From Deltaproteobacteria bacterium (GTDB taxonomy: Bacteria; Myxococcota_A; Polyangia; Polyangiales; JADJMO01): a stretch of 64,000 nt of DNA. The stretch lies in contig JANYDK010000073.1 of NCBI GenBank assembly GCA_025363655.1, positions 1 through 64,000 of the forward strand, in the 5' to 3' direction. Under the pieces are notes generated by a model that was not told where the DNA came from, did no database searches, and was given only the letters and a program-made list of their open reading frames with translations. Both the position numbers and the translations under genes were made by a program. Below, in pieces: positions 1 through 64,000 of this stretch. Each line of letters opens with the position of its first letter. Within the stretch, counting starts at the first letter, position 1.

Positions 1-1055
1 GCGTAGCGCAGCGTCGTCTTGATGTTTGTGTGCCCGGCGAGCCGCTGCACGACGGCAAGGTGCACCCCGAGAGCCACGAGGCGCGAACAGAACGTGTGAC
101 GGAAGACGTGCCAGCCGTTGACCCGCTCGATGGGCTTGGCCGTCTCGATCTTCCGTTCGGCGGCGAGGGCGGCTGCACGCTTCGACGCACGATAGAGGGG
201 GTGCTTCATCTCGTTGTCGGTGTGCCCATCGCCGTCTTCGCTCGCGAAGACGAAGGGCGAACCAACGCGACGGGGGTGCTGCCGGATGGCCTCGACGATC
301 TGGTCGGGCAGATCGAGGACACGGACACGCTTGCTCTTGGGGTAGGGGAGTAGCCGATCCTCTTGGTCGTACGCCCGGTCCACGGTGATCTTCTTCGACT
401 TGAGATCGAGTTGCTCCCAATGGAGGGCACGCAGCTCGCCCCGGCGAAGACCGAGCGTGATGGCGACGAGCACAGCGAGCCCCCACATGGGTTCCTCGTT
501 CGCCGCCTCGATGTAGAGGGCCGTCTCCTCGGGCGAGAGAAAGTCATACGCCTGCTCCGCCGTGCTCGGCCACGAGACACGCGGCACGTGAGGTACGTGA
601 CCTTCTGTCTCGGCCCACCTGAGCAACGTCAGCAGCACCGAGATCTGGTTCTGCAACGTCTTGCCGCTGAGCGTGGGGCGACGCTTCGCCGTGTCCGCGT
701 TGATCGCCTTTGCTTCGATCTTATCGAGCGGCGTGTCTCTGAAGAGCGGGATGTAGACCCGTTCGAGGACCCGACGCTTTCGCTGGACCTCGTCCTTGCC
801 GCTCTTGATGCCTGCCCACGACAAGAAGTCTTCGAGCACCGCCGAGATGGTGGGCTTGCTCGCCACCACCTCGACCTTCTTCTTCCACGTGCCGTTGAGG
901 AGGGCGGTCCGGACCTGCGCCTCGTAGCTGGTGGCTCCGGCCTTGGTCTGGATGGGGACGGTCTTCCTGACACGCTCGGACAGGGAGCCGTCAGGCAGCT
1001 CGACCTGCACGTCGACCATCCAGGCCTTCCGTTGCTCGTTCCAACGCACCGTCAT
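1..1055 (-). CDS. Tyrosine recombinase (integrase), 3' end cut by the window edge
   Basis: This is a site-specific recombinase of the phage-integrase family. About 351 residues are visible before the gene runs off the left end. The N-terminal ~60 residues look like an arm-type DNA-binding domain (RWNEQRKAWMVDVQVELPDG), followed by a SAM-like core-binding domain. The catalytic domain has box I Arg (TLGLRRGELRAL), the H-x-x-R box (WHVFRHTFCSRL), the GH motif (LAGHTNIKTTLRY) and the nucleophilic Tyr at positions 3-5, so the enzyme appears intact as far as seen. The start is ATG at 1055 with a GGAGGT ribosome site seven bases upstream. Its 5' end lies 87 bp downstream of the tmRNA 3' end on the same strand, the classic position of an island integrase that uses ssrA as its attachment site. 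Whether it belongs to a prophage, ICE or plain island cannot be seen. Confidence 0.93.
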   Translation of the reverse strand, partial: MTVRWNEQRKAWMVDVQVELPDGSLSERVRKTVPIQTKAGATSYEAQVRTALLNGTWKKKVEVVASKPTISAVLEDFLSWAGIKSGKDEVQRKRRVLERVYIPLFRDTPLDKIEAKAINADTAKRRPTLSGKTLQNQISVLLTLLRWAETEGHVPHVPRVSWPSTAEQAYDFLSPEETALYIEAANEEPMWGLAVLVAITLGLRRGELRALHWEQLDLKSKKITVDRAYDQEDRLLPYPKSKRVRVLDLPDQIVEAIRQHPRRVGSPFVFASEDGDGHTDNEMKHPLYRASKRAAALAAERKIETAKPIERVNGWHVFRHTFCSRLVALGVHLAVVQRLAGHTNIKTTLRY

Positions 1056-1089
1056 CGCCTGGACCTCCGTGCCGTCCAAGGTAACCGCT

Positions 1090-1108
1090 ATGGCAACTTG
1101 ATGGCAAC
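1090..1108. repeat. Direct repeat ATGGCAAC x2 between integrase and tmRNA
   Basis: Two copies of ATGGCAAC lie at 1090-1097 and 1101-1108, 11 bp apart, so they sit on one face of the helix. They lie between the integrase start and the tmRNA 3' end. That position fits recombinase arm-type sites or an autoregulatory site, but this is inference from location and spacing only. Confidence 0.4.
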
Positions 1109-1142
1109 GTGTCGGGCGATTCTACGTTTTTCTCGGTGTTTG

Positions 1143-1499
1143 TGGTGGAGGCGGGGGGAGTCGAACCCCCGTCCGAAAGCGTTCCACCTCGGCTTCTACG
1201 TGCGTAGTCGTTGTGTTGATTCGTGATGCGAGACGGCCAACGACAACCTTCTCGCTCCACTACTCCGCACTGCTTCTTGCTTCACCCCGCGCGGCGAGGG
1301 GGTCGGCCAGCCGAATCAGTTGCGCCTTCCGGAGAGCTTCGGCGGGCTCTTCCTTTAGACGGCTATCGCTAGTTTCTTAGGCTGCGAGAGCGTACGCGTT
1401 GTCGTTCGCGTTTGTACGTCCCACGGGTTGGAGAGGTCGTGGGCCCTCTTGCACGCCACCAGAGATGAACGACGCCCCCGTCGAAACCGGAGCGCCCCC
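1143..1499 (-). ncRNA. ssrA: tmRNA (transfer-messenger RNA)
   Basis: tmRNA rescues stalled ribosomes by acting as tRNA-Ala and then as template for a degradation tag. The 5' end GGGGGCG (1499-1493) pairs with CGCCTCC (1153-1147), with one G-U pair, followed by ACCA, so the CCA end is encoded (1145-1143). The hallmark 5' segment CGGTTTCGACGGGGG and the T-arm GGTTCGACTCCCCCC are present. The length is 357 nt in one piece, with no sign of the two-piece permuted form. The tag reading frame is listed separately. The 3' end is the probable attachment site of the adjacent island, which evidently restored the tRNA-like end on insertion. Confidence 0.95.
1377..1409 (-). other. tmRNA tag reading frame (ANDNAYALAA, TAA)
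   Basis: Inside the tmRNA, codons from GCG at 1409-1407 to TAA at 1379-1377 encode ANDNAYALAA. The ALAA end is the usual C-terminal degron for ClpXP-type proteases. Choice of GCG as the resume codon follows the family pattern A-N-D-N. It was not determined experimentally. Confidence 0.85.
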
Positions 1500-1572
1500 A
1501 TCGGCGAACCCAGCGGAACCCCGCCGAGAGCGACCTTCATAGCTTGTGTCGGCGATCGCGCGAGCACAACCC

Positions 1573-1692
1573 CGAAACGAGACTGTCCGGCGACCGAGCG
1601 GAGCGAGATCGACCGGACGGCCAAAGTTGCGAAGCAATCTTTGGCGAAACGAGACTGTCCGGCGACCGAGCGAAAAACGAGACTGTCCGGCG
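1573..1692. repeat. 28-bp direct repeat, two full copies plus one 18-bp partial copy
   Basis: Two identical 28-bp copies start CGAAACGAGACTGTCC and end GACCGAGCG, at 1573-1600 and 1645-1672. An 18-bp third copy sharing the core AAACGAGACTGTCCGGCG is at 1675-1692. They occupy the space between the tmRNA 5' end and the stop of the large J-domain gene. Spacing is irregular (44 and 2 bp), so this is not a CRISPR array. It may be a dispersed intergenic repeat family. I did not notice other copies in the window. Confidence 0.7.
1621..1644 (-). terminator. Stem-loop, possible terminator of the J-domain gene
   Basis: CCAAAG-TTGC and GCAA-T-CTTTGG form a 10-bp stem with one bulged base and a 3-nt loop. 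It lies 78 bp downstream of the stop codon at 1722 and between two copies of the 28-bp repeat. There is no T-tract, so a terminator role is only likely by position. Confidence 0.4.
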
Positions 1693-1721
1693 TCGATCGC
1701 GGGGTTTCGCCGCCCACCGAT

Positions 1722-4700
1722 TCACTTCTTGAAGAAGCCGCGCAATCTGCCCTTTTTTTCGGGCTCTTTCTTCGCGGCGGAGCGCATCGCGGCGAGGCGG
1801 ACCTCGCGAACGGCGTCGACGTTCTTCGGGTCGAGATCGGCCGCGCGCTTGAAGTCGCGGAGGGCCTCGGCGGCGCGTCCCATGCGTTTGAAGATGGCGC
1901 CGCGGTAGTAGAGCGTCTTGTCGTTCTCGGGCTGTTTGCGCACCGCCTGCTCGAGGAGACGCATCGGTTCGAGCAGCTGCGCCGGATCGGGCGTCATCTG
2001 CGCGCGAATCCATCCGAGGATGGCATAGTGGTCGGCGGTGTCGGGATCGCCCTCCATCGCGCGGACGGCCAGTCGCTCGGCAGCCGGAAGATCGCCGCGT
2101 CGCATGAGGACCTCGGCTTTTTGGAAATCGGACGAGGCGTTGAGGACGCGCTCGACCTCCGAGGGTTGATCGGGCGGCGCGAACCGCTCCTCCTCGTAGG
2201 CAGCGCGGCGCGCGGGATCCATCAGCGTTCGATGCGCCTCGCTGATGCGGGCGAAGATGGCGGCCGCGAGCCCGTGCAAATCGGCGCACTCGGCGGGGAG
2301 TCGATCGGGATGGAACGTCTTCGCAGCGCGAAGAAACGCACCTTGAATGTCGGCTGACGAAGCGTTCCCGGGCACCACCAGCGCGCCGTAGTGATCGAGC
2401 TCCGGCAGCGAGCGGAAGCGCTCTTCGAGGATGGCGCGCATCGGATGGACCCGCACCGGCGCGGGCTCTTGCGCGTGATCGTGCTCGCCGAGATCGACGT
2501 CGATGACCAGCTCTTGGCTCATCGACGACGCCTTCATGGGCTCGCGAGCTTCGCGACCTTCGCGAGTCTCGCGAGGCGGAAGCGGCGGCGGTCCGCCCCC
2601 GAAGGCGCCCGGCGACGGCGTCGACACGAACGCGGCCACGGACTCCTCACGGAGCGTGGAAGCGGTTGGCGTCGGCGGCGCCTGTGGCATCGGAGGCTGC
2701 GGAATGAGCGAGGGGCGGAACTGACCGGCAGCGGCGGTGCGCACGGAGATGGGTCCCGTCGGCGTCGTCGACTCGGGCGGGAGCATGCTCGGCCGAACTC
2801 GCTGCGGCGGCGACGACGACCGATCGCCGGGACGCACGCCCGCGGGCTTGGCGTCGGGGAGACCGAGATCGATGTGGCGCGTGATCGCGAGGGCATAGAC
2901 GAGCGTACGCACCACCTGCGGTTCGACGATCTCGGCGTCGAGCATCGCGGGACAGGTGAGCTCGAACTCGCGACCGGCCTCGAGGAGCGCACGCTCGCCC
3001 TCGGTGAGCCCGAAGCGCGTCGGATCGCTCGCCGGATGGAGCACGATTTCTCGGTCGCCGAGGCGATCGAGCGTCGCGGTCATGCGCGCCTCGTCGGGCC
3101 ACCTGCGCACCACCGCGAGCAACGTCGCCAGCGGGTCCGCGGGCACGTAGGCGCCGTACGCGCCGTCGAGGAGATCGAGCGAGACGTAGAATTCGTAGCT
3201 CGACTCGTCAGGCACCGACGCGAGGACGGCGAGACGATCGACGAGCTGATCATGGAGCGAGGCGTCGAGCGAGGCGGCGTCGAGATCGAGGCCGTGAATC
3301 AGCTGTTCGCCGAGGAGGCTGCCGAGCGCGCGCGAACGCTCGATCGCCGCCGCGAGGGTCCGTTCGTCGACGAGGCCGCGGCGAAGGAGCACCTCTCCGA
3401 GCGGCGCCACGACCAGCCAGGCGTGCTCATCGGTCGACGCCGTCGAGCGCATGCGCGCCGGCGCACCATCGACGAAGAAAATGGCGTGCTCACTCCCGTT
3501 GGGCGGCCTCACGAGGAGCGTCCCCGTGAGGTTGCGCGTCAAGAGGTGCACCAGCAGGTGCGGCAGCGGCGAGGTCGCGAGCGTCCCCCGCACGTCGGGC
3601 TTGCGGGGCGGCCTTCCGAGACGCGGCGGGGCGTTCGGGGGTGCCACCGTCATCAGCGCGTTGCGCGGAGGTGCCGACGACCTTCGCGCCGACGATGCCG
3701 GGCTCGAGCGCGGCGCGCCCGCCATCGGTAGTGACCCAGGTGAGCTGCTCGGTGGCATCGGAGGAGTAGTGCGCTGCGTCGTCGGCGCTTCGAGATCGAA
3801 GAGCTTGGTCGGCTCGAGCTCGGCGTCGCCACGGACCGCGAAGGGTGACCGTTGCACCGTCGTCGCGTCGTCCGATTGGGGCGCGCTGGGCGGCATCGGA
3901 GGCGCGAGGGACGACGGTGCGACCGGCTCGGCGGCGGCGCTCCGACGACTCCCGAGCGGCGCGCGGGCCGACGGTGGTGCGGTGATCGGCGCAGCGACGC
4001 GCGTGTCGGGCTTGGACGACGGCGTGCGCATGTCTGGCGATTGTGGCACGGCCCGCGGTGATTGCGGAGACGGCGCAGACTGCGGCGGCTGCGAAGGCCG
4101 CGACGAGGGCACGGGCGTCGGCGTCGAGTCGGCGAGGGCGCTCTCGGGGGGCTCGTCCATGGGCATCGGTGACTCGTAGTCCCGGGCGGTGAAGGGTTCG
4201 GCGCTGATCGGCGCGGCGATCATCGGTGAAAGGTCGCGCTCTGGCTCGTACGAACGCACGGAGATGGGTATCGACGACGGGACTGACGACGGGACTGACG
4301 ACGGGACAGACGTTGGTGCGGACGGTGGTGACGAGTCGAGCTCGCGTCGCACGAAGGTCGGATCGGAGCCGACGACTTTGACGATGCGAAGTCCCGGATC
4401 GGCGACGGGATCGAGCACTCGTTCGAGCACCTGCTCGGGCATCGCGCCCATCTCGTCGAGGACCACGCGGAGGGTGGTGCGTGCCGTGTCGCCCACCGCC
4501 CCGGCAGTGACGACGACCGCGATTTCCCCGGTCGAAAGCTCGACGAGGGTGCCCGGCGGGAGGACGCCGAGCGCGCAGATCAAGAGGCGGAGGACGGTGC
4601 GATCGGCGTTGTCGCCGATGATCGCCTTGCCCGTCCCCGGCGCGGCAGAGATCTCGGCGTCGAGCTCGAGGAGCGCGTCGCTCGCCGTGCGCACCGGCTC

Positions 4701-5843
4701 ACCAGGGGAAGGGGTGAGGAGCTCGTTGTAGCGGCGAGCGAGCGCGACGATGCGTGCGTAGAGCGTCGGCGCGCGGAGCCCACGATAGACCGCGCCGAGC
4801 CGTCGACTGCGCGCCACCCAGAGCGCTTCGTAGGCGACGACGCTCCGCTCCATCGACGACGCATGGAGACGTCCGAGGGTGGTGAGCACTGCAGCGGTCC
4901 CGGCGGGTAGCGCGAGATCGGCCTCTTCTCCGAGGTGCGTCGGCAAGAGCGCCTCGTCACCGGGCGCGAGGTCGTCGGTGTCGAGGAGGAGACTGCGCGC
5001 GGCGCGTGGCCGTCCGACGTCGCTGAGCATCGCCGCCATCGCGATGCGCGTGAGGGCGTCGCGACGGTCGGTCACCAGCCGCGCCACCGCCACCGCGAGG
5101 ATCGCGGAATTGACTGCTTTTCCAGCCTCGTCGTGGTTCGCGTTGCGCACCGCGGTGACCCCGAGGAACGCCGGCGTGCGACCGGCGGAGAGATCGACGA
5201 GCGCCTGCGCGAGGTGCTTCAGTCGTCTCGGGAGCGCCGCGTCGCCATGTGAGAGCTGTGCATAGAAATGACGGAGCGAGACGACGGCGTTCGCGTACGT
5301 GCGGACGATGCGTTGCTCGGCCTCGAGCGGCTCCGGCTCGAAGGCCCGGGCGAGCGCACCCTCGTCGACGCGGCGCAAACGGATGCGTCCGGCGAGCTCT
5401 TTCGGGAGCTCGAGGCGCACACGTCCATCGCGCAGGGCCGGCACCAAGACCTGGACGAAGACGCGCAGATCGGCGACCTGGATGTCGCGCGCGAACGACG
5501 CCGAGGTGCCACCGCAGCGCTCGAAGAGGGCGGCGATTTCCTGCGCGGCGTCGTAGACGGTGCGCGAGGCACGGAGCGGAGCGCCGCCGACGAGGACGGC
5601 CCCGCGGACGAAGAGCACTTCGAAGGGACGCCCGGCGCGGTGCGCGAACTCGGAGAGATCGTGCGTCGTCGCTTCGAGCTGTCTTCGTACCGCCTCGTTG
5701 TCGAGCGCGTGCATCGCCGCGCCACGGAGCAACCGATAGATCGAGGAGACGACGCTGCCTCCGAGCTCGCGCGCCACCTCCTTGCGGGTGAGCAGCATGC
5801 GCGCGGGATCGACCGCCGGACGCGCCGGAGTCCCCGCGTTCAT
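1722..5843 (-). CDS. HD-GYP-like / PATAN / J-domain / TPR multidomain protein
   Basis: This 1373-residue cytoplasmic protein has an unusual domain chain. Residues ~200-450 resemble an HD-GYP domain (AMAAMLSDVGRPR, ARIVALARRYNELL, PGTLVELSTGEIAVVV), but the HD pair is replaced by SD, so c-di-GMP hydrolysis is unlikely. Residues ~490-745 are a Pro/Ser-rich linker with SVPSS repeats. Residues ~750-960 match the PATAN/DUF4388 fold common in myxobacterial signalling proteins. A J domain follows at ~1138-1229 with an intact HPD motif (FHPDR), then TPR repeats to a Lys-rich end. There is no signal peptide. Its ATG overlaps the stop of the upstream kinase gene (ATGA), so the two are translationally coupled and probably work together. 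Partner and output are unknown. Confidence 0.85.
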   Translation of the reverse strand: MNAGTPARPAVDPARMLLTRKEVARELGGSVVSSIYRLLRGAAMHALDNEAVRRQLEATTHDLSEFAHRAGRPFEVLFVRGAVLVGGAPLRASRTVYDAAQEIAALFERCGGTSASFARDIQVADLRVFVQVLVPALRDGRVRLELPKELAGRIRLRRVDEGALARAFEPEPLEAEQRIVRTYANAVVSLRHFYAQLSHGDAALPRRLKHLAQALVDLSAGRTPAFLGVTAVRNANHDEAGKAVNSAILAVAVARLVTDRRDALTRIAMAAMLSDVGRPRAARSLLLDTDDLAPGDEALLPTHLGEEADLALPAGTAAVLTTLGRLHASSMERSVVAYEALWVARSRRLGAVYRGLRAPTLYARIVALARRYNELLTPSPGEPVRTASDALLELDAEISAAPGTGKAIIGDNADRTVLRLLICALGVLPPGTLVELSTGEIAVVVTAGAVGDTARTTLRVVLDEMGAMPEQVLERVLDPVADPGLRIVKVVGSDPTFVRRELDSSPPSAPTSVPSSVPSSVPSSIPISVRSYEPERDLSPMIAAPISAEPFTARDYESPMPMDEPPESALADSTPTPVPSSRPSQPPQSAPSPQSPRAVPQSPDMRTPSSKPDTRVAAPITAPPSARAPLGSRRSAAAEPVAPSSLAPPMPPSAPQSDDATTVQRSPFAVRGDAELEPTKLFDLEAPTTQRTTPPMPPSSSPGSLPMAGAPRSSPASSARRSSAPPRNALMTVAPPNAPPRLGRPPRKPDVRGTLATSPLPHLLVHLLTRNLTGTLLVRPPNGSEHAIFFVDGAPARMRSTASTDEHAWLVVAPLGEVLLRRGLVDERTLAAAIERSRALGSLLGEQLIHGLDLDAASLDASLHDQLVDRLAVLASVPDESSYEFYVSLDLLDGAYGAYVPADPLATLLAVVRRWPDEARMTATLDRLGDREIVLHPASDPTRFGLTEGERALLEAGREFELTCPAMLDAEIVEPQVVRTLVYALAITRHIDLGLPDAKPAGVRPGDRSSSPPQRVRPSMLPPESTTPTGPISVRTAAAGQFRPSLIPQPPMPQAPPTPTASTLREESVAAFVSTPSPGAFGGGPPPLPPRETREGREAREPMKASSMSQELVIDVDLGEHDHAQEPAPVRVHPMRAILEERFRSLPELDHYGALVVPGNASSADIQGAFLRAAKTFHPDRLPAECADLHGLAAAIFARISEAHRTLMDPARRAAYEEERFAPPDQPSEVERVLNASSDFQKAEVLMRRGDLPAAERLAVRAMEGDPDTADHYAILGWIRAQMTPDPAQLLEPMRLLEQAVRKQPENDKTLYYRGAIFKRMGRAAEALRDFKRAADLDPKNVDAVREVRLAAMRSAAKKEPEKKGRLRGFFKK

Positions 5844-8671
5844 CGGCCGCCGCTCTCGATGCGGGCGCGGATCGCCGCCGTCGCCGCCACGGCTGCGTCA
5901 CGGAGCTCGCCAGCGCTGCGGAACCATCCCTTGCCCGCACCACCGAGCGCATCGAGCGCCTCTTTGCTGCGTGCATGTGCGCCCAACACCTGCGCAGCGA
6001 TGACGCGAGAGCCATCGCGAGCTTCGCTTCGGAGCATCGCCCGTTGCCCGAGAATTTCGATCGCCAAGGCCTCGCCGCGCGTGGGGTTCACCGCCATCGT
6101 CGCCTCGAAGAGCGCACGTCGCTCGTCGAGCGCGAGGCCGTGGAACGACGCGTCCTCGATGCGGCGGACGACGACCTGGCCGAGCTCGCGGACCTTGCGT
6201 TCGCCGACCATGCGCAGCGCGGAGAGACGTACGTCGAGACGCGCGTGATCGAGGAGCGCCGAGAGCTCCTGCTTCAGTTGATCGGTGCCGACGGCGCGCT
6301 CGGCGATGGCGTCGAGACGCAGCGCCAAATCGCCCTGCGCGGCGACGTCGGCGAGGGCATTGACCGCGTCTGCCGTTTGCTTGCGCCCGAGGATGGCGAG
6401 CAGCTCGCGCGCGATGTCCTGCGGCCGCTTGCTCAAGTGCTCGGCGATGAAGCGCTCGTGACCCTCGGCGAGCCGCTCGATCGCCTGGAGAATCGGCTGA
6501 CGCAGGCCTTCGTCGGGTTGGTCGAGCGCCTCGAGCAAGTTCGGCAGACTGCGCTCTCCGAGCCACTCCATCATCGACGAGGTCTGCGCGAGGAGCGCCG
6601 GCCGCGCTTCTTCGGGCGCGCGCACGACCACGCCGAGGAGCCGCGCGAGGTTGTCGCCGCCGAAGAACGCGTCGGTGAGCTGCGCGCGCAGCGGGGCGAG
6701 ATCACCGGCCGGCGCGCGCGTCGTCAGCACCTCGACGAGCGCGTGCCACATCGCCATCATCGCGTCGGCCAGGCCGTGGGTGAACGTCTCCTGCGAGCCG
6801 CTCGCCAGCGAGCCGAGGAGCAGGGGAAGATCGCCGGCGCGGCGTGCGTCGAGGATCGCCTCCGCGAGGACGTCGACGTAGCGCTCGAGCCACCTCGCCG
6901 TCGGCATCGAGAGCTGCGCGCCGAGCGCGAGCCGGGCCATGCGATCGATGCCGAGGGCGTCGGCGAGCGGGTTCTGTCCGCGCGCATCGCCGTCGGTGGT
7001 GATCGCCATCGCGCTCGCCTCGGCGCGCGCCGAGCGAGCTTCACGTGCCGCGAGCCGTTCGAGCTCGTCCGACTCGGCAAAAAAAGCCTCGAAACGATCG
7101 GCGTCGCCATCGGCGAACCCGAGCGTGGCGATGGCCTCGATGTGCGGAAGGCCGAGATCCCAGAGGCGGGTGGCGAGGTCGTCCTCGGGCGGAAGATCTC
7201 GCGCGGTGTCGACGAGGAAGAGCTCGACCAGCGCGCGCAGCTCCGGCTCGGTGACGCCAGGATGGATCAAGAGCTCCCGTACGCCGCTCTCGAAGAAGGC
7301 GTAGGGCACGACGTCGAAGGGCGCGGCCGGCTCCCACACGTCACGCACGCCCGCGGGCGTCGAGAGAGCGAACGCATACGGGCGCACCGAAAACACGATG
7401 CCCTCGCGCAACGCAGGCTCGGCGAGCGCGGTGAGGACTTCTTCGAAGAGCGCTCGTTGTCGACGCTCGGTCTCCGGGTGGCCGAACGCATATTGACGCA
7501 CGCTCGGGAGAACGCGCTCGAAGGCCTTGCCGACGGCGCGAAGGCGCGCGAGCCGCGGGTCTTCCTCGACGGCGCCCGTGGCTGCCGAGATCGGAGAGAC
7601 GCCGGAGACCGCCGACACGGCAGAGACCGCGGAGACCGCAGAAACCGCCGAGACCACCGACGTCTCCGTCGGACGCGGCTGCGAGCGCGAGAGCTCGACC
7701 GTCGCCGGCGTCGGCGTGCCCCGCAGACGCGAGAGCTCGGTGAGCACCGCGCCGCGCATTTCAGCCGCATTTTCCCAGCGATTTCGCCTGTCCCATTGCA
7801 GGGCCTTGTCGACCAGCGCGATGAAGCCGGTGGGCAAGTCGGGATCGGCGCGGGCGAGCGATGGCGCGGGCTGCGTCGCCGCGAGGACGAGCGCTTCGTC
7901 GTTGCTCCGACCTTGGTGAAGCCGCGTCCCGGTGGTCAGCGCATAGAGGAGCGCACCGACCGAGAAGATGTCGGCACGACCATCGAGGCGATCGCCGAGA
8001 CCGCGCGCCTGTTCGGGCGACATGTACGAAGGCGTGCCGAGCGTGGTGCCGGCGCGCGTCTGATCCATCGGCGCGGCGTCGCGGAGCTGCGCGATGCCGT
8101 AGTCGAGGACCTTCACCCGCCCGTTGCGCCGCACCTCGTCGCCGGCGTTCGGTTCCGGATCGCAGAGGAAGATGTTGGCGGGCTTGAGGTCTCGATGGAT
8201 GACCCCCGCGCCGTGACACGCGGCGAGGAAATCGAGGAGCTGTCCGGCGATCGCCAGTGAATCGAGGAGCGGTAATTTCCGTCCTTCGCGCTTCCAGCGG
8301 TGATCGAGCGTCTCGCCGATGAGCAGCTCCATCACGAGGAAGGGCTCGCCCTCGTCGGTGGTGTCGTTGTCGTGCACCTCGACGCCGCCGGGGTGCTGGA
8401 TCTTGTTGCCGACGTACCCTTCGCGGACGAAGCGCTCGCGCAGGCTCGGATCGACCGAGAGCTCGGGATGGAGGATCTTCAGCGCCGCGCGCCGACCGTT
8501 GTGGTGCGTCGCCGCGTAGACCGCCGCCATGCCTCCGACGCCGACGAGCTCGTCGAGTCGCCACTTGCCGCGCACCAACGCGCCCACGCGCGACTCCGCC
8601 GTTCGTGCGGGTCCTTGCCCATCGCGGGCGCGCGGATCTTGAGGAGGGCTCACCGGGCTCGAGCGCTGCAT
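5840..8671 (-). CDS. Serine/threonine protein kinase with long helical-repeat tail
   Basis: Residues ~34-300 form a Hanks-type kinase: Gly loop GVGGMAAVY, catalytic-pair Lys in AALKILHPEL, HRDLKPANI catalytic loop, a DYG in place of DFG (VLDYGIA), and GTPSYMSPEQ. All key residues are present, so it is probably active. A VSA micro-repeat linker follows. The last ~550 residues are Leu/Ala/Arg-rich helices resembling HEAT or ARM repeats (for example LARLLGVVVRAPEEARPALLAQ), likely a protein-binding scaffold. No membrane segment is seen, so it should be cytosolic. It is the first gene of a two-gene unit with the HD-GYP-like/J-domain gene, which it overlaps by 4 bp, so that protein is a plausible substrate or partner. 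Confidence 0.9.
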   Translation of the reverse strand: MQRSSPVSPPQDPRARDGQGPARTAESRVGALVRGKWRLDELVGVGGMAAVYAATHHNGRRAALKILHPELSVDPSLRERFVREGYVGNKIQHPGGVEVHDNDTTDEGEPFLVMELLIGETLDHRWKREGRKLPLLDSLAIAGQLLDFLAACHGAGVIHRDLKPANIFLCDPEPNAGDEVRRNGRVKVLDYGIAQLRDAAPMDQTRAGTTLGTPSYMSPEQARGLGDRLDGRADIFSVGALLYALTTGTRLHQGRSNDEALVLAATQPAPSLARADPDLPTGFIALVDKALQWDRRNRWENAAEMRGAVLTELSRLRGTPTPATVELSRSQPRPTETSVVSAVSAVSAVSAVSAVSGVSPISAATGAVEEDPRLARLRAVGKAFERVLPSVRQYAFGHPETERRQRALFEEVLTALAEPALREGIVFSVRPYAFALSTPAGVRDVWEPAAPFDVVPYAFFESGVRELLIHPGVTEPELRALVELFLVDTARDLPPEDDLATRLWDLGLPHIEAIATLGFADGDADRFEAFFAESDELERLAAREARSARAEASAMAITTDGDARGQNPLADALGIDRMARLALGAQLSMPTARWLERYVDVLAEAILDARRAGDLPLLLGSLASGSQETFTHGLADAMMAMWHALVEVLTTRAPAGDLAPLRAQLTDAFFGGDNLARLLGVVVRAPEEARPALLAQTSSMMEWLGERSLPNLLEALDQPDEGLRQPILQAIERLAEGHERFIAEHLSKRPQDIARELLAILGRKQTADAVNALADVAAQGDLALRLDAIAERAVGTDQLKQELSALLDHARLDVRLSALRMVGERKVRELGQVVVRRIEDASFHGLALDERRALFEATMAVNPTRGEALAIEILGQRAMLRSEARDGSRVIAAQVLGAHARSKEALDALGGAGKGWFRSAGELRDAAVAATAAIRARIESGGR
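7605..7658. repeat. 9-bp tandem repeat encoding VSA units in the kinase linker
   Basis: Six near-identical 9-bp units (plus-strand consensus GAGACCGCC) run head to tail and encode Val-Ser-Ala repeats just after the kinase domain. Such a run can change copy number by slippage in whole codons, which would alter linker length without a frameshift. Confidence 0.75.
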
Positions 8672-8865
8672 GGCGAAGGGCCGTAGGCGGCGCGTCGTCG
8701 TCGCTCTCGTGCGGCGACGACACGGCGGAGACCAAGGCTATGACGACGCAGAACGCGCGGCTACAGCCGCCTTTCGTCTCCAAGCCGCGCCGCCCCGCGG
8801 GCGAGCCTTTCGCGCATTTTGCCGCTGTTTGACGCCGACGTGCTGCGTCGCGGCGGCGAAGGCGG

Positions 8866-9366
8866 CTACCAGGCCTTCTCTTTGACGAACTCGGCGGTGA
8901 ACTTCGCAGCCGCCTCGTAGCTCTTCTTGGTGTCGGCCTCGATGCGCTTCTCGACGATGCCACCGACCATGAAGACCTTCACCTCGACGCTCATCTTGGC
9001 GATGCGCACGCAGGCCGCATCTCCACGACTCTCGCACCAGTTCTCACCGCCGATGTGGGTCTTGTCGGGCATCGAGGCGGTGATGATCTTCACTTTGTAG
9101 ATCCCCGTCTTCTTGTCGAAGACGCCGTCCTCGATCCACGAGAGGTCGCCGAGCACCTTGGCGACGGGGCCGGGGAGGTCCTGCGCAGGAGGGTTGAGCT
9201 TGATCCGCCGCGTGATCTGCGCGTCCGTCTCTTTCTGCTCGAGCCGCGTGCACTCGCGGAACTTGAGGACGTCGAGATAGAGGCGCTTGTTGTACTCCTC
9301 GTCCCAGACGCACCGCCAATAGGTGTCGATGGCGCAAGGGATGTCGTGGCGGATGGTGAACTCCAT
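8866..9366 (-). CDS. DUF2505 family protein
   Basis: This is a 166-residue protein counted from ATG at 9366 (MEFTIRHDIPCAIDTYW). DUF2505 proteins have a START/SRPBCC-like fold. The biochemical role is not known, but a small hydrophobic ligand is expected. The N-terminal motif and the middle segment (RRIKLNPPAQDLPGPVAKVL) fit the family. The frame is open further upstream to an ATG at 9456, but those 30 extra residues look like leader sequence and do not match the family, so I chose the internal start. No signal peptide is seen. It lies between the divergent outer-membrane protein gene and the kinase operon. Confidence 0.75.
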   Translation of the reverse strand: MEFTIRHDIPCAIDTYWRCVWDEEYNKRLYLDVLKFRECTRLEQKETDAQITRRIKLNPPAQDLPGPVAKVLGDLSWIEDGVFDKKTGIYKVKIITASMPDKTHIGGENWCESRGDAACVRIAKMSVEVKVFMVGGIVEKRIEADTKKSYEAAAKFTAEFVKEKAW

Positions 9367-9687
9367 GCGCGGGACCGTATGTGGCCTTGGCGAACCCGAC
9401 AAGCCGACTTCCGACGGCGTCTCGCGCGTGACTCCGGAGGGCGACATACCGTGCACAGGGCCGCGAACGGGCGGTCACACCCGCCGTTTGGACAGGGCGA
9501 CGGCCCTTTCGGTGAGAATCGACAGGCGCCCGGAATCACCGGGCTTCTGGCCCGGTTGTGCCCCTGTACACGGCATCTGGGGCCGACGTGTCTTCTCCCT
9601 GGACGCATCCGCTCTTCGGCATCAGGATTGCTCTACAGACCTTCGACCGCCTCCGTTCGACCTTCGTCACGCCTTCAGGAGCCCCAG

Positions 9688-10524
9688 ATGGTCAGCCTCT
9701 CCCGTCCAGTTCGCATGCTCCTCACCGTCGCTCCGCTCGCTGCGCTCATGGCGACGGCGGGTAGTGCTGCGGCCGACGAGAAGTGTCCGCCTGGCTCCTG
9801 GTTCTGCGCCGACGTCGACGTGAAGGTCGGTCCGGGCGAGCAACCTCCGCCTCCCGCTCCGGTGCCTGCGCCGGTGCCCGCGCCTGCGCCCGCTCCGGCC
9901 CCTCCGCCGGTCGTCGTCTATCAACCGGCGCCGCCGCCCCCCGTCTACAGCAACGCGCCGCCGCCGTACTACCCGCCTCCGCCGCCGCCCGCGCGCTCGA
10001 AGAGTGAGGTCGGCCTCTCGTTCCGTGTCGAGGGCGCTGCGTTCAAAGCCGCCGACCGATACACGAAGGGTGACACCGGCATGGGTGGCGTCGGCATGAG
10101 CCTGCGCTTCCGACCGACCCCGCGCTTCGCGCTCGACATCGGGCTCGACGCCCTCGCCGGCATCGACGCCAACGGCTTCCACCGCAGCGAGACGCCGCTC
10201 AGCATCATCGGCATGCTGTACCTGAACCCGAAGTCGAAGGTGCAGGTCTACATGCTCGGCGGCTTCGGCTTCTCTGGCGCGCGCGTCGAGAACACGCAGA
10301 CCGGCACCGTCGAGCACTACAGCTACTTCGGCGGCATCTTCGGCGGTGGTCTCGAGTTCCGCGTCTCGCAGAAAATCGCGCTCAACTTCGACGTGCGCGG
10401 CTTCATCCGCGGTCGCACCGACGATCAGGCGGCGAACCACCCCGAGTTCACCGCGCAAGACGGTCGCACGACCAACACCTCGGGCGGCGCGCTCTTCACG
10501 GGCGGCGTCACCTTCTACTTCTGA
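9688..10524 (+). CDS. Outer-membrane beta-barrel protein with Pro-rich periplasmic linker
   Basis: This is a 278-residue exported protein. A clear signal peptide (PVRMLLTVAPLAALMATAGS, cleaved near AAA-DEK) is followed by a low-complexity Pro/Ala/Tyr segment at ~50-105. The last ~175 residues alternate hydrophobic and polar as in a small beta barrel and end in FYF, the C-terminal Phe signature for outer-membrane insertion. The start is ATG at 9688 with AGGAG seven bases upstream. The frame stays open upstream to 9055, but that part is antisense to the DUF2505 gene and is not used. It resembles the OmpA-like/porin-family barrels of Polyangia. The ligand or function is unknown. Confidence 0.8.
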   Translation: MVSLSRPVRMLLTVAPLAALMATAGSAAADEKCPPGSWFCADVDVKVGPGEQPPPPAPVPAPVPAPAPAPAPPPVVVYQPAPPPPVYSNAPPPYYPPPPPPARSKSEVGLSFRVEGAAFKAADRYTKGDTGMGGVGMSLRFRPTPRFALDIGLDALAGIDANGFHRSETPLSIIGMLYLNPKSKVQVYMLGGFGFSGARVENTQTGTVEHYSYFGGIFGGGLEFRVSQKIALNFDVRGFIRGRTDDQAANHPEFTAQDGRTTNTSGGALFTGGVTFYF

Positions 10525-10580
10525 GCTAGCCCACAGGACTAGCAGTCGCGCCGCGACGCTCGGTCGAGTAGACACGGCGG

Positions 10581-11348
10581 ATGCAGGCGCAGGCGCGGCT
10601 TTCGCCTCGAAACAAGCTGCTGCTCAACGCTGCGCTGGTCATCGCCTGGATGCTCGGCGTCGGCGGCCTCGGTTTCTCGTGCGTGATGCTCAAGTTCTAC
10701 CAAGGCCCGAAGCCGGCCGCGGTGTCGTCGCACGAGCAGGCCGTCGCGAGCAGCTCGACGAGCGCTTCCACGAGCGCTTCCACGAGCGCGATGCTCGCAG
10801 TGAGCGCCGCAGTGGCTACGACCTCGAGCCTCGCGCCGCCCGCCGGAGGGGCGCCGCCGAAGCCCGTCTCGCTGACCGTCGACGCCGAAGACATCGCCGC
10901 GCTCTACGCGACCGACGTCTCGCGTCGCGCGCGAGTGCCGCTCTCTGCCGCCAATTTGCTTCTCTCCTTGGCGCTGGTGATCGGCGTCGTGCGCGCGCGA
11001 GCCCGCGGCTCGTTCGGCCGGCAATGGCTCGTGCAGGTCTGCTTCGCCTCGGCGCTCTTCGCCTGCGTCGAGTGGGTCGCACGTCGCGACGAGCGGGCGT
11101 ATTTTCGCCAACAACTCGAAGCACGCATCGACGCGGCCCATCCCACGGCCGAAGAACGAGTCGCCGCGACGCGCAACCTCGAGGGTATCTTCGGGGTGCA
11201 GCTCCTCTGCGTCGCGTGGGAGCTGCTCTTCTTCGGCGCCCTCGGCGCTGCGCTGATGCGCCCGTCCGTCGCCGCCGAGCTCGATTCGAGTGACTCTTCA
11301 GGCCCCAAGCCGTCTCCGCGCGATCGCGACGACGAGGACGAACGATGA
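10581..11348 (+). CDS. Membrane protein of unknown function upstream of mutL
   Basis: This is a 255-residue protein that I do not recognise. It has a hydrophobic segment at ~15-38 (LLNAALVIAWMLGVGGLGF), a Ser/Thr/Ala-rich loop with a repeated ASTS unit, and further membrane segments at ~120-137, ~147-162 and ~205-225. The C-terminal tail is charged (RDRDDEDER). Its stop overlaps the mutL start (ATGA at 11345-11348), so mutL is translated by coupling to it. It may simply be the promoter-proximal gene of this pair. No family motif links it to repair. Confidence 0.7.
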   Translation: MQAQARLSPRNKLLLNAALVIAWMLGVGGLGFSCVMLKFYQGPKPAAVSSHEQAVASSSTSASTSASTSAMLAVSAAVATTSSLAPPAGGAPPKPVSLTVDAEDIAALYATDVSRRARVPLSAANLLLSLALVIGVVRARARGSFGRQWLVQVCFASALFACVEWVARRDERAYFRQQLEARIDAAHPTAEERVAATRNLEGIFGVQLLCVAWELLFFGALGAALMRPSVAAELDSSDSSGPKPSPRDRDDEDER

Positions 11349-13363
11349 CGACTCCCGCGAATTCGGCGCACCGCCCCGTCCAGCTCCTCTCGCGCGAGCT
11401 CGCCGATCAAATCGCTGCCGGCGAGGTGGTCGAGCGTCCGAGCTCGGTGGTGAAGGAGCTGGTCGAGAACGCGCTCGACGCCGGCGCACGGACGATTCGC
11501 GTGGAGATCGAGAACGGCGGCCTCGATCGCATCGTCGTCGTCGACGATGGAGCGGGCATGGACAGCGCCTCGGCGCTCCTTGCCATCGAACGTCACGCGA
11601 CCTCCAAGCTCGCGTCCTTCGACGAGCTCTTCCGTCTCGGAACCTTCGGCTTCCGAGGCGAAGCCCTCCCATCGATCGCTTCGGTCTCGCGCTTCAAGCT
11701 CACCACGCGCAGGCCCGAGGCGCTCTCCGGCACGGAGATTTCGCTCCTCTCGGGGCAGAAGCCGTTCACGCGCGAGGTCGGTGCGCCGCCGGGAACGGCC
11801 ATCGAGGTGGTCGAGCTCTTCTACAACGTGCCGGCGCGTCGCAAGTTCATCAAGTCCGCCGCGACCGAGGCGGGGCACATCGCCGACACCTTGCTCGATC
11901 TCGCGCTCGCCCGCGCCGACGTGTCGATTTCTCTCCTCCGCGACGGGAGGCCGGTGCGGCAGTATCTCCGTGAAGCGACGCGTGCGGGCCGTGCGCGAGA
12001 CGCGCTCTCTCGCTCGCTGAACGACGGCACGCGCCTCGTCACCGAGTTCGTTCACCTCGACGGCGAGCGGCCGGGCGTGCAGGTCGAAGCGTTGCTCTCA
12101 CCGCCGGAGAGAGCGCGCACCGGCGCCAACGGGCTCCATCTCCTCGTCAACGGTCGAGCCGTGCGCGACAGGGCGCTCGCCCGCTCGGTGGCGATGGCCT
12201 ACGGCAGCGTGCTCGATCCTGGTCGCTATCCACTCGGCGTGGTCTACGTCGACGTCGCGCTCGAAGAGGTCGACGTCAACGTCCATCCCCAAAAGGCGGA
12301 GGTTCGCTTCGCGCGCGGACGTGAGCTCTACGACGACGTCTCTCGCGTGCTCGCGGCGGGTCTCGCCGAGACGTTCCGTCGCGCCGGATCGGTGCAAGTC
12401 GAAGACGAGCCGCCGACGCCCGTCACGCCGACGCGTGGTCCGGTCAACCGCGGGCTCGCCGAGCTCTCGGAGGCGATGGGACGGGCGATCCATCCGTTTG
12501 GCGGCGTCCCGCTCACGCGCGCGAAATCCGACACGCCGCACGAGGCCGATCCGTGGGGCATAGGACCGAACGCGCTGCCGATGGAGCCGCCGCGCCGCGA
12601 GCCCGACGATCCGCGCGACTACACGCTGCCGTCGGCGCAGTACATGGTGTTCCCGGCGCGCGGCGAACCGAGCCCAGCGGCGCAAGCGACAGCAGCAGCA
12701 GCCGCAGCTGACGCCGAAGAAGCCGAGAAGGAGACCACCCTCGTCAGCACGCGCTCGCCGCAGACGGTCGAGACTTCGAAGGGTCCGTACAGTCAGCTGC
12801 GCTTCCTCTCTCAGGTGCGCGCGACGTATCTCGTCTGCGAAGGCACCGACGGCATTTACGTGCTCGATCAGCACGCGGCCGCCGAGCGCGTGAACTTCCA
12901 CAAGCTCCGCACCTCGTACGCCAAGCGCTCGATTCACCGGCAGCAGCTCCTCATTGCCGAGGTGCTCGAGGTCTCCAGCGCCGAGTCGGTGCTCGTCGAC
13001 GAGCTCCACGACGTCTTCCTCGGCTTCGGGGTCGAGGCCAACGCCATCGGCGACGGACGCGTGGCGGTGATGGCGGTGCCGGCGATCCTCCGCAAGGCCC
13101 GTCCGGCGGCGATTTTGCGTGATCTCCTCGACGAGGTCGAGCGCACCGGCGAGCGCGCCTTCAGCGACGCGACCGATCTCGTGCTCGCGACGATGGCCTG
13201 TCACGGCTCGGTGCGCGCCGGCGATCCGTTGCACGCCGACGAGTGCATCGCACTGCTCCGCGCGCTCGACGACGTCGACTTCGCCGGCTACTGCCCGCAT
13301 GGGCGGCCGATCGTCACCTCGATGAGCTACTCCGAGCTGGAAAAACGCGTCGGTCGACGCTAG
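11345..13363 (+). CDS. mutL: DNA mismatch repair protein MutL
   Basis: MutL couples mismatch recognition by MutS to strand incision. The N-terminal GHKL ATPase is complete: ENALDAGA with catalytic Glu, DDGAGM, GFRGEAL, and the Lys of NVHPQKAEVRF near residue 315. A Pro/Ala-rich linker spans ~345-475. The C-terminal dimerisation and endonuclease domain has DQHAAAERVNFH at ~508, ACHGSVRAGDP and CPHGRPI. In the DQHA(X)2E(X)4E metal site the last Glu is His here, while the other motifs are kept. Its 672 residues are normal for the family. mutS is not adjacent. It ends 7 bp from the convergent BtuF-like gene. Confidence 0.95.
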   Translation: MTTPANSAHRPVQLLSRELADQIAAGEVVERPSSVVKELVENALDAGARTIRVEIENGGLDRIVVVDDGAGMDSASALLAIERHATSKLASFDELFRLGTFGFRGEALPSIASVSRFKLTTRRPEALSGTEISLLSGQKPFTREVGAPPGTAIEVVELFYNVPARRKFIKSAATEAGHIADTLLDLALARADVSISLLRDGRPVRQYLREATRAGRARDALSRSLNDGTRLVTEFVHLDGERPGVQVEALLSPPERARTGANGLHLLVNGRAVRDRALARSVAMAYGSVLDPGRYPLGVVYVDVALEEVDVNVHPQKAEVRFARGRELYDDVSRVLAAGLAETFRRAGSVQVEDEPPTPVTPTRGPVNRGLAELSEAMGRAIHPFGGVPLTRAKSDTPHEADPWGIGPNALPMEPPRREPDDPRDYTLPSAQYMVFPARGEPSPAAQATAAAAAADAEEAEKETTLVSTRSPQTVETSKGPYSQLRFLSQVRATYLVCEGTDGIYVLDQHAAAERVNFHKLRTSYAKRSIHRQQLLIAEVLEVSSAESVLVDELHDVFLGFGVEANAIGDGRVAVMAVPAILRKARPAAILRDLLDEVERTGERAFSDATDLVLATMACHGSVRAGDPLHADECIALLRALDDVDFAGYCPHGRPIVTSMSYSELEKRVGRR

Positions 13364-13370
13364 CAGCCGC

Positions 13371-14252
13371 TCACAGCGCGAGCCCTGGGTGCACGGTGCG
13401 CGCGAGGGTCGCGACGCCGTCGAAGAGGCGTGGCCCTGGGCGGAGGATCGTCTCGTCCTCGAGGACGACGACCTTCTTCTCTCGCACCGCGCGCACCGTC
13501 GACCATGGCTCGTCGAGCGGCGCCGCGGCCGAGCCCATTTCGGCGCGCAAGATCACGTCCGGATCGAGCGCGATGACGTTCTCGAGCGAGAGCGTCGGGT
13601 AGCGCCCCCCGCTCTGCACGACGTTGGTCGCGCCGGCGAGCGTCAGCATCTCGTCGGGGAAGCTCCCGTTGCCCGCGGCGCTCACCGGCTTCGAGGAGAA
13701 GAGGAGGAGCACGCGCGGCCTTGGGAGGCTGGCGACGGCGCGCGCGATCTGGTCGCGACGCGCTCGCATCGAGGCGACGAGCTGCGCCGCGCCGTCGACG
13801 TGGTCGGTGCGTGCGCCGATGCCTTCGATCATCGTCACGATGTCGTCGAAGCGCTCGGTGTCGGGGAAATACGTGGCGATTCCGTGTTCCTCGAGCGCGC
13901 GCACGAAGCCCGGTCCGAGGGGCCCGCGAGCGCCGACGACGAGGTCGGGTCGCAGCGCGAGCACCGCCTCGAGGTTCGGATCGACGTACCCGCCGACGAT
14001 CGGTAAGGCCAGCGCGGCTTGCGGAAAGTCGCAGTAGCGCGATCGACCAACGACGCGATCACCGGCCCCGACGGCGAAGAGCGTCTCCGTCGTGTTGGCG
14101 GAGATCGAGACCACGCGCTTGGCGACGAGGATGGTGGCGGGCGTCTTGGTCCGACAACCGGCGATCGTCATCGCCATCGTCATCGTCGCGAGCAGCACCA
14201 GCCCCAAGGCGAGGCTGCGCAGCGATGACCAAGACGACCCTCGAGACCGCAC
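13371..14252 (-). CDS. BtuF-like ABC transporter substrate-binding lipoprotein
   Basis: This is a 293-residue periplasmic binding protein of the BtuF/FhuD helical-backbone type, which binds cobalamin, haem or ferric siderophores. The signature is near the mature N-terminus (RVVSISANTTETLFAVGAGD, then RSRYCDFP). The start is GTG at 14252, which gives a signal peptide ending TIAGC, a lipobox, so the protein should be membrane-tethered. The frame is open far upstream but antisense-like there. It follows the stop of the transglutaminase-like lipoprotein gene by 8 bp, so it is the last gene of that operon. No permease or ATPase gene is nearby, so it either serves a transporter encoded elsewhere or has another role. 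Confidence 0.88.
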   Translation of the reverse strand: MRSRGSSWSSLRSLALGLVLLATMTMAMTIAGCRTKTPATILVAKRVVSISANTTETLFAVGAGDRVVGRSRYCDFPQAALALPIVGGYVDPNLEAVLALRPDLVVGARGPLGPGFVRALEEHGIATYFPDTERFDDIVTMIEGIGARTDHVDGAAQLVASMRARRDQIARAVASLPRPRVLLLFSSKPVSAAGNGSFPDEMLTLAGATNVVQSGGRYPTLSLENVIALDPDVILRAEMGSAAAPLDEPWSTVRAVREKKVVVLEDETILRPGPRLFDGVATLARTVHPGLAL

Positions 14253-14260
14253 CGAACTTC

Positions 14261-17200
14261 TCAGGGCTTCTTCGGCACGGCCGGCTTCTTCTCGGTCGGC
14301 TTCTTCTCGCCCGCCGCCTCTTCCTTCGGCGGCCCCGAGGCCGGGAGCACGCGAATCACCGCTTCGAACCCGTCGTCGATCGCCTTCGCCGAGGCGGTGA
14401 ATTTCTCGAACTGCTCGGGCGCGACGACGCCGGTCGGGAGCGAGAAGGCGAGATCTTCGAGGAGGGTGGTGCCATCGAAGCTCGCCTTGCGCGTCGCCTT
14501 CATCGACGTCGACGCGTCGGTGACGTCGATGGCGGGCAGGGGCGTGCTCACCGACGTCCCGCTCGGCAGGTGAATCACCCGATGGAGCGTGTACTGGACG
14601 GCGTCGTGGATGGTGAGCGCAGTCTTGCGTTTGGCGAGCGCCGCGTAGGTACGTCCGAGCGTGGCGGCGCGCCCTCCCGCGTGGAGCGGCGGCGTACCCG
14701 CGATCGCGAAGCGCTTGCCATCGGGGATGAGGAGCGCCGGGTAATCGACCTTGGCGGTGAGCACGACCTGCCAGGTCTCGGCCGAGGCCTTGACGTCGGT
14801 GACGTCGGCGCCGGGGACCCACGCCGAGACGTACTCGCGGAGGAGGTCGTCGCGCTCGTCGCCCGCTTCCTCTTCGAGCACCGACGAGACGTCCTGCGCA
14901 TCGCGCCCGCGGAGGAGAAGCGCGACGGTGCCTTTGGCGTGACCTGCGTCGTCGACCGTCACTTCGATGGTCGCGGTGTCGGGATCTTGATCGACGTTCG
15001 GCGGCACCGGGATGATCGCGCCCGCGGTGTCGATCGCCAGACGACCACGAAGCTCGGGCGACGTGCGGCCCGGAGGCGGCGGATATCCATCGACGTCGAG
15101 ATCGAGCCACACCGGCTTCAGCTCGCCGCCGGCCTTGTCGGCGACCCAGGCCACGAGGAGCGCGTGCGAGAAGCGCCAGACGCGGGCGACCATCTTCGGA
15201 TCGGCCGAGTAGGGCGTTTGCTCGGCCCAGACGACGTCGTTCTTCACGCCGAGCTCGGAGAGCGCGCGATGGATGAGCGCGACGCGCGAGCCTTGGGCGT
15301 CGAGGAGGACGGTGCGCGCGGTGTAGCTCTGCATGCCCCATTCGCCGCCGCCGAGCGGGAGGAACCCGATGCGCGGCAACGTGCGCTTGGCGGCCTTGGA
15401 GAGGCGCGCGAGGAGATCGACCGTCGGCGCGCGATCGCTCCCGGCAGCCGCCGCGACCCACGCCGAGACCTCGAAATTGCGCTCGTCCTCCGACAGCAGT
15501 CCTTCGCGCGCGTCGCGACCGAGCTTGGTCCACGACCACGTCGAGAGACGAAGCGAGACCGACGCGTCGAGGAACGCCTGGCCCTTCTCGCTGCGCCGGA
15601 CGTCGTGATTGGCGACGTTCCACACCAGTGTCTTCTTCTCGGAGCCGGCCGACGCGTCGGTCGGCTTGCCGAGCTCGGCGTGCGACCAGAGCTCGACGGG
15701 CGCGTTCTTCGGCGTCGTCAGCGAGAGGGTCGCGTGCTGCACCGCGGTTCGACCGGGGAGCAGATCGGGCGTGTCGAGATCGAACGTGCCGTCGGGGCGC
15801 GCGACGAACCAACCTTCGGCGACGAGCTCGACGTAGTCGCCGGGCTGGATCTGCGAGAGGTCGGCGCCGGACTGCGCGGCCATGATTCGATCGGGCTCGA
15901 CGACGGAGCCGTCGGCCTTGTAAATGCGGTGGATCGTCTGCGCGATGTAGCCGCGGCCGCCGCTGGTGCTGGCGACGCGCGCGGAGGCGTTGGCGTCGAC
16001 GTCGGTGGTGCCCGAGAGATGGCGCACGTCCCAGACGACGGCGTGGAGGAAGCCGCCTTCGTCGAGCTCGTAGGACTCTTCGTGATCGAGCACCATCGTG
16101 CCGACCTCGGCGTTCTGCTTGCTCGTCTTGTCCTTCGCGATCAGCGCCTTCGTCTTGTTTTCGAAGGGGAGCGCGAGATCGCCACCGACGCTCGTGTCAC
16201 CGGCCGCGCGCCTCGCGGTCACCAGCTCTTGGAGCATGCGCGCGTCGCCGTCGAGCGTGCGAATCTCTTTGCGGAGCCAGTCGATGCCGACCTTGCCGGG
16301 AGGCGCGAGCTCGCTGGCGAGGCGCAGCGGACGATCGCCGAGATCGGCTTTGTCGTAGAGCGCCCGTGCCGCGGCAGCGCCGGAGAGGCGGAGCGTGGCG
16401 TTGATTTCGAATGAGGTGCCGAGCTTCGGCGATGCGTAGAGCGCGCGGAGGCGGCTGAGCTCGCCGAGGGCTCCCTTGTCGTCGCCGACGGCCGTCTTGG
16501 CATACGCGCACTCGAACGAAGAGACGTCCGGGCGAGCCGGCGCGCACTCGGCCTTCATGTGCGCGTCGTCGGTCTCGCGATCGATCTCGCGCTCGAGCCG
16601 ATAGCCGACGAGCGTGCCGGCGAGGACCGGCTTCACGCGTGCAGCGGCCTCGTCTCCGACGCCGTAGATCTCGTCGCCGAGGATGGAGAGGAAGGCGTCG
16701 ACCAGCGGATCGACCGAGGTGCCCTTCTTCTGCGCCTCTTCGCGACGTTTCTTGATGTCGGAGATCGCTTCGACCTCGCCGGCACCGCCGCGACGCTGCA
16801 GCGCCACGACCTGGGCGTGACCGATGATCGCTTCCCACGACGTCGGCCAACCTTCGAGCGCGGCGTCGAACGCGGCGCGATAGCGCTCGAGGCGCCGAAA
16901 TTCAGGCAGATCGTGGGCAAACCGAAGCGTGCGCGTCCAGACCAGGGCAGCCGCCGGCGGCGCCTTGGTCTTGCCGTCTTTCGAGTGCGCGACCTCGGCG
17001 ATGACCGCTTCGGCGCGCTTCGAATCGCCGCTCGCGAGGAGGCCGAGGGCGAGGGTGGTGCGCGCGGCGGCCGAGGTCGGCGTCGCTGCCGCGGGCTCGG
17101 GAGCGACCTTGCCGATCTTGGTCGCCGGGGGTGCGCCGGTGCCGGCCTTCGCCGCGAGCGGCAGACCGTCCTCGGAGAGCGCGTAGATGGCGATCGACTC

Positions 17201-18154
17201 CGGCGCATAGGCGCCGAGCTTGACGACGAGGCGAACGGTGCCTGCTTCCTGCACCTCGACCTTGCCGAAGCGGAGCATGCGCGTGCCGATTTCGCCGTAC
17301 GCCAGCGAGACCGCTGGTTTGCCGGCGACCAGCAGCTTGCCGGGTAGCTGGGTCTCGAGCCCGACGGAGATCGTCTGCGCGTCGGGCACCTCGACGTCGA
17401 CGACGACGTAGCGCAACCCGCCGGTCACCGCGGTGCCGGTGGTGACGAGCGAGCAGCCGTGTCCGATCGAGGTGGTCGGCGCGGTACCGAGGGCGAACGT
17501 CGGCGAACCGGCATTTTTCGGGGGTGGATACGATCCTGCGAGCGCGCCGCCATCGACCGGGCCGACGTCGTCGAGCGCGCCGAGGGACGGTCCGACGAAG
17601 GGACCGACCACCGTCGCTTCGGTCGCGCAACCGCTCGCTTGGATGCCGGCGGCCATCCCTGCGACGTCGCCTCGAATGGCGGCGAAATGCATCTTCGCGG
17701 TGGCGGCGGCGACGTGGATCATCGGATCGCGACGTGCGTCGGTGCCGAGCGTGCTCTCGAGGACCTCCATCGCACGACGTTCGCCGTCGACCACGCGTGC
17801 CGCGAGCCCGATGTCGTCTCCCAGCTCTTCCAGACCGACGACCTCGCGTCCGGCGAGCGCGTCGATGGCGGCGAGCGAGGCTTCGCGCGCGAGCGGCGTA
17901 CCGCGGAGCTCACGGGTGTCTTCGAGCACCTTGATCCAGGCGTTCATCGCCTCGGTCGCGGGCTTCGTCGCCTCGGCCTCGAAGGCCTTCATCGTCTCGT
18001 CGGCGATCGCCTCGGGGTTGCCGGCGTGCGGACCTTCCGGCCCCTTCGCCGGACCGCAGGCGAGCCCGACGGTGAGCGGCAACACGAACAGCGCCAGCGG
18101 TGACAAGCGAGACAGTTTGGAAAAACGCTTCCAGTGCTTCATGCGCGTGCTCAT
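14261..18154 (-). CDS. DUF3857/transglutaminase-like lipoprotein lacking the catalytic Cys
   Basis: This 1297-residue exported protein is a paralogue of the gene just upstream. The start is ATG at 18154 (MSTRMKHWKRF), giving a lipoprotein signal ending GLAC. The first ~600 residues are helical and TPR-like. A DUF3857-type beta domain follows (VLDHEESYELDEGGFLHAVV), then a transglutaminase-like fold. Where the paralogue has GDCDDKA, this one has LDAQGSR (near residue 950), so the nucleophilic Cys is missing. The His (FSHALLV) and Asp (VWLDLDVD) positions are kept. It is therefore probably a pseudoenzyme, acting as scaffold or binding partner. It begins 2 bp after the upstream stop and is clearly co-translated. 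Confidence 0.8.
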   Translation of the reverse strand: MSTRMKHWKRFSKLSRLSPLALFVLPLTVGLACGPAKGPEGPHAGNPEAIADETMKAFEAEATKPATEAMNAWIKVLEDTRELRGTPLAREASLAAIDALAGREVVGLEELGDDIGLAARVVDGERRAMEVLESTLGTDARRDPMIHVAAATAKMHFAAIRGDVAGMAAGIQASGCATEATVVGPFVGPSLGALDDVGPVDGGALAGSYPPPKNAGSPTFALGTAPTTSIGHGCSLVTTGTAVTGGLRYVVVDVEVPDAQTISVGLETQLPGKLLVAGKPAVSLAYGEIGTRMLRFGKVEVQEAGTVRLVVKLGAYAPESIAIYALSEDGLPLAAKAGTGAPPATKIGKVAPEPAAATPTSAAARTTLALGLLASGDSKRAEAVIAEVAHSKDGKTKAPPAAALVWTRTLRFAHDLPEFRRLERYRAAFDAALEGWPTSWEAIIGHAQVVALQRRGGAGEVEAISDIKKRREEAQKKGTSVDPLVDAFLSILGDEIYGVGDEAAARVKPVLAGTLVGYRLEREIDRETDDAHMKAECAPARPDVSSFECAYAKTAVGDDKGALGELSRLRALYASPKLGTSFEINATLRLSGAAAARALYDKADLGDRPLRLASELAPPGKVGIDWLRKEIRTLDGDARMLQELVTARRAAGDTSVGGDLALPFENKTKALIAKDKTSKQNAEVGTMVLDHEESYELDEGGFLHAVVWDVRHLSGTTDVDANASARVASTSGGRGYIAQTIHRIYKADGSVVEPDRIMAAQSGADLSQIQPGDYVELVAEGWFVARPDGTFDLDTPDLLPGRTAVQHATLSLTTPKNAPVELWSHAELGKPTDASAGSEKKTLVWNVANHDVRRSEKGQAFLDASVSLRLSTWSWTKLGRDAREGLLSEDERNFEVSAWVAAAAGSDRAPTVDLLARLSKAAKRTLPRIGFLPLGGGEWGMQSYTARTVLLDAQGSRVALIHRALSELGVKNDVVWAEQTPYSADPKMVARVWRFSHALLVAWVADKAGGELKPVWLDLDVDGYPPPPGRTSPELRGRLAIDTAGAIIPVPPNVDQDPDTATIEVTVDDAGHAKGTVALLLRGRDAQDVSSVLEEEAGDERDDLLREYVSAWVPGADVTDVKASAETWQVVLTAKVDYPALLIPDGKRFAIAGTPPLHAGGRAATLGRTYAALAKRKTALTIHDAVQYTLHRVIHLPSGTSVSTPLPAIDVTDASTSMKATRKASFDGTTLLEDLAFSLPTGVVAPEQFEKFTASAKAIDDGFEAVIRVLPASGPPKEEAAGEKKPTEKKPAVPKKP

Positions 18155-18156
18155 GA

Positions 18157-21100
18157 TCAGGACCCCTTCACGAAGCGGATCTCGCGGTTGAAGAGGGCGT
18201 CGACCTTGACGACGAAGGCGCGCCACGCGTCGTACTCCGCGAGCGATATCGTCGACTGATCGAGCGAGAAGACCCGCTTGACGATGATTTGGTTCTTCTC
18301 GCCGCGCTCGATGACGAGGCTGGCCTTGCCGTACTTTCCGCCGTTCACTTCGCCGCCGATGTTGAGCTCGGCGACTTTGTACCCGGGAGGCGGATCGAAG
18401 ACGATCTTCACCACGTCCATCGAAGGCGCCATGTGCGGCGGCAGGACCACCGGCGTCACCCGCTTGGTGAGCGGCGCCAGCGACGCAGTCGTCGGGATGC
18501 CGTAGTGGAGGCCGAGCACGAGGTCGGTGCCTTCCTTGCGGCCGAGCCCCGCGCTCTTGGCGTTGAACTTGAGGGTGGCCTTTCCGTCCTTCAGCTCACC
18601 CTTGAAGGCGATGCCCTGCGGCACGACCTCCAGCTGCGGGAGCGCGGCGACGGCGTGGTACTTCTCGAGCCACGTCGCCGACTCGGTCTGCACGCCGGTC
18701 GCATCCTTCGGATCGGCCGTTTTTCCGGCCAGCGAAGTGCGCAGCCAGAAGGCCGAGTCGCCCGAGTGGAGCTCGTCGATGGTGATGGCGGCCGAGCCGT
18801 CTTCCTTGATCGTAAAGGACCACGTGCCGTTCTGGCCGTGCTCTTCCGGCGAGCTGTTCGGCAACGTCACGATCGGCGTGGTGCCGCCGAAGACGACGCG
18901 AATCGCCGCCGCGCGTGCGTCCATCGCCGGCAGCGGTCCGAGGCGCGACTCGGGGCTGGTGGCGTCGAGGTAACGATCGGCCTTCTCGCCCTTGCCGTCC
19001 TTGGAGCCGGGGAGGAACGCGATGCCGTGATCGAACAGCGGCGCCACCGCACCCTTGGCGGTGATGACGCTCGGCATGCCGGTGTAGCGCGTCTGCACGA
19101 GGACCTCTTGCGCGTCCTCGATGCCGATCGCCTTCAGCATGGTGATGAGCAGCATCGCCTTGTCGTCGCAGTCGCCCTGCATGCGATCGAGCACGTTTTG
19201 CGGCCGATTCGGCAACCACTGCTCGGCCGAGACGTAGTTCACGTACTTCACCTGATCGGCGATCCAGTTGAAGATGGCGGCCAGCTTTTCGTCGCGCGTC
19301 TTCGCCTTCGCCTTCTCGACGATCTCCTCCGCCTGGCGCTTGATGCGCGGGTCGACGGTGGAGAACGAGCCGACGCCGGCCTTGTACCAAGTGACGAAGT
19401 CGTCCCAGGTCTTGAACTGCGAGCCGATGATCGTCGGATAGATTTCGGTCGCCTTCGGCTGGAAGGGCTCGACCGGCACCGTCATCGGGTTGTTCCAGAC
19501 GTAGCGCTCGACCGAGCGTCCCTTGGCGTCGTTGGCCGTGGTGCGGATGTCGGGCTTGCCAAGCTCTTCGTGAAGCAGCGCGGTGTAGAGCGGGTGCTTG
19601 GCTTGCGAGCGGACGACGACCTCGTTGTAGAGGCAGGGGTGCGTCGCCGGGCCGCCGGCGTAGTCGAGGAAGAAGAACGGCGCCGCGCCGCGATCGCCGA
19701 TCGGCAGCTCGGTGTAGCTGCGCGTGGCGACCTCGACGACGTCGCCGGGTTTGAGATCGGTCCAGCGAATGCCGAGGCCGTCCTCACCTTCGGCGATTTG
19801 CTGCGGCACCGCGGTCGTCCCATCGAGGTGGTGGACGCGCGCGCGCACGACCTCGACGACGTCGCCTTCGGCCGGCACGCCGCGCTCGTCGAGATCGCCT
19901 GCGTCCTTCGGCGCTTTGACGATCTCGCGCGAGTAGTGGATGAGCTGGACCACGCGACCGGCGTCGTCGACGGTGACCACGCGGACCCAATCGAGCTGCC
20001 GATCGAGCACGTCGAGGAGCGGCTCTTTGCCGTCGGGCGTGGGAGCGGGCGCGCCTTTGCGACGCGCGAGGAACGATTTCGGGTCGGGCAGATACGCCTC
20101 GTCGTCGGGGTGGAGCTCACCGAACGCGAGGTCTTCTTCGGCGCGGAGGAAAGGCGAGCCGGGGTCGAGATCGCGCGCGCGTCCGAGCGCTTCCTTGGCG
20201 AGCTCACGCTCTTTGGCGTCGGGCGAGGCGGCGAGCGCTTGCACGAGCTCCGACCAAATCGCCTTCCGGTTCGGCGCCCAACCCGTGGCCATCAAGAGGA
20301 AGCGACGGTGCTCGGCGGCGAGCCCGGCGTTCTTCAGCTCGTCGCCGATCGACTCGATTTCGTCGGCCGAAGCGATGAGACGGAAGCTCGCGATGGTCGC
20401 GGCCTTGAGCGCCTCCGGACCGAGGAGCCCCTTGCTCCGAATGTAGTCGCGCGGTGACTCGCGTGGCCACACCGAGAGCGCCTGCGCGCGCGCCGCGGCG
20501 GCGAGGAGCGGACGCTGGTACATCGAAGAGGCGAGCTGCCGAAGCACGTACGTCGGCGTGCTTTCTTTCTCGGCGTCCCAGATGTTCTTCCAGGCGAGGA
20601 ACGCGTCCTCGGTGTGCCCGAGTTGATCTTGCAGCCGCGCGCGGAGGATCTGCGCGTCGAGATCTTTGGCGGTCGCGAGCTCGGTGGTGGCCACCGTCGA
20701 GGCGGCCCAGTCGGTGTAGTGAGCGTCGAGCCGACCATCGGCGAGCACGCGGCGCGAGAACTTGGCGACGGGCTCGTAGAGCTTGTCGGCGCCGGCGACC
20801 GTGATCGACTTGTTGAGCCAGGTCGTCTCGTTGGCGCGTCCGGGCGCGAGCCAGCCGCTCATCGCCAGCTCGTCGGGGCGCGGATCGCCGTTGACGACGA
20901 CGTCGAGGAAGCCTTGCGCGCGGGGCGAGCGGAGATCGTCGGCGCCACCGATGCGGCGCGCGAGGGCGATCGAAAGCGCGTCGTCGACGCTCAGCTCGTC
21001 TTTGGGAGAAAATGCCAAAGCCTTGGCGAGCGGCGTGGTCAGCGAGGTGAACGTCGGCGGCGTCACCGTCTCGGGGAGCTTTCCGAGATCGTCCCCGAAG

Positions 21101-22266
21101 GTGATGCCTGCCACCGCGTCACCGGTCTCGGTGGTGACCCGCGCGCGCACGCGACCGGCGTCGGCGGAGGTGCCGGCGCAGACCTTGAGCGCGAGGAGGT
21201 GCGGCCCCTTCGAGACCGTCATCTTGGCGGCGATGCGATCGGCGAGCGCGAGGGAGTGCGTCTCCTCGCTCGTCCCCAGCGCCGCGCCGTCGAACATCAC
21301 GCGCAGCGATCCGCTCGCCGCCGCCTGCACCACGATCACCTGATCGTTCGCCAACGTGACGACGCTCGCGAGGTACGTGCAGGCTTCTTTTCGCGGGTAG
21401 ATCAAGACGTCGAGCGGAATGCCGCGCGCGGAGGTGAGCTCGGCCGGCACCGGTCGCCAGGCGTTGTCGTAGGCGCCGTCGTCCCAGCGTTGATCCATCT
21501 GGCGGAAGAGCGCGACCGAGATCGGCCGCGGCTTGCCGTCGTCCTTCGCCGTCGTCTTGGTCTCTTTCCCGTCTTTCGCTTTGCCGTCCGGCTTTGGCGC
21601 TGCGGCACCCACGGGCGGCGGCGCGATCTCGGGCCCCTCGGCGGTGGTGATGCCGGTGCCGCTCGTGTCCTTGAAGGGACCGACGATGCGGAAGGCGCTG
21701 ACGACGCCGAGCTTCGCTTCTTCCGGACGACCGGCTGCGGTGCCGACATCGGGCGCGATCGAACGCGCGATCGTCGCCGCCTCGACGCCGAGGAACTTCG
21801 AGTTCTTGTTCGCCGAGAGGGCGGTCGCGATGCGCAGGAGCGCCTTCTGTGCGAGCCCCGCGTGGGCATCGTCGGCGAGCTGCGGGATCGCCATGATCGC
21901 GCCGATGGCAGCGCGTCCGCCGGCCAGCCCTTCGCGAATGGCGCGCTTCTCGAGCTGCGAGATCACCTCGTCGGTGGTGGCTGCGACCCAGAGGTCGTCG
22001 GAGCTCACCGGCTTCTGCGACTTCGCGAGCTTGCCCTTCGGCGCAGGGGCACCGACGTCCTTCGCGTCCATCCCGGCTTTCCCGTCTTTCGCTTTCGGCG
22101 GGCCGCCCGGGAGCGGTTTCGGCGCCGCGGATCCAGCGGGCGGACCTTTCGGTTGCTGCGCATCGGCGTCGCGGCCGGCGAGCGCCGTGACGAGGAGACC
22201 GAGGCCGACCGAAGCGAGGAGAGAGCGCGAACGAGGGCGCCGAAGGGCGCGAGGATTCTGCGTCAT
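18157..22266 (-). CDS. Exported DUF3857 / transglutaminase-like protein
   Basis: This 1369-residue protein starts at ATG 22266, followed by a signal peptide (LLASVGLGLLVTALAGRDAD). A GTG at 22293 is possible but lies inside a hairpin. After a Lys/Pro-rich segment and a long helical repeat region comes DUF3857 (~residues 780-930), then a transglutaminase-like domain with an intact triad: Cys in QGDCDDKAMLL (near residue 1033), His in FDHGIAFLPG, and Asp in RYLDATSP. The C-terminal ~200 residues are a beta domain (FTIKEDGSAAITIDELHSGD). DUF3857-transglutaminase proteins are periplasmic or outer-membrane proteins of mostly unknown substrate. They may cleave or crosslink peptides. The gene sits mid-operon between the propeller and paralogue genes. 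Confidence 0.85.
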   Translation of the reverse strand: MTQNPRALRRPRSRSLLASVGLGLLVTALAGRDADAQQPKGPPAGSAAPKPLPGGPPKAKDGKAGMDAKDVGAPAPKGKLAKSQKPVSSDDLWVAATTDEVISQLEKRAIREGLAGGRAAIGAIMAIPQLADDAHAGLAQKALLRIATALSANKNSKFLGVEAATIARSIAPDVGTAAGRPEEAKLGVVSAFRIVGPFKDTSGTGITTAEGPEIAPPPVGAAAPKPDGKAKDGKETKTTAKDDGKPRPISVALFRQMDQRWDDGAYDNAWRPVPAELTSARGIPLDVLIYPRKEACTYLASVVTLANDQVIVVQAAASGSLRVMFDGAALGTSEETHSLALADRIAAKMTVSKGPHLLALKVCAGTSADAGRVRARVTTETGDAVAGITFGDDLGKLPETVTPPTFTSLTTPLAKALAFSPKDELSVDDALSIALARRIGGADDLRSPRAQGFLDVVVNGDPRPDELAMSGWLAPGRANETTWLNKSITVAGADKLYEPVAKFSRRVLADGRLDAHYTDWAASTVATTELATAKDLDAQILRARLQDQLGHTEDAFLAWKNIWDAEKESTPTYVLRQLASSMYQRPLLAAAARAQALSVWPRESPRDYIRSKGLLGPEALKAATIASFRLIASADEIESIGDELKNAGLAAEHRRFLLMATGWAPNRKAIWSELVQALAASPDAKERELAKEALGRARDLDPGSPFLRAEEDLAFGELHPDDEAYLPDPKSFLARRKGAPAPTPDGKEPLLDVLDRQLDWVRVVTVDDAGRVVQLIHYSREIVKAPKDAGDLDERGVPAEGDVVEVVRARVHHLDGTTAVPQQIAEGEDGLGIRWTDLKPGDVVEVATRSYTELPIGDRGAAPFFFLDYAGGPATHPCLYNEVVVRSQAKHPLYTALLHEELGKPDIRTTANDAKGRSVERYVWNNPMTVPVEPFQPKATEIYPTIIGSQFKTWDDFVTWYKAGVGSFSTVDPRIKRQAEEIVEKAKAKTRDEKLAAIFNWIADQVKYVNYVSAEQWLPNRPQNVLDRMQGDCDDKAMLLITMLKAIGIEDAQEVLVQTRYTGMPSVITAKGAVAPLFDHGIAFLPGSKDGKGEKADRYLDATSPESRLGPLPAMDARAAAIRVVFGGTTPIVTLPNSSPEEHGQNGTWSFTIKEDGSAAITIDELHSGDSAFWLRTSLAGKTADPKDATGVQTESATWLEKYHAVAALPQLEVVPQGIAFKGELKDGKATLKFNAKSAGLGRKEGTDLVLGLHYGIPTTASLAPLTKRVTPVVLPPHMAPSMDVVKIVFDPPPGYKVAELNIGGEVNGGKYGKASLVIERGEKNQIIVKRVFSLDQSTISLAEYDAWRAFVVKVDALFNREIRFVKGS

Positions 22267-22281
22267 CACTCGCCGCACTAA

Positions 22282-22297
22282 CCCGGTTTTCACCGGG
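22282..22297. promoter_or_regulatory. Small hairpin in the leader of the transglutaminase gene
   Basis: CCCGGT-TTTC-ACCGGG is a perfect 6-bp stem with a 4-nt loop in the 73-bp gap between the propeller gene and the transglutaminase ATG. The alternative GTG start at 22293 falls inside it. It may be a weak intercistronic attenuator or mRNA-stability element. This is inference. Confidence 0.35.
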
Positions 22298-22339
22298 CGT
22301 ACGCGGCAAAATCTTCGACGACGGAGCGAAACGGAAGCC

Positions 22340-24568
22340 TTACTTGCCTTCGACTTCCCTCGTCACCGAGTTGCCTGCTGCGTCATAGGCGCGAAGCCCG
22401 ATGACGTGACTTCCGGTCAGCCCGAGCGGGACGTCGACCGTCTCGAGCGCGTCGTCGAGGATGCCGTCGGTCGAGGTGATGACGCGCCAAGGAGCCTTGC
22501 CGTCGATCTCGACCTCGAGCCGCACGATCGGCCCCACGCCATCGGCGATCTCCGCCTGCAGCTTCCCACCATTGAGCGCCATCTTGCGGATGACCGGCGG
22601 CGTGTTGTCGACGACGAAGGGTGCGCTGTCGAGCGCGTGCTTGAGGGCGGTGTTGATCGGGTTGGCGACTTCATCGCTCGCTTCGACGCGCACACGGTAC
22701 CAACCTTCGGCGAGCGCCTCGGTCGACCACGAGTACTCGGTCGCCGAGATCGGCTCGTCGTCCTTGGTCAGCGCGCGCCACACCGTCGACTCTTCCTTGC
22801 GGAACCAGAGGCGATAGCGGAGCGCGTCGCTGTCGGGGTTCTCGACCTTCCATGTCAGCTTGATGGCCGACTCTTTCTTCGGCACGTCGGTGCCCGACGA
22901 GGGAATGCCGCTCGGGAGCGAGCCCTTCGCCGGCACGCCGACCTCGGTGACGATCGCGCGCAGGTTGTCGGTGACGAACGCGAGCGAGATGCCGTGAAGG
23001 ACGGTGGGAAAACCCTTCCAACGCGCCTTGATTTGCACGAAACGACCGGAGGGCGAGGCGACCTTGCCGCCGGCGGCGAGTCCGGTCCACGCGCTCCACG
23101 TCTCGTCGGGGACAGAGGTCTCTCCGCTGCGCGTCTCGAGATCGAGCGGTCCGTCGGCGCGCGCGGCGAGCTTGCCCCAGTGCGCTTTGAGACCCGCGTC
23201 GAGCGTTTTGCTGGTCCACGAAGCGTCGCCACCACCGATGCCGGTGACGCGATGGAACGCGCCGCCGTCACCTGCCGCGAACCAACTTCCCTTGCCGCCC
23301 GCGACGACGCCGATGGCGCCGATCTGCCTGGATTCAGCCTTGGCGACGACCGAAGAGACGTGCGTCTCGTCGACGGCGACGACCTTTCCTTCGTTGGCGA
23401 GACCGATGTACGCCACCGGTTTGCCCGCCTTCGGAGCGGGCTCGGTGGCGAGCGCGAAGAACGGCGTCGACGAATCGGCGTACAGCTTCTCGGGTTTGCC
23501 GCCGGTGCCATCGCCCGCGAGGCCGGAGATCTTCCAGAGCTCGCCCTTGCCCTTGCTGCTCTTCGGCGCATCGGAGCTCGCCCCCGGCTGCTTGGTGCTG
23601 GGGAGCTTTCCTTTGCTCGCGTCCGGGAGCGATGGGTAGTCGTTCACGATGCAGTAGAGAGTATCGGCGCTCGTGCTCGCGCCAGCAGCCTTCACCGGCG
23701 CAGCGGGCGGCTTTGCTTTCGGATCCTTCGGCTTCGCCACTGGCGCCTCGACGCCGTTCGACATCGCGCCGCCGAACTCGCACGATCGTACGTAATTTCC
23801 AGCAAAATCCATGACCACAGCGGCCTTGCCGGGTGCGGAGATGGCGAGCAGCAGACCCTTGCTCGAAGTGCCCGCGTAGAGCGTGCCCGTCGGTCCGACC
23901 GTGAGGCTGGTGACGTGCGTGTCGTCGACGGTGTGGAAGAGCTGCGACTTCCCCGCGGCATCGATGCGATAGATTTTTCCGTCGGGTCCGGTGCCGGCGA
24001 AGAGCTCGTTGCGCTTGGCGTCGTAGGCGAGCGCCCAGACGTGATCGCTCGGGAGCTTGCTCCACGCCTTCGGCTTCTGCGCGGCGGTGGCGCTCGGGTT
24101 GGTGCCGACCGCGGCGCCAGGATCGACCAGGTAGATTTCGCCGTCGGGGTAGGTGCCGGCGTAGATCTTCCCGCCTGGACCTTTGACGAGCGAGGTCACC
24201 GCCATCGCGGTCGGGATCTCGGCGACGACCGACTCCTTGCCTTGCGCGTCGATCTTGAGGACGCGTGCGTCGGGCCCGACGCCGAGGAGCACGTCGGCGC
24301 CGTCGCTGATGCCGGCCCACACGCTCGTGCCTTTGAGGAGCGTCGTGCGGCTGGTCGACCAACCGGCGACGACCTCGCCGTTGGAGGTGATGGCCGTGCC
24401 CTGCTGCTCGCCGCCGCCCAGCTTGTCGGCGGTGTCGAGCTCGAAGGTGCGCGTGCCGACCGCCTTGGCGATGTGGGTGTCGCGCGTGGTGATCGCGAAA
24501 CCGGTGGCGACGCCGAGCAGAGCGAAGACGATGACCGAAGCGCGTGACCGAACCGAGCGCATTCCCAT
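22340..24568 (-). CDS. Exported beta-propeller protein with FN3/Ig-like C-terminus
   Basis: This 742-residue protein has an N-terminal hydrophobic signal (VIVFALLGVATGFAI). Repeats with the pattern G-P-x-G-x-[IL]-Y-A-G-T (GPGGKIYAGTYPDGEIYLVD, GTGPDGKIYRID, GPTGTLYAGTSSKG) mark a beta propeller covering roughly residues 40-430. The C-terminal third has a fibronectin-III-like domain (KLTWKVENPDSDALRYRLWF) and a final Ig-like domain (VVDNTPPVIRKM). The fold points to a periplasmic or surface protein-protein interaction platform, and no enzyme motif is seen. It lies 62 bp downstream of the S55 peptidase gene and upstream of the transglutaminase genes, all on one strand. Confidence 0.8.
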   Translation of the reverse strand: MGMRSVRSRASVIVFALLGVATGFAITTRDTHIAKAVGTRTFELDTADKLGGGEQQGTAITSNGEVVAGWSTSRTTLLKGTSVWAGISDGADVLLGVGPDARVLKIDAQGKESVVAEIPTAMAVTSLVKGPGGKIYAGTYPDGEIYLVDPGAAVGTNPSATAAQKPKAWSKLPSDHVWALAYDAKRNELFAGTGPDGKIYRIDAAGKSQLFHTVDDTHVTSLTVGPTGTLYAGTSSKGLLLAISAPGKAAVVMDFAGNYVRSCEFGGAMSNGVEAPVAKPKDPKAKPPAAPVKAAGASTSADTLYCIVNDYPSLPDASKGKLPSTKQPGASSDAPKSSKGKGELWKISGLAGDGTGGKPEKLYADSSTPFFALATEPAPKAGKPVAYIGLANEGKVVAVDETHVSSVVAKAESRQIGAIGVVAGGKGSWFAAGDGGAFHRVTGIGGGDASWTSKTLDAGLKAHWGKLAARADGPLDLETRSGETSVPDETWSAWTGLAAGGKVASPSGRFVQIKARWKGFPTVLHGISLAFVTDNLRAIVTEVGVPAKGSLPSGIPSSGTDVPKKESAIKLTWKVENPDSDALRYRLWFRKEESTVWRALTKDDEPISATEYSWSTEALAEGWYRVRVEASDEVANPINTALKHALDSAPFVVDNTPPVIRKMALNGGKLQAEIADGVGPIVRLEVEIDGKAPWRVITSTDGILDDALETVDVPLGLTGSHVIGLRAYDAAGNSVTREVEGK

Positions 24569-24630
24569 ACCCTCTCTATGTAGTCTTCACGTGAGGCACT
24601 GCAGGTGACGAATCGAGCTTGTTTCCGCGG

Positions 24631-26634
24631 CTACTTCTGCGCGGCTTTGACGGTGACGCGGAGCCGCGAGCTGCCATCGGTGTAGGCAGCGACATCGACC
24701 GCCTTGCGCACCATCGGCTGGAACGACTCGGGGATGGAGGTCGTGGTGTTGGCCTTCATCGTGTCGACGGCGAAGGGCGTGATCTTGGAGGCGACCTTGC
24801 CGTTCATCGCCAGGCCCGCCTCGGGATAGCGGTACTGGACCACCCACGCCTTCGGCGACAGCGACGGCGCCGCGAGGTTGTGGATGAGCTGGTCGAGGTT
24901 CTCGGGCGACGCGGTGTCGGGGTAGACCTGCCAGCCGGGGACGATCTCGAGGTCGACGTCTTTGCCGGCGAGGATCGGATCGATCGGCACGCTGACGATG
25001 ACCGACTTCTCTTCGCCGAAGTACGGCTTGTAGGTGAGCTTGATGCGCGCGGCCTGGCCCGGTTCGACGATGGTCTCCATCAGCTCGGCCGAGCGGAGGC
25101 GCACTGCGTCGCGCTTCCAGTCGACCTCGAGCTTGGCGGTGACGCCCTCGACTTGCACCTCTTCCCAAGGGTTGTTCATCAGCTCGCCGAGCGCGAAGCC
25201 GGCGCGCGACATGAAGAACGCTCCCTGCGGCACGCCCGAGGCAGAGACGCCGAAGTCGTCGACGGCGATGGTGCCATGGCCCTTGATCTTGATCGTCGAG
25301 GAGAGCGTCCAGCTGGCGTCCTTGCGATCGTTGATCGCGCTGCCGACCGCGTCGGCGAAGGCGAACGCGGTCCACATCGGCGACATGAACTTGTCGTGGA
25401 TGACCTCCATCGACCAGTTCTTCTTCGGCGCCGTCGGATCGCCGAGGAGGTCGATGGTCATCGGGATCATCGGGGCGACGACGTCTTCGTCGACGACGAT
25501 GCACGCCTCGCGATCTTGCGTCAGCGTGCCGAGGTTGCGCACCGGCTCGCCGATCTTGAACGAGCGCTGATCGCTCGACAAAACCCAGAGAATTTTCGCG
25601 ATCGCGGTCGGGAGGTGGCTGGCGCCCATCTCCATCATCGGGTGACCGAAGCCGACCAGCTTCTTGCCGATGACGTGGGTGACGGTGCCAGTGGCCTGCG
25701 CCGCCGAGTCGCCGCGCATGAGCTCGACCGCGATGGCGCCGCCGTCGACGTAGTGCTCGGGAGCGCCCTTGGCGGTGGCCGCGATTCCGGCGCCGCCACC
25801 TTGGAGGGGAACGAGGCCGAGCGGAGCGATCGCCAGGGCGAGCTCTTTCACCGTGCGATCGGAGAGGCCGCCGACGATGAGCGGAGTCTCGACCATCTGC
25901 GGCGCGGTGACGCCCGCGAGCCCAGGAGGTGCCGAGCGCGCGGCGATTTGCTTGACGTGATCTTGCAGCGAGTAGGTGCCCGGATCGCCGAACCAGGCCG
26001 TCTTGGCGCCGCCGCTCTTGCCGTTGGCGTCGGCGTCGTCGAGCGAGCCCGTCTTCGCTTTCGGCGCCGGCGGTTTGGTGGCCGGGCCGATCGGCGACTT
26101 GCCGCTGCTGGGAAAGAGGAGCGGCGAGAGCGGACGCCCCATCTCGGCGACCATGTTGGCGATCGGCGTGACGCCGGCGACGGGCTCGTTGCCGAAGCTC
26201 CAACCGTACGCATACGCGCCGGCGAGCTTGGCCGGGCCCGACCCGTCGTTCAGGAAAATGGGGCTGCCGCTCATGCCGGCCACGACCTTCACCTTCTCGA
26301 GGCGCGGGTGGATCGTCTTCACCAAGATCAGATCTTGGTTGGGCCTGAATTTGTGGAGGACGTCGATGACCTCGACGTCGAACTTCTCGGGCTCGGTGCC
26401 GCTGAAGACGGTGAGCCCGTAGCCCTTCATGCCCGGCTTGATCGAGCCGACGGCGATGGTCGGCGTGTCTGCCGTCGCTGGCTTGGGCGCGAAGGCGACG
26501 AGCGTGCCGAGGCCGGCGAGCAGGCCGAGGGTGAGACCGAAGAGAGGATGGGCGAGCGCACGCGGCGGTCGAATCGAAATCGGCACGGGTGGAAAGCCTC
26601 GCACGCTTTGTTGTCCTAGAGAAGCGTCGTGCAT
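24631..26634 (-). CDS. SpoIVB-type (family S55) peptidase
   Basis: This is a 667-residue exported serine peptidase. The family signature is clear: SIKPGMKGYGLTVFSGTEPE, then VEVIDVL, and the catalytic-Ser motif GMSGSPIF (near residues 119-125), followed by GAYAYGWSFG. In Bacillus the S55 enzyme SpoIVB cleaves SpoIVFA in sporulation signalling. In myxobacteria S55 proteins are longer and their targets are unknown. Hydrophobic residues (LFGLTLGLLAGLGTLVAF) form a signal peptide or anchor. I took ATG at 26634. The frame is open to 26682 with an ATG-less leader. The beta-rich C-terminal ~400 residues have no family that I can name. It is the first gene of the five-gene cluster and likely sets its theme: controlled proteolysis in the envelope. 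Confidence 0.85.
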   Translation of the reverse strand: MHDASLGQQSVRGFPPVPISIRPPRALAHPLFGLTLGLLAGLGTLVAFAPKPATADTPTIAVGSIKPGMKGYGLTVFSGTEPEKFDVEVIDVLHKFRPNQDLILVKTIHPRLEKVKVVAGMSGSPIFLNDGSGPAKLAGAYAYGWSFGNEPVAGVTPIANMVAEMGRPLSPLLFPSSGKSPIGPATKPPAPKAKTGSLDDADANGKSGGAKTAWFGDPGTYSLQDHVKQIAARSAPPGLAGVTAPQMVETPLIVGGLSDRTVKELALAIAPLGLVPLQGGGAGIAATAKGAPEHYVDGGAIAVELMRGDSAAQATGTVTHVIGKKLVGFGHPMMEMGASHLPTAIAKILWVLSSDQRSFKIGEPVRNLGTLTQDREACIVVDEDVVAPMIPMTIDLLGDPTAPKKNWSMEVIHDKFMSPMWTAFAFADAVGSAINDRKDASWTLSSTIKIKGHGTIAVDDFGVSASGVPQGAFFMSRAGFALGELMNNPWEEVQVEGVTAKLEVDWKRDAVRLRSAELMETIVEPGQAARIKLTYKPYFGEEKSVIVSVPIDPILAGKDVDLEIVPGWQVYPDTASPENLDQLIHNLAAPSLSPKAWVVQYRYPEAGLAMNGKVASKITPFAVDTMKANTTTSIPESFQPMVRKAVDVAAYTDGSSRLRVTVKAAQK

Positions 26635-26759
26635 CGCCGCGCGCTCTTTGACGAATTGGCAATTTCTGCGGCGGATTCTCACGCCCTAGGACAACGAATG
26701 AAGCTCCCCTGAGCTTTCAGTACCGCTTTCGTTCAGCTCGGCGTGCTACGCCGTGCTTC

Positions 26760-27563
26760 GTGCGTGTGGGACGGCAAATCCTTTATGCCTCGACGATCGC
26801 CGGTGTCGGCCTCGGGGTCCGCTCCGCCCTCGGGAATCCGATGCCGCTGTCCGTGATCGCCGCGTCCAGCGCCGTCTTCTTCGGCGTCGTCGTCGCCGGC
26901 GTCCTCGAGCCACGGCTCGGCATGTACGCCGACGTCGTCTGTCGCGGTGAGCCGGCGACCGGTGAAGAAGTCCCTCGCGTGGCCCTCACCTTCGACGACG
27001 GTCCGAGCGTCGAGCACACGCCGCGCATCCTCGACCTGCTCGACGAAGCCGGCCTCCGCGCGACCTTCTTCGTGCTCGGTCGCAAGCTGACGGGGGAGGG
27101 GGCGCGCATCGTTCGCGATGCGACGTCACGCGGTCATCAAATCGGCTGTCACTCGTTCGCGCACCATCGGCTCTTTTCGCTGCGCAGCGAGGCCTACGTC
27201 CGCGACGACTTGGTCCGCGCGCTCGCCACCATCGAAGAGGTGACCGGCGCGAAAACGACGATTTTCCGGCCGCCGATCGGTCACACCAACCCGACCATCG
27301 CCCGCGTCGCCGACGAGCTCGGGCTCACGCTCGTCGGGTTTTCCGTGCGCTGTCGAGACGGCATGCGCGGGGCGCGCGAAGACGACGTCCGCGATCGCGC
27401 CACGCGCGGCCTGCGTGATGGCGCCATCGTCTTGCTTCACGACGCCGCCGAGCGTGACGACTTCACGCCGATCGCGCCGCGCATCTTGCCGGCTCTCGCG
27501 CTCACGCTGCAGGAGCGACAGTTGGAGGCGGTGACGGTGGGTGAGATGCTCGGGCTCGCCTGA
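26760..27563 (+). CDS. Polysaccharide deacetylase (NodB domain, carbohydrate esterase 4)
   Basis: This is a 267-residue protein. Residues ~20-55 are hydrophobic (IAASSAVFFGVVVAGVL) and probably anchor it in the inner membrane. The NodB domain shows motif 1 TFDDGPS (catalytic base Asp), motif 2 HSFAHH with the metal-binding His pair, motif 3 FRPPIGHTN, and motif 5 VLLHD. It should remove acetyl groups from peptidoglycan or an N-acetylhexosamine polymer, using a divalent metal. The start is GTG at 26760. A second GTG at 26766 is possible. It is divergent from the S55 peptidase gene (about 125 bp between starts), and its 3' end overlaps the convergent transporter gene by 62 bp. Confidence 0.9.
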   Translation: MRVGRQILYASTIAGVGLGVRSALGNPMPLSVIAASSAVFFGVVVAGVLEPRLGMYADVVCRGEPATGEEVPRVALTFDDGPSVEHTPRILDLLDEAGLRATFFVLGRKLTGEGARIVRDATSRGHQIGCHSFAHHRLFSLRSEAYVRDDLVRALATIEEVTGAKTTIFRPPIGHTNPTIARVADELGLTLVGFSVRCRDGMRGAREDDVRDRATRGLRDGAIVLLHDAAERDDFTPIAPRILPALALTLQERQLEAVTVGEMLGLA

Positions 27564-28455
27564 AGGCCCCGGCGAGGTGCGCGCCTCCGAGGAGGAGCGC
27601 GACGGCAGAGACGATGGCGGCGGCAGCGAAGATCTCGACCGCGCCGATGACCTCGGCGCCGAGCGCAGCGCCGAAGAACATCGCTACCACCGGATTGACG
27701 AAGGCGTAGCTGGTGGCGAGGGCAGGGCGCACGTTGCGCATCAGCCAGCCGAACGCCGAGTACCCCAGCATCGAGCCGGCGACGACGAGCCACGCGAGCG
27801 CCAGCCACGCGGCCGGAGGGCTATTTTTCGGCCAATGCTCACCGCGCAGGAGCCCGAACGCCAGTTGCAGCGCGCCGCCGACGATCATCTGCAACGCGCT
27901 CGCCGAGCTCCCGGGAGGTTGCGGAAGACGACGCGCGGCGACGCACCCGCAGGCATACGAGAGCGTCGCGAAGAAGAGGAGCAGCGCTGCACCTGGATCG
28001 GCCCGGAGCGCGCCGCGGGTCCCGAGGATGCCGACCCCGACGAGCCCGAGCGCGAGCCCGAGCATCTCGAGACGACCGAGCGGTTCTCGCTTGGTCCGGA
28101 GAACCCGCGACAGGAGTCGATCGAGCAAGACGGTCCATAGCGGCACCGCGCCGAACGCGAGGGCGACCACCGCCGAGGAGACACGACTCGCGGAGAGCGC
28201 CGCGCAGCCGATCCCGATCCCCGGCATCAAGACACCGGCGATCACGGCTCCGCGGAGCTCGGCTCGGCTCGCTTCGGCCGTGCCTCGGACGCGCATCAGC
28301 ACCCAAAGCGCAGTCCCGGCGACGAGGAAGCGCGCGCCAGCCATCGACGAAGGCGGCAGCGACGTCGCGGCGACGCGCATCGCGAGGTAGGTCGAGCCCC
28401 ATACCGAGTAGAGCGTGGCGAGGCACCCGAGGACGATCAGCGTGCGTCTCGACAT
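27502..28455 (-). CDS. EamA-family (drug/metabolite transporter superfamily) permease
   Basis: This 317-residue inner-membrane protein has about ten hydrophobic helices in two EamA halves (YSVWGSTYLAMRVAA in helix 1, a family hallmark, and SYAFVNPVVAMFFGAALGAE in the second half). YedA-like EamA proteins export amino acids or small metabolites. The substrate here is unknown. It is divergent from a MocR-type regulator gene, a pairing often seen for transporters controlled by that regulator, and a palindrome lies between them. The last 62 bp overlap the 3' end of the polysaccharide deacetylase gene on the other strand. Confidence 0.9.
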   Translation of the reverse strand: MSRRTLIVLGCLATLYSVWGSTYLAMRVAATSLPPSSMAGARFLVAGTALWVLMRVRGTAEASRAELRGAVIAGVLMPGIGIGCAALSASRVSSAVVALAFGAVPLWTVLLDRLLSRVLRTKREPLGRLEMLGLALGLVGVGILGTRGALRADPGAALLLFFATLSYACGCVAARRLPQPPGSSASALQMIVGGALQLAFGLLRGEHWPKNSPPAAWLALAWLVVAGSMLGYSAFGWLMRNVRPALATSYAFVNPVVAMFFGAALGAEVIGAVEIFAAAAIVSAVALLLGGAHLAGAFRRARASHPPSPPPTVAPAA

Positions 28456-28517
28456 GATGGTCGTCGAAGGATGCGGCGGGCGACGGCCCGTACCAGGGAC
28501 ACGCTGTGGGCCTCACG

Positions 28518-28536
28518 GGGCACAGCGCCTGTGCCC
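28518..28536. promoter_or_regulatory. Perfect palindrome between the transporter and MocR genes (candidate operator)
   Basis: GGGCACAG-CGC-CTGTGCCC is an 8+3+8 perfect inverted repeat, 63 bp upstream of the transporter ATG and about 100 bp upstream of the regulator ATG. A related half-site pair, CCAGGGACA (28493-28501) and TGTCCTGG (28580-28587), flanks it. The position fits control of both divergent promoters by the MocR protein. Binding is inferred. Confidence 0.55.
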
Positions 28537-28639
28537 ATGGACACAGAAACGGGTCTGTACTGGGTATAGGTGGCCGTAGTGTCCTGGAAATGGATGCTAT
28601 TTCTCTCGAACGTGATCCCGAAACACGTGAGGCACAGAA

Positions 28640-30088
28640 ATGAGTGAGAAGCGCGAGCAAGTGATCCACCACGTGCAGACGTTGATCGCGCGTGGCGCGC
28701 TCCGCCGCGGGAGTCGCGTGCCCTCCATCCTCGACCTCACGCGTCGGCTCGGCGTCGGCAAGAACACCGTCATCGCCGCGCTCGAAGATCTGACCCGCCA
28801 AGGTCTCCTCGAGGCGCGGCCGCGGCTCGGCTTCTTCGTCCGCACGTCGCGACGCACCGAGCGCGCGCGGCGTACCCGGCTCTCCGATCTCCGCGCCGAC
28901 AAAGTCGGTCACGGCATGGCGACCATCCTCGTGCGCGACGAGCGTCACGGGGGCAACTCCTCCGACGGGGAAGAAGACGAGCTCGTCGCCATCGGCGGCG
29001 GTACCACCTCCGAGCGCGTCCTCGCCACGCCCGAGTGGACGTCGATGCTGAAGAACCATCCACCGCGCGATCCGCTCGCGGCGCTTCGCTATGCCGATCC
29101 TGCGGGTGAGCCCGCGCTCCGTGAAGTGCTCGCGGTGCGAGGTGGCTGCGCCGAGGTCACCCCAGAGGACATCGTCGTCACCTGCGGGGCGGTCGAGGCG
29201 CTCAACCTCTCGTTCCTCGTCGCCTGCGAAGAGCGCGCGTGCCGACGCGTCGCCATCGAGGCGCCTGGTTACTTCATGCTCGAGCCGATGCTGCAGGCCC
29301 TCGGGCTCGAACCGGTGCCGATCCCGCGCACGGCGCACGGCCTCGATCTCGACGCTCTTCGCGCGGAGATCAAACGCGCGCCCATCGCTGCGATCATGAT
29401 CAACCCGAACCACCACAACCCGACCGGCGTGACGCTGCCGATGGCCCAGCGCTTCGAGCTCGCGCGCCTCGCCGACGAGCGTCTCCGTGGGTTCTGGATC
29501 GTCGAAGACGATCTCTACAAGGGGCTCTGGACCGAGCAGGAAGAGCCGCCCTCGGTGCACTCGCTCCTGCCGCAACGCACGCTCTACATCGGCTCCTTCT
29601 CGAAGACGCTCGGCCCGGCCCTTCGCGTCGGCTTCATCGCCACGCCGCTCGTCCTCCGCGACGCCATCCGTCGTCGCAAGTTCCTCCATACGCTCTCCGG
29701 CGACGCCTACACGCAGAACCTCGTCGCCGAGTTCGTCGATCGACGCGGCTACCAGCGGCACCTCGCGCAGGTGCGTGACGAGCTCGGGCAACGGGCCCGC
29801 TCGGCGCAGCAACAAGCGGCCGCCTTCGAGTCGCTGGGGGCCTTCGTCAATCGCTACGAAGGTGGGCTCTTCTGGCGCTTCTCCCTGCGCCCCGACGTCG
29901 ACATGGAGGCGCTCTACGACGCTGCGCGCGCGCGGAACGTGCTGCTCTCGAGCGGCTCGTTCTTCCTTCCTGCGGGTGCGGCCGCCGTCGACACCTCTTG
30001 GATGCGGGTCAACGTCTCGCGCTGCGAAGGCTCGGCGCTGAGCAAAATGCTCGGCGTCCTTCGTGAGCTCGCCTCGCGCGCCGCGTGA
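28640..30088 (+). CDS. MocR/PdxR-type GntR regulator with aminotransferase-like domain
   Basis: This is a 482-residue transcription factor. Residues ~1-75 form a GntR winged helix (GSRVPSILDLTRRLGVGKNT, then LLEARPRLGFFV). Residues ~110-480 are a fold-type I PLP aminotransferase domain with INPNHHNPTG, VEDDLYKG and the PLP-binding Lys in GSFSKTLGPALRVGF. MocR proteins use PLP or its adduct with an amino compound as effector, and often control a neighbouring transporter or vitamin B6 genes. The start is ATG at 28640 with GAGG seven bases upstream. It is divergent from the EamA permease gene, its probable target. The effector is not predictable from sequence. Confidence 0.93.
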   Translation: MSEKREQVIHHVQTLIARGALRRGSRVPSILDLTRRLGVGKNTVIAALEDLTRQGLLEARPRLGFFVRTSRRTERARRTRLSDLRADKVGHGMATILVRDERHGGNSSDGEEDELVAIGGGTTSERVLATPEWTSMLKNHPPRDPLAALRYADPAGEPALREVLAVRGGCAEVTPEDIVVTCGAVEALNLSFLVACEERACRRVAIEAPGYFMLEPMLQALGLEPVPIPRTAHGLDLDALRAEIKRAPIAAIMINPNHHNPTGVTLPMAQRFELARLADERLRGFWIVEDDLYKGLWTEQEEPPSVHSLLPQRTLYIGSFSKTLGPALRVGFIATPLVLRDAIRRRKFLHTLSGDAYTQNLVAEFVDRRGYQRHLAQVRDELGQRARSAQQQAAAFESLGAFVNRYEGGLFWRFSLRPDVDMEALYDAARARNVLLSSGSFFLPAGAAAVDTSWMRVNVSRCEGSALSKMLGVLRELASRAA

Positions 30089-30112
30089 CCTGATACGCTG
30101 GAACGCTCGCGA

Positions 30113-31483
30113 ATGGTGACGTCCGATCCCGATCTCGTCGGCCGGCTCCGAGGCGCTCTCGCCGGTGCGCCGGCCGCCACGCCGCGCGGTTTCGTTCGTG
30201 GCATCGTCGGTTTGTCGGCGCGCGCGTCACTTCCGGGGGCACGCATCGGAGACGTCGCGGTCATCGAACGTCCGCTCGCCCGTGGTGGACCGCTCGTCTG
30301 CGAGGTCGTCGGCTTCGGCGCGCCGAGCGGCGATGCGTCGGCTTCCCCTGCGCTCGACGTGCTCTTGATGCCGCTCGGTCCGCTCAACGGCGTCGGCCCG
30401 GAAGATCCCGTTCGGCTCGAGGAAGCAGGCGCCGAGCTCTACCCCGACGAAGGCTGGCTCGGTCGCGTCATCGACGGTCTCGGCAAACCCATCGACGGTG
30501 GCCCGCCGCTCACCCGCGGCCAAGCGACGCCGATCGATCGCCGTCCGCCGTCGCCACTCGAACGACAGCCGATCGAACGCCCGCTCGCCACCGGCGTACG
30601 CGCCATCGACGGGCTCCTCACCCTCGCCGAAGGACAACGCATCGGTCTCTTCGCCGGCAGCGGCGTCGGCAAATCGACGCTCCTCGGCGCCATCGCCCGC
30701 GGTACCAACGCCGACGTCGTCGTCGTCGCCCTCGTCGGCGAACGTGGCCGCGAGGTCGGTGAGTTCCTCGAGCACGCGCTCGGCGTGGAAGGACGCAAGC
30801 GCGCCTGCGTCGTCGTCGCCACCAGCGATGCCGCGGCCCTCGAACGCATCCGCGCCGCGCAGGTCGCCACCGCCATCGCCGAACGCTTCCGCGACGACGG
30901 CAAGAGCGTGCTGCTTCTCGTCGACTCGATCACCCGCTTCGCGCGCGCCCAGCGAGAAATCGGCCTCGCCGCCGGAGAGCCGCCGACGCGTCGAGGCTAT
31001 CCGCCGAGCGCCTTCGCCTTGCTCCCGCGCCTCCTCGAGCGCGCCGGTCGCGGCGCCCGCGGGAGCATAACGGCGATATATACAGTGCTCATCGAAGGCA
31101 GCGACATGGAGGAGCCGATCGCCGACGAGGTGCGCGGCATCCTCGACGGTCACGTCATCCTCGATCGCACCATTGGCGCGCGCGGCCGCTTCCCCGCCAT
31201 CGACGTCGCCAACTCTCTCTCCCGCGTGATGGACGCGGTGGTGAAGCCCGAGCACGCCCACTCGGCGCGCCGACTCCGCGCGATGATCGGCACCTACGAG
31301 CAGAAGCGCGATCTCCTCGCGATCGGCGCCTACCAGAAGGGTGGCGATGCCGAGCTCGACGAGGCGGTGCAGAAGCTGCCGCTGCTCGAGGCGTTTCTCA
31401 AGCAGACCCCGGCGGAGATCATGCCCTTCGAGGAGACGGTGCAGCGTCTTCACGCGGCCGTCGGCGCGCCTCGCAAGAAGTGA
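30113..31483 (+). CDS. FliI/SctN-type export ATPase, orphan
   Basis: This 456-residue ATPase belongs to the flagellar/type III secretion branch of the F1-beta family. It has Walker A GSGVGKST, ALVGERGREV, Walker B LLLVDS, and ITRFARAQREIG...PPTRRGYPPS, the SctN/FliI signature. The N-terminal beta barrel (~20-95) and C-terminal helical domain (FLKQTPAEIMPFEETV) are complete. In known systems it unfolds export substrates at the base of the export gate. No other flagellar or type III gene is in the window. It starts 24 bp after the MocR gene on the same strand. It either serves a dispersed myxobacterial type III apparatus or is a relic. The sequence shows no decay. Confidence 0.9.
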   Translation: MVTSDPDLVGRLRGALAGAPAATPRGFVRGIVGLSARASLPGARIGDVAVIERPLARGGPLVCEVVGFGAPSGDASASPALDVLLMPLGPLNGVGPEDPVRLEEAGAELYPDEGWLGRVIDGLGKPIDGGPPLTRGQATPIDRRPPSPLERQPIERPLATGVRAIDGLLTLAEGQRIGLFAGSGVGKSTLLGAIARGTNADVVVVALVGERGREVGEFLEHALGVEGRKRACVVVATSDAAALERIRAAQVATAIAERFRDDGKSVLLLVDSITRFARAQREIGLAAGEPPTRRGYPPSAFALLPRLLERAGRGARGSITAIYTVLIEGSDMEEPIADEVRGILDGHVILDRTIGARGRFPAIDVANSLSRVMDAVVKPEHAHSARRLRAMIGTYEQKRDLLAIGAYQKGGDAELDEAVQKLPLLEAFLKQTPAEIMPFEETVQRLHAAVGAPRKK

Positions 31484-31831
31484 GGCGAGTCGCGGCTGGC
31501 AGCCGAGTCGTCCTCGAAATGTAATTGCGACCGCGATCACGAATTTCGCTGTGCCGGGCCCGACCACTTGCAAGTGAGAACGCGTCTGCAAAATGCCGCA
31601 GCGCCAGCGTCGATACGGGCGCCGATCGCGCTGAGCGGCGATCGTCAGTTTACATGGCGCCCCATGGCCGATCTACACCGTGAACGGAACCGCTCGCTCT
31701 CTGGATGGACCTGGAAATCGGTCAGGTTGTCGAGGGGGGCGTCCATGGCGGGCAGAGGCGCAGAGCGCGGATGTCCACTCGCTCGCAGCCGTTCCAGTGC
31801 CCGAGATGCGGTGGGTTGGTCCGACCCGAGG
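31484..31831. other. Intergenic stretch with no supported gene
   Basis: This is a 348-bp gap between the convergent ATPase and immunity-candidate genes. The only protein-like trace is a short plus-strand frame from ATG at 31770 with FQCPRCGGLVRP, a zinc-ribbon-like knuckle. It is not followed by a domain and may be a relic. No tRNA or strong terminator is seen. Confidence 0.5.
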
Positions 31832-32200
31832 CTAGGCGATGGCCTTCGCGCTGAGGGCGGCGGCCTCGAGCGCGGATGCGAGGGCGGCGTCGGCCGACTG
31901 GAAGTCGAACTGCATGACGATGCACACGACGTCGGTGGTGCCCGCGCGGAAAATGACGCCGCTATCGACTGCGAAGAACCAGGCGTCGTAGACGTGCTTG
32001 CCGTCGTCGAGCACGTCCCAGCGGGCGAGCATCATCGTGTAGAAATTCGTCTCGATCTCGACGTCGGTGTGGAAGAGCCGCTCCTCCGGAGGGAGGTCTT
32101 CACCGTCGTAGCGCTGGCCGCAGATCCGGAGCTGTTCGCGGCCGATGGCGTCGAGCTGGTCGACGCTCCTCGGAAAGCGCGCATTCGTTAAGGTCAGCAA
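31832..32200 (-). CDS. Probable immunity protein for the RHS toxin
   Basis: This is a 122-residue soluble protein with no recognised family. It starts 13 bp after the stop of the RHS toxin gene on the same strand. That is the standard place for an immunity gene, and small size, lack of signal peptide and acidic character (LDDGKHVYDAWFFAVDSG) fit. A deaminase toxin acts in the cytoplasm, where this protein should also be. The sequence looks like an alpha/beta fold (RLFHTDVEIETNFYTMMLAR). The function rests on context only. Confidence 0.65.
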   Translation of the reverse strand: MLTLTNARFPRSVDQLDAIGREQLRICGQRYDGEDLPPEERLFHTDVEIETNFYTMMLARWDVLDDGKHVYDAWFFAVDSGVIFRAGTTDVVCIVMQFDFQSADAALASALEAAALSAKAIA

Positions 32201-32213
32201 GTCGCTCCCTCAC

Positions 32214-35200
32214 TCACGGCCACAAGACCAGCCCATCCTTGGTGCCGTTGTTGGCGGCGATTGCCGTGGTCGCCGCTCTTTTCTGGGCTCGGTATTCGAC
32301 TGCACTCTTTGTCGTGTAACCAGGGACTTGGGTGTCGTCTCCGATCCGCCCGTGGCCGATGCGTGCACCGGGCTGGTTGGCTAGCCAGGGGTCGAGAATT
32401 TTTTGGTTCGGGGCAGCGTAAGCGTTCACCAGGGCCTGGGATTGCTGGCCGTTCCCCTGCGCGCCGCTGCCGTTGTAGGTGATCTGCTGGTTGGTCGGGT
32501 AGTGGTACTGGATGCTCCCGCCATTCTTGCAGTTCTGGTCCGCATAGTCCTTCAAGAGCCTGTGACAGACCTTGCACGGCGGAAAGGGCGCGCTCATCTT
32601 CGCCGTACCGCCGTTCTGCAGCGCGGCCTGCGCCGGGCTGCCCTCGCCCATGATGACGAGCGCTTTCCGCTCGGCATGACCCGTCGCCAGGTTCCTCCAC
32701 GTGGGCCCAACGAAGAAGACGCTCTCTCCCGAGGTGAGCTGCTGCTGCGGGATGATGACCTCGCTTCCGTGCGTCACCTCGAAATCCATCGGCATGCTCA
32801 GCCCATAGGGATCGAGCTCGGCGACGGGGTTCGTGCAGTACAGATAGACGTTCAGATTGCCCACGAGCCCAATCGGATCGGGGCTGATGTAGCGGCCGAC
32901 GTCCGGATCGTAGTACCGGAAGAAATTGTAGAAGAGACCCGTCTCCTCGTCCTCGAACTGGCCCGGGAAGCGCACGTCGGTCGGCGCGTCGCCCCGCGCG
33001 CGCATCACTCCGAAGGCCGTGCGGTCGATGTCCGCGGCGAGCGTCCCGTCGGCGCGCACGACCGCCTCCGGTGCACCGGCGAAGTTGGTGGCGAAGAACT
33101 GCCAATCCTCCGTCCGTGCGTCGCCGATCGTCGTCGTGATGTGCTCGCCCATCGGGGCATAGGCCTTGGTGTGCTCGTATAGGTACGTGCGCAAGCGCCG
33201 CGAGGTCTCGCGCCCATCATCCCCGTACGAGACGCGCTCGTCGTGGACGAGCCGCTCTTCGTCCCACACGTAGCGAGTCTTGCTCTTCAGGCGATACTCG
33301 AGCTCGTGCGGCACGCGCTCGTAGACGCGCTTCTGGATGCGGTTGCGCAGGAGCGGCAGGTAGTCGAATTCGACGCGCGACCCATCCGGGAGTGACACGG
33401 CCGTCAAGGTGCGTGCCGCGCTCCACTCGTAGGCCCAGACGTCTTCAGCGCCATCATCGCGCGTGATCGTCTTCTCGACGAGGAATCCCGCGGCGTCGTA
33501 GGCGAAGCGAGCGGGGCCCGATGCCACGAGCTTGTTGCCGGGTGCAAACTCCTCACGTCGGTCTTTACCGAGTCGTACGTTGTTGGCTGCGTCGTACGAG
33601 AAAACCTCCGGCTCGCCGCGGTCGGGGATCTTCGCGACGAGCCGGTCGCGCGCATCGAGCTCGTAGCGAATGAGGTCACCAGACTTTCGCTGGCTGACGA
33701 GATTGTCGAAGGCGCCGTAGTGATACTCGTTGTCGACGGTGGCGGGCCCGCGCCGCACGCCGAGGAAGTCGGGCTCCTTGGTGCGCGCCGCCGCGGCGCC
33801 AGCTCCGCTGGTCAGCACGCACCGCCGCGAGACGCGCGTCAAAGGGTCGTACTCGCTCGCGATGACGCCGCCCGCCGGGAGATCGACGCGCAGAACGTTC
33901 CCGAGCGGATCCCGCTGGAACGTGACCCTGTCCCGCTCGTCGATGTCGATTGCCGTCGGGCGACCGAGCCCATCGCGCGTGAAACGTTCGACATGACCGA
34001 CCGACGTCGACAGCCGGGTCCGAATGCCGTCGCGGCCATAGGTCGTTTCGACGACGCTCGTATCGCCGTTGCAATCGACGCTCTCGCGCAGGACGTTGCC
34101 TAGGGCGTCGCGGTCAAAGGAGATCTTGGTAGTAGCTCCTTGGATGGCGACGAGCTCACGCCGCTCGTTGTACGAGAACGTCTCCGACACGCCGTCGGGG
34201 TAGTTCGCCTCGACGATCTGAGCCGCATCGTCGCGCACGTACTCGATCTTGCCGTGGCCGAGATCTTCCGAAATGAGGCGACCCATCGCGTCGTAGCGGC
34301 GCTCGATGACGCGCCCATCGAAGGTCGTCTCGCGCCGGAGACCGCCGCGCGTGTCCCACTCGAAGCGCGCCATCTCGCCCGCCTCGTTGTGCAACGCGAC
34401 GAGCTTGCCGAGGCGGTCGTACCGATATTTCACCGTGTCGCCGTTGGGCTCCACGCGATCACACAACCAGTGGAGGCCGCCCCAGCGATACTCCCACACC
34501 TTGCCGTCGTTGCGAATGGTGCGGACGATGTCACCCATCGCATCGTAGTCGTGCGTCAGCGAGCTGCCGTCGCGCTCCTGCACGCCGGCGGGTCTCCCAG
34601 CCGCAGTCCAGGCCCAGCGCGTCGAGTGGGAAAGCGGATCGATGCGCTCGAGCAGCCGGCCCCAGTAGTCCCAGCGCCACTTCCACACCGAACCGTCCGC
34701 GAGGCGCGCCTCGATGAGGTTGCCGTGCGCATCGACTTCATAGGTGGAGTGCCCGCCGTTGGGGTGGATCTGCTCCCGCATCAAGCCTCGCTCGTCCCAG
34801 CGATATTGGGTCACACCGCCGAGCTGATCCTCGATCGTGTCGACGTAACCGCGAGCGTCCCGCGTGAACTCGAGCACGCCACCAGCCGCGTCGGTGGCCT
34901 GCACGACGTCACCCGCCTCGTTGCGTACGAGCTTGATGGAGTGGCCGTTCGGATCGGTCTCCTGAAGGACCCTTCCGTGGTGGTCGCGTTCGTACGTGGT
35001 GGTCGCGCCGTTGCGATCGGTGAGCGCGCGCACCTGACCGTTCGCATCGAAGGCGCGCGTGGTGACGCCGCCGTTGCCGACGGCCTTGGTCGCCATACCG
35101 TGCTCACCGATGAAGAAGCGCTGGAGCTCGGTCGTCGTGATGACCTCACGCGCACCGCCACTCCCGTACTCGATCTTGACGTGGTGAAGGCCCTTCGCCC

Positions 35201-36221
35201 TCGTGTTGCGGTCGGCGAGAAAGGTGGGGAGGTCCGGGTCGAGCGCCGGGTCGCCGTCCGACCGCGCGCCCCACGTCTCGATGCAACGCCTCTCGGCGTC
35301 GTAGATCCAGTGATACGTGAGCCCGTTGGGATATCGCAGCGCCGTCAACCGGTGATCGCGGTACTCGTACCGAAGCGTCACGCCGTCGGCGTCGGTCCAG
35401 GCGACGAGATCTCCCGCTTGATCGTAGAGATAGGTTCCGAAGCGAATCGTCGCGCCAGTCGTGCGATCGGTCACGTCGATCGCCGCCACGCGCCCCTCGG
35501 GCGTGAGCTGCAAGTCGATGTCGCGACCGGCCGAGTCGGTGATGGTGCGGAGACGACGCTGGTTGTCGTGGTGTAGGACGATCTTGTTGAAGCCAGGCGC
35601 GAGAACGAAGGCGAGGAGCCACTCGCTCGGCGCAGACGGCAGCGTGCGGAAATGGTGAATGAACGGTGTACCGGAGCCGACCACGTACCCCTCGGCGGTG
35701 CGCTCGAGCACCCACCCTTCGGCCTCGTTGAGCTGCCCCACCGCGGGGCGCTTGAACTCGACGGCGTAGCCACTGCCGTCGACGACCGTGACCTTGCCGC
35801 CCGACTCGGTGAGGCGCCAGCCGAAGCTGAACGACCAACCATGGCCAAACCCGATGTCGAGCGCCCCGTTGCGCGTGCTGTAAGTTCGCTGGATTTGTAG
35901 GTCGACCGGGCCGGGTAGAAAGACATCGTAGGAAGGGGTGGTGTAGACCTCGCCCGTCGCGAGGTCGACGGGATCGCCAGCCGCGGGCTTGGCGCTACAG
36001 CCCGTGCATCCGGCAGCACCCCCTGCGCCGCACTTGCCGTTCTTGCCGTCGCCATTCGGGTCGTTCTCGCCGTTGTTCGCGCCGGCCTCGTTGTTGCCGT
36101 TGCCCCCGCTGCCGTTGCCGCTGCCGTCGCCCGAGCCGCCCGCGCCACCACCCTTGATGAGCGTTCCCGGACACATCCCTGGGATGGGCGGAATGTTGGG
36201 AACTGGTGCCGTTCTCGCCAT
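32214..36221 (-). CDS. RHS-repeat polymorphic toxin with deaminase-like C-terminal domain
   Basis: This is a 1335-residue toxin. The N-terminus (VPNIPPIPGMCPG, then a Gly/Asn-rich and Cys-containing stretch) is of the PAAR-like type seen on myxobacterial RHS proteins. DPVDLATGEVY opens the RHS shell, with many YD repeats (for example YRYDRLGKLVALHNEAGE) to ~1100. The core cleavage region is FPGQFEDEETGLFYNFFRYY...DPIGL, ending DPYGLS at ~1142. The variable tip (1143-1335) has HAE at 1182-1184 and PCKVC at 1215-1219, the two zinc/active-site motifs of the cytidine/nucleic-acid deaminase superfamily. It is therefore predicted to deaminate a base in DNA, RNA or nucleotides. A small downstream gene is the likely immunity partner. 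Export could use the T6SS or another RHS route. Confidence 0.9.
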   Translation of the reverse strand: MARTAPVPNIPPIPGMCPGTLIKGGGAGGSGDGSGNGSGGNGNNEAGANNGENDPNGDGKNGKCGAGGAAGCTGCSAKPAAGDPVDLATGEVYTTPSYDVFLPGPVDLQIQRTYSTRNGALDIGFGHGWSFSFGWRLTESGGKVTVVDGSGYAVEFKRPAVGQLNEAEGWVLERTAEGYVVGSGTPFIHHFRTLPSAPSEWLLAFVLAPGFNKIVLHHDNQRRLRTITDSAGRDIDLQLTPEGRVAAIDVTDRTTGATIRFGTYLYDQAGDLVAWTDADGVTLRYEYRDHRLTALRYPNGLTYHWIYDAERRCIETWGARSDGDPALDPDLPTFLADRNTRAKGLHHVKIEYGSGGAREVITTTELQRFFIGEHGMATKAVGNGGVTTRAFDANGQVRALTDRNGATTTYERDHHGRVLQETDPNGHSIKLVRNEAGDVVQATDAAGGVLEFTRDARGYVDTIEDQLGGVTQYRWDERGLMREQIHPNGGHSTYEVDAHGNLIEARLADGSVWKWRWDYWGRLLERIDPLSHSTRWAWTAAGRPAGVQERDGSSLTHDYDAMGDIVRTIRNDGKVWEYRWGGLHWLCDRVEPNGDTVKYRYDRLGKLVALHNEAGEMARFEWDTRGGLRRETTFDGRVIERRYDAMGRLISEDLGHGKIEYVRDDAAQIVEANYPDGVSETFSYNERRELVAIQGATTKISFDRDALGNVLRESVDCNGDTSVVETTYGRDGIRTRLSTSVGHVERFTRDGLGRPTAIDIDERDRVTFQRDPLGNVLRVDLPAGGVIASEYDPLTRVSRRCVLTSGAGAAAARTKEPDFLGVRRGPATVDNEYHYGAFDNLVSQRKSGDLIRYELDARDRLVAKIPDRGEPEVFSYDAANNVRLGKDRREEFAPGNKLVASGPARFAYDAAGFLVEKTITRDDGAEDVWAYEWSAARTLTAVSLPDGSRVEFDYLPLLRNRIQKRVYERVPHELEYRLKSKTRYVWDEERLVHDERVSYGDDGRETSRRLRTYLYEHTKAYAPMGEHITTTIGDARTEDWQFFATNFAGAPEAVVRADGTLAADIDRTAFGVMRARGDAPTDVRFPGQFEDEETGLFYNFFRYYDPDVGRYISPDPIGLVGNLNVYLYCTNPVAELDPYGLSMPMDFEVTHGSEVIIPQQQLTSGESVFFVGPTWRNLATGHAERKALVIMGEGSPAQAALQNGGTAKMSAPFPPCKVCHRLLKDYADQNCKNGGSIQYHYPTNQQITYNGSGAQGNGQQSQALVNAYAAPNQKILDPWLANQPGARIGHGRIGDDTQVPGYTTKSAVEYRAQKRAATTAIAANNGTKDGLVLWP

Positions 36222-36580
36222 GGCTCGGGTTCAGCAACGGTCGTGCCTCGAGCGGAGAGCTACTTTCTCCACGGTTTTTGTGGTGATGCTCCTCCGCGGC
36301 TCCCACGGCGCTCCGCGTCGAGCGTTGCATGCAACTGTCGCACTCTCCCCAACGGTGCCGAGCGGCCGTTGATGCGCTGATCGCGAGGTGCGGCAGCGGA
36401 AGATGGACGCGATGCCGCAACCCGCGACACGCACTCTCGAGGGTGCCGGTCGCCTTTCTCTGTGGCGCGACTCGAACTACTACGGAGCGGTCGTGGCGTT
36501 TGCTCGTAGCTGAGCAAGGCGGGCACGAGTCGGAGCGAATCGAGAAACGCTCGCTCGATGACGACCTCGTTCCCTCGCGG
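36222..36580. other. Intergenic stretch upstream of the RHS gene
   Basis: This 359-bp stretch separates the RHS gene from the upstream SBBP-repeat lipoprotein gene. Apart from the hairpin at 36566-36592 I see no gene or RNA. Short frames here have no protein-like pattern. It should carry the RHS promoter. Confidence 0.5.
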
Positions 36581-36592
36581 TCAGGGAACGAG
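36566..36592 (-). terminator. Stem-loop spanning the stop codon of the SBBP-repeat lipoprotein gene
   Basis: CTCGTTCCCT and AGGGAACGAG form a perfect 10-bp stem with a 7-nt loop that includes the TGA region (stop at 36583-36581). There is no T-tract. It probably ends transcription or protects the 3' end of this mRNA, separating it from the RHS gene. Confidence 0.5.
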
Positions 36593-38269
36593 CTCGACGA
36601 GGAACGCGGCCTTCCCATCAGCGCTGCTGAGCCCCGGCGTCACGAGGTGTGCGCCGGCGAGGTCGAGCGTCCCTTGGAACGGTCCGGCCACGACCAACGC
36701 CCCGGTCGACCGGACCGCGAGCGCGCCGAGGCCGAAGGTGTTGGGGAGCGTGTCCACCATGGGCCTACCGCCGAGGTACGCGCCGTCGCCTCCGAGGTGC
36801 ACGAGCCAGCTCGCGACCACCTTCGTGGGATCGCCCGCGACGAAGGTCGGTCCGCCGGGCTCGACGTCCATCTTCATCTTGAAGCCGCCTCCCGCGAAGA
36901 CGCCGCCCTTGCCGTCCGAGACCATATCGTAGCTGCTGTCCTCGTCGGGCCCGCCGATCGCGCGCGCCCACCTGACCGCGCCGTCCGGCGAGAGTCGCGC
37001 GACGAAGCCGTCGTCGAACCCGCCGGCCGTGCCGAGCCAACAACCGTCGAGCGCGAGTCGCTTCTGGACGGCACCATCGACGAAGAGGTCGCCGCTCGGA
37101 TCGATCACCAGTTGCGCCAAGGAAACGCCGACGGGATCGGGGAACGTCTTCGTCCATAGGACGTCGCCGGCGGCGGAGTAGCGCGCGAGGAACCCGGTGT
37201 AGCCTGCGCTGGTCGACGTCAGCTCGCCGGCGCCGAGATCGCAATGGGCGCCGTAAAAGGTGCCGATGGTATAGACGCCGCCGCCCGGTTCGATCGCCAC
37301 GTCGTCGATGAGGAAGCCGCAGGTGGGTGCGAAGGCCTTCGACCACACGTGCGCGCCGCCCGACGTGAGCTCGACCAGCGTGAGACGCTTGGTGGTACCG
37401 GTCACGGTCAGCGGTCCGCCCCCGTAGTCGATCGAGCCGTAGGCGCTACCGGCGAAGACGATGTTTCCAGAGGGTGCGATCGCGACCGGATAGATGCTGC
37501 TCCACTCCGGCGCTGAGAAGGTCTTGCTCCAGAGGTGCGTGCCGCTCGAGGTGTATCGCGCGATCAGGCCTTGGCTGAGGATCTTCGACGGGAAGGTGCT
37601 CCCGCCCATGGAGACGCCGTCACCGGCGTACTCGGCGCTGACGACGACGTCTCCGCCAGGGTCGAGAGCCAGGGTCGCGAGCGACAACGTCGCCCCGCTC
37701 GACCCTCCGTACGAGTGCGCCCACATGAGCGCGCCGGTACCCGCGTACTCCGCGAGGAAGAGGTCGCGCGCGCCGCTGGCGGTGATCGGACCCCCGCCGA
37801 GATCGACCGTCCCACCGAATGTACCGACGACATAGAGGTGCCCGGCGGCGTCGCCAGCCATGTCCCCGATCTCGACCGTGGAGGTCTTGTCCGTGCCGCC
37901 GAGCCTCTGACTCCACGCGGACGTCGCATAGCCAGCGTCGCCGGTGGCCGGCGGAAAGGTGCACGGAGGTCCGACGTCGCTCGACGTGTCTGCGTCAGAA
38001 CCCACGTCCGCGTCGCCGTCGATCGCGACGGCGTCGCCCGCATCGATCACCTCGCCGGCCGCGTCGACGAAGCTGTCCGCCGTGTCGGTCGTGGCATCGC
38101 GCGCCGAGTCGAGCGCCGAGTCGAGCGCGGAGTCGACCGGCCTCACATCCACGCCGGCGTCGACGCTCACGTCGCCCGCAGAGGTATCGGCTACGGAGGC
38201 GTCGTCGCCGTTCCCGGAGCAGCCGAGTGCGAACAGGATGGGTAGGGCGCACAGCTCGCGTACGCGCAT
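36581..38269 (-). CDS. Lipoprotein with Asp-rich linker and SBBP-type beta-propeller
   Basis: This is a 562-residue lipoprotein. The signal peptide (RELCALPILFALGC) ends in a lipobox, followed by a ~90-residue Asp/Ala/Ser/Val-rich linker (for example SALDSALDSARDATTD). Six or more blades follow with the pattern LFLAEYAGTGALMWAHSYGG, D-P-x-G-D-V-V-V, typical of the seven-bladed SBBP repeats in myxobacterial surface proteins. It should be an outer-membrane-attached binding protein. No enzyme motif is seen. It stands alone, with a strong hairpin at its stop codon. The plus-strand neighbour (38395) is divergent. Confidence 0.82.
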   Translation of the reverse strand: MRVRELCALPILFALGCSGNGDDASVADTSAGDVSVDAGVDVRPVDSALDSALDSARDATTDTADSFVDAAGEVIDAGDAVAIDGDADVGSDADTSSDVGPPCTFPPATGDAGYATSAWSQRLGGTDKTSTVEIGDMAGDAAGHLYVVGTFGGTVDLGGGPITASGARDLFLAEYAGTGALMWAHSYGGSSGATLSLATLALDPGGDVVVSAEYAGDGVSMGGSTFPSKILSQGLIARYTSSGTHLWSKTFSAPEWSSIYPVAIAPSGNIVFAGSAYGSIDYGGGPLTVTGTTKRLTLVELTSGGAHVWSKAFAPTCGFLIDDVAIEPGGGVYTIGTFYGAHCDLGAGELTSTSAGYTGFLARYSAAGDVLWTKTFPDPVGVSLAQLVIDPSGDLFVDGAVQKRLALDGCWLGTAGGFDDGFVARLSPDGAVRWARAIGGPDEDSSYDMVSDGKGGVFAGGGFKMKMDVEPGGPTFVAGDPTKVVASWLVHLGGDGAYLGGRPMVDTLPNTFGLGALAVRSTGALVVAGPFQGTLDLAGAHLVTPGLSSADGKAAFLVELVP

Positions 38270-38394
38270 GAGGGCTCGACGAGAGACGCTAGCCGCTATT
38301 CACTCCCGTGCCGAGAAGCATCACCAGGCGCCGTCGCAAATTGCGCGCGCGCAACGAGGAGGGACGGGAGGACAAGTCTCTGTAGGCTCGCGGG

Positions 38395-39081
38395 ATGACG
38401 ACTTCGGTTCGTTCGTTGCGCCGACGGCTCGTCGTCATCGCCGGTGCGTGCGCCGCGTCCCTTGCCGCGGGCATGGCGAGTGCGAAAGGCGCGCCTGCAC
38501 TGCCCGCCGCTCCCGAGAGCGCAGCACTCGCGACGACGACGACCGCGACGACGAGCCATTGGTACGGATGGCAGAACCTTCTCGCCGATGGAGGAAGCAT
38601 CGTCGGCGGCTTGGGCGCGGCGGCCGCGACGAGCAGCACCGACGTGTTGTGGATCGGCGTCGTCGGCTATTTTCTCGGCAGTCCGGTCATCCACGTCGCG
38701 CACGGCCGCGTCGTGCCCGCGATCGTCAGCCTGGCGATGCACGTCGGTCTGCCCTACGCGGGCGTGCGGCTCGGCGCCAAGGCCGAGGATTGCCCCGCCC
38801 ATGAGTACGCCGATGGCTGCGGCATCGGCGGCGCGCTCATCGGCCTCGGGATCGGCGTCCTCGCCGCGACGGCCATCGACGCTGCGGCGCTCGCTTACGA
38901 AGACGTCGCGACGCCGACGCCGACGAAGTCGAGCGGGTTCGGCCTCTCCCCGACCTTCGCATTCGATCACGGGCGCACCTCGCTCGGCCTCGCCGGCAGG
39001 AGGACTCGGCTCGGTGACACACCGACTGCAGCCACCGACGGCCCGACTTGGCTCGAAAATAAATCGACACCCCGATCGTAA
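38395..39081 (+). CDS. Membrane protein of unknown function
   Basis: This is a 228-residue protein with a signal-like N-terminus (RRLVVIAGACAASLAAGMAS). After it comes SHWYGWQNLLADGGS, a motif that I recall from small Polyangia membrane proteins. Three hydrophobic segments follow (VLWIGVVGYFLGSPVIHVAH, IVSLAMHVGLPYAGVRLG, GGALIGLGIGVLAATAIDAA) and a Ser/Thr-rich tail. No function can be assigned. The gene stops at 39081, directly in front of a decayed coding stretch in the same frame. Confidence 0.65.
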   Translation: MTTSVRSLRRRLVVIAGACAASLAAGMASAKGAPALPAAPESAALATTTTATTSHWYGWQNLLADGGSIVGGLGAAAATSSTDVLWIGVVGYFLGSPVIHVAHGRVVPAIVSLAMHVGLPYAGVRLGAKAEDCPAHEYADGCGIGGALIGLGIGVLAATAIDAAALAYEDVATPTPTKSSGFGLSPTFAFDHGRTSLGLAGRRTRLGDTPTAATDGPTWLENKSTPRS

Positions 39082-39373
39082 GGAGGCCCGTTTCGTCACC
39101 TTAGCCAAGGAAAGGCGCATCTTCTCACGAAGATCGTTCGCGGCCTCGTCTCCAACTACGACGCGAGACACCCAACCGCCCTCCCGCCCGACGAGCTGCG
39201 CGCGGCCCACACCGGCGCCGACACCAAGTGCGGCGCGACCCACACGGACGACTGCTGCGGAACGCTCGTGGTCGAAGGCGGCACCTTCCACCGCTTTCAA
39301 GACGTCGGCGCGGTTGACATGACTGGGTACCCCGCGACGATCGCCACGTCGCTGACGCCTGCGGCACCCGCTG
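39082..39373 (+). pseudogene. Remnant of a formylglycine-generating-enzyme-like (SUMF1) protein
   Basis: The frame after the stop at 39081 reads on without a start codon and contains DDCCGTLVVEGGTFHRFQ (from 39247), then YPATIATSLT. This matches the entry of the SUMF1/formylglycine-generating domain in myxobacterial lipoproteins (CC...V-x-GGTF...PATVS), but the domain breaks off there and the catalytic part is absent. The stretch ends against the convergent radical SAM gene. Identification is from memory of the family pattern. It is a fragment and not an expressed gene. Confidence 0.4.
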
Positions 39374-40267
39374 CTAGAGCCCGCGCGATCGTTCCGGACG
39401 AAGCGGAATGCGTCCATCGAGCGCGCGATCGATGACGTCGACGATGCGCGCGCCATCACGCGGCAAGACGCCTCCGAGCGGCAGATGGTTCGACGCATGA
39501 TTGGTGCGGAAGGTGGCCGCGGTCGGCTTGGACTCGAGGACCATCGTGCGCAGCTCGCGAAGCAGGCCGTCTACCGGCGGCACCGCGAACTTGCCGCGCG
39601 CGGCCAACGTCGCCAGCGGCGTCTCCGGCACGACGGTCACGGTGAGTGCGGAAAAGAAGGCCGGATCCATCTCGGTGACCAGCCGCGCGGTCCCCTTGGC
39701 GTGCTCGTCCGAGCGCTCCATCGCGATTCCCAAGAGGGCGATCACGCTCATCTCGATGCCGGCCTTGCGTGCCTTCTCTGCTGCGGCGACGTGATCGGCG
39801 AAGGTCGCGCCCTTGGCGATGCGCTTCATCACCACGTCGTCGCCCGACTCGGGACCGATGTAGAGGAGCGAGAGGCCGCCCGCACGCAGCTCCGAGAGCT
39901 CGGCGTCGCTCTTTTCGATGACGTTGCTCGCCATCGCATACGAGGAGACGCGTCGGAGCTTGGGAAAGAGCGCGCGCGCGGCCTCGAGGATCGCCAGCCA
40001 CTGCGCGGTCGGCATCACCAGCGCGTCACCGTCGGCGACGAAGAGCTTTTCGACCTGCTCGACTCCGCCCGATGTGCCGGAGCGTTCGAGCGCACCGGCG
40101 ACCCCGCGGAGATCGTCGAGGCACTGCTCGAGCGGACGCACGCGAAACTGCTTCTCGCGATACATGTCGCAATACGTGCAGTGATTCCAGGAGCAACCGA
40201 TGGTCGCCTGAAGGATGAGCGCGTCGGCCTCCGATGGCGGCCTGTAGAGCTTGCCCTCGTAGCGCAC
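39374..40267 (-). CDS. Radical SAM protein
   Basis: This is a 297-residue cytosolic enzyme. The iron-sulfur cluster motif is GCSWNHCTYCDMY, a CX4CX2C spacing found in one COG1032-like radical SAM group, followed by FVADGDALV and a TIM-barrel pattern with GPESGDDVVMKRIAKGAT, which resembles the SAM-binding part of oxygen-independent coproporphyrinogen oxidase-like proteins. The reaction is unknown. The start is GTG at 40267 (MRYEGKLYRPPSEAD). It is divergent from the zinc-ribbon/PH gene by 104 bp and alone on its strand. No substrate peptide or maturase partner is visible nearby. Confidence 0.88.
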   Translation of the reverse strand: MRYEGKLYRPPSEADALILQATIGCSWNHCTYCDMYREKQFRVRPLEQCLDDLRGVAGALERSGTSGGVEQVEKLFVADGDALVMPTAQWLAILEAARALFPKLRRVSSYAMASNVIEKSDAELSELRAGGLSLLYIGPESGDDVVMKRIAKGATFADHVAAAEKARKAGIEMSVIALLGIAMERSDEHAKGTARLVTEMDPAFFSALTVTVVPETPLATLAARGKFAVPPVDGLLRELRTMVLESKPTAATFRTNHASNHLPLGGVLPRDGARIVDVIDRALDGRIPLRPERSRGL

Positions 40268-40371
40268 GCCGACGTCTTGCTACGAATCGCCGGCGTCGTC
40301 GACTGCGCGCCGGGAAAACCCGTCGATTTCTCATTGCTCGACGACTTCCCGGCCGGTGTACGCTGCTCGCC

Positions 40372-41043
40372 ATGAAGGCTTGCCCGTTCTGCGCCGAACA
40401 GATCCAGGACTCCGCGGTGAAGTGCCGTTTCTGCAACTCGATGCTCGATGGCAGCGCAGGCGGCGGTGGTGGCGGCGGAGCTCCCCATCCGCTCGCTCCC
40501 GGAATGGCGCCTCCCGTCGCGCCCCTACCTGCGGTGATGGGTGGCGCAGCCGTCGCCGCCGCGCGCGTCCTCTGGGAAGGCCATCCGTCGTGGAAATCGT
40601 ATTTCTGGCCGTACGCCGGGGCGACGTTGACCACCTTGATCGGCCTCGGGCTCGCCGGATACTTCGGGGTCGGTGAGACGCCGATGCTCGCGATCATCGG
40701 CGGCGTCGTCGGAGTCGCCGGCGTGATCTGGTTCCTCTACGAGCACTTCCGCCGCGCCAACCTCCGCGTGCGCATCACCACCGAGACCATCGACATCGAG
40801 ACCGGCGTCTTCGGCAAGCGCATCGATACGATTCAGCTCTGGCGCGTGCGCGACATCGACTTCCAGCAGAGCCTGATGGAGCGCATCCTCGGCGTCGCCA
40901 GCATCCACGTGCTCTCGAGCGACAAAGAGAACCCTGATCTACGCCTTCGCGGCATCCCCAACGGCCGCACGCTCTTCACCGAGCTACGCGATCAAATCTC
41001 GCTCTCGCGCCAGGGGCGAAACGTCGTCGGAATGGTCGACTGA
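40372..41043 (+). CDS. Zinc-ribbon and bacterial PH-domain membrane protein
   Basis: This is a 223-residue protein. It opens with a zinc ribbon (CPFCAEQIQDSAVKCRFC, two CxxC knuckles), then a Gly/Pro-rich linker. Two membrane helices at ~80-125 (YFWPYAGATLTTLIGLGLAG and AIIGGVVGVAGVIWFLYEHF) form a hairpin. The rest is a bacterial PH-like domain (DUF304/bPH2: RANLRVRITTETIDIETGVF, VRDIDFQQSLMERILG). Proteins of this layout are inner-membrane proteins with a cytoplasmic PH domain and unknown role. The stop at 41043 abuts the convergent glutamate-cysteine ligase gene with no gap. Confidence 0.82.
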   Translation: MKACPFCAEQIQDSAVKCRFCNSMLDGSAGGGGGGGAPHPLAPGMAPPVAPLPAVMGGAAVAAARVLWEGHPSWKSYFWPYAGATLTTLIGLGLAGYFGVGETPMLAIIGGVVGVAGVIWFLYEHFRRANLRVRITTETIDIETGVFGKRIDTIQLWRVRDIDFQQSLMERILGVASIHVLSSDKENPDLRLRGIPNGRTLFTELRDQISLSRQGRNVVGMVD

Positions 41044-42465
41044 TCACATCGCCGAACGCGTGAGAATCTCCGCGCGGAGGGCATCCGGGTCGAGACCTTG
41101 GAGGCCCTCGAGCAGCGCGTCGGCGGGACACCAGCCCTTTTCGACCAACGCTTTGATCGGCGCGAGGTGTGCCCTCTCGTCCTTGCCGTCACGACCGATG
41201 ATGTTGCGACGGGCGAGCCCGCGATCGGCGATGTCGACGACCTGCTCGGCGAACGACGCCAGCGTCTTTCCACGGAAGGGCGCGGCGAGGCCATCGAAGG
41301 GAATGCGCTGACGAACGGCGTTCAGCTCTTCGACGGTGACGTCGGCGGTGAGCGCGTCGGCCTCGGCGAGAGCGACGTCGTCATAGAGGAGGCCCGTAAA
41401 GAGCGCGGGCAGAGCAGCAAAAAGGTTACCCGGCAGCGAATCGGCGCCGCGGATCTCGATGGTTCGCTTGAGGCGCACTTCCGGGAAGAGCGTGTTGAGG
41501 TGCATCTCCCAGTCGACGAGCGTCGCACGGTGGCCCTGGAAGCCGTTGGCGAGGAAGTCGCTGAACTTCTGCCCGCGGTTGTCGACCGCGTGCCCGTCGC
41601 GCTTGATCATGAACATCGGACATTCGAGGGCCCAGGCGATGTAGTCCTCGAAGCCGGCGCCGTCTTTCCATGTCGCCGGCACGAGGCCCGTGCGATCGGG
41701 GTCGACGTCGAGCCAGACGCGCGCGCGGCGTGATTTCTCGCCGGTGAGCTTGCCTTCGACGAAGGGACTGTTGGCGAAGATGGCCGTCGTCGCCGGGCCG
41801 AGCTTGAGCGAGACGCGCAACTTGCGGAGCGCGTCGGCCTCGCTCGAGTAGTCGTAGTTGGCCTGCACCGTGGCGGTGCGGCGCATCATGTCGACGCCGT
41901 ATTTTCCGCGCGTCGGCAGGTACTCCCGCATGATCGCGTAGCGCGATTTGGGGACCCAATCGAGGTCTTCCTGGCGGGCGAAGGGATGGAAGCCGAGGCC
42001 GAGCCAGACGATGCCGAGCGAGCGCGAGACGTCGGCGAGCTCGCTGAGGTGAGAGACGAGCTCGCCGGCGATGGCGTGCATGTTGGGGAGCGGGGCCCCT
42101 GAGAGCTCGAGCTGCGCGCCCGGCTCCAAGGTGACCGACGCCTCGCCGCGGCGCAGCGCGATCGTCGGCGCACCGGGATATTCGGCCTCTTCGGTCCAAC
42201 CGTGCTTCTCGACGAGGACGTGGAGGATGTGCTCGACGCCACCCTTCACGCCGCTGGCGCCGTCGCCGCCGAGGTAGCGCAGCGGAGCCCCCGTGCGCGA
42301 ATCGACGCCGAATTTCTCGGCTTCAGCGCCGACGCGCCACTGTTCGCGCGACTTGCACGACTGGACGAACGGGAGCAACAGCTCTCCGCGATCGCGGATG
42401 GGGGTGCTCTTCTCGTCGCCGGCGAAGGCGTGCGGATGGAGGTCGGCGGGCGTGCGGGCGCTCAT
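41044..42465 (-). CDS. gshA: Glutamate-cysteine ligase, plant/proteobacterial GCS2 type
   Basis: This catalyses the first step of glutathione synthesis, joining Glu and Cys with ATP in the cytosol. Family marks include VGAEAEKFGV, SVTLEPGAQLELSG, GLGFHPFA, RTATVQANYDY, ANSPFVEGK and IEIRGADSLPG, all in order. The 473 residues from ATG at 42465 match the family, and upstream ATG 42486 and GTG 42534 are alternatives in the same frame. It is convergent with the PH-domain gene and divergent from the small Ala/Pro-rich gene. No gshB is in the window. Presence of the gene suggests that the organism makes glutathione or at least gamma-glutamylcysteine. Confidence 0.93.
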   Translation of the reverse strand: MSARTPADLHPHAFAGDEKSTPIRDRGELLLPFVQSCKSREQWRVGAEAEKFGVDSRTGAPLRYLGGDGASGVKGGVEHILHVLVEKHGWTEEAEYPGAPTIALRRGEASVTLEPGAQLELSGAPLPNMHAIAGELVSHLSELADVSRSLGIVWLGLGFHPFARQEDLDWVPKSRYAIMREYLPTRGKYGVDMMRRTATVQANYDYSSEADALRKLRVSLKLGPATTAIFANSPFVEGKLTGEKSRRARVWLDVDPDRTGLVPATWKDGAGFEDYIAWALECPMFMIKRDGHAVDNRGQKFSDFLANGFQGHRATLVDWEMHLNTLFPEVRLKRTIEIRGADSLPGNLFAALPALFTGLLYDDVALAEADALTADVTVEELNAVRQRIPFDGLAAPFRGKTLASFAEQVVDIADRGLARRNIIGRDGKDERAHLAPIKALVEKGWCPADALLEGLQGLDPDALRAEILTRSAM

Positions 42466-42688
42466 GACGGCGCTCGAATCGAGCATGGCCGGAGAGATGC
42501 CGCTAGTCGTAAAGTCGTCGCGCCGGCTCGGCACCTTCGACGGGCACCTTCATCGACCTCCACTCGGCGCCTTCACGCCGCCTTGGTCTTGCCGGGCCGT
42601 CACGCCTTCGCTACCTCCCAAGACCGCTGCTTCCGCCCGGCCCTCCGCCGTACGCGAACGCCGCCACTGCCGCCTGAAGAGGATCCCC

Positions 42689-43210
42689 TTGAAGCCCTTC
42701 GCCACGCTCGGCTCGGAGATCAGCAAGGTCCGCGATCGCGTGAAGCGCGGCGCCGAGTCGCTGCGCCCGTCCACCCTCGCCGGGGAGGTCCGCGATCAGC
42801 GCGATCGCCTCCTGGCGAAGCTCGGCGAGCAAACCTTCCGGCTCATCGCCGAGAAGAAGCTGACCATGCCGAAGATGCTCCAGGACTCCGTCGAGCGCCT
42901 GGCCCACCTGCTCGGCGTGCAGATCCCGGCGCCTGGCGAGAGCGTTGCTCCTCCCGACGTCGCAGCTGCCGCGTCCGAGGTCGCGACTCCGCAAGAAGCC
43001 AGCGCCTCCGCGCCGTTCCCGAGCGCCGCGAGCGACTCTTCGATTCCGATCGCGCATCCTGTCGACGAGCCGCACGAGAGCGTCGACCCGGTCCCTTCCG
43101 TCGCGGCTCCTGCGAAAATAGAAGCCGCTCCCGCCGTCTCCCCGAGCCCCGCGAAAAAAACGACCGGGTCGACGAAAAAAAAGGGAGGCAAACGACGCGA
43201 TAAGCGCTAA
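42689..43210 (+). CDS. Small protein with helical N-terminus and Ala/Pro/Lys-rich tail, unknown
   Basis: This is a 173-residue protein. I chose TTG at 42689 because GAAGAGGA lies five bases upstream. The frame is open upstream to 42293 but is antisense to the ligase gene there. Residues 1-80 are charged and helical (SEISKVRDRVKRGAE, LLAKLGEQTFRLIAEKKLTM, MLQDSVERLAHLLG), probably a coiled coil. The remainder is low complexity and ends in a Lys/Arg stretch (KKTTGSTKKKGGKRRDKR) like a nucleic-acid-binding tail. It may be a nucleoid-associated or phasin-like protein, but no family is recognised. The tRNA-Ala gene follows by 39 bp. Confidence 0.6.
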   Translation: MKPFATLGSEISKVRDRVKRGAESLRPSTLAGEVRDQRDRLLAKLGEQTFRLIAEKKLTMPKMLQDSVERLAHLLGVQIPAPGESVAPPDVAAAASEVATPQEASASAPFPSAASDSSIPIAHPVDEPHESVDPVPSVAAPAKIEAAPAVSPSPAKKTTGSTKKKGGKRRDKR

Positions 43211-43249
43211 GGTGCGCGCCCTTCGGTTGAGGAGCAGTCGTTACGGTTC

Positions 43250-43322
43250 GGGGTCGTAGCTCATCTGGGAGAGCGCCTCCATGGCATGGAGGAGGTAGCC
43301 GGTTCGATCCCGGTCGACTCCA
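43250..43322 (+). tRNA. tRNA-Ala (GGC)
   Basis: This is a 73-nt cloverleaf. Acceptor GGGGTCG pairs with CGACTCC, D-stem is GCTC/GAGC, anticodon stem CCTCC/GGAGG has loop ATGGCAT with anticodon GGC, and the T-arm is CCGGTTCGATCCCGG. The discriminator base is A. CCA is not encoded. It reads GCC, a frequent Ala codon here. No integrase is adjacent. Confidence 0.95.
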
Positions 43323-43381
43323 CTTCAGTAGAACATTCCGACGAGTAACACTCTCGCGAGTGCGTCGTTCGAGCAGGCGTG

Positions 43382-44407
43382 ATGTCATTCACGGCCATGA
43401 GCTCGGTTCATCTCGCAGGCGACGTCGGCGGTACCAAGACGCTCCTTCGGCTCCTCGATGCCGAAGGCCAGGCGCTGCGCCAGTCGCGCTACGAGAGCGC
43501 GAAGTATCCCGGCCTCGATGCAATCGTCAGCGCCTTCCGCGACGAGTGCGCGTCGGCGTCGCTTCCCGCGCCCGTGGTCGGTGCGTTCGGGGTTGCCGGG
43601 CCGGTGGTGGATGGGCGTTGCAAGACGACCAACTTGCCTTGGGAGCTCGAGGAGAAGGCGCTTGCGGCTGCGTGCAAGCTCGCGCGGGTGCGTATTCTCA
43701 ACGACTTCGAAGCGACGGCGTATGGGGTCATCGGTCTTCCGCCGGAGTCACTCGCCACGCTGCAAGAGGGCACGGCCGCGCCCCATGGCGTCATCGGGGT
43801 CATCGGCGCCGGCACGGGCCTCGGCGAAGCGCTGCTCGTTCCACTCGATCACGGCGATGCCCGGGTCGTCGCCTCCGAAGGCGGTCACTCCGATTTCGCG
43901 CCGTCGGACGATCGTCAGATCGATCTGCTCCGTCACCTTCGTGAACGATTTGGAGGGCACGTCTCGTTCGAGCGCGTGGTCAGTGGCATGGGCATCGTCA
44001 ACGTCTACGAGTTCCTCCGCGACACCGGCGTCTTCCCCGAGGCGCGGGAGGTTGCGACCGAGATGAAGACCAAAGATCGCGGCGCCGTCATCGGCACGCA
44101 TGCGCTCGCGAAGAGCGACGCTCTCTGCCTCGCGACGATCGATCTCTTCATTGCCTGCTATGGCGCCGAGGCAGGAAACCTCGCGCTCAAGGGCCTCACG
44201 TCGGGCGGCATCTACCTCACGGGCGGCATCGCGCCCAAGCTCCTCGCGAAGCTGAAGGAAGGGGCGTTCTTGCAAGCGTTCCGCGACAAGGGGCGGCTCT
44301 CGCGGGTGGTGGCTGCGGCGCCTGTGCACGTGGTCCTCGATCAAGAGGTGCCGCTGCGTGGGGCGGCGTGGATGGCGCGGAGGATGGCGCGGGCCACTTC
44401 CCTCTAG
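43382..44407 (+). CDS. glk: Glucokinase (ROK-unrelated, Glk type)
   Basis: This phosphorylates glucose with ATP in the cytosol, feeding glycolysis and the pentose phosphate path. Motifs are phosphate-binding LAGDVGGTKT, TTNLPWELEE, catalytic Asp in ILNDFEATAYG, GAGTGLGEA, EGGHSDFAP and GGIAPK. About 341 residues are close to the E. coli Glk length. ATG 43382 has GAGCAGG upstream, while GTG 43379 and ATG 43397 are also in frame. The transketolase gene follows by 34 bp on the same strand, so the two probably form a carbon-metabolism operon. Confidence 0.93.
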   Translation: MSFTAMSSVHLAGDVGGTKTLLRLLDAEGQALRQSRYESAKYPGLDAIVSAFRDECASASLPAPVVGAFGVAGPVVDGRCKTTNLPWELEEKALAAACKLARVRILNDFEATAYGVIGLPPESLATLQEGTAAPHGVIGVIGAGTGLGEALLVPLDHGDARVVASEGGHSDFAPSDDRQIDLLRHLRERFGGHVSFERVVSGMGIVNVYEFLRDTGVFPEAREVATEMKTKDRGAVIGTHALAKSDALCLATIDLFIACYGAEAGNLALKGLTSGGIYLTGGIAPKLLAKLKEGAFLQAFRDKGRLSRVVAAAPVHVVLDQEVPLRGAAWMARRMARATSL

Positions 44408-44441
44408 TCGCCCCGGCTCACCTCGGCCAAACCTCTCGGCC

Positions 44442-46433
44442 ATGGAACTCGCCGAGCCGCTTCGCCTCGAGGTCGTCAATACCGTCAAGATGCTCGCCGT
44501 CGATGGCGTCGAGAAGGCCAACAGTGGTCATCCCGGAATGCCGATGGGGTGTGCGGCGATCGCCGTCGAGATTTTCACGCGTCACTTGCGCTACGTGCCG
44601 ACCGAGCCGGGCTGGGAAGGCCGCGATCGCTTCGTGCTGAGCGCGGGACACGGCTCGATGCTGCTCTACGGGATGTTGCATCTCGCCGGGTACGACCTGC
44701 CGATCAGCGAGCTGCAGAAGTTTCGTCAGCTCGGGAGCAAGACGCCTGGGCATCCCGAGGTGCACCTCACGGCGGGCGTCGAGACGACGACCGGGCCGCT
44801 CGGACAAGGCATCGCCAACGCGGTCGGCATGGCGATCGGCGCCAAAATGAAGGGCGCGCAGTTCCCGGCGCTCTTTGGTGGCGAGCGGGCGCCGCGCATC
44901 TTCGGCATCTGCTCCGACGGCGACTTGATGGAAGGCGTCTCACACGAGGCCTCGTCGCTCGCCGGACACCTCGGGCTCGACAACCTCGTCTTCTTCTACG
45001 ACGACAACCACATCTCGATCGACGGCGAGACCGAGCTCGCGCTCTCGGACGACGCGCAGAAGCGGTTCGAAGCGTACGGCTGGTTCGTGCAGCGCATCGA
45101 TGGTCACGACCCGGCGCAAATTCGCAAGGCGATCGACGCGGCGGTCGCCGAGGACAAGCGTCCTTCGCTGATCGCCGCGCGCACGCACATCGGTGATGGG
45201 TCGCCGAACAAGCACGACTCCGAGAAGGCGCACGGGAGCCCGCTCGGCAAGGACGAGGTGGCGGCGACGAAGAAGAACCTGAACTGGCCGCAGGAGCCGA
45301 CGTTCCTCGTGCCCGACGCCGTGCGCAAGGTGTTCGCCGATCGCGCCGCCGAAGTGAAGCCGTCGCAGGTCGCCTGGAACGACGCGCTCGCCAAGCTCGA
45401 CGCGGCGACGGCGGCGACGTGGAAGACGTTCTCCGAGCGCAAGCTCCCGAGCGATCTCGTTTCACAGCTGTTTTCTGCAGCAAAAGAGCTCGCGGGCAAA
45501 CCCGACGCGACGCGCTCGCTCGCCGGAAAGGTCGAGCAAGTCGTCGCCAAAGCGTGCCCTTGGCTCGCCGGCGGCTCGGCCGATCTCAACCCCTCGACCA
45601 ACACCTTCATCCTCGGCTCCCCCGCGATCGCGCGTGGCGAGTTCGCCGGCCGCAACATCCACTACGGCGTCCGCGAGCACGGCATGCTCTCGGTGAACAA
45701 CGGCCTCGCGCTCTCGGGCTTCACGCCGTTCGGTTCGGGCTTCCTCATCTTCAGCGACTACTGCCGCCCGCCGATTCGTCTGGCCGCGCTCTCGCACATC
45801 CAGAACATCTTCGTCTTCACGCACGACTCGATCTTCCTCGGCGAAGACGGCCCGACCCACCAACCGGTCGAGCAGATCGCCGCGCTGCGCCTCATCCCCA
45901 ACCTGCGCGTGGTGCGTCCCGCCGATGCCTACGAGTGCGCCGCTGCGTGGGCGTACGCCATGCAACGTGAGCACGCGCCGACGGCGATCATCCTCACGCG
46001 CCAGAAGCTCGCGCCGATCCACGCGACGCAACCCGAGGCGAAGACGCTCCTCGCCGGCGCCTATCGCCTCGTCGATCCGAAAGACGCCAAGCTCGTGATC
46101 ATCGCCACCGGCAGCGAAGTGCACGTCGCCGTCGCCGCCGCGCAAGCCCTCGCTGCAGCAGGAAAGCCGGCCCGCGTGATCAGCGCGCCGTGCCTCGAAG
46201 CCCTCGAAGATCTCGGCACCGCTGCCTACGACGCCGTGCTCCCCGACGACGGTCTCCCGCGCGTCTCGATCGAAGCCGGTCGCACCTCACCGTGGAAAGC
46301 CGTCGTCGGTCACAAAGGCCTCGCGATCGGCGTCGATACCTTCGGCGCGTCGGCTCCGGACAAAGATCTCGCGGTGCACTACGGCCTCGACGTCGCGAGC
46401 GTGACGAAGAAGATTCAAGCCTGGCTGGGTTGA
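44442..46433 (+). CDS. tkt: Transketolase
   Basis: This thiamine-diphosphate enzyme moves two-carbon units in the pentose phosphate path. It has 663 residues from ATG at 44442. The N-terminal part has NSGHPGMPMGCA, HGSMLLY, TGPLGQGIANAVG and the ThDP motif SDGDLMEGVSHEA to DDNHISIDG (the usual GDGD is SDGD here). The middle domain has FGVREH-type YGVREHGML, the conserved Glu, and HDSIFLGEDGPTHQPVEQ. The C-terminal domain ends DVASVTKKI. The frame is open back to 44358, overlapping glk, but family alignment starts at MELAEPLRLEVVNTVKML. It is co-oriented with glk and convergent with the Uma2 gene 10 bp away. Confidence 0.95.
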   Translation: MELAEPLRLEVVNTVKMLAVDGVEKANSGHPGMPMGCAAIAVEIFTRHLRYVPTEPGWEGRDRFVLSAGHGSMLLYGMLHLAGYDLPISELQKFRQLGSKTPGHPEVHLTAGVETTTGPLGQGIANAVGMAIGAKMKGAQFPALFGGERAPRIFGICSDGDLMEGVSHEASSLAGHLGLDNLVFFYDDNHISIDGETELALSDDAQKRFEAYGWFVQRIDGHDPAQIRKAIDAAVAEDKRPSLIAARTHIGDGSPNKHDSEKAHGSPLGKDEVAATKKNLNWPQEPTFLVPDAVRKVFADRAAEVKPSQVAWNDALAKLDAATAATWKTFSERKLPSDLVSQLFSAAKELAGKPDATRSLAGKVEQVVAKACPWLAGGSADLNPSTNTFILGSPAIARGEFAGRNIHYGVREHGMLSVNNGLALSGFTPFGSGFLIFSDYCRPPIRLAALSHIQNIFVFTHDSIFLGEDGPTHQPVEQIAALRLIPNLRVVRPADAYECAAAWAYAMQREHAPTAIILTRQKLAPIHATQPEAKTLLAGAYRLVDPKDAKLVIIATGSEVHVAVAAAQALAAAGKPARVISAPCLEALEDLGTAAYDAVLPDDGLPRVSIEAGRTSPWKAVVGHKGLAIGVDTFGASAPDKDLAVHYGLDVASVTKKIQAWLG

Positions 46434-46443
46434 ACGAACGAGC

Positions 46444-47061
46444 TCAGCCGGCACGGAGTCGATCGCGGAACGCGCGGACGGCTTCGTGTTGGTTGGGAAG
46501 CTCGAGGTGCTCGACGAGCACCGTCAAATCGAGCGACGGCAAGAGCACGCTGCGCGGCGCAACCGAGTAGGCATTGCCGTCGAGCACGTGAATCGTCAGC
46601 GTGGCGCTCTCGTAGAACCACAGCTCACCGACGCCGAGCGACGCGTAGATGGGCAGCTTGTCGAGTCCGCCGTGGGTCTCGACGATCTCGATGGCGAGGT
46701 CGGGGATGTCGCGGAGCTCTTCGCACAGGCAATAGCACTCGTCCGGTTCGAGACCGCGTTCCTTGGCCGCGCGGCGAAAGGTCGTCGAGCCGTAGCCCTG
46801 CAGAGGAACGTCCCGTTCGATTGCCCAAATTTCGAGCAGTCGCGCGAAGGTCGTCTTCTTCCTCTCATGTTCGGGGGAGGGGCTCATGATCTCCATCGCA
46901 CCGTTGTCGTAGGTGATGCGGATTCCCGGCGTGTCGATGGCATCGCGAACGATGAGATACGTCTTCCAGTCGATGCCGTGCATCAGCACACGCTCGTCAC
47001 GACGAGGCGACGGCTCGGGGCGGGGCGCTGGCGGAGTCGGCGGCTTGGCGTGCGCGGCCAT
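46444..47061 (-). CDS. Uma2-family (DUF820) PD-(D/E)XK nuclease-like protein
   Basis: This is a 205-residue protein. Uma2 proteins carry a restriction-endonuclease-like fold and are abundant in myxobacteria and cyanobacteria. Their role is not established. The family pattern is visible: ITYDNGAMEIMSPSPEHER, ERDVPLQGYGSTTFRR, CYCLCEELRDIPDLAIEIVE (acidic residues of the nuclease core) and GVGELWFYE. The start is ATG at 47061. It follows the VWA lipoprotein gene by 20 bp on the same strand, so they may be co-transcribed, but no functional link is evident. Confidence 0.85.
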   Translation of the reverse strand: MAAHAKPPTPPAPRPEPSPRRDERVLMHGIDWKTYLIVRDAIDTPGIRITYDNGAMEIMSPSPEHERKKTTFARLLEIWAIERDVPLQGYGSTTFRRAAKERGLEPDECYCLCEELRDIPDLAIEIVETHGGLDKLPIYASLGVGELWFYESATLTIHVLDGNAYSVAPRSVLLPSLDLTVLVEHLELPNQHEAVRAFRDRLRAG

Positions 47062-47081
47062 CGTTCGCTGAGCGTACTCCC

Positions 47082-48227
47082 TCAACGAATCTTCGTCTTG
47101 CAGCCGAGCAAGATGTCGATCTTCGCTTTGAAGTCGCCGTGGATGGTCGAGCACGTCGACGCGCACAAGATGATCTTCGTCGGCGTCGTCGGATCGTCGT
47201 AGCGCCAGCTTCCCTCGGGGGCTCCGGTGCAATCGGCGACTTGATAAAGGTCGACGACGGTGCCGTCGCCCTTCGTGTACTGCACGTTGACGAGCGCGGG
47301 CGTGTACTCGCCGCCCTTCACCTTCGCCGGCAGCGCGAACTCGCAAGGCAGTGACTTGCCACGCACCGAGAGGAGCGCGTCGCGGAAGTCGGTCTCGATC
47401 TTGGTCGGATCGACCACCAAGATGGCGCTGGTGGTGCCGCCCGCTGCGGCGATTTGATTGGCGATGGAGAGGTTCACGCCTGGCAAGCCGATGACGAACG
47501 TGAGGATGCCGGTGACGTCGACGCCGCTCTTCGCCAGCGTCGCGATCACGGCCGGGTCTTCGGGGTTGACGCCGCCACACGTCGCCGCCGGACCGACCGG
47601 CTCACCATCGGTGACGAGCAGCACCGCGCCGCGATCGCCCGGGCGCGCCTTCACTTCTTTCGCGGTCGCGAGGATGGCGCCGCCGAGCGCGGGATACATC
47701 GGCGTGCCGAAGCCGTCGGGGGTGGTGCCCGTCATCGCAGCGATGATTGGATCGGCGTTGGTCGGCAAGACGTCGAACGCGACCTTCGGCGTCGAGTACG
47801 CTGCTTGATCGCACGCTGGCGTGCTGTCCGGCGGACGCGGAAAGACGTTGAGCGCGACGCGCAAACCGGCGGAGTCGGTGTCTTTGAGGAAGGCCTTGAG
47901 ACCGTTCGTCGCCGGCGTCCATTTCGTCGCCATCGACGACGACTTGTCGAACATGACGTAGAGGTCGACCGGCGCGACGTCGGCTTGTTGGCGCACCGAT
48001 CCGCACGCTGCATCGGGATCGATGTGCACGTCGGGATTGGCGTCGAGCGGGTGATCGGTGCTGTCGGCACCGGTGTCGAAGTGGAAGCCGCCATCGGGTC
48101 CCGCGCCGCTGTCGAGGTCGCTCGAGGAGTCCTTCGGGACCGAGCAACCGGAGGCGAACGCTCCCACGACGAGGGCGAAGAGTGACCACCGAGGGCCGTC
48201 TGAACGTCTCGTAAAAGCAGAAAGCAT
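47082..48227 (-). CDS. VWA-domain lipoprotein
   Basis: This is a 381-residue lipoprotein. Signal peptide WSLFALVVGAFASGC ends in a lipobox, then an Asp-rich linker (SSSDLDSGAGPDGG). The von Willebrand A domain spans ~85-290 with MIDAS DKSSSM (DxSxS), the Thr position near GTTPDGFGTP, and LLVTDGEPV with its Asp. The C-terminal ~90 residues hold paired cysteines (CASTCSTIHGDFKAKIDILLGC). It should bind a protein or metal-dependent ligand on the cell surface. It is one of four lipoproteins in this window with the same lipobox plus acidic linker layout. Confidence 0.85.
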   Translation of the reverse strand: MLSAFTRRSDGPRWSLFALVVGAFASGCSVPKDSSSDLDSGAGPDGGFHFDTGADSTDHPLDANPDVHIDPDAACGSVRQQADVAPVDLYVMFDKSSSMATKWTPATNGLKAFLKDTDSAGLRVALNVFPRPPDSTPACDQAAYSTPKVAFDVLPTNADPIIAAMTGTTPDGFGTPMYPALGGAILATAKEVKARPGDRGAVLLVTDGEPVGPAATCGGVNPEDPAVIATLAKSGVDVTGILTFVIGLPGVNLSIANQIAAAGGTTSAILVVDPTKIETDFRDALLSVRGKSLPCEFALPAKVKGGEYTPALVNVQYTKGDGTVVDLYQVADCTGAPEGSWRYDDPTTPTKIILCASTCSTIHGDFKAKIDILLGCKTKIR

Positions 48228-48381
48228 CGGGGCGAAGCCTAGCAGACCGCGAATAGAACGTGTTCTAAAGCTGCGTCGCCTTGGACGGATCCGTGCGAGG
48301 CGTGGTGTGGTGTCCGCCTACATCGATGAGTGAACGGACTCTTCCGTTCGACCCTTGGAAGCGAGAGCAAAACCGGTCACC

Positions 48382-50253
48382 ATGACTCCCATGCATCGCC
48401 CTTCGCGCCAGCCCGCGCAGCTCTCTTCGCTTACCTCGCTCTTCATCCTCGCCTCCTTCGTCGCCACCGGCGCCGTCGGCGTCGCGTGCGCAGCAGGTGC
48501 CAATGGCACCGACGGCGTCATCACGCCCGGCACCGACAGCGGCGTCGATACGGGAAGCGGTGACGACGACACGTCGGTCGCCGACACGGGCACGAGGCCC
48601 GACACCGGCAGTAGCACCGACACCGGCAGCAGCGCCGACACCGGCAGCAGCGGCGACGGATCGAGCGATGGAACGAGCGAGACGTCGAGCGACGCCTCGA
48701 CCGACACGCCAATCGGCGAGACCTGCGCGACGGGTTGCCCGGTCGGCTTCGTCGACCTCGACGGCAACCCGCTGACGGGCGCCTGCGGTTGCGAATACAC
48801 GTGTACGAAGAAGGGCTCGACCGATCCGATTGATCCCGCGTACACGGACGACAACTGCGACGGCAGCGATGGCGTCGTCGAGAAGTGCGTGTTCGTTGCC
48901 GGCGGCGATGGGGATGATGCGAACACCGGCACGCGCGACAAGCCGATGAAGACGATTGCGAAGGCGATCGCGAAGGCGAAGACGTTGGGTGGGGATGTTT
49001 GTATTTCGGGAGAGACGTACAACGAGTTCGTCGACATGATCAGTGGCGTCAGCGTGTACGGCGGATTCGACGAGAAGAATCCAGATTTTCGGTTTCGCAG
49101 AAGCGCAAGCGCCACGACGACCATCAATCACGATGGAACGGTCGTGCAATGCGTGAAAGCTGATGTCGACACACACCTCGAAGGCCTGAGCATCAATTGC
49201 ACGGCCCCGTCAGGAACCGGCGCCAGTTGCTACGCCGTTCGGTTGGGCGGTGGCAGCGGCAGCTTCTTCGTTCGCTATGACGTCATCAAGTCTGCGGGCG
49301 GTACCGCCGGCGCGGACGGCACGGCAGGCTCTACGGGCGGTGACGGAGCGAACGGTCCGGGCGGCCACGCGTACAACGATTCGAGCGGAGCCGGCGCAAC
49401 ACCCATCGCGTCGTCATGTGGCGCTGCTGCGGGCGGGGGCGGGGGTGGCGGCTACTCGAGCGCAAAGGGCACCGATGGATCACCGGGCACGGTTGGAAGT
49501 GGCGGTGGCGGTGGCGGCGGCTCGCCGAACTGCACGACCGCAGCAGGCAACGGCAGTGGAGGAGGCTCGGCGCTGACCTCTGGCGCAAACGGAAGTCCGG
49601 GGGGCAGTAGTTCGTCCACGGGCACGCTCGACACCTCAGCAATCTACCTTCCGCCGCTTGCGCCTGGTGGAAAGGACGGACTTGCCGGCGGTTCGGGTGG
49701 TGGTGGCGGCGGAGGCGGTGGCCGAGGCAAGTCCGGATTTATCTGCATTTTCGGCGGAGATCTCCGTGGTGGTGGCGGCGGCTCGGGTGGTAATGGCGGC
49801 TGCGGCGGAACGGGTGGGACGGGCGGTCAGGGGGGCGGTGGAAGCTTTGGCGTCACTGCCGCGGGCGGTACGCTGATTGTCGACGGCTGTGACATCACTG
49901 TTGCCAAGGGCGGCAAAGGTGGCGACGGCAAGGCGGGCGGCAGTCCTGGCAAGGGCGGCGCCGGAGGCGGGGGCGGAACGGGCGAGGGCGGAACCGTCGA
50001 CAGCGCCGGAGCCGGTGGCGTCGGCGGAAACGGTTCGGCGGGCGGTCAGGGCGGTCCAGCATCGGGCGGCGTCGGTGGACCGAGCGCGTGCATCGCGAAC
50101 GGAGCGAGCGCGACGGTCACCTTTGCCGTCGGTCTCGGAAAGAACTCCTGCGTCAATGGTGGTGGTGGACCTGGCGGTGTCGCTGGTGCAAACGGGGGAG
50201 CGACAGGAGCGACTGGGCCTACGGGCGCATCTGGCGCACTGGTCGCTTTCTGA
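48382..50253 (+). CDS. Gly-rich lipoprotein with DUF1565-like motif
   Basis: This is a surface lipoprotein of ~623 residues from ATG 48382. The signal sequence ends GVAC, followed by a Ser/Thr/Asp-Gly linker with DTGSS repeats. Residues ~125-290 contain Cys-rich YTDDNCDGSDG and a beta-helix entry motif GTRDKPMKTIAKAIAKAK (pectate-lyase-like, DUF1565), then YGGFDEKNPDF. The last ~300 residues are over half Gly in long runs (GGSGGGGGGGGGRGKSG) and collagen-like GXY triplets (GGATGATGPTGASG). This looks like a flexible adhesin or matrix protein. The frame extends upstream to a TTG at 48355, which is unlikely to be used. Confidence 0.8.
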   Translation: MTPMHRPSRQPAQLSSLTSLFILASFVATGAVGVACAAGANGTDGVITPGTDSGVDTGSGDDDTSVADTGTRPDTGSSTDTGSSADTGSSGDGSSDGTSETSSDASTDTPIGETCATGCPVGFVDLDGNPLTGACGCEYTCTKKGSTDPIDPAYTDDNCDGSDGVVEKCVFVAGGDGDDANTGTRDKPMKTIAKAIAKAKTLGGDVCISGETYNEFVDMISGVSVYGGFDEKNPDFRFRRSASATTTINHDGTVVQCVKADVDTHLEGLSINCTAPSGTGASCYAVRLGGGSGSFFVRYDVIKSAGGTAGADGTAGSTGGDGANGPGGHAYNDSSGAGATPIASSCGAAAGGGGGGGYSSAKGTDGSPGTVGSGGGGGGGSPNCTTAAGNGSGGGSALTSGANGSPGGSSSSTGTLDTSAIYLPPLAPGGKDGLAGGSGGGGGGGGGRGKSGFICIFGGDLRGGGGGSGGNGGCGGTGGTGGQGGGGSFGVTAAGGTLIVDGCDITVAKGGKGGDGKAGGSPGKGGAGGGGGTGEGGTVDSAGAGGVGGNGSAGGQGGPASGGVGGPSACIANGASATVTFAVGLGKNSCVNGGGGPGGVAGANGGATGATGPTGASGALVAF

Positions 50254-50290
50254 AATACGCCCGGCAGCCGGTCGTTTCGAGTCAGTCACG

Positions 50291-51757
50291 CTATGGCGCG
50301 AACAGCGCGCCATCGGCGAGTGCGTTCGTGAAATCCTGACCGCCCCACACAATTGCGCTGCTTCCTGTCCAGGCGATGCCTGCAAAGGCTCTCGCTGCGG
50401 GCTCGCTCGACGTAGGCATGGCCAACCAGGTCTTGGTGACGATCGAATAGAGCGCACCGCCCGTGACTATCTTGAAGCCCGTACCCGACGCCTCCGCACC
50501 GGACCAAATCCAACAAAACTCGCGCGTGTCGCACCATCCAGCAGCGAAGGCCCGCGCACCCGTCGAGAGAACACTCGTGGGTATGGTGGAGACGAGCTCG
50601 ACCTTGCCTGCACTATCGAAGTAGAGGCCATCAGCGTGCGTGGCACCGTCAGATCCGAGACCGCCAGCGAGCCAAAGGCCGCCCGCGACAGTGCCTGAAG
50701 CGAAACGGTACCGGGCGGTGAAACCGAGCGGTGCGTCGTCAAGCTTGGTCCACGTCGTCGTCACGGGATTGTAGCGAGCACCATCACTCAAGATGGACGT
50801 CGCTCCGGGTCCGCCCCAAACGAAGGCCTGCGTGCCCGTCCAGACGAACGAAGACACGGAGCGATTCGCCAGAGGAAACGCGGGCATGCTCGCCCAAAAG
50901 TCGACCTTGCTCGTGTACGCCGCTCCCGCTGTACTGTCGGTCGGTAGCTTTTCGATGTCGTAGTCGTTGCCCCAAAGCAAAACTTCGCCGGTCGTCGTCG
51001 CGTAGACGGCGTGTGCCGGCCGCGCCGAGAGTGGGCCCGTCTTCATGGGCGACCAAGTGTCTTTGATCGGATCGTAGATGGCCCCGTCGGCGAGCTTTGC
51101 GGTCGCGCCTTCGCCGCCCCAAATCACCAGGCCGCTGCCCGTCCACGCCGCTGCGTGCGCAAATCGAGGAAGGAAGCCGCTGGGCGGCGCAGCCATCGCC
51201 TTCCATGTGTTCGTCTGGGGATCGAAACGCGCGCCGTCTGAAAGCGGCGCACCTGCAGAGGTCATCCCGCCCCAAACGATCATCTCGCTGCCAGTCCAAT
51301 TGGTGGAATGGAATGAGCGCGCGCTGAGCGGCGACGCCGCGATCGGATGCCAACCGCTCGGCACCTTGCACTCATCCGCCCCCCACTTGCATGCCGCGCT
51401 GCACGTGTGCTGCTTCTTCTCGAAGAATGCCGCGCAACTTCCGCTGACGGCTTCCGTCGCTCCTGGCTTGCACTCGCCCGTGCAACCACCATCAGCGTCT
51501 GCACCAGCGCCATCGCCGCTATCGCTGTCGGTCACCGTCGAGTCGGCATCGCCGGGCGCGCTGTCGCGACCATCGAGAACGACGTCACTTCCAGCATCGT
51601 TCGTATCACTCGACGTGTCGCCGCTCGTGGCGTCGTTGCACAGGTCAGGATTGGCCGTGCAGCCAGCCGGATCGTCATCGAGGTTTCGACACGCGATGGC
51701 CAACGTCGGCGCCGCAACTAGACACGAGAGCCCGACCAACCTTCGCATCGACATCAA
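50291..51757 (-). CDS. Kelch-repeat lipoprotein
   Basis: This is a 488-residue lipoprotein. Signal RRLVGLSCLVAAPTLAIAC ends in a lipobox, then an acidic linker (SSDTNDAGSDVVLDGRD) and a Cys knot (CTGECKPG, CKWGADEC). Five to six Kelch-type blades follow with W-G-G preceded by ENWTGSEMIV-like strands (TGSEMIVWGGMTSAGAPLSDG, TGSGLVIWGGEGATAKLADG). A beta propeller for ligand binding is likely. Its ATG overlaps the stop of the PEGA gene (ATGA at 51757-51754), so it is the third gene of the kinase/PEGA/Kelch operon. Confidence 0.85.
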   Translation of the reverse strand: MMSMRRLVGLSCLVAAPTLAIACRNLDDDPAGCTANPDLCNDATSGDTSSDTNDAGSDVVLDGRDSAPGDADSTVTDSDSGDGAGADADGGCTGECKPGATEAVSGSCAAFFEKKQHTCSAACKWGADECKVPSGWHPIAASPLSARSFHSTNWTGSEMIVWGGMTSAGAPLSDGARFDPQTNTWKAMAAPPSGFLPRFAHAAAWTGSGLVIWGGEGATAKLADGAIYDPIKDTWSPMKTGPLSARPAHAVYATTTGEVLLWGNDYDIEKLPTDSTAGAAYTSKVDFWASMPAFPLANRSVSSFVWTGTQAFVWGGPGATSILSDGARYNPVTTTWTKLDDAPLGFTARYRFASGTVAGGLWLAGGLGSDGATHADGLYFDSAGKVELVSTIPTSVLSTGARAFAAGWCDTREFCWIWSGAEASGTGFKIVTGGALYSIVTKTWLAMPTSSEPAARAFAGIAWTGSSAIVWGGQDFTNALADGALFAP

Positions 51758-52701
51758 AACGCTCCCTGAAGCTGAAAGCCGCCGAGTTGCGGCACCACGC
51801 GCACGTACGCATGCGGCGCCGCGGTCGGCTCCTTCTTCCCAGACGACGCGAACAAGTAAATCGCCGTCCCAAAGCTCGCCACCGCGAGCCCCGCACTGAC
51901 GAACGACAGCGCCTCGAACGTGCGCACCTTACCCTTGCCGGTGTCGTCACAGGCCGTCGCAAGCTCGGCGATGCAGTCGGTGCGTCGTGCGTCGTGCGCG
52001 CCGCTCGCCGCCAATTGCCCGCCCACGGCGCCGAGCGTGAAGACCACGCCGGTCACGACCATCACGTACGCGACGGTCGGCGTCTTTTGCGCATCACCGC
52101 CGAGCTTGGTGGTGGTGGCCGACGTGCTCGGTGCGTCTGTCAGCGCGGGAACCGTCACCGTCTTCTTGTCTTTCTCGATGCCCACCTCGACGGTGCTCTC
52201 GAAGGGCGACTTGCCGTCGGCGGTCACGCGCACGGCGTGCTTGCCGCCATCGATCGGGACGGCGGTGCCAGCGACGAAGGCTTTCCCGTCGATGGTGACG
52301 ACCGCGTTCGTCATGCCGGAAGGGACAGTGATCGTGAGCGTCGACAGCCGCGGTTCGAGGAGCGCGATGCGCTGGTTCGCCAGCTCGAGGCGTTGGCCGT
52401 TCCCGCTCTTCTTGGCGCTGGCTCGACCGTCCTTGTACGTGAGCCACGCGCTGACCAGCTGACCGTTATTTTCCAAACAGTAGGCGAGCGCGAACGTCGT
52501 TCCTTCGGACGGATCGAGGTGTTGCGATTGCTCGAGCTTGGGGCAGGCCTCGGCGAAGTTCTTCGCGATCATGAGCGCCTTGCCGTCGTCGAAGAGCTTC
52601 TCGGCCACAGCGTCGGCGGCGAGGACCATCGGCGAAGCGGTGCTGAGGACGAGCGTGAGGGCGAGCGCAGTCGCGAGGCGTCCGGGGCGATGCATGATCA
52701 A
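51754..52701 (-). CDS. Exported TPR and PEGA-like protein
   Basis: This is a 315-residue protein with signal peptide (ATALALTLVLSTASPMVLAA). A TPR-like helical part follows (LFDDGKALMIAKNFAEACPK, LDPSEGTTFALAYCLE), typical of Polyangia proteins that often neighbour kinases. Then come a PEGA-like beta domain (VPSGMTNAVVTIDGKAFVAG) and two hydrophobic helices (YVMVVTGVVFTLGAVGG, FVSAGLAVASFGTAIYLFAS). It should lie in the periplasm or inner membrane. It follows the kinase by 22 bp. It could sense an envelope signal for the kinase, but this is inferred from operon position only. Confidence 0.8.
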   Translation of the reverse strand: MIMHRPGRLATALALTLVLSTASPMVLAADAVAEKLFDDGKALMIAKNFAEACPKLEQSQHLDPSEGTTFALAYCLENNGQLVSAWLTYKDGRASAKKSGNGQRLELANQRIALLEPRLSTLTITVPSGMTNAVVTIDGKAFVAGTAVPIDGGKHAVRVTADGKSPFESTVEVGIEKDKKTVTVPALTDAPSTSATTTKLGGDAQKTPTVAYVMVVTGVVFTLGAVGGQLAASGAHDARRTDCIAELATACDDTGKGKVRTFEALSFVSAGLAVASFGTAIYLFASSGKKEPTAAPHAYVRVVPQLGGFQLQGAF

Positions 52702-52723
52702 TCCTCGAGCGATTCCGAGGCGC

Positions 52724-54361
52724 CTACTTGCGGTCGTCGAAGGCGGCGGTCGGATCGAGCACGGTGTTCGTGGGTGGGGGAGTGGTCGCGGTCTTAGCAG
52801 GTGCCGTGCCGGCCGACGTTGGTGGTTTCGGTGCTACGGCGACGGTGGTTGATGTCGTGGTGGGAGCGGCCTGCGGCTTGGTCGTCGTGCCCGGCTTCGG
52901 CGCCGTGGTGATGCTGGTCGTTGTCGCCGACGGTTCGGGAGACGCAGCTGGCGCGACCGTCGAAGTTGGCGGCGCCTTCGTCGGCACGTCTGCCACCACT
53001 GGAGAATCGTGTTCGATCGGTGCGGAAGGAGTGGGTGAGGCGGTGACCTGCGTCGCGCCCGATGTCGCCGGCCGCGGCGACTCGGGATGCTTCGTCAGCA
53101 CCATGAACGCAGCGACGGCTCCACCAAAGACGACGACTGCACCGAAACCACCCCACATGACCGCGGACCTCGAGCGACGCTGCGGGATTGTGGCCCCGGT
53201 CGGGTCGCGTGCGAGCGCGTGATCACCCGTCCCGGCGGCGAGCGGAACGGACGTCGGCAAGGCTTCGGTCATTTCCCGCCGCCATTCGCCTGCGCCCGCC
53301 GCCACATTTGCTGCCATCGCGACCGGCTGCGCGTCCAGCGCCGCGGTCGGTGCATCGCGGCGCGCAGCGACGTCGTCATGCCGCACGTCGGGACCGTGGA
53401 GGGCGCCGACGCCACCGCCGATGACGATCGCCGAAGGCATGGGCTCTGCGATCGGTACCAGCGCATTCGTCGTTGGATCGGACCCGAGCGCGGAAATTTC
53501 GGCGCGGCGGGCCTGACCGCGGAGTGTGGCGGCGAGCGCGTTGCCATCGCTCCAGCGACGCGTCGGATCCTTCGCGAGCAAGCGCGCGACGATGGCATCG
53601 AGATCCGGCGAGAACGCTCGTCCGCTCGCGGCAGCCGCGAGGGTGGGCGCGGGCGTCTGCACGTGGGCCGTCATCATCTCGAGCGCGGTGCCCTCGAATG
53701 GCGTGCGTCCGGTGAGCACCAGGTAAAGCACGCAGCCTAGAGAGTAGAAGTCACTCGCGCCATCCAGCGGCTTGTGCACCGCCTGCTCGGGCGACATGAA
53801 ACGCGGCGTGCCGAGGACGCGATGCTCCTTCGTGAGCACGGCGACCCCAGCACCGGGTGAACCGGGCGCAGCGGGTTGCTTCGCGATTCCGAAGTCGATC
53901 AGCTTCGCGTGCCCTTCGCTGACGAGGATGTTGTCGGGCTTGATGTCGCGATGGATGACCTTGTTTTTGTGCGCAGCCGCGAGACCCTCGGCGACTTCGG
54001 CCAAGAGGTTGAGCGCGAGCGGGATCGGGAGCACGCCGCCTTGCAGCTTCGCGAAGTCGGTGAGCGTCTGCCCATCGACGTACTCCATGACGTAGTACGG
54101 GTTTTCTCCGAGCGAGCCGAAGTCGTAGACCTGCGCGACGTTCGGATGGCGGATGTTCGCGGCGATGCGGGCTTCGCGAAGGAAGCGCTCGTGCATCGAA
54201 GCGTCGCTCAGGTTGACGAGCAGCTTCACGACGACGGGGCGGTGAAGGAGAACGTCGTCTGCGAGAAAGGCGTCGCCGAAGCCACCGCGCCCGAGGAGCC
54301 GACGCAGCACGTAGCGACCGCCGGGGAGGGCGGTGCCTTCAGGCGGGATCGTCTCGAACAT
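52724..54361 (-). CDS. Membrane-anchored Ser/Thr protein kinase
   Basis: This is a 545-residue kinase. The catalytic domain spans ~15-275 with LLGRGGFGDAFLA, VVVKLLV Lys, HRDIKPDNILV, DFG, GTPRFMSPEQ and DFYSLGCVLY. All catalytic residues are present. A linker follows, then one membrane helix (VMWGGFGAVVVFGGAVAAFM) near residue 405, and a periplasmic tail rich in Thr/Pro/Ala (TTTSITTAPKPGTTTK). The layout is a receptor-type kinase whose outer part has no folded domain. It heads the operon with the PEGA and Kelch genes, which may supply the sensing parts. Confidence 0.92.
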   Translation of the reverse strand: MFETIPPEGTALPGGRYVLRRLLGRGGFGDAFLADDVLLHRPVVVKLLVNLSDASMHERFLREARIAANIRHPNVAQVYDFGSLGENPYYVMEYVDGQTLTDFAKLQGGVLPIPLALNLLAEVAEGLAAAHKNKVIHRDIKPDNILVSEGHAKLIDFGIAKQPAAPGSPGAGVAVLTKEHRVLGTPRFMSPEQAVHKPLDGASDFYSLGCVLYLVLTGRTPFEGTALEMMTAHVQTPAPTLAAAASGRAFSPDLDAIVARLLAKDPTRRWSDGNALAATLRGQARRAEISALGSDPTTNALVPIAEPMPSAIVIGGGVGALHGPDVRHDDVAARRDAPTAALDAQPVAMAANVAAGAGEWRREMTEALPTSVPLAAGTGDHALARDPTGATIPQRRSRSAVMWGGFGAVVVFGGAVAAFMVLTKHPESPRPATSGATQVTASPTPSAPIEHDSPVVADVPTKAPPTSTVAPAASPEPSATTTSITTAPKPGTTTKPQAAPTTTSTTVAVAPKPPTSAGTAPAKTATTPPPTNTVLDPTAAFDDRK

Positions 54362-54485
54362 GGGAACTTCCGGTGAGAGTGGCGGAGAATATGGTGAACG
54401 GTACTCTGGCGTCGCGCCGTGAGGGCTGCAACGAGCGCGGTGAATCGGAGCCTACATCGGCGCCCCGCGCGAGGGTTGACCACCC

Positions 54486-55262
54486 TTAGGGTGCAGCCAC
54501 CTCCGTGCAGGTCTCGGGAGCGTCGCGATGGACGGAGTACTGCGAGCCAGGTCCAGTCGACATCGCGCTGAGGCAAGCCTTGGGGCTGGTAACGAGCAGC
54601 GCGATGAGCGCGACGGCGACTGCGTCGAGAGCGCCTAGGCTCGCTGCTTTCGCAGTCGTTCCGTTTTCGCCCGATTCCCCGCCCAAGTCGTTCGATCGGG
54701 AGCGGGAAAGGCGTAGGGCCAAGAGACCGAGCCCGATGCCGACGCCGATGCCGAGAGCGGCAGCAATCCAGCCAGCTTCGATGTGAAAGAGACTTCGGAA
54801 GGGTGACAGCAGCAAGAGGAGGAGCGCAAGAGATGGGTTCCAGCCTGCAAGACCAGCCGCGACGCCGGCGTCCGTCGTTGCCCGTCCCATGAGCCGTGCG
54901 ACGCTCGTGAGGACCGTGAGAGCGAGAAGTACGTTTGCGAGCAAGTAGAATTGCGCCGACGTCTTTTCGAAGGCCCATGAAATGATCATCGTCACAATCG
55001 CCAGCGCGCCCCAGGCAATCGGGGCGATTGCCCGAAGCCCGCGGAGCGAAGCCGTCGCCACGACCGCGAGGCCGATCGCGATGAGGGCGCGCGCGAGGAG
55101 GTCGGGCCGGAGCTCGCAGCGCACGACTCGCGGAAGGGCTTCGATGGCAAGCATCAGGTTTCCGCTTGCACCGAGCAAGCCGACGAAGACGATGAACCAC
55201 GCGAGGCGCGAATGCGGGCGTGTCTGCGTCGCGGTGATCTGATTGCGGCTCGGTGTGGACAA
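54486..55262 (-). CDS. Multi-pass membrane protein, possible immunity partner
   Basis: This is a 258-residue protein of unknown family with about six hydrophobic helices (LAWFIVFVGLLGASGNLMLA, IAPIAWGALAIVTMIISWA, FYLLANVLLALTVLTSV, LALLLLLLSPF, WIAAALGIGVGIGLGLLAL, AVAVALIALLV). It starts about 30 bp downstream of the GH5-like gene on the same strand, so it is probably co-transcribed with it. In effector modules such a membrane protein can serve as immunity to a hydrolase. The start shown is TTG at 55262, because no better ATG covers the first helix. Function is open. Confidence 0.6.
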   Translation of the reverse strand: MSTPSRNQITATQTRPHSRLAWFIVFVGLLGASGNLMLAIEALPRVVRCELRPDLLARALIAIGLAVVATASLRGLRAIAPIAWGALAIVTMIISWAFEKTSAQFYLLANVLLALTVLTSVARLMGRATTDAGVAAGLAGWNPSLALLLLLLSPFRSLFHIEAGWIAAALGIGVGIGLGLLALRLSRSRSNDLGGESGENGTTAKAASLGALDAVAVALIALLVTSPKACLSAMSTGPGSQYSVHRDAPETCTEVAAP

Positions 55263-55292
55263 GTGGTTGTCGGTTGGCGACGTTAATGCTCG

Positions 55293-56339
55293 CTAGGGCA
55301 CCAGGGCGTCGTATTCGCTGATGGCAGCCTTGGCCAAGGTGCTGAGTTTGTCGAAACCAACCGTGTTCGCATCACTGTCGGGCCAGAGCAATGCGAACCG
55401 ATACCCGCGCGAGTTCATGAAGCGCAGCCGACTCAGGACGGCACCCTTCGTCGAGTGCGTGTCCGCACCTTCGAGATCGGGCCATGGTCGCGCCATGGCG
55501 TCGGCCTGCAAGAACGTCGGCAATGTCGTCTCTTCCCCCAGTTTCGAGGAGAACTCGCCGACGAACGCATTGGTCTCCGAGCGAAACCTGAGGCGATTCC
55601 CCCAGTAGCTCGTCGGATAGAAGTGAAATTGCGGCATGGTGCCGAGTGGGAACTCGTCGAGATCGTCGATGTTCGCGTGGCCCACCGTGGAGGCGAAGCC
55701 CTTCGCCTCGATGCGGACGAGCGCCTCCTTCAAGAACTCGACCATCTGCTCGATCGAGGCAACAGGGCCGAAGGCAGCGCCGGGATTGAGTCGAGTGCTC
55801 TTGATCGCCCAGATGGGCTCGTTCATCACCTCCCAGGCGAGAATCTGTTCCTTGAACGGTAGCGACTCGACCAGCAAGGTGTCGAGCACGTCGTCCAGAA
55901 ACTTCTTACGAATGGCTGGATTGGTGATGATGGCATGGCGATGGGTAGTGCCTGGTTTCTGCGTGCAGAATGCGCCGAAGTCGACGAGCGAAAGAATCGC
56001 GCGGGCACCGGCATTTTTCAGCACCTTCAGCAGACGCACCGTGCCGTCGATGTACGAGAAGGGGCACGACGGAGGCGGCGTGAACACGGCTGACTCGCCT
56101 GCGCCGACGACCGTCCCGTAGAGCGCCAAGTTGGCAAGCATGAAGACGCGAATCAACCGGACGTTCAACTTCGAGTAGCTCGTGAGCATCTGCTCGAGAT
56201 CGGTTTCCCAGGGAATCGAGTTGTCACCGAGGAAGATGCCGTACTTGTCGCCCCACCAGGGATAGTTGACGCCGACGGCCATTTTCGGGCCTGGCGCGAC
56301 GGTGATGAGGGGCTTCTTCGGGTTGAAGGGACCTGACAT
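55293..56339 (-). CDS. GH5-like glycoside hydrolase without signal peptide
   Basis: This 348-residue protein has the clan-A beta/alpha-barrel pattern of cellulase-like hydrolases: N173-E174-P in ILAWEVMNEPIW (acid/base Glu) and Glu262 in FVGEFSS (nucleophile), plus RLIRVFML on an early strand. It should cleave beta-glycosidic bonds in a polysaccharide. There is no signal peptide or linker, which is odd for a secreted glycanase. The gene follows the OmpA-like gene by 41 bp in the T6SS spike region, so delivery as a T6SS cargo effector is an attractive explanation. The alternative is cytosolic sugar metabolism. Confidence 0.8.
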   Translation of the reverse strand: MSGPFNPKKPLITVAPGPKMAVGVNYPWWGDKYGIFLGDNSIPWETDLEQMLTSYSKLNVRLIRVFMLANLALYGTVVGAGESAVFTPPPSCPFSYIDGTVRLLKVLKNAGARAILSLVDFGAFCTQKPGTTHRHAIITNPAIRKKFLDDVLDTLLVESLPFKEQILAWEVMNEPIWAIKSTRLNPGAAFGPVASIEQMVEFLKEALVRIEAKGFASTVGHANIDDLDEFPLGTMPQFHFYPTSYWGNRLRFRSETNAFVGEFSSKLGEETTLPTFLQADAMARPWPDLEGADTHSTKGAVLSRLRFMNSRGYRFALLWPDSDANTVGFDKLSTLAKAAISEYDALVP

Positions 56340-56380
56340 GAATCCTCGTCTCCAACTGGTCTCCCGACCGCAAAATCTGC

Positions 56381-58306
56381 TCAGTCCTGTGTGACGGGCT
56401 TGTCGAGCCCACGATCATGCCAGTCGACGACCTCGACGCGCACGTCGTCGCATCGCCCAGTCTCCATCGATCCGCGGCGCCGTTGATAGTCGCGAACGCT
56501 TGCCTGCGGGTCGCCGCCACGGTCACCGAAGCCGAGATTGTCCAGACGGCGGACGATGTCGCCGTCCGAATCGTCCGTGACGCGACAAGCTTGCCTACGA
56601 AAGGGAAGGGAGCTGCCGTCGATGGACTCGCCCCACTCCACGACGAAGGTCTTCACGCTTGCTGGGACCGCGGCGCTGCAGATGCCATCGTCGCCGCTCG
56701 TTCCGGAGGACGTACCCAACGCGCTCCACGTGATGCGGAAAGGCACGCCTACCATTGGCTGATGCTTGCGATCGAGCACGCGGATGAAGACGTCGTCCAA
56801 GTCGGTGGTGAAATCGATCGTTTCGGTGATCTGTTTTCGCCATTGCCGATAAGCAGTCGAGCCGCGCCGGGAGACCTTTCCCGGCGGAGCGGGATCAATC
56901 TTGCCGTCGAAGCAGAAGATCTCGACTCGTCGATTTTCGGCGTCGGCTACGCCATCGGCGGTCTCATCTTCGGGAAAGAATTCGCCGCAGCCGTGCCTCG
57001 TCAGCTCGACGCCGATCGGAAGCGACGTCTCGTCGATCGCCATGTATTCCTCGACGAGTTGTCGTCGCGTGGCGCTCCCGATGTTCCCATCGATGACGAG
57101 CGCGCTTCCGCGTGTGGCATTGGACCATTCCTGGAAGCGGGCGACCGCAGCCTTCAACAGCGGCCCGTTCAGGCCATCGATCGGCCCGTCGTAGAACAGC
57201 TTGGACCCCACCGGCAGCGCGGACAGCATGTGTTGTTCCTCACGAACGCCCCAAGCCTTCTTGAAGTGGACCTTTGCTTCGAACCATTTCAGCCAGCCTT
57301 CAGCGTTGTCCGTGAGGTAGTCGGCGACGGCATCCGCACGTTCGAGGGAAAGATCCAGATTCCAGTTCTCGTCGCCAGCCGTGTCGGTGTGTCCGACGGC
57401 GAGCAGCTTTCCGCTTGGATTGCGTTGATACACCTTCACGACGCCCCGAATTCCGTGCATTGCCGACGGCAGCAGGAACGATTTGTCCGTCTCGAAGAAC
57501 ATCCCGACGAGCATGATTCGCGGGTGCTCACGCTGGAGAACGAGTGTCAGCGGCCTCGTGGCCTCGAGCGGCACGCTCGCCATGTCGTCACGTACGCGCA
57601 CGACGTGCGTATTCTCACCGGACGGCAGCGGCGCGTCGGAAGGCGGAATGCTGCGCGCGCGAAGCTTTTCACGCACCTTCGCGACGTTGCTGAACCGCAG
57701 CGAGCCGAACGACCCGCGCGCATCGTCGACGCGAACGCGTCCCGCGCCGTCGGTCGCGAGCTTACGAATCTTCCCGTCGACCGACAGCTCGACGTCGACG
57801 CCGTCCATCGCACGGGCCTGCTCGTCGACGACGATGACTTCGAACCAGGTCGGTTCTTCGTTCGCGCTCGGCGACGCCGCCGGCTCAGGTGTCGAGGAAC
57901 CTGTCGTGTCGACGTCGTCCAATGCGGAGTCGTCCGGCTCGTCATTGTTGGAAGCAGCGGGCTCCGCGCCGACGAGCGCCGCATCCTCCTGCCTGAGTGC
58001 GACGAGCCGACCGGATCGGAACTCCTCGCGCAGCCATTCGATGGCACGCGGCAGATCGTCGCTGCGCGGGGGCTTGAACTGGTTGAGCAGATCGTAGTTG
58101 TCGGTGAGCTTGGCGTAGAGGTCGAGCGCCGAGGCCCCATGCCACACGCTGGTGCGCGCTTCGTCGAGCAGTTGATCGATCTCGAGGCCCCGCACGGTGC
58201 GCGTGGCGTCGATGGCACGGCTTCCGAAGGTGCCCTCGTTGCGCACGACGCGGAGGACGGCGAGGGAGCGAGCGAGCAGCGTCAGGTCGTCGGTGAGGAT
58301 GGGCAT
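56381..58306 (-). CDS. OmpA-like protein interrupted by a peptidoglycan-binding domain
   Basis: This is a 641-residue protein without a signal peptide. The N-terminus (LTDDLTLLARSLAVLR) recalls T6SS-locus proteins of myxobacteria. A beta-sandwich-like stretch at ~150-265 follows an acidic linker. OmpA motifs are present but split: GHTDTAGDENWNLDLSLERA and DAVADYL come first, then ~90 residues that look like a peptidoglycan-binding domain (LFYDGPIDGLNGPLLKAAVA, VIDGNIGSATRRQLVEE), then the OmpA end GEFFPEDE and ENRRVEIFCF. The C-terminal ~130 residues are another beta domain. It should bind peptidoglycan, perhaps anchoring or delivering the spike cargo. It is the first long gene of the left-facing arm. 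Confidence 0.78.
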   Translation of the reverse strand: MPILTDDLTLLARSLAVLRVVRNEGTFGSRAIDATRTVRGLEIDQLLDEARTSVWHGASALDLYAKLTDNYDLLNQFKPPRSDDLPRAIEWLREEFRSGRLVALRQEDAALVGAEPAASNNDEPDDSALDDVDTTGSSTPEPAASPSANEEPTWFEVIVVDEQARAMDGVDVELSVDGKIRKLATDGAGRVRVDDARGSFGSLRFSNVAKVREKLRARSIPPSDAPLPSGENTHVVRVRDDMASVPLEATRPLTLVLQREHPRIMLVGMFFETDKSFLLPSAMHGIRGVVKVYQRNPSGKLLAVGHTDTAGDENWNLDLSLERADAVADYLTDNAEGWLKWFEAKVHFKKAWGVREEQHMLSALPVGSKLFYDGPIDGLNGPLLKAAVARFQEWSNATRGSALVIDGNIGSATRRQLVEEYMAIDETSLPIGVELTRHGCGEFFPEDETADGVADAENRRVEIFCFDGKIDPAPPGKVSRRGSTAYRQWRKQITETIDFTTDLDDVFIRVLDRKHQPMVGVPFRITWSALGTSSGTSGDDGICSAAVPASVKTFVVEWGESIDGSSLPFRRQACRVTDDSDGDIVRRLDNLGFGDRGGDPQASVRDYQRRRGSMETGRCDDVRVEVVDWHDRGLDKPVTQD

Positions 58307-58310
58307 GGGA

Positions 58311-58496
58311 TCAGAGCCGCGGGAGGAGATAGCTCAAGATGAGGCGAAGGGGCGAAACCGCTCGCTCCACAGCAAGGCGCACGCCAATCAGGGCATCGCA
58401 TCGGTCGTTTGCGGCGTCCCAGTCGCTCGTTCCGGTGCCGACGGTCACGCTGGTTGCCCCGGCGACGTGTCGTACCGCCGTGACATCGCTCGACAT
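58311..58496 (-). CDS. Possible small protein upstream of the OmpA-like gene
   Basis: This is a 61-codon frame from ATG 58496 (MSSDVTAVRHVAGATSV) to TGA, ending 4 bp before the OmpA-like start. GC at third positions is about 70%, moderate for this genome. It has a hydrophobic C-terminus (LRLILSYLLPRL). It may be a leader peptide or a real small protein coupled to the OmpA-like gene, or chance. I do not recognise it. Confidence 0.35.
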   Translation of the reverse strand: MSSDVTAVRHVAGATSVTVGTGTSDWDAANDRCDALIGVRLAVERAVSPLRLILSYLLPRL

Positions 58497-58936
58497 GAGC
58501 CTGACCGCGCGTGGTCAACGGCGTGTCGACCATCGTCAAAGCCATGTTTTGCGTGGTCAGCGCCGTGGCGGGCGTCGTCAAAGCCATGTCGCGAGTCGTC
58601 AGGTCCATGTCGAGCGTCGTCAACGCCGTGCGGCGCGCGGTCAGCGTCGCAGACCCGTCGAAATTCTGGCGAAACCGTACGATCTCCCGAGGAAGTCATG
58701 CGGGGACCCCGCCCTGGTGCGAGTCCTTGCCGTTCTTCCATGCGCCTCGACAAGATGTCGGATCGATCCGACAGGCACGAGATCGTTCCTCTGGCATTCG
58801 ACGACCAACACCCCTCAGGGTGGAGCCGTAGTTCGACACGCACCGGGCACGTCGATTGCGTAGACTTCCGGACGCGCTCGACTGAGCGCCTGCTTCGCCT
58901 CGTCTCGCCTCGTCTCCCCTGGAGCCAATCGTCACG
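58497..58936. other. Divergent intergenic region between the two T6SS arms
   Basis: This 440-bp region holds the presumed promoters for both arms and the 21-bp tandem repeat array. Frames in it look long and open on both strands, but that follows from the repeat unit being a multiple of three and from high GC. The 280 bp to the right of the repeat array (58651-58936) show no clear gene. Confidence 0.5.
58514..58650. repeat. 21-bp tandem repeat, six copies plus a partial
   Basis: Units start at 58514, 58535, 58556, 58577, 58598, 58619 and (partial) 58640, each beginning GTCA. The consensus is close to GTCAAAGCCATGTCGAGCGTC. Copies differ by a few bases. The unit length is seven codons, so all frames stay open. 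In one plus frame it reads as heptads such as VKAMSRV. It may be a regulatory minisatellite between the divergent arms, or a remnant of a heptad-repeat coding segment. Confidence 0.8.
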
Positions 58937-60937
58937 ATGGAAGACATCTTCAACATCCGCAGCCAGGCCCTCCCCAACGCGACGCGGGTGATCGCTTTCC
59001 GCGGCCTGGAGCGGCTTTCCCGGCCGTACGAGCTGCGCATCGACCTGCTCGTTCCCCACGGCACGCATTTCGATCCGAGCAAGGTCATCGGTGAGCGCGC
59101 CTCCCTGACCATCGACCGTCACGACGGCCGTCCGCCCCTGCACCATCATGGTGTGCTCACCTCGGCCGACGTGATGCTCGAGATCGATCGCGGCGAAGTC
59201 TGCCGCGTGGTTCTCGTGCCAGCGTTTGCGCGCCTCGCGGTCCCCCACCAGAGCCGTGTCTTCGTCGATACGACATTGCCGAAGATTCTCGAGGCGATCT
59301 TGCTCGATGGAGGTCTCGCTTCGGACGATTTCGAGCTGCGACTCGAGCGGGTGTACAAGCCGATCGATCACGTCTGCCAGTACGAAGAGAGTCACTTCGC
59401 GTTCGTGTCGCGCTGGATGGAACGCGAGGGCCTCTACTACTTCTTCGAGCAGGGAGAGCAGCGCGAAAAGCTCGTCATCACGGACAGCAAGGGGTTCCAC
59501 AAACCGCTCTCGCCCGACCCGGTTCGGTTTCTCCAGGCGTCTCGAGGGACGAGCGCGGCGCTCGAACGTCCCGAGTCCCTCGATTCGCTGACGATTCGAC
59601 ACCACAGCCTGCCGGCGAAGGTGCGCTTTCGCGACTACGACTACCAGAAGCCCGACCTCGACATGTCGGCGAGCTCGGCGGTGTCGTCGGGTCACGGTGA
59701 CGTCAAGATCTTCGGTCATGGCTTCGAGACGCCCGACGACGCGAAGCACCTCGCGAACGTCCTTTCGCAAGCTCTCCAAGCGACCCAATCGGTGTACCAG
59801 GCGGCGGGCAACCAACTGTATCTGCGACCGGGTTTCATCTTCCAACTGGAAGAGCATCCGCGCCCGGCGTTGAACGCGAAGTACCTGGTGACGGCGCTGC
59901 AGCACACTGCCAATCAGCTCGCGCACGCGCTCGGCGTCGCGCCCATGCTCGGCTTCGACCAGCACGAGGTCTACCGCTGCGAGCTGACCGCGATCCCGGC
60001 GGCGCTCCAATTTCGCGCGATGCGAACGACGCCGTCGCCGCGCATCGAAGGGACGGTGTCAGCCGTCGTCGATGGCGCTGCCGATCACGACTACGCCCAG
60101 CTCGACAAGCACGGCCGCTACCGCGTGAAGATCTTGTTCGACGAGGGTGATCTGAAGAACGGGAAGGCGTCGACGTGGGTGCGAATGATGCAGCCGCATG
60201 GCGGAAGCCCCGAAGGCTTTCACTTCCCGCTACGCAAGGGGACCGAGGTGTTGCTGACGTTCCTCGGCGGTGACCCCGACCAGCCGGTGATCGCGGGTGT
60301 CGTGCCGAACGCGAAGAATCCGACGCCGGTCGGCGAGGACAACCACACGAAGAACATCATCCACACGGGTGGCGGCAATCAGATCGTGATGGAGGATCAC
60401 GAGAGCAAGCGATCGATCAAGCTGCGGACGCCGCACATGAATACGATGCTGCATCTGGGTGCGCCGAACAGTCCGGCCGAGGGATTTCATCTCGGTACCG
60501 ACGCGAATGGCAGCTTCTTCGTGAAGAGGGATCTCGACACCCAGGTGTTGGGCAAGGCCGATACGCAGGTCACGGGTGCGTACTCGGTCTCGGGAGCGTC
60601 CATTTCCGAGACGGCCTCGCTGAACCGCACGGACACGAGCCAAAACCACTTCCTCAACACCAACGGCTTTTGGCTCGACGCGAAGGACACCTTCCAGACG
60701 GTGACGCCCAAGATCGTGGAGTACTGCGAGACTCGCGTGACCAACGGGAACGAATCGATCAACTTCCGGTGCTGGGGGGCAACGCTTTCGATGACGCACG
60801 ACCTCATCAAGGTGACCGTCGGGAGCTCGACGATCGAGATCACGCCGACCGGCATCGTCATCACGGGGGCGGAGGTGAACATCACCTCGCCGGGCCCCAT
60901 CGACGTCAAAGGCTCGATCATCAAGCTCAACTCGTAG
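58937..60937 (+). CDS. vgrG: Type VI secretion spike protein VgrG
   Basis: This 666-residue protein trimerises to form the T6SS tip that punctures target cells and carries effectors. The gp27-like part (SQALPNATRVIAFRGLERLS, YKPIDHVCQYEESHFAFVSR, MEREGLYYFF) and the gp5 OB-fold (GRYRVKILFDEG, WVRMMQPHGG, KGTEVLLTFLGGDPDQPVI) are complete. A beta-helix extension follows (NHTKNIIHTGGGNQIVMEDH, then Ser/Thr-rich repeats) to the end, with IDVKGSIIKLNS. There is no extra toxin domain. Start ATG is at 58937. The PAAR-metallopeptidase gene follows by 18 bp, so its product likely caps this VgrG. Sheath and baseplate genes are not nearby. Confidence 0.95.
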   Translation: MEDIFNIRSQALPNATRVIAFRGLERLSRPYELRIDLLVPHGTHFDPSKVIGERASLTIDRHDGRPPLHHHGVLTSADVMLEIDRGEVCRVVLVPAFARLAVPHQSRVFVDTTLPKILEAILLDGGLASDDFELRLERVYKPIDHVCQYEESHFAFVSRWMEREGLYYFFEQGEQREKLVITDSKGFHKPLSPDPVRFLQASRGTSAALERPESLDSLTIRHHSLPAKVRFRDYDYQKPDLDMSASSAVSSGHGDVKIFGHGFETPDDAKHLANVLSQALQATQSVYQAAGNQLYLRPGFIFQLEEHPRPALNAKYLVTALQHTANQLAHALGVAPMLGFDQHEVYRCELTAIPAALQFRAMRTTPSPRIEGTVSAVVDGAADHDYAQLDKHGRYRVKILFDEGDLKNGKASTWVRMMQPHGGSPEGFHFPLRKGTEVLLTFLGGDPDQPVIAGVVPNAKNPTPVGEDNHTKNIIHTGGGNQIVMEDHESKRSIKLRTPHMNTMLHLGAPNSPAEGFHLGTDANGSFFVKRDLDTQVLGKADTQVTGAYSVSGASISETASLNRTDTSQNHFLNTNGFWLDAKDTFQTVTPKIVEYCETRVTNGNESINFRCWGATLSMTHDLIKVTVGSSTIEITPTGIVITGAEVNITSPGPIDVKGSIIKLNS

Positions 60938-60955
60938 GCTTCGAAGGAGATCGAC

Positions 60956-61822
60956 GTGACGCGTACGCCCGCTCGTTTGACGGATCCTCACTGGTGTCCT
61001 GCGATGGAGGGCTCGGTGCCGCACACGGGCGGGCCCATCGCGGGTCCAGGCGCGCCGAAGGTGATGATTGGCGGTCTCGCGGCAGCGCGTGCAGTCGACG
61101 TCGCGCCCTGCGCGGCTGGCGGTCAGGACGCCATCACGCAAGGCGCCGCCACCGTTCTCGTCGGCGGCATGCCGCTCGCGCGAATGATGGATTCCTTTCT
61201 GCACGGCGGTATGGTCAGTCCTGGCTTCGACGGCGTCACGGTCGGAGGCGCGACGGCCAATCTCAAGGCGCAGGCCGAGAGCGTCATTGCCCATGGCGGT
61301 AGCACGCGCGTCTACGTCGATCCGATCACCAAGACCGTCTACATCAGTACCAACCTCGAGTACTCCGGCCCCGGCGCATCGCAAGACTACGCCGACGCGG
61401 CCAAGCAACAGATCGAGGCGATGTGGAGCAAGCAGATGACGATCGACGGCGAACCGTACGCGGTCAGCGTGCAGGTGAACACGAAGGTCAACCCGAATGG
61501 CCCGCCGACCAGCGGCTACGATCAAATCTCGGTCGATCCGGCCGTGGTCCGAGACAACCAACCTTTCTACGGCAACGGGACCGGTGAGCAGCAGCCTGGA
61601 TCGGCGACGAATCCCGATGAGCCCTTCATCGCCGCTCACGAGTACGGGCACACGCTCGGTTTGGCGGATGACTACCACGACACACCCGACGGTTCGGTGC
61701 CCAACGACCCCGAACGCAAGCACGACATCATGGCGCAGACGTGGCCAGATCATGACGACGGAATCGACCCATCACCAGACCAGCAACACTATGAACAGAT
61801 CCTCAAGAACTTCGGCTACTAG
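60956..61822 (+). CDS. PAAR-domain metallopeptidase, probable T6SS effector
   Basis: This is a 288-residue fusion. Residues 1-~105 are a PAAR cone that sharpens the VgrG tip (TGGPIAGPGAPKVMIGGLAA, ITQGAATVLVGGMPLARMMD, GGMVSPGFDGVTVGG). Residues ~110-288 are a zinc peptidase: HEYGHTLGLADDYHD at ~228 is an HExxHxxGxxD metzincin-like site, preceded by ISVDPAVVRDNQPF and followed by HDIMAQTW, a likely Met-turn. It should be carried by the spike and cleave target-cell proteins. The start is GTG at 60956 with AAGGAGA seven bases upstream. The lipoprotein gene starts directly after its stop. Confidence 0.9.
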   Translation: MTRTPARLTDPHWCPAMEGSVPHTGGPIAGPGAPKVMIGGLAAARAVDVAPCAAGGQDAITQGAATVLVGGMPLARMMDSFLHGGMVSPGFDGVTVGGATANLKAQAESVIAHGGSTRVYVDPITKTVYISTNLEYSGPGASQDYADAAKQQIEAMWSKQMTIDGEPYAVSVQVNTKVNPNGPPTSGYDQISVDPAVVRDNQPFYGNGTGEQQPGSATNPDEPFIAAHEYGHTLGLADDYHDTPDGSVPNDPERKHDIMAQTWPDHDDGIDPSPDQQHYEQILKNFGY

Positions 61823-62395
61823 ATGGGCCCGACGCTCGTCTCTCGCCGAACTATTTCCGTGGTCGTTGCCCTTGCCATCCTCGCGGCGAGTTGCGAGCGA
61901 AACATGAAAGAGGCGTCGATGCTGCGAGATCTCTACGATCGGGATCCGACGGCCTTCTTCCAATCGAGCTGGTCCTTCTCTTGGTGGCGGCACGGCGGGG
62001 GGCCGGGCCTGAGTTGGTTGTCCGACAAGATCGATCTGACGGCCGGAGGCGGACGGGTCGCAGGGAAGTACATCAAGGCGCGGAGGGTCCGGCCGGCGAC
62101 TTTCGAAACGAAGGTCGTCGAGTTCGTGGGGCCGGTTCCGCGCGACGTCGCCGAACGGCTCTTCCATGCTGTCTTCTCCGTGAAGGTCTTCGAGCGGACC
62201 TTTCCCTCGGAGGAGCTCAAGGTCGGTGGGGCCATGGCGCAGACCTTCGAAATGAGTGCTGCTGGTGCGCGCGCGACGAAGACCTTGGTCGACGCAAGGA
62301 AGGACGGGATCGACGCGCTGTGGTCGGCATGCGAGGCGGTGAGGGCCCATCTCGAGCAGACGGGTGAACCCCACGATGTGCCGAAGCAACCGTAG
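61823..62395 (+). CDS. Small lipoprotein, probable immunity to the PAAR peptidase
   Basis: This is a 190-residue protein. N-terminal RRTISVVVALAILAASC is a lipoprotein signal with lipobox AASC. The mature part is soluble and basic/aromatic (FFQSSWSFSWWRHGGG) with no family that I recognise. Its ATG abuts the stop of the peptidase gene with no gap, so expression is coupled. A periplasmic immunity lipoprotein would protect against a peptidase delivered to the periplasm. Immunity is inferred from position, size and location only. Confidence 0.7.
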   Translation: MGPTLVSRRTISVVVALAILAASCERNMKEASMLRDLYDRDPTAFFQSSWSFSWWRHGGGPGLSWLSDKIDLTAGGGRVAGKYIKARRVRPATFETKVVEFVGPVPRDVAERLFHAVFSVKVFERTFPSEELKVGGAMAQTFEMSAAGARATKTLVDARKDGIDALWSACEAVRAHLEQTGEPHDVPKQP

Positions 62396-62452
62396 ATTCG
62401 AGTAGCAAGACGACGAGGCGGCTGACGCCTCTTCAGAATTTGGACGAGCTGG

Positions 62453-64000
62453 ATGGCCGACCGATCGCTCACCGAGGAAGAACAGGTCCGCATCAAGAAG
62501 GCGGGCGAAGAGATCGTCGCGAAGCTCAGTCCCCCGCGCGCCGCTGCTGAGCTCGGGGTAGCTCCGATGGAGCTTCTCCTGGTGCTGCAAGGTACGAAGC
62601 CCGTCACGCCCGAGCTTGCTGAGAAAATCGCCAAAGCGAAGGGCGTGTCCCTCGAACAGCTCGCCGCGGGGCCGGTGGTCGAACGCTTTCCCAACCGTGT
62701 CGAGGCGATCGCGATCGCGCGCAAAGAAGGCTACGCAGAGGAGGCGATTCGCGAGATCCACACGCGCGCCGTGGACAAGGACCTCTCGCTGGTCGACTGG
62801 ATCCTCGCACTTCGCAAAGCACAGGACCGGCACGGCACGACGTCACCCGCGGCCTCGACCAACGTCGTCGCGACGTCGACGCCTGCGTCATCCGCCGCTT
62901 CGCTCGGCACCGACACGGCCGTTGGTGCCTTGCCATCACCGACCTCCGCAGCAGCTTCGCACGGAGGGGTTGCTCAGCCAGGCATGCTCGCCGAGCTCGC
63001 GCCCGTCGAGGTCGCGGTCGCACGCGCTCCAGAACCGGCGATGCAGACGATCGGAAGCGGTTCGGGCATCCCCGGGATCCAGGGCGAGCAGACCGGCATC
63101 CTGATGGCGATAGCGACCAACCAGGCCGCGCTGTCGTTGAACGAATATGCGTCGCTCTCGATGGGGCTCGAGCTCTTGCCACATCGGCGCGACGATGTGT
63201 TCAACCACTTCGGTCTGCGCAGCGAGGTCGCCCGCGAGAACGAACTACATGCCTGGTCCGCGCACTTCGAAGCTCATCCGCGCGAGAAGCGCGAGTGGGA
63301 GACCGCACGGCAACACTCTCGACACTTCTGGTACCGCTTCGACAAACCGGAAACTGCGGGACAACTCCCACCGCTGCCTCCCGTGGTACCGCCGGCCGTC
63401 TCGCAACCAGCTCCGCCGCCGCCCGGACACTTCGACTCGCGCATATCGTTCGCCGCGTCACCGACGTCGGAACCTGGCACGCCTCTGCCGGTCACTTTGC
63501 CGAGTGCCGTGCCGCGCCGCGACCTGGCCAACCCGACGGAGGTCTACGAACCGATCGTCGTCCCGGCAGTCGTCGGCGGAGGCGGTACGGACATCTACGA
63601 GCCGATCATCGCGGCGCCACCGAACGCGGCCGCGCACACGCAGCTACCAGCTCTCTCGCTCGAGGCGTATGCAAGGATCAGCGCCGAAGTGCACTTCGCA
63701 CCTCAGCGCGCAGAAGAGGTCTTCGCGCGACATGGTCTGGGCCACGCGCCGACGCGACAGGCGGTGAACGACGCATGGCAAGAGCGACTGAGGACCAACC
63801 CTGGCGACCAATGGGAATGGCAGCGCCTCTACACCCTGCGCCTCACGGCGCTCGAGCAGGCGGCCCGTCCCGCAGCGCCGCCGCCGTCGTCTGGGCTGAG
63901 CAGTCCCTACACGCGCATCGCCACGCCGCCACCGATGGCGCTGAAGGTCTATGCGCAGATGACCGTCGAGCTCGAGAAGAAGCCCCAGGACCGACAGAAG
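62453..64000 (+). CDS. Large protein with HTH-like N-terminus and ~70-residue repeats, partial
   Basis: At least 516 codons are visible before the gene runs off the right end. Residues ~1-75 resemble a Cro/C1-type helix-turn-helix (AELGVAPMELLLVLQGTKPV, AEKIAKAKGVSLEQLAAG). After an Ala/Ser/Thr-rich linker come repeats with the pattern L-S-L-x-x-Y-A-x-[IL]-S (LSLNEYASLSMGLELLPHRR, LSLEAYARISAEVHFAPQRA, and MALKVYAQMTVELEKKPQDR at the edge), each followed by VF-x-x-x-GL and a WE motif. Pro-rich linkers separate them. There is no signal peptide. Start ATG is at 62453. It follows the PAAR/immunity genes on the same strand. No family is recognised. It may be a T6SS adaptor or a regulator. Confidence 0.7.
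   Translation, partial: MADRSLTEEEQVRIKKAGEEIVAKLSPPRAAAELGVAPMELLLVLQGTKPVTPELAEKIAKAKGVSLEQLAAGPVVERFPNRVEAIAIARKEGYAEEAIREIHTRAVDKDLSLVDWILALRKAQDRHGTTSPAASTNVVATSTPASSAASLGTDTAVGALPSPTSAAASHGGVAQPGMLAELAPVEVAVARAPEPAMQTIGSGSGIPGIQGEQTGILMAIATNQAALSLNEYASLSMGLELLPHRRDDVFNHFGLRSEVARENELHAWSAHFEAHPREKREWETARQHSRHFWYRFDKPETAGQLPPLPPVVPPAVSQPAPPPPGHFDSRISFAASPTSEPGTPLPVTLPSAVPRRDLANPTEVYEPIVVPAVVGGGGTDIYEPIIAAPPNAAAHTQLPALSLEAYARISAEVHFAPQRAEEVFARHGLGHAPTRQAVNDAWQERLRTNPGDQWEWQRLYTLRLTALEQAARPAAPPPSSGLSSPYTRIATPPPMALKVYAQMTVELEKKPQDRQK

Follow-up and report, generated by a model that had tools for sequence, protein, structure and literature searches.

Does a Ser/Thr kinase gene that overlaps the gene of a composite J-domain protein form one signalling unit with it, and what would such a unit act on? 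The question arises from the minus strand of the window (the whole stretch of DNA analysed, 64,000 nucleotides), where an earlier note had described an overlapping pair joining a kinase to an HD-GYP-like/PATAN/J-domain/TPR fusion. Both open reading frames, called here K and J, were found where that note had placed them. The stop of K and the start of J overlap by 4 nt (5840-5843) in a minus-strand ATGA, and an ATGA overlap is the usual sign of translational coupling. The features of the pair are as follows.

5840..8671, minus strand: K, Ser/Thr kinase with HEAT-repeat tail, 943 aa (ORF, profiles, structure model)
7772..8557, minus strand: K protein kinase domain, residues 39-300 (Pkinase profile; Lys, HRD and D(Y)G motifs intact)
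7127..7558, minus strand: K alpha/beta domain, residues about 372-515, apparently common to J (hhalign against J; model)
5843..6949, minus strand: K HEAT repeats, residues about 575-943 (model, Foldseek and VIA)
1722..5843, minus strand: J, pseudo-HD-GYP/PATAN/J/TPR protein, 1373 aa (ORF, profiles)
5340..5807, minus strand: J alpha/beta domain, residues 13-168, apparently common to K (hhalign, model)
4563..5339, minus strand: J HD-GYP fold, residues 169-427 (PDB profile, model; SD replaces HD at 274-275)
3597..4364, minus strand: J Pro/Ser/Thr-rich linker, residues 494-749 (composition: 60 P, 44 S and 16 T of 256)
3840..3872, minus strand: acidic-Thr-hydrophobic island DDATTVQRSPF, J residues 658-668, candidate phosphoacceptor (linker pattern)
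2844..3596, minus strand: PATAN/DUF4388, then an MshE-like helical repeat and a further conserved stretch, J residues 750-1000 (profiles, alignment)
2193..2396, minus strand: J domain, J residues 1150-1217, with HPD at 1178-1180 (DnaJ profile)
1767..2132, minus strand: TPR tail, J residues about 1237-1359 (TPR profiles)

An all-against-all comparison of the ORFs of 36 loci recognised no larger conserved operon around the pair. Five large ORF clusters fall within K and J or on the strand opposite to them, as judged from the example members inspected, and the remaining clusters of neighbouring ORFs span at most 6 of the 36 loci, most of them being confined to Sorangium or to one other group. Upstream of K lies a DUF2505 gene (8866-9456), for which no counterpart was found outside the window. 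Just downstream of J, ARAGORN placed a tmRNA gene (1143-1499, minus strand, tag ANDNAYALAA); the ORF at 363-1226, which overlaps it, is probably not a gene.

The pair is conserved and its members evolve together

We searched for both proteins in related genomes. Of 38 relatives, 15 contained the N-terminal half of J and 16 contained K. At the level of the order, 96 out of 183 genomes had a match to the J profile and 128 a match to the profile of the K tail. When the best 109 J-type matches listed were examined, 101 immediately followed a K match in the same orientation, with a median of 51 nt between the aligned ends, while several of the other 8 lay at contig ends. Such a frequency of adjacency indicates that the pairing is not due to chance, and the recurrence of the domain architecture in many genomes rules out an accident of one assembly. 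The full architecture was found in Sorangium cellulosum So ceGT47, So ce26 and So0157-2, and several families of the order contain the pair. A wider sample of 377 genomes from the phylum was scanned for the N-terminal half of J alone, which matched in 176, many of these matches being weak. The earlier note had taken separation of the two genes, or failure of profile searches to find the HD-GYP-like and J domains, as what would speak against it; the pair is conserved together, and both the HD-GYP fold and the J domain were confirmed, as described below.

The pairwise distances of K and of J, compared over 74 pairs, were correlated with r 0.933. We then exchanged partners within genomes for 27 rows, coming from 12 genomes that carry two to four pairs each. 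These swaps gave a mean r of 0.28 and none out of 5000 reached the observed value, indicating that paralogous K-J pairs evolve as units, even though tight linkage alone could yield matched paralogous pairs without any contact between the proteins. A natural single chain of 1660 aa, carrying kinase, HEAT, HD-like, PATAN and TPR parts, is encoded at locus L060 (7572-12551, plus strand). This fusion, together with the related alpha/beta domains described below, fits a physical partnership of K and J.

K looks like an active kinase and apparently has a domain in common with J

The Pkinase profile matched K with an E-value of 7.6e-31. Among 68 aligned kinases, that of the window included, the catalytic Lys is present in 67 and both the HRD motif and the Asp of DFG in all, the window K having DYG at the DFG position. 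By its sequence, K looks like an intact and active Hanks-type kinase in which the catalytic residues are kept. The full catalytic motifs are shared with the kinases of the PknB group, and NCBIfam PknB_PASTA_kin matched K residues 30-346 with an E-value of 4.7e-59; however, the score was 200.9 against a cut-off of 450, the match covered profile positions 2-297 of 563 only, and K departs from the PknB group in that the kinase domain is followed by an alpha/beta domain, from which it is separated by a linker, and then by HEAT repeats. The predicted model of this tail (mean pLDDT 84.2) matched armadillo/HEAT structures with both Foldseek and VIA. The HEAT tail and the alpha/beta domain are additions to the domains listed in the earlier note.

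The alpha/beta domain of K was compared with that of J by hhalign. With the larger alignments (A4 against A5) a single comparison gave Prob 63.6 and an E-value of 6.7e-5, whereas with the smaller first alignments the likeness was not seen (Prob 1.1). The order of helices and strands is the same in both predicted models, whose VIA rows cover mainly the HD-GYP and HEAT parts and barely test the alpha/beta domain. The presence of an apparently related domain in both proteins suggests how K and J may dock.

The HD-GYP part of J is probably a pseudoenzyme

Pfam HD_5 scored J at 15.6 bits only, well below its cut-off of 27.2. However, a profile built from 13 relatives and compared with PDB sequences matched V-cGAP3 (5z7c) with an E-value of 6.3e-7, and the predicted model of J (mean pLDDT 84.2) had as its best solved match the HD-GYP protein Bd1817 (VIA Z 21.8, rmsd 3.1, 217 residues aligned), followed by other HD-GYP structures. 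With Foldseek, the best E-value for the same model was only 3.6e-3. The profile and the VIA match bear out the HD-GYP-like domain that had been proposed. A short beta cap follows the fold and precedes the Pro/Ser/Thr-rich linker.

J residues about 169-427 thus have the fold of the HD-GYP phosphodiesterases (V-cGAP3 5z7c, Bd1817 3tm8, 4mcw), whereas unlike these enzymes J is without the metal ligands, has no GYP motif and is associated with a fixed kinase partner. We scored the positions which we take to be the metal-binding His and Asp in all kinase-linked rows, that is, all rows except L062-L067 and L069, a few of them lacking part of the kinase gene at a contig end. The His expected as first ligand was replaced in 72 out of 72 rows (by Arg in 61). 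The HD doublet was kept in 25 of the 72 rows and the Asp alone in 68, the window J having SD there. As the HD doublet persists in those 25 rows, loss of activity was judged from the other ligands. Relatives L063 and L069, which have no kinase, keep both the first His and HD, but loss of HD is not confined to kinase-linked rows, since the kinase-free L064-L067 have lost it too. The replacement of the first His throughout the kinase-linked rows argues that the HD-GYP part of J is probably a pseudoenzyme, for which hydrolysis of a cyclic dinucleotide would be unlikely. With its metal ligands lost, the domain that the earlier note had called degenerate and c-di-GMP-type looks catalytically dead. 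L063 and L069 combine HEAT and HD-GYP-like parts without kinase, in L069 as a single chain.

Within the Pro/Ser/Thr-rich linker that follows, we noticed the DDATTVQRSPF island. A first regular expression matched 7 of 48 linkers; a second one, fixed before new loci were added, matched 27 of the 48 old linkers and 4 of 11 held-out linkers, which was not significant (66 of 1000 shuffles did as well), the held-out test being mostly on other clades. Within the clade of the window the pattern occurred in 24 of 28 linkers, these rows being related by descent and the pattern having been picked after looking. The island is thus a candidate phosphosite and a feature of this clade only. A second linker lies between the PATAN/MshE-like part and the J domain.

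The C-terminal tail is variable

DUF4388/PATAN scored 24.0 bits in the window J, just below the Pfam gathering cut-off of 25, and 34.5 bits in the L060 fusion, which aligns with the window J over this domain. It is followed by an MshE-like motif (NF053729), which had not been listed before and scored 24.1 bits against a cut-off of 38. The DnaJ profile matched with an E-value of 1.8e-10 and 41.2 bits (cut-off 27.8), so that by its sequence J qualifies as a J-domain protein of class C type, and the intact HPD that had been reported is indeed present, starting at residue 1178. TPR_2 (28.6 bits, cut-off 27) and TPR_14 (28.4 bits, cut-off 23.5) matched the C-terminal end.

We surveyed the tails of 79 HD-like rows, 15 of which are cut by contig ends, leaving 64 complete proteins. 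The PATAN, J and TPR domains occurred together in 15 of them (including L167, assigned by hand as its frames are split in the HMM table). PATAN and TPR without a J domain were found in 13, PATAN only in 9, another tail in 4 and nothing past the HD-like part in 23. The conserved core is therefore kinase-HEAT plus pseudo-HD-GYP, PATAN, J and TPR being a C-terminal module present in part of the family. On a quick unrooted tree the J-bearing rows fell into three groups, the fewest changes of J-domain state being 3, and a group of 24 rows (several of them cut) had no J domain but retained PATAN and often TPR. L153 and L159 encode HD-like proteins with two tandem PATAN domains.

The genome of the window also encodes a stand-alone protein (L295:8760-10487, contig C6) with PATAN, MshE-like, J and TPR parts. 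Its domain order is that of J residues 750-1373, C-terminal basic tail included, whereas it has no HD-GYP-like half and no adjoining K-type gene among the ORFs listed. The existence of such a separate gene indicates that the window J is probably a fusion, in which a protein of this kind was joined to the pseudo-HD-GYP partner of the kinase. The stand-alone gene sits between ORFs resembling nadC and glnE, and upstream of it, by eye, an ORF resembles the end of a degenerate kinase with a membrane segment.

The earlier note had read the pair as a phosphorylation-controlled co-chaperone or signalling hub. The J domain with its HPD stands in the window, but it is missing from 49 of the 64 complete relatives, some of which retain PATAN and TPR, and is not part of the core; "co-chaperone" thus fits the J-bearing lineages only.

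Alternative outputs

These counts raise the possibility that the J domain is a dispensable add-on of minor importance, serving only the folding or turnover of J itself. PATAN and TPR would then provide the real output by controlling a surface machine, for instance type IV pili. The 49 relatives without a J domain, 13 of which keep TPR, are in favour of this reading, as is the literature, in the parts available to us: PATAN appears there in connection with cyanobacterial pilus control, and two M. xanthus PATAN proteins co-occur in STRING with the pilus regulator SgmX (PMC11580455). However, all 15 J domains of J-type proteins have an intact HPD motif, as have those of five further J-bearing proteins from later loci, and its retention in all 20 argues for a DnaK contact that is used. 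Moreover, no conserved neighbour family pointing to pili was seen among the 36 loci, in which neighbours were compared, not all being identified. We regard the add-on reading as unlikely, although it is the most serious of the alternatives. A 16th J domain listed, in another gene of L065, has HTD instead of HPD.

It is less likely still that the HD-GYP-like domain is a c-di-GMP receptor which, together with the MshE-like motif, would turn the pair into a kinase gated by c-di-GMP. In favour of this are the HD-GYP fold, the MshE-related match, the Gln of the second MshE motif, present in 48 of 48 rows, and the first His and HD kept in the kinase-free L063 and L069. However, the first His is lost in every kinase-linked row and NF053729 stays below its cut-off. 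We assume that the MshE-type receptor motif consists of two RLG...Q stretches whose Arg takes part in binding. By this measure the window J has PLG in the first and LLG in the second, and the Arg is found in 6 of 48 rows at the first motif and 1 of 48 at the second.

A role in anti-phage defence, as a kinase module, is very improbable. K does match PADLOC kinase models (PD-T4-6, for instance, with an E-value of 2.6e-78), but the listed matches hardly extend beyond the kinase domain and its near flank and are of a kind expected for many Hanks kinases, so that we discarded them as generic. J has no PADLOC hit, and the pair is spread over several families.

A proposed phospho-signalling unit with an exchangeable output

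The reading that we favour, with a probability of about 0.45, is that K and J form one phospho-signalling unit. The two proteins would bind each other via their related alpha/beta domains and the HEAT arch, and in the resulting complex the dead HD-GYP fold would serve as a scaffold or allosteric reader rather than an enzyme. J would be phosphorylated by K, its disordered linkers rich in Ser and Thr being the most likely place, and this would alter the action of the tail, PATAN and TPR choosing the target protein. In J-bearing lineages the J domain would pass this target to DnaK, while in lineages without it the same switch would have a different output. The genome of the window has six strong HSP70 loci, two of which are split into two matches, as possible DnaK partners. 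Divergent J-domain frames occur within a few kb of HSP70 genes on its contigs C55, C143 and C58. A more specific version, in which the kinase, via its noncatalytic pseudo-HD-GYP partner, times the handover of PATAN/TPR-bound clients to Hsp70, as an exchangeable-tail switch used across the order, is speculative and we consider it rather doubtful.

Second-messenger-type domains have been tied to the Hsp70 system in myxobacteria before. In M. xanthus, CsdK1 and CsdK2 are PilZ-DnaK chaperones (PMC10313047), PilZ is also found joined to a DnaK domain or a DnaJ domain (PMC8316039) and 15 J-domain proteins are predicted (PMC11019930). The PilZ proteins resemble J in that respect but carry PilZ rather than HD-GYP, and the portions of these sources available to us mention no kinase pair. 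A link of our locus to the PilZ-DnaK proteins was considered and rejected, as a Pfam scan that covered 4 of the 6 strong HSP70 loci found PilZ in none of these 4. All the individual parts (HD-GYP fold, Hanks kinase, PATAN, J and TPR) belong to known families; their pairing as in K and J was not found described in the open-licence PMC literature, as far as its texts were accessible.

Myxobacteria have very many Ser/Thr kinases, and to our knowledge few of them have known dedicated partners. For K, a single partner is indicated by the order of the genes, by the matched paralogous pairs and by the fused chain that occurs in nature, so that a joint test of kinase, substrate and output would be within reach. 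Provided that its J domain is functional, the pair would connect a bacterial Hanks kinase directly with the DnaK system. The kinase-linked members, whose HD-GYP part has lost catalytic residues, would in addition clearly exemplify how an enzyme fold can become a scaffold for signalling.

Follow-up and report, generated by a model that had tools for sequence, protein, structure and literature searches.

We analysed a window of 64,000 nucleotides from a Deltaproteobacteria bacterium, and in it a cluster of five genes on the minus strand. It is probable that the cluster is built of two modules plus a lipoprotein and that its core is an exported serine peptidase of permuted domain order, working in an obligate complex with the propeller protein encoded by the next gene. 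This peptidase would be of the PA (chymotrypsin-like) fold and carry a circularly permuted SpoIVB/S55 domain, and its partner would be a secreted beta-propeller/Ig-like protein. The transglutaminase-like pair farther along would be a different module, an intact enzyme followed by a homologue lacking the catalytic Cys.

Layout of the cluster and its linkage in relatives

The S55-like peptidase gene is located at 24631-26634 (minus strand, as for all five), with an ATG start and an alternative open GTG at 26682. It is followed by the propeller gene (22340-24568), a transglutaminase-like gene (18157-22266; ATG start, alternative open GTG at 22293), a second transglutaminase-like gene (14261-18154), whose ATG lies just below the previous stop, and a gene for a BtuF-like lipoprotein (13371-14258). 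Within the window, all five minus-strand ORFs show coding-like codon composition. An earlier note had described five tightly spaced genes running in one direction, and recomputing the ORFs and spacing on the minus strand bore this out: from the S55 gene onward the gaps are 62 and 73 bp (46 with the GTG start of the third gene) and a few bases at each of the last two junctions. The cluster is flanked by a convergent MutL-like gene (11345-13363, plus strand) and a divergent polysaccharide deacetylase gene (26760-27563, plus strand). A scan of 13000-27000 gave no sigma-70-type promoter-like site; the number of terminator-like sites there was 14, against 8.6 (sd 3.2) expected. The export signals claimed for all products were also recovered, in that each of the five has a single strongly hydrophobic N-terminal stretch by a hydropathy check, which is not a signal-peptide predictor. 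By eye, the BtuF-like protein shows a lipobox-like IAGC.

The earlier note had further proposed that all five genes form one system for processing or crosslinking an envelope protein. The tight codirectional spacing and the export-type N-termini of all five products speak for such a system, and so does the recurrence of the linkage, complete or pieced together, in three of the five genomes of the window's family f1: G000, G002 and G004 (the last only in part) have the S55-propeller genes linked to the transglutaminase pair. Against it, the remaining two genomes show the linkage either interrupted or missing. G001 carries the pairs on separate contigs, and the junctions are occupied by other genes; in G003, the 10 kb upstream of the transglutaminase pair contain neither S55 nor propeller, and neither was found anywhere in that genome (91% complete). 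Neither transglutaminase-like protein nor the BtuF-like protein was found near S55 at any of 80 named S55 loci, within the flanks examined, and in other families the transglutaminase pair stands without S55-propeller. The comparison of gene neighbourhoods in relatives thus found the five-gene set scattered, and on these data we rejected the five-gene system, which we regard as highly improbable; no evidence for crosslinking of an envelope protein was found. What survives of the proposal is its two pairings, peptidase with interaction-type propeller and transglutaminase with pseudoenzyme, each of which is a real conserved unit. The cluster is a mosaic of an S55-propeller pair, a transglutaminase-like pair and a BtuF-like lipoprotein, joined locally.

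The transglutaminase-like pair is a separate conserved two-gene module. The product of the third gene matched Transglut_core (E 2e-9; 38 bits against a cut-off of 23) and retains an intact Cys-His-Asp set: C1042 (codon 19168-19170), H1089 (19027-19029) and D1110 (18964-18966), all on the minus strand. The fourth protein belongs to the same family and keeps the His and Asp and has Gln where the Cys would be (codon 15293-15295, minus strand); Pfam gave no match for it. In the pairs examined, the transglutaminase-like core protein always occurred in tandem with a Cys-less homologue, and none of the 18 second genes scored encodes the catalytic Cys. The Cys-less homologue probably acts as a regulator or scaffold of the intact enzyme. 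We take the architecture of the third-gene type to be Transglut_core flanked by putative DUF3857/DUF3858-like regions; of these two, the Pfam search matched only DUF3858, below threshold. TgpA of P. aeruginosa and the DUF3857/DUF3858-type Transglut_core proteins share the transglutaminase-like core with Cys-His-Asp, whereas the enzyme in the window differs from them by its tandem Cys-less homologue. No paper on such an enzyme/Cys-less pair was found in a literature search that covered subscription papers thinly. The fifth protein matched Peripla_BP_2 above its cut-off (E 4e-28) and scored 106.6 bits with the NCBIfam BtuF model, below its cut-off of 234. The BtuF-like gene adjoins the transglutaminase pair only in family f1.

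Motif order and predicted fold of the peptidase

The S55-like protein comprises a Ser barrel, an inserted alpha/beta region, a His/Asp barrel and an Ig-like C-terminal domain. The predicted nucleophile is the Ser in GMSGSP (codon 26269-26271, minus strand; residue 122 with the ATG start, 138 with the GTG), which aligns with S378 of SpoIVB. The predicted catalytic His (25642-25644, minus strand; residue 331 or 347) aligns with SpoIVB H236, and an invariant Asp 43 residues after it (25513-25515, minus strand; residue 374 or 390) is the predicted third member of the triad. All three residues were invariant, in the order Ser-His-Asp and with a constant His-Asp spacing of 43, in 127 of 127 aligned proteins. 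In one set of 30 loci the Ser motif preceded the His motif in 28, and in another set it did so in 30 of 30; of the two exceptions, L002 has GGCSGSP followed by the His motif and L003 is an N-terminally truncated fragment. At none of the 80 named loci was a His-type motif found ahead of the Ser motif, and a strict His regular expression matched the downstream motif in 69 of them. Four extra S55 proteins encoded upstream of a propeller and missed by the Pfam model also kept the predicted triad, three of them with AMSGSP.

SpoIVB of B. subtilis (MEROPS S55, PDB 9LNF), an exported, signalling-type protease relative, shares with the window peptidase the GMSGSP nucleophile motif, the SAAxxGTxT...GH motif with H236 and two trypsin-like barrels (predicted, for the window peptidase). 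In SpoIVB, however, the order is PDZ, His, Ser, whereas in the window peptidase it is Ser, His-Asp; the latter has no PDZ among its Pfam matches at E <= 1, carries an Ig-like C-terminus and has a propeller partner. The third catalytic residue of SpoIVB is unsettled according to PMC12502668, which places Asp363 about 24 A from His236 and in which Thr393 is proposed; the family in the window, by comparison, has its invariant Asp. The peptidase has the Ser motif of S55 without a His N-terminal to it, and the window protein scores below the curated cut-offs: 21.1 bits (E 3.5e-4) against a gathering score of 25 for Pfam Peptidase_S55 (PF05580), and 24.5 bits against 305 for TIGR02860. PF05580 was matched above cut-off in 67 of 282 Myxococcota genomes. 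It aligned by its C-terminal half only, with a profile start of at least 85 in 77 Myxococcota genomes and at least 94 in a second phylum. No match to the permuted peptidase was found in plasmid records.

An AlphaFold model of the peptidase (pLDDT 87, pTM 0.86) shows two trypsin-like barrels with the Ser barrel first. Model residues 13-126 match residues 313-426 of 9lnf, its C-terminal Ser barrel, with Z 8.2 (3.6 A over 106 residues), and the Ser barrel also matches HtrA proteases with Z up to 9.7. This barrel fold is common to HtrA, DegQ, DegS and other PA-clan S1 proteases, whose canonical order is His-Asp-Ser (PMC3434108) as opposed to Ser-His-Asp here. As to PA-clan membership, the two barrels are present, in predicted models only, and the His-Asp-Ser order is not. 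In a VIA search with the H-half alone, 48 of the best 50 rows were chymotrypsin-fold proteases (Z 6.2-7.8); many rows place it on the C-terminal barrel of the target, so that fold alone cannot tell which barrel the H-half is. With the full model, VIA gave no His-half match among the matches listed, which is not evidence of absence, and Foldseek gave no match at E <= 0.001.

The fold order is well supported, and we read the peptidase as a circular permutation, of natural origin, of the SpoIVB/S55 domain. The S-half aligned with SpoIVB residues 328-414 at an hhalign probability of 98, a result that none of 200 column shuffles reached. The alternative, that kinship with S55 is confined to the N-terminal half, the second half being an unrelated barrel with a non-catalytic His, draws on the weak sequence signal of the H-half and its Z below 8. 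The relation of the H-half to SpoIVB rests on some 21 aligned residues together with the fold, and the NCBIfam SpoIVB model touched 1 of 48 H-halves (E 0.03, amid similar chance matches). Nevertheless, the best H-half alignment lands exactly on SpoIVB H236 (0 of 200 shuffles did as well; 3 of 100 when a single SpoIVB was used), the predicted fold of this half is trypsin-like, and His and Asp are invariant at a fixed spacing. We consider this alternative improbable.

The propeller partner and possible roles of the pair

The propeller protein has an N-terminal hydrophobic export stretch, beta-propeller repeats, a conserved RSGxxxxPDxxW region and an Ig-like C-terminus. Pfam gave weak propeller and Ig matches, and a phmmer search for a solved relative gave best matches of E 0.0099 and 0.2, which are not meaningful. 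The propeller gene follows S55 in 71 of the 80 named loci, from several phyla; in 69 loci the propeller match begins 21-358 nt past the S55 stop, and in one the two proteins are fused head to tail through a long linker (residues ~604-677). Among 282 Myxococcota genomes, 78 had both peptidase and propeller, 204 neither and none only one; among 149 genomes of the second phylum, 138 had both, 10 neither and 1 the propeller only (agreement in 148 of 149), the genomes in these counts not being phylogenetically independent. Where a complete peptidase locus was unpaired, a propeller was encoded elsewhere in all seven named genomes; on long contigs of G017 and G041, the two genes are separated. Gene clustering over the 80 loci gave S55/propeller as the only cluster present in all; the next (histidine kinase/response regulator) occurred in 18 loci at scattered offsets, followed by clusters in 16 and 12, and no other neighbour conserved across phyla was found. 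The partnership of peptidase and propeller is well supported.

We infer that the peptidase is proteolytically active through its Ser-His-Asp triad and that it binds the propeller protein in the envelope, where the latter may recruit the substrate or gate the active site, leading to limited cleavage of envelope proteins. A different role, possible but rather unlikely, is that of a SpoIVB- or DegS-like site-1 signalling protease that cuts a membrane-anchored regulator, with the propeller as sensor or inhibitor in the manner of BofC or RseB. The Ser half is homologous to SpoIVB, itself a signalling protease (PMC12502668); however, the propeller was the sole conserved neighbour found across phyla, and Pfam identified no site-2 protease, sigma factor or anti-sigma factor among 8 recurring neighbours examined. 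The propeller/Ig protein could instead be the substrate, cut and released by a dedicated maturation protease, as its adjoining position and the potentially cleavable linker of the fusion might suggest. We think this unlikely: the propeller has an export-type N-terminus of its own, and inspection of its alignment by eye brought out no clear linear motif for cleavage that is conserved and lies outside the folded regions. That the peptidase is a non-proteolytic envelope chaperone or scaffold retaining a protease fold is very doubtful given the invariance of the predicted triad, which extends to the four extra S55 proteins.

Implications for the S55 family

Vpar_0521, found in the outer-membrane proteome of the non-sporulating diderm Veillonella parvula, has a SpoIVB domain at its N-terminus and is described as conserved in diderm Firmicutes, its role to be determined (PMC5491611). 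It carries DUF1090. In literature on S55/SpoIVB, circular permutation and propellers, with subscription papers thinly covered, we found neither a permuted S55 protein nor an S55-propeller pair, and no described role for the pair. A further, lesser lead is the transglutaminase pair of enzyme and pseudoenzyme.

Among protease folds this one is the most studied, and the peptidase represents a rare case of its permutation in nature. Proteins of non-spore-formers labelled 'SpoIVB peptidase' had, where examined, reversed protease halves and a specific propeller partner. The occurrence of the peptidase-propeller pair in nearly all genomes of the second phylum suggests a core envelope function. The chances seem about even that this permuted chymotrypsin fold defines a large family of peptidases in bacteria that do not sporulate, and that the family forms, with its obligate propeller, a two-protein envelope machine which some phyla have in almost every genome. 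In that case it would keep the canonical Asp lost by SpoIVB, and SpoIVB would be the sporulation offshoot of this wider family. The permuted family offers both a partner and a third catalytic residue that can be put to the test.

Conservation of the five-gene cluster

Five minus-strand genes at 13371-26634 were present as the earlier note had located them, with short gaps and coding-like composition, and each product begins with a single strongly hydrophobic stretch of the export type. They encode an S55-like peptidase (24631-26634), a propeller (22340-24568), a transglutaminase-like protein (18157-22266), its Cys-less partner (14261-18154) and a BtuF-like lipoprotein (13371-14258). The proposal that the five genes form one system was not upheld, since their joint linkage failed in relatives upon gene-neighbourhood comparison. 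Among 56 genomes at the level of the order or closer, 51 have the peptidase and these same 51 the propeller, as same-strand neighbours in 44. Of the seven other cases, the contigs are broken or short in four (G010, G035, G044 and G046), the two genes are truly separated on long contigs in two (G017 and G041) and one was left unjudged (G020). In G041 (locus L244) and G017 (locus L245), another gene lies downstream of the peptidase, and the propeller is on another long contig. Close orthologues of the transglutaminase-like protein, accompanied by the Cys-less partner, were confined to the window's family, f1, and another family, f12 (partner in 10 of 56 genomes). In the five f12 genomes with the transglutaminase pair, the S55-propeller pair is on a different contig from it. 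Within f1, linkage of S55, propeller and transglutaminase was seen in the window's own genome, G002 and G004, was broken in G001 and was not seen in G003; BtuF adjoins the transglutaminase pair in f1 only. Neither transglutaminase-like proteins nor BtuF were found in any of 80 named S55 loci of other bacteria.

We examined 18 regions around transglutaminase-like matches, hand-picked from 49 genomes with matches. Two tandem homologues were found in 17 of them, and L231 has one plus a fragment. The first gene encodes Cys-His-Asp in 17/17 and in the window; the second is without Cys in 18/18 scored (the window and L231 counted; L232, with its second gene cut off, left out) and keeps both His and Asp in 6/18, of the window's lineage only. 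A second such pair is present in the window's own genome (L225, G000:C53:13000-24500).

Elsewhere in the window, an ATPase with a T3SS EscN-type C-terminal domain (30113-31483, plus strand; Pfam E 7e-24) may belong to a secretion or flagellar locus. There are also genes for a large RHS-repeat protein with DUF6531 (32214-36221, minus strand) and a tmRNA with the tag ANDNAYALAA (1143-1499, minus strand).

Motif order and predicted fold of the peptidase

Matches of the window peptidase to the Peptidase_S55 and SpoIVB models were weak and limited to the C-terminal, Ser-bearing part of each model. In SpoIVB, a sporulation protease of S55, His (H236) precedes Ser (S378), whereas in the window peptidase GMSGSP is the first motif, with GFGHP some 200 residues behind it. 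The Ser-then-His order was found in every assessable relative. We aligned 127 proteins, taking the window peptidase, another 47 rows from an alignment of S55-like peptidases (A2) and 79 sequences from the 80 named loci; some genes, reached along both routes, fill more than one row. All three of Ser, His and Asp are present in 127/127, with the invariant Asp 43 residues past His throughout, and none of the proteins has a second GMSGSP. For some open frames (L024, L113), a loose GH pattern matches ahead of the Ser motif, within an upstream extension that is non-genic; inside the trimmed proteins, a GH dipeptide precedes Ser in 15/127, none in the invariant column. Three permuted peptidases (L262, L263 and L265), missed by the Pfam model, carry AMSGSP instead of GMSGSP. 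The peptidase is a permuted S55.

In chymotrypsin, the spacing from His57 to Asp102 is 45, near the 43 of the permuted family. Because of the invariant Asp at this spacing, a canonical Ser-His-Asp triad is predicted for the family. In our own reading of the three-sequence SpoIVB profile alignment, no acidic residue stands at the matching position of the SpoIVB sequences. For SpoIVB, Asp363 is described as lying ~24 A from His236, and Thr393 was proposed by the authors as the third catalytic residue (PMC12502668).

The Ser half aligned to SpoIVB with an hhalign probability of 98, and shuffles came nowhere near. The His half aligned exactly to SpoIVB 214-236, ending at H236. Its score against a single SpoIVB sequence was equalled by 3/100 shuffles; against the three-sequence profile, the score was 26.8 (best shuffle 20.0) and was reached by 0/200 column shuffles, compared to 60/200 and 13/200 for the middle and C-terminal parts as negative controls. 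By sequence, the similarity of the His half to SpoIVB is real but short.

An AlphaFold2 model of residues 62-683 (counted from the alternative GTG start), with 48 relatives as input, had a pLDDT of 87 and a pTM of 0.86. Model residues 13-126 superpose (VIA) on the C-terminal barrels of DegQ (129-236, Z 9.7), Rv3671c (279-386) and SpoIVB (PDB 9LNF, 313-426, Z 8.2, 26% identity), and residues 465-622 are Ig-like in appearance (Z about 5, VIA). The His half modelled alone had a pLDDT of 83.8; in structure comparison, 48 of its best 50 rows were chymotrypsin-fold proteases (Z 6.2-7.8), the other two being an umbrella-toxin particle chain and MreC. Because the two trypsin barrels look alike, many of these rows superpose on the target's C-terminal barrel, so the comparison shows the fold, not the identity of the barrel. 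Foldseek alone returned nothing at E <= 0.001.

The propeller as partner of the peptidase

A homologue of the window's propeller was found in 71 of the 80 named loci, which by record labels belong to Myxococcota and relatives, Verrucomicrobia, Planctomycetota (including Kuenenia, Jettenia and Scalindua), Acidobacteria and candidate phyla. The match starts 21-358 nt past the peptidase stop in 69 loci; in L142, it lies 2.5 kb downstream with an inserted gene between, and in L215 (labelled Chloroflexi), the two are fused head to tail in one open frame (L215:8920-12807; 1296 aa), the peptidase extending to about residue 604 and the propeller starting from 677. The genome of L215 (G317) also has 24 generic propeller matches. 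Of the nine loci without a propeller, L140 and L162 are cut by contig ends, and the genomes of the remaining seven all have one elsewhere (E 7e-97 or better). The acidobacterial loci L205, L206, L210, L213 and L217 have peptidase genes without an adjoining propeller; in L213, the representative of the gene cluster, the opposite strand immediately upstream carries a predicted gene that matches VWA weakly.

We then compared occurrence by genome, with propeller E thresholds placed at the wide gap in each match list. Among 282 Myxococcota genomes, S55 was detected by Pfam in 77 and the propeller (E < 1e-50) in 78; in the sole extra genome, G040, S55 was found by protein search, so 78 genomes have both and 204 neither. 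In 46 of the 49 genomes outside the 56-genome set, coordinates fit adjacency; the pair is 10 kb apart in G294 and on different contigs in G256 and G302. For the phylum that includes L205 (labelled Acidobacteriaceae), 149 genomes were compared: Pfam detected S55 in 134, in agreement with its wide detection in acidobacteria as described in PMC8841776, and the propeller (E < 1e-30) was found in 139, covering all 134. In four of the five propeller-only cases, a complete Ser-His-Asp peptidase missed by the Pfam model lies immediately upstream, three with AMSGSP; G324 is the sole discordant genome left. We take the propeller to be an obligate partner of the peptidase.

Classification and favoured mechanism

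The motif order of the window peptidase family departs from those of both S55 and the PA clan, so we class it plainly with neither. The pair consists of a dedicated propeller and a permuted S55 relative, and the peptidase probably acts as PA-clan serine peptidases do. Beyond the observed motif order, residue invariance, predicted fold, linkage, fusion and co-occurrence, we infer peptidase activity, a complex, a compartment and a substrate. In the mechanism we favour, the exported serine peptidase would sit in a complex with the propeller, which would recruit the substrate or gate the active site, and the outcome would be limited cleavage of envelope proteins. As the main alternatives, the peptidase may be a signalling protease like SpoIVB or DegS, or it may mature the propeller itself.

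An outer-membrane setting would fit one published lead: Vpar_0521 of Veillonella parvula, a diderm that does not sporulate, carries a SpoIVB domain and is described among outer-membrane proteins (PMC5491611). It is compared here at the level of that domain.

Follow-up and report, generated by a model that had tools for sequence, protein, structure and literature searches.

Pput_2613-like deaminases, which have been equated with BaDTF3, cause C:G-to-T:A changes in E. coli, and the deaminase toxin relatives assayed in the same work mutate DNA (PMC7901873). Substrates are distributed as a mosaic among related deaminase clades (PMC7901873). Canonical Pput_2613 toxins pair with Imm10, and the immunity proteins of such systems generally block their toxin by binding to it (PMC3482391).

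Here we analyse an RHS gene and its small neighbour in a 64,000-nucleotide stretch of DNA (the window) from a Deltaproteobacteria bacterium with a 9.0 Mb genome. As judged from its sequence, the C-terminal tip of the RHS protein is a divergent BaDTF3/Pput_2613-like homologue outside the canonical clade. We favour, at a probability of about 0.65, a polymorphic-toxin effector and immunity pair in which the RHS-enclosed tip would deaminate DNA cytosine and the neighbouring protein, IMM, would block the tip.

The RHS gene and its C-terminal tip

The RHS toxin open reading frame (32214..36221, minus strand) is intact and encodes 1335 aa, with an ATG start and no internal stop. From the N terminus, the protein consists of an MARTAPVPNIPPIPGMCPG head, a Gly-rich linker, DUF6531, RHS/YD repeats, Rhs_assc_core and the toxin tip. 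Beyond residue 1141, where the Rhs_assc_core model stops, lies a tip of 193-194 residues, taken here as the 193 aa of residues 1143-1335 (32217..32795, minus strand). With its RHS/YD repeats, Rhs_assc_core, variable tip and adjacent candidate immunity gene, the locus has the make-up of an RHS polymorphic toxin. A head resembling MARTAPVPNIPPIPGMNPG, followed by the Gly-rich linker, is common to all RHS proteins of the tip family (for example L076-L086); it has no Pfam name and could act as a signal for delivery. The gene immediately upstream of the RHS gene encodes an Asp-rich, 562-aa apparent lipoprotein without a Pfam match (36581-38269, minus strand).

A preliminary description of the locus had given exact coordinates for the RHS frame and its 122-aa partner, and had placed both deaminase motifs within the 193 residues past the RHS core, where we locate them as GHAERKA (residues 1181-1187) and PPCKVC (residues 1214-1219). 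The first active-site motif, H-A-E (32670..32678, minus strand), contributes H1182 (codon 32678-32676) as a predicted zinc ligand and E1184 (codon 32672-32670) as the predicted proton shuttle. The second, P-P-C-K-V-C (32565..32582, minus strand), contributes C1216 (codon 32576-32574) and C1219 (codon 32567-32565), both predicted zinc ligands. In tip numbering, H40-A-E42 opens helix 41-48 and P73-C74-x-x-C77 opens helix 75-88, in the motif order of the deaminase superfamily.

AlphaFold, supplied with 16 aligned tips (alignment A5), predicts a deaminase fold for the tip (pLDDT 78.3, pTM 0.77, core >90). The predicted order is b1-b2-a1(HAE)-b3-a2(PCxxC)-b4-b5 with a b4-b5 hairpin, comprising strands b1 (2-9), b2 (12-21), b3 (64-68), b4 (94-99) and b5 (103-108), helices a1 (41-48) and a2 (75-88), and a C-terminal extension with helices at 117-126 and 162-181. 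An initial model from two sequences (pLDDT 50.6), for which Foldseek pointed to kinases, was set aside. The best PDB match of the tip model in Foldseek is DddB/BaDTF3 (9k3e, E 1.3e-3, probability 1.00), followed by DddA (6u08) and then by APOBEC3G and dCMP deaminase. VIA-align gives a Z of 9.2 against 9k3e, with an rmsd of 2.6 over 97 residues, and among the matches listed the remaining rows are likewise deaminases or deaminase complexes. Membership of the zinc-dependent deaminase superfamily is well supported by predicted fold, homology and motifs, with catalysis as a putative activity, and the preliminary reading of the gene as a deaminase toxin draws support from the predicted fold, profile and motifs.

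Single-sequence searches with the tip gave no match in plasmids, phages or the PDB and none that was confirmed in IMG/VR, and in GTDB contigs they recovered a single locus, G241, on contig JALHOE010000089.1 (Deltaproteobacteria bacterium isolate bin.11), from the window's family but another genus; two other early matches (L003 and L004) proved to be spurious frames. The two loci share 65% identity across the whole RHS protein, 61% across the tip and 68% across the downstream gene, which is IMM in both; among the genes called, the window shares no further one with the 20 kb surrounding the G241 locus. In 318 genomes of the class, a profile built from these two tips picked out about ten distant tips from other genera, in frames of RHS length. 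Across 12 RHS tips (alignment A4), E42, P72, P73, C74, C77, A85, Y97 and Y107 are invariant, and because the active-site and other positions are held in this way the tip motifs are not a chance occurrence. A further search with the A4 profile gave matches in 17 of the 318 class genomes, among them tips of the canonical Pput_2613 type and a small number of fragments. The genome searches covered one class and part of its phylum, with limited candidates scored per genome, and an empty result from them is weak evidence.

The partner protein and other candidate immunity genes

IMM, the 122-aa immunity candidate (31832..32200, minus strand), starts at a TTG codon ~14 bp past the RHS stop and is preceded by GAGGGAG, a ribosome-site-like stretch. 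Convergent with the toxin pair is a gene for a FliI/EscN-type ATPase with a T3SS ATPase C-terminal domain (30113-31483, plus strand). The partner had been described as belonging to no known family, and this holds in Pfam and NCBIfam, neither of which has a match to it. The nearest PDB match, weak (E 0.055) and covering only a portion of the domain, is not one that we believe. The idea that IMM is a diverged Imm10 was likewise rejected, as profile comparison with the Imm10 adjoining the genome's second RHS deaminase gave no significant similarity. That deaminase is a canonical Pput_2613 protein (C34:64664-64957, L028; E 5.8e-36) with the Imm10 gene just after it. IMM shares with Imm10 (PF15588) the location just 3' of a deaminase tip but differs from it in having no Imm10 match. 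Imm10 also adjoins the deaminase on a Streptomyces plasmid copy.

Gene context makes IMM probably the immunity protein for the tip. The gene is kept 3' of the tip in the second genus, and comparison of the two copies indicates purifying selection (NG86 dN 0.24, dS 0.70). Alternatively, IMM could be a general protein of the class that adjoins the RHS gene by chance, with protection coming from elsewhere. Profile searches detect the IMM domain in 38 of the 318 class genomes. Most of these copies stand alone or carry Lys-rich tails and are not RHS neighbours, so the domain may serve a different function; the pairing of tip with IMM is found in two loci only, those of the window and G241. In addition, tips of this family are usually followed by a different protein, termed HEAT/RRR, whose gene comes next in 10 of 16 tip loci (a count that includes G241, where it follows IMM, and G494, whose contig holds just the RRR start). 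The tight spacing between the RHS gene and IMM, the retention of the pair in a second genus and the joining of IMM to the RRR region in other genomes all argue against a chance neighbour, and polymorphic toxin systems often contain immunity genes without the cognate toxin, in poly-immunity loci (PMC3482391). We therefore consider a chance association rather unlikely and retain IMM as the probable antidote.

The RRR protein is 500-640 aa long and combines HEAT repeats with an RRRW-GL-P-GPLE region that has no Pfam match. In G241, tip, IMM and RRR follow one another in a row, whereas the window has tip and IMM; a profile search that also missed the known G241 copy found no RRR homologue in the window's genome. 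IMM is fused to the RRR region in five genomes (G339, G474, G536, G450 and G033), so that both gene neighbourhood and fusion tie it to the toxin family. The joined proteins (L037, L038, L040 and L042, with that of G033) lie away from RHS genes, several of them have Lys/Ala-rich tails, and it is possible that they are orphan two-domain immunity proteins. In one further locus (L148, G524), a tip relative is followed by a leucine-rich-repeat protein in place of RRR or IMM. Gene calls in the fetched loci came from a simple codon-position G+C script, so small neighbour genes may be missed.

The closest described counterparts of the RRR protein are the Imm-HEAT proteins, which also contain HEAT repeats (PMC3482391). 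Imm-HEAT is listed with Tox-REase-7 (PMC3482391), whereas RRR is linked here to deaminase tips and adds the C-terminal RRRW-GL-P-GPLE region. As far as Pfam, NCBIfam (for IMM only) and the literature surveyed show, neither of the two candidate immunity families has been described, nor has the fusion between them.

Placement of the tip and its likely substrate

All 12 tips of alignment A4 match Pput2613-deam (PF14427), with a best E of 2.6e-12, and the A4 profile matches four BaDTF3/'YD repeat protein' chains in the PDB (9k3e, 9pw0, 9pw1 and 9pw2; E 1.3e-10 to 7.9e-10). In hhalign, A4 aligns with the canonical Pput2613 tip of the same genome (96%, E 2.4e-9), with HTE and PCxxC in register. Taken singly, the window tip scores 13.1 bits for PF14427 and the G241 tip 18.6 bits, both below the gathering cut-off of 25, and the four relatives tested pass it at 26.8-38.4 bits. 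The earlier statement that the tip matches no subfamily is thus true of the single sequence and fails for the tip family, which clearly matches Pput2613-deam; given the deaminase fold and the match of the tip-family profile to BaDTF3, the tip is not an unnamed subfamily. The suggestion of a new base-deaminating toxin was an overstatement, since mutagenesis data and solved structures exist for the Pput_2613-like family (BaDTF3/DddB), of which the tip is a divergent relative.

Within that family, the tip retains the deaminase fold, the HxE and PCxxC motifs, the b4-b5 hairpin and the C-terminal position on RHS/YD-repeat proteins that characterize the Pput_2613-like/BaDTF3 group (PF14427, 9k3e). 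It differs in carrying CxxCH rather than CxxCK, in an extension of ~80 residues past b5 and in having no Imm10 neighbour. CxxCH after the second motif is also a feature of DYW domains, which offers a lead. In the tree, whose deep forks are weak and whose root is arbitrary, three canonical Pput_2613 tips form a 100/100 group that excludes the window tip, and the window and G241 tips pair on a long branch. This position apart from the canonical clade, together with the sub-cut-off score of the window tip, means that specificity may have shifted. The SCP1.201-like group (BaDTF1, DddA), one of the families named for comparison in the preliminary description, resembles the tip in fold, with 6u08 second in Foldseek, and the Pfam search gave no SCP1.201 profile match for the tip.

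The tip could also be a deaminase acting on another substrate, whether RNA, as in plant DYW proteins, adenine in nucleic acid, or free nucleotides. DYW RNA-editing domains are the runner-up in both VIA-align comparisons (7o4f, Z 7.1 and 7.4) and already ranked high with the two-sequence model of pLDDT 50.6; the window clade sits on a long branch, and related clades differ in substrate (PMC7901873). The tip shares its fold with DYW-like toxins (BaDTF2, SsdA) and plant DYW domains, at a structural score lower than that for 9k3e (7.4 vs 9.2), and no DYW profile appears for the tips among Pfam matches at E 1. The closest match by both fold and profile is BaDTF3/DddB, a DNA deaminase, and the DNA mutation seen with the assayed toxin relatives points the same way, so we judge a different substrate unlikely and keep DNA cytosine as the preferred one.

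A degenerate deaminase fold without activity, retained as the structural end of the RHS protein, is a highly improbable reading of the tip: some relatives have D[ST]E for H[AST]E, but the window and G241 have all four active-site residues and have kept the partner gene, and comparison of the two tips indicates purifying selection (dN 0.32, dS 0.73).

The D[ST]E form precedes (P/S)CxxC in five RHS tips (L081, L082, L086, L145 and L151), placing Asp at the expected zinc-binding His, and the wider group may therefore not be uniform in its zinc binding. One of them, L145 (G525), has a HEAT/RRR gene downstream.

Proposed mechanism and meaning

In the scheme that we infer for catalysis, a DNA cytosine substrate, delivery by a type VI secretion system (T6SS) and immunity, the RHS shell would carry the C-terminal zinc-dependent base deaminase inside it. 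The toxin would be delivered into a neighbouring bacterium, probably via the type VI system, and the tip then freed from the shell. There, with zinc held by H1182, C1216 and C1219 and the proton shuttled by E1184, the tip would deaminate DNA cytosine to uracil, which is read as T, in the manner of BaDTF3/DddB. In the producer, IMM, made just downstream, would most likely bind the tip in the cytoplasm and so block the toxin.

Delivery of the RHS toxin by a T6SS is plausible, given the sheath genes in the genome and the VgrG and PAAR genes in the window. The genome has two T6SS sheath (VipB) genes (E 1.3e-129 and 5.9e-33), and the window encodes, ~23 kb from the RHS gene, a VgrG-type T6SS spike protein (58937..60937, plus strand) and beside it a PAAR-motif protein (60956..61822, plus strand), both possible delivery parts. 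No spike-domain fusion was seen in the RHS protein. Also beside the VgrG gene is a gene for a protein with OmpA and peptidoglycan-binding domains (56381-58306, minus strand).

As a less probable extension of this reading, we tentatively entertain that the clade is a distinct, class-specific branch of deaminase toxins, altered in substrate or sequence preference and countered by the undescribed IMM and HEAT/RRRW-GL immunity families. These families would also be fused as orphan two-domain protectors, and some of the toxin relatives would use Asp for the zinc-binding His.

The locus extends a toxin family that is already known and contributes two families of candidate antidotes; it is no new kind of system. 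Its newer part is the immunity side, IMM and HEAT/RRR, as the toxin falls within the wider BaDTF3 group. Survivors of bacterial DNA deaminase toxins can be mutated by them, and relatives of these toxins that act on dsDNA are in demand as enzymes for base editing. A divergent clade related to BaDTF3 across the RHS proteins of the class offers new natural enzymes to assay, the D[ST]E relatives being a curiosity among them, and the replacement of Imm10 by IMM or HEAT/RRR makes a testable case of immunity exchange.
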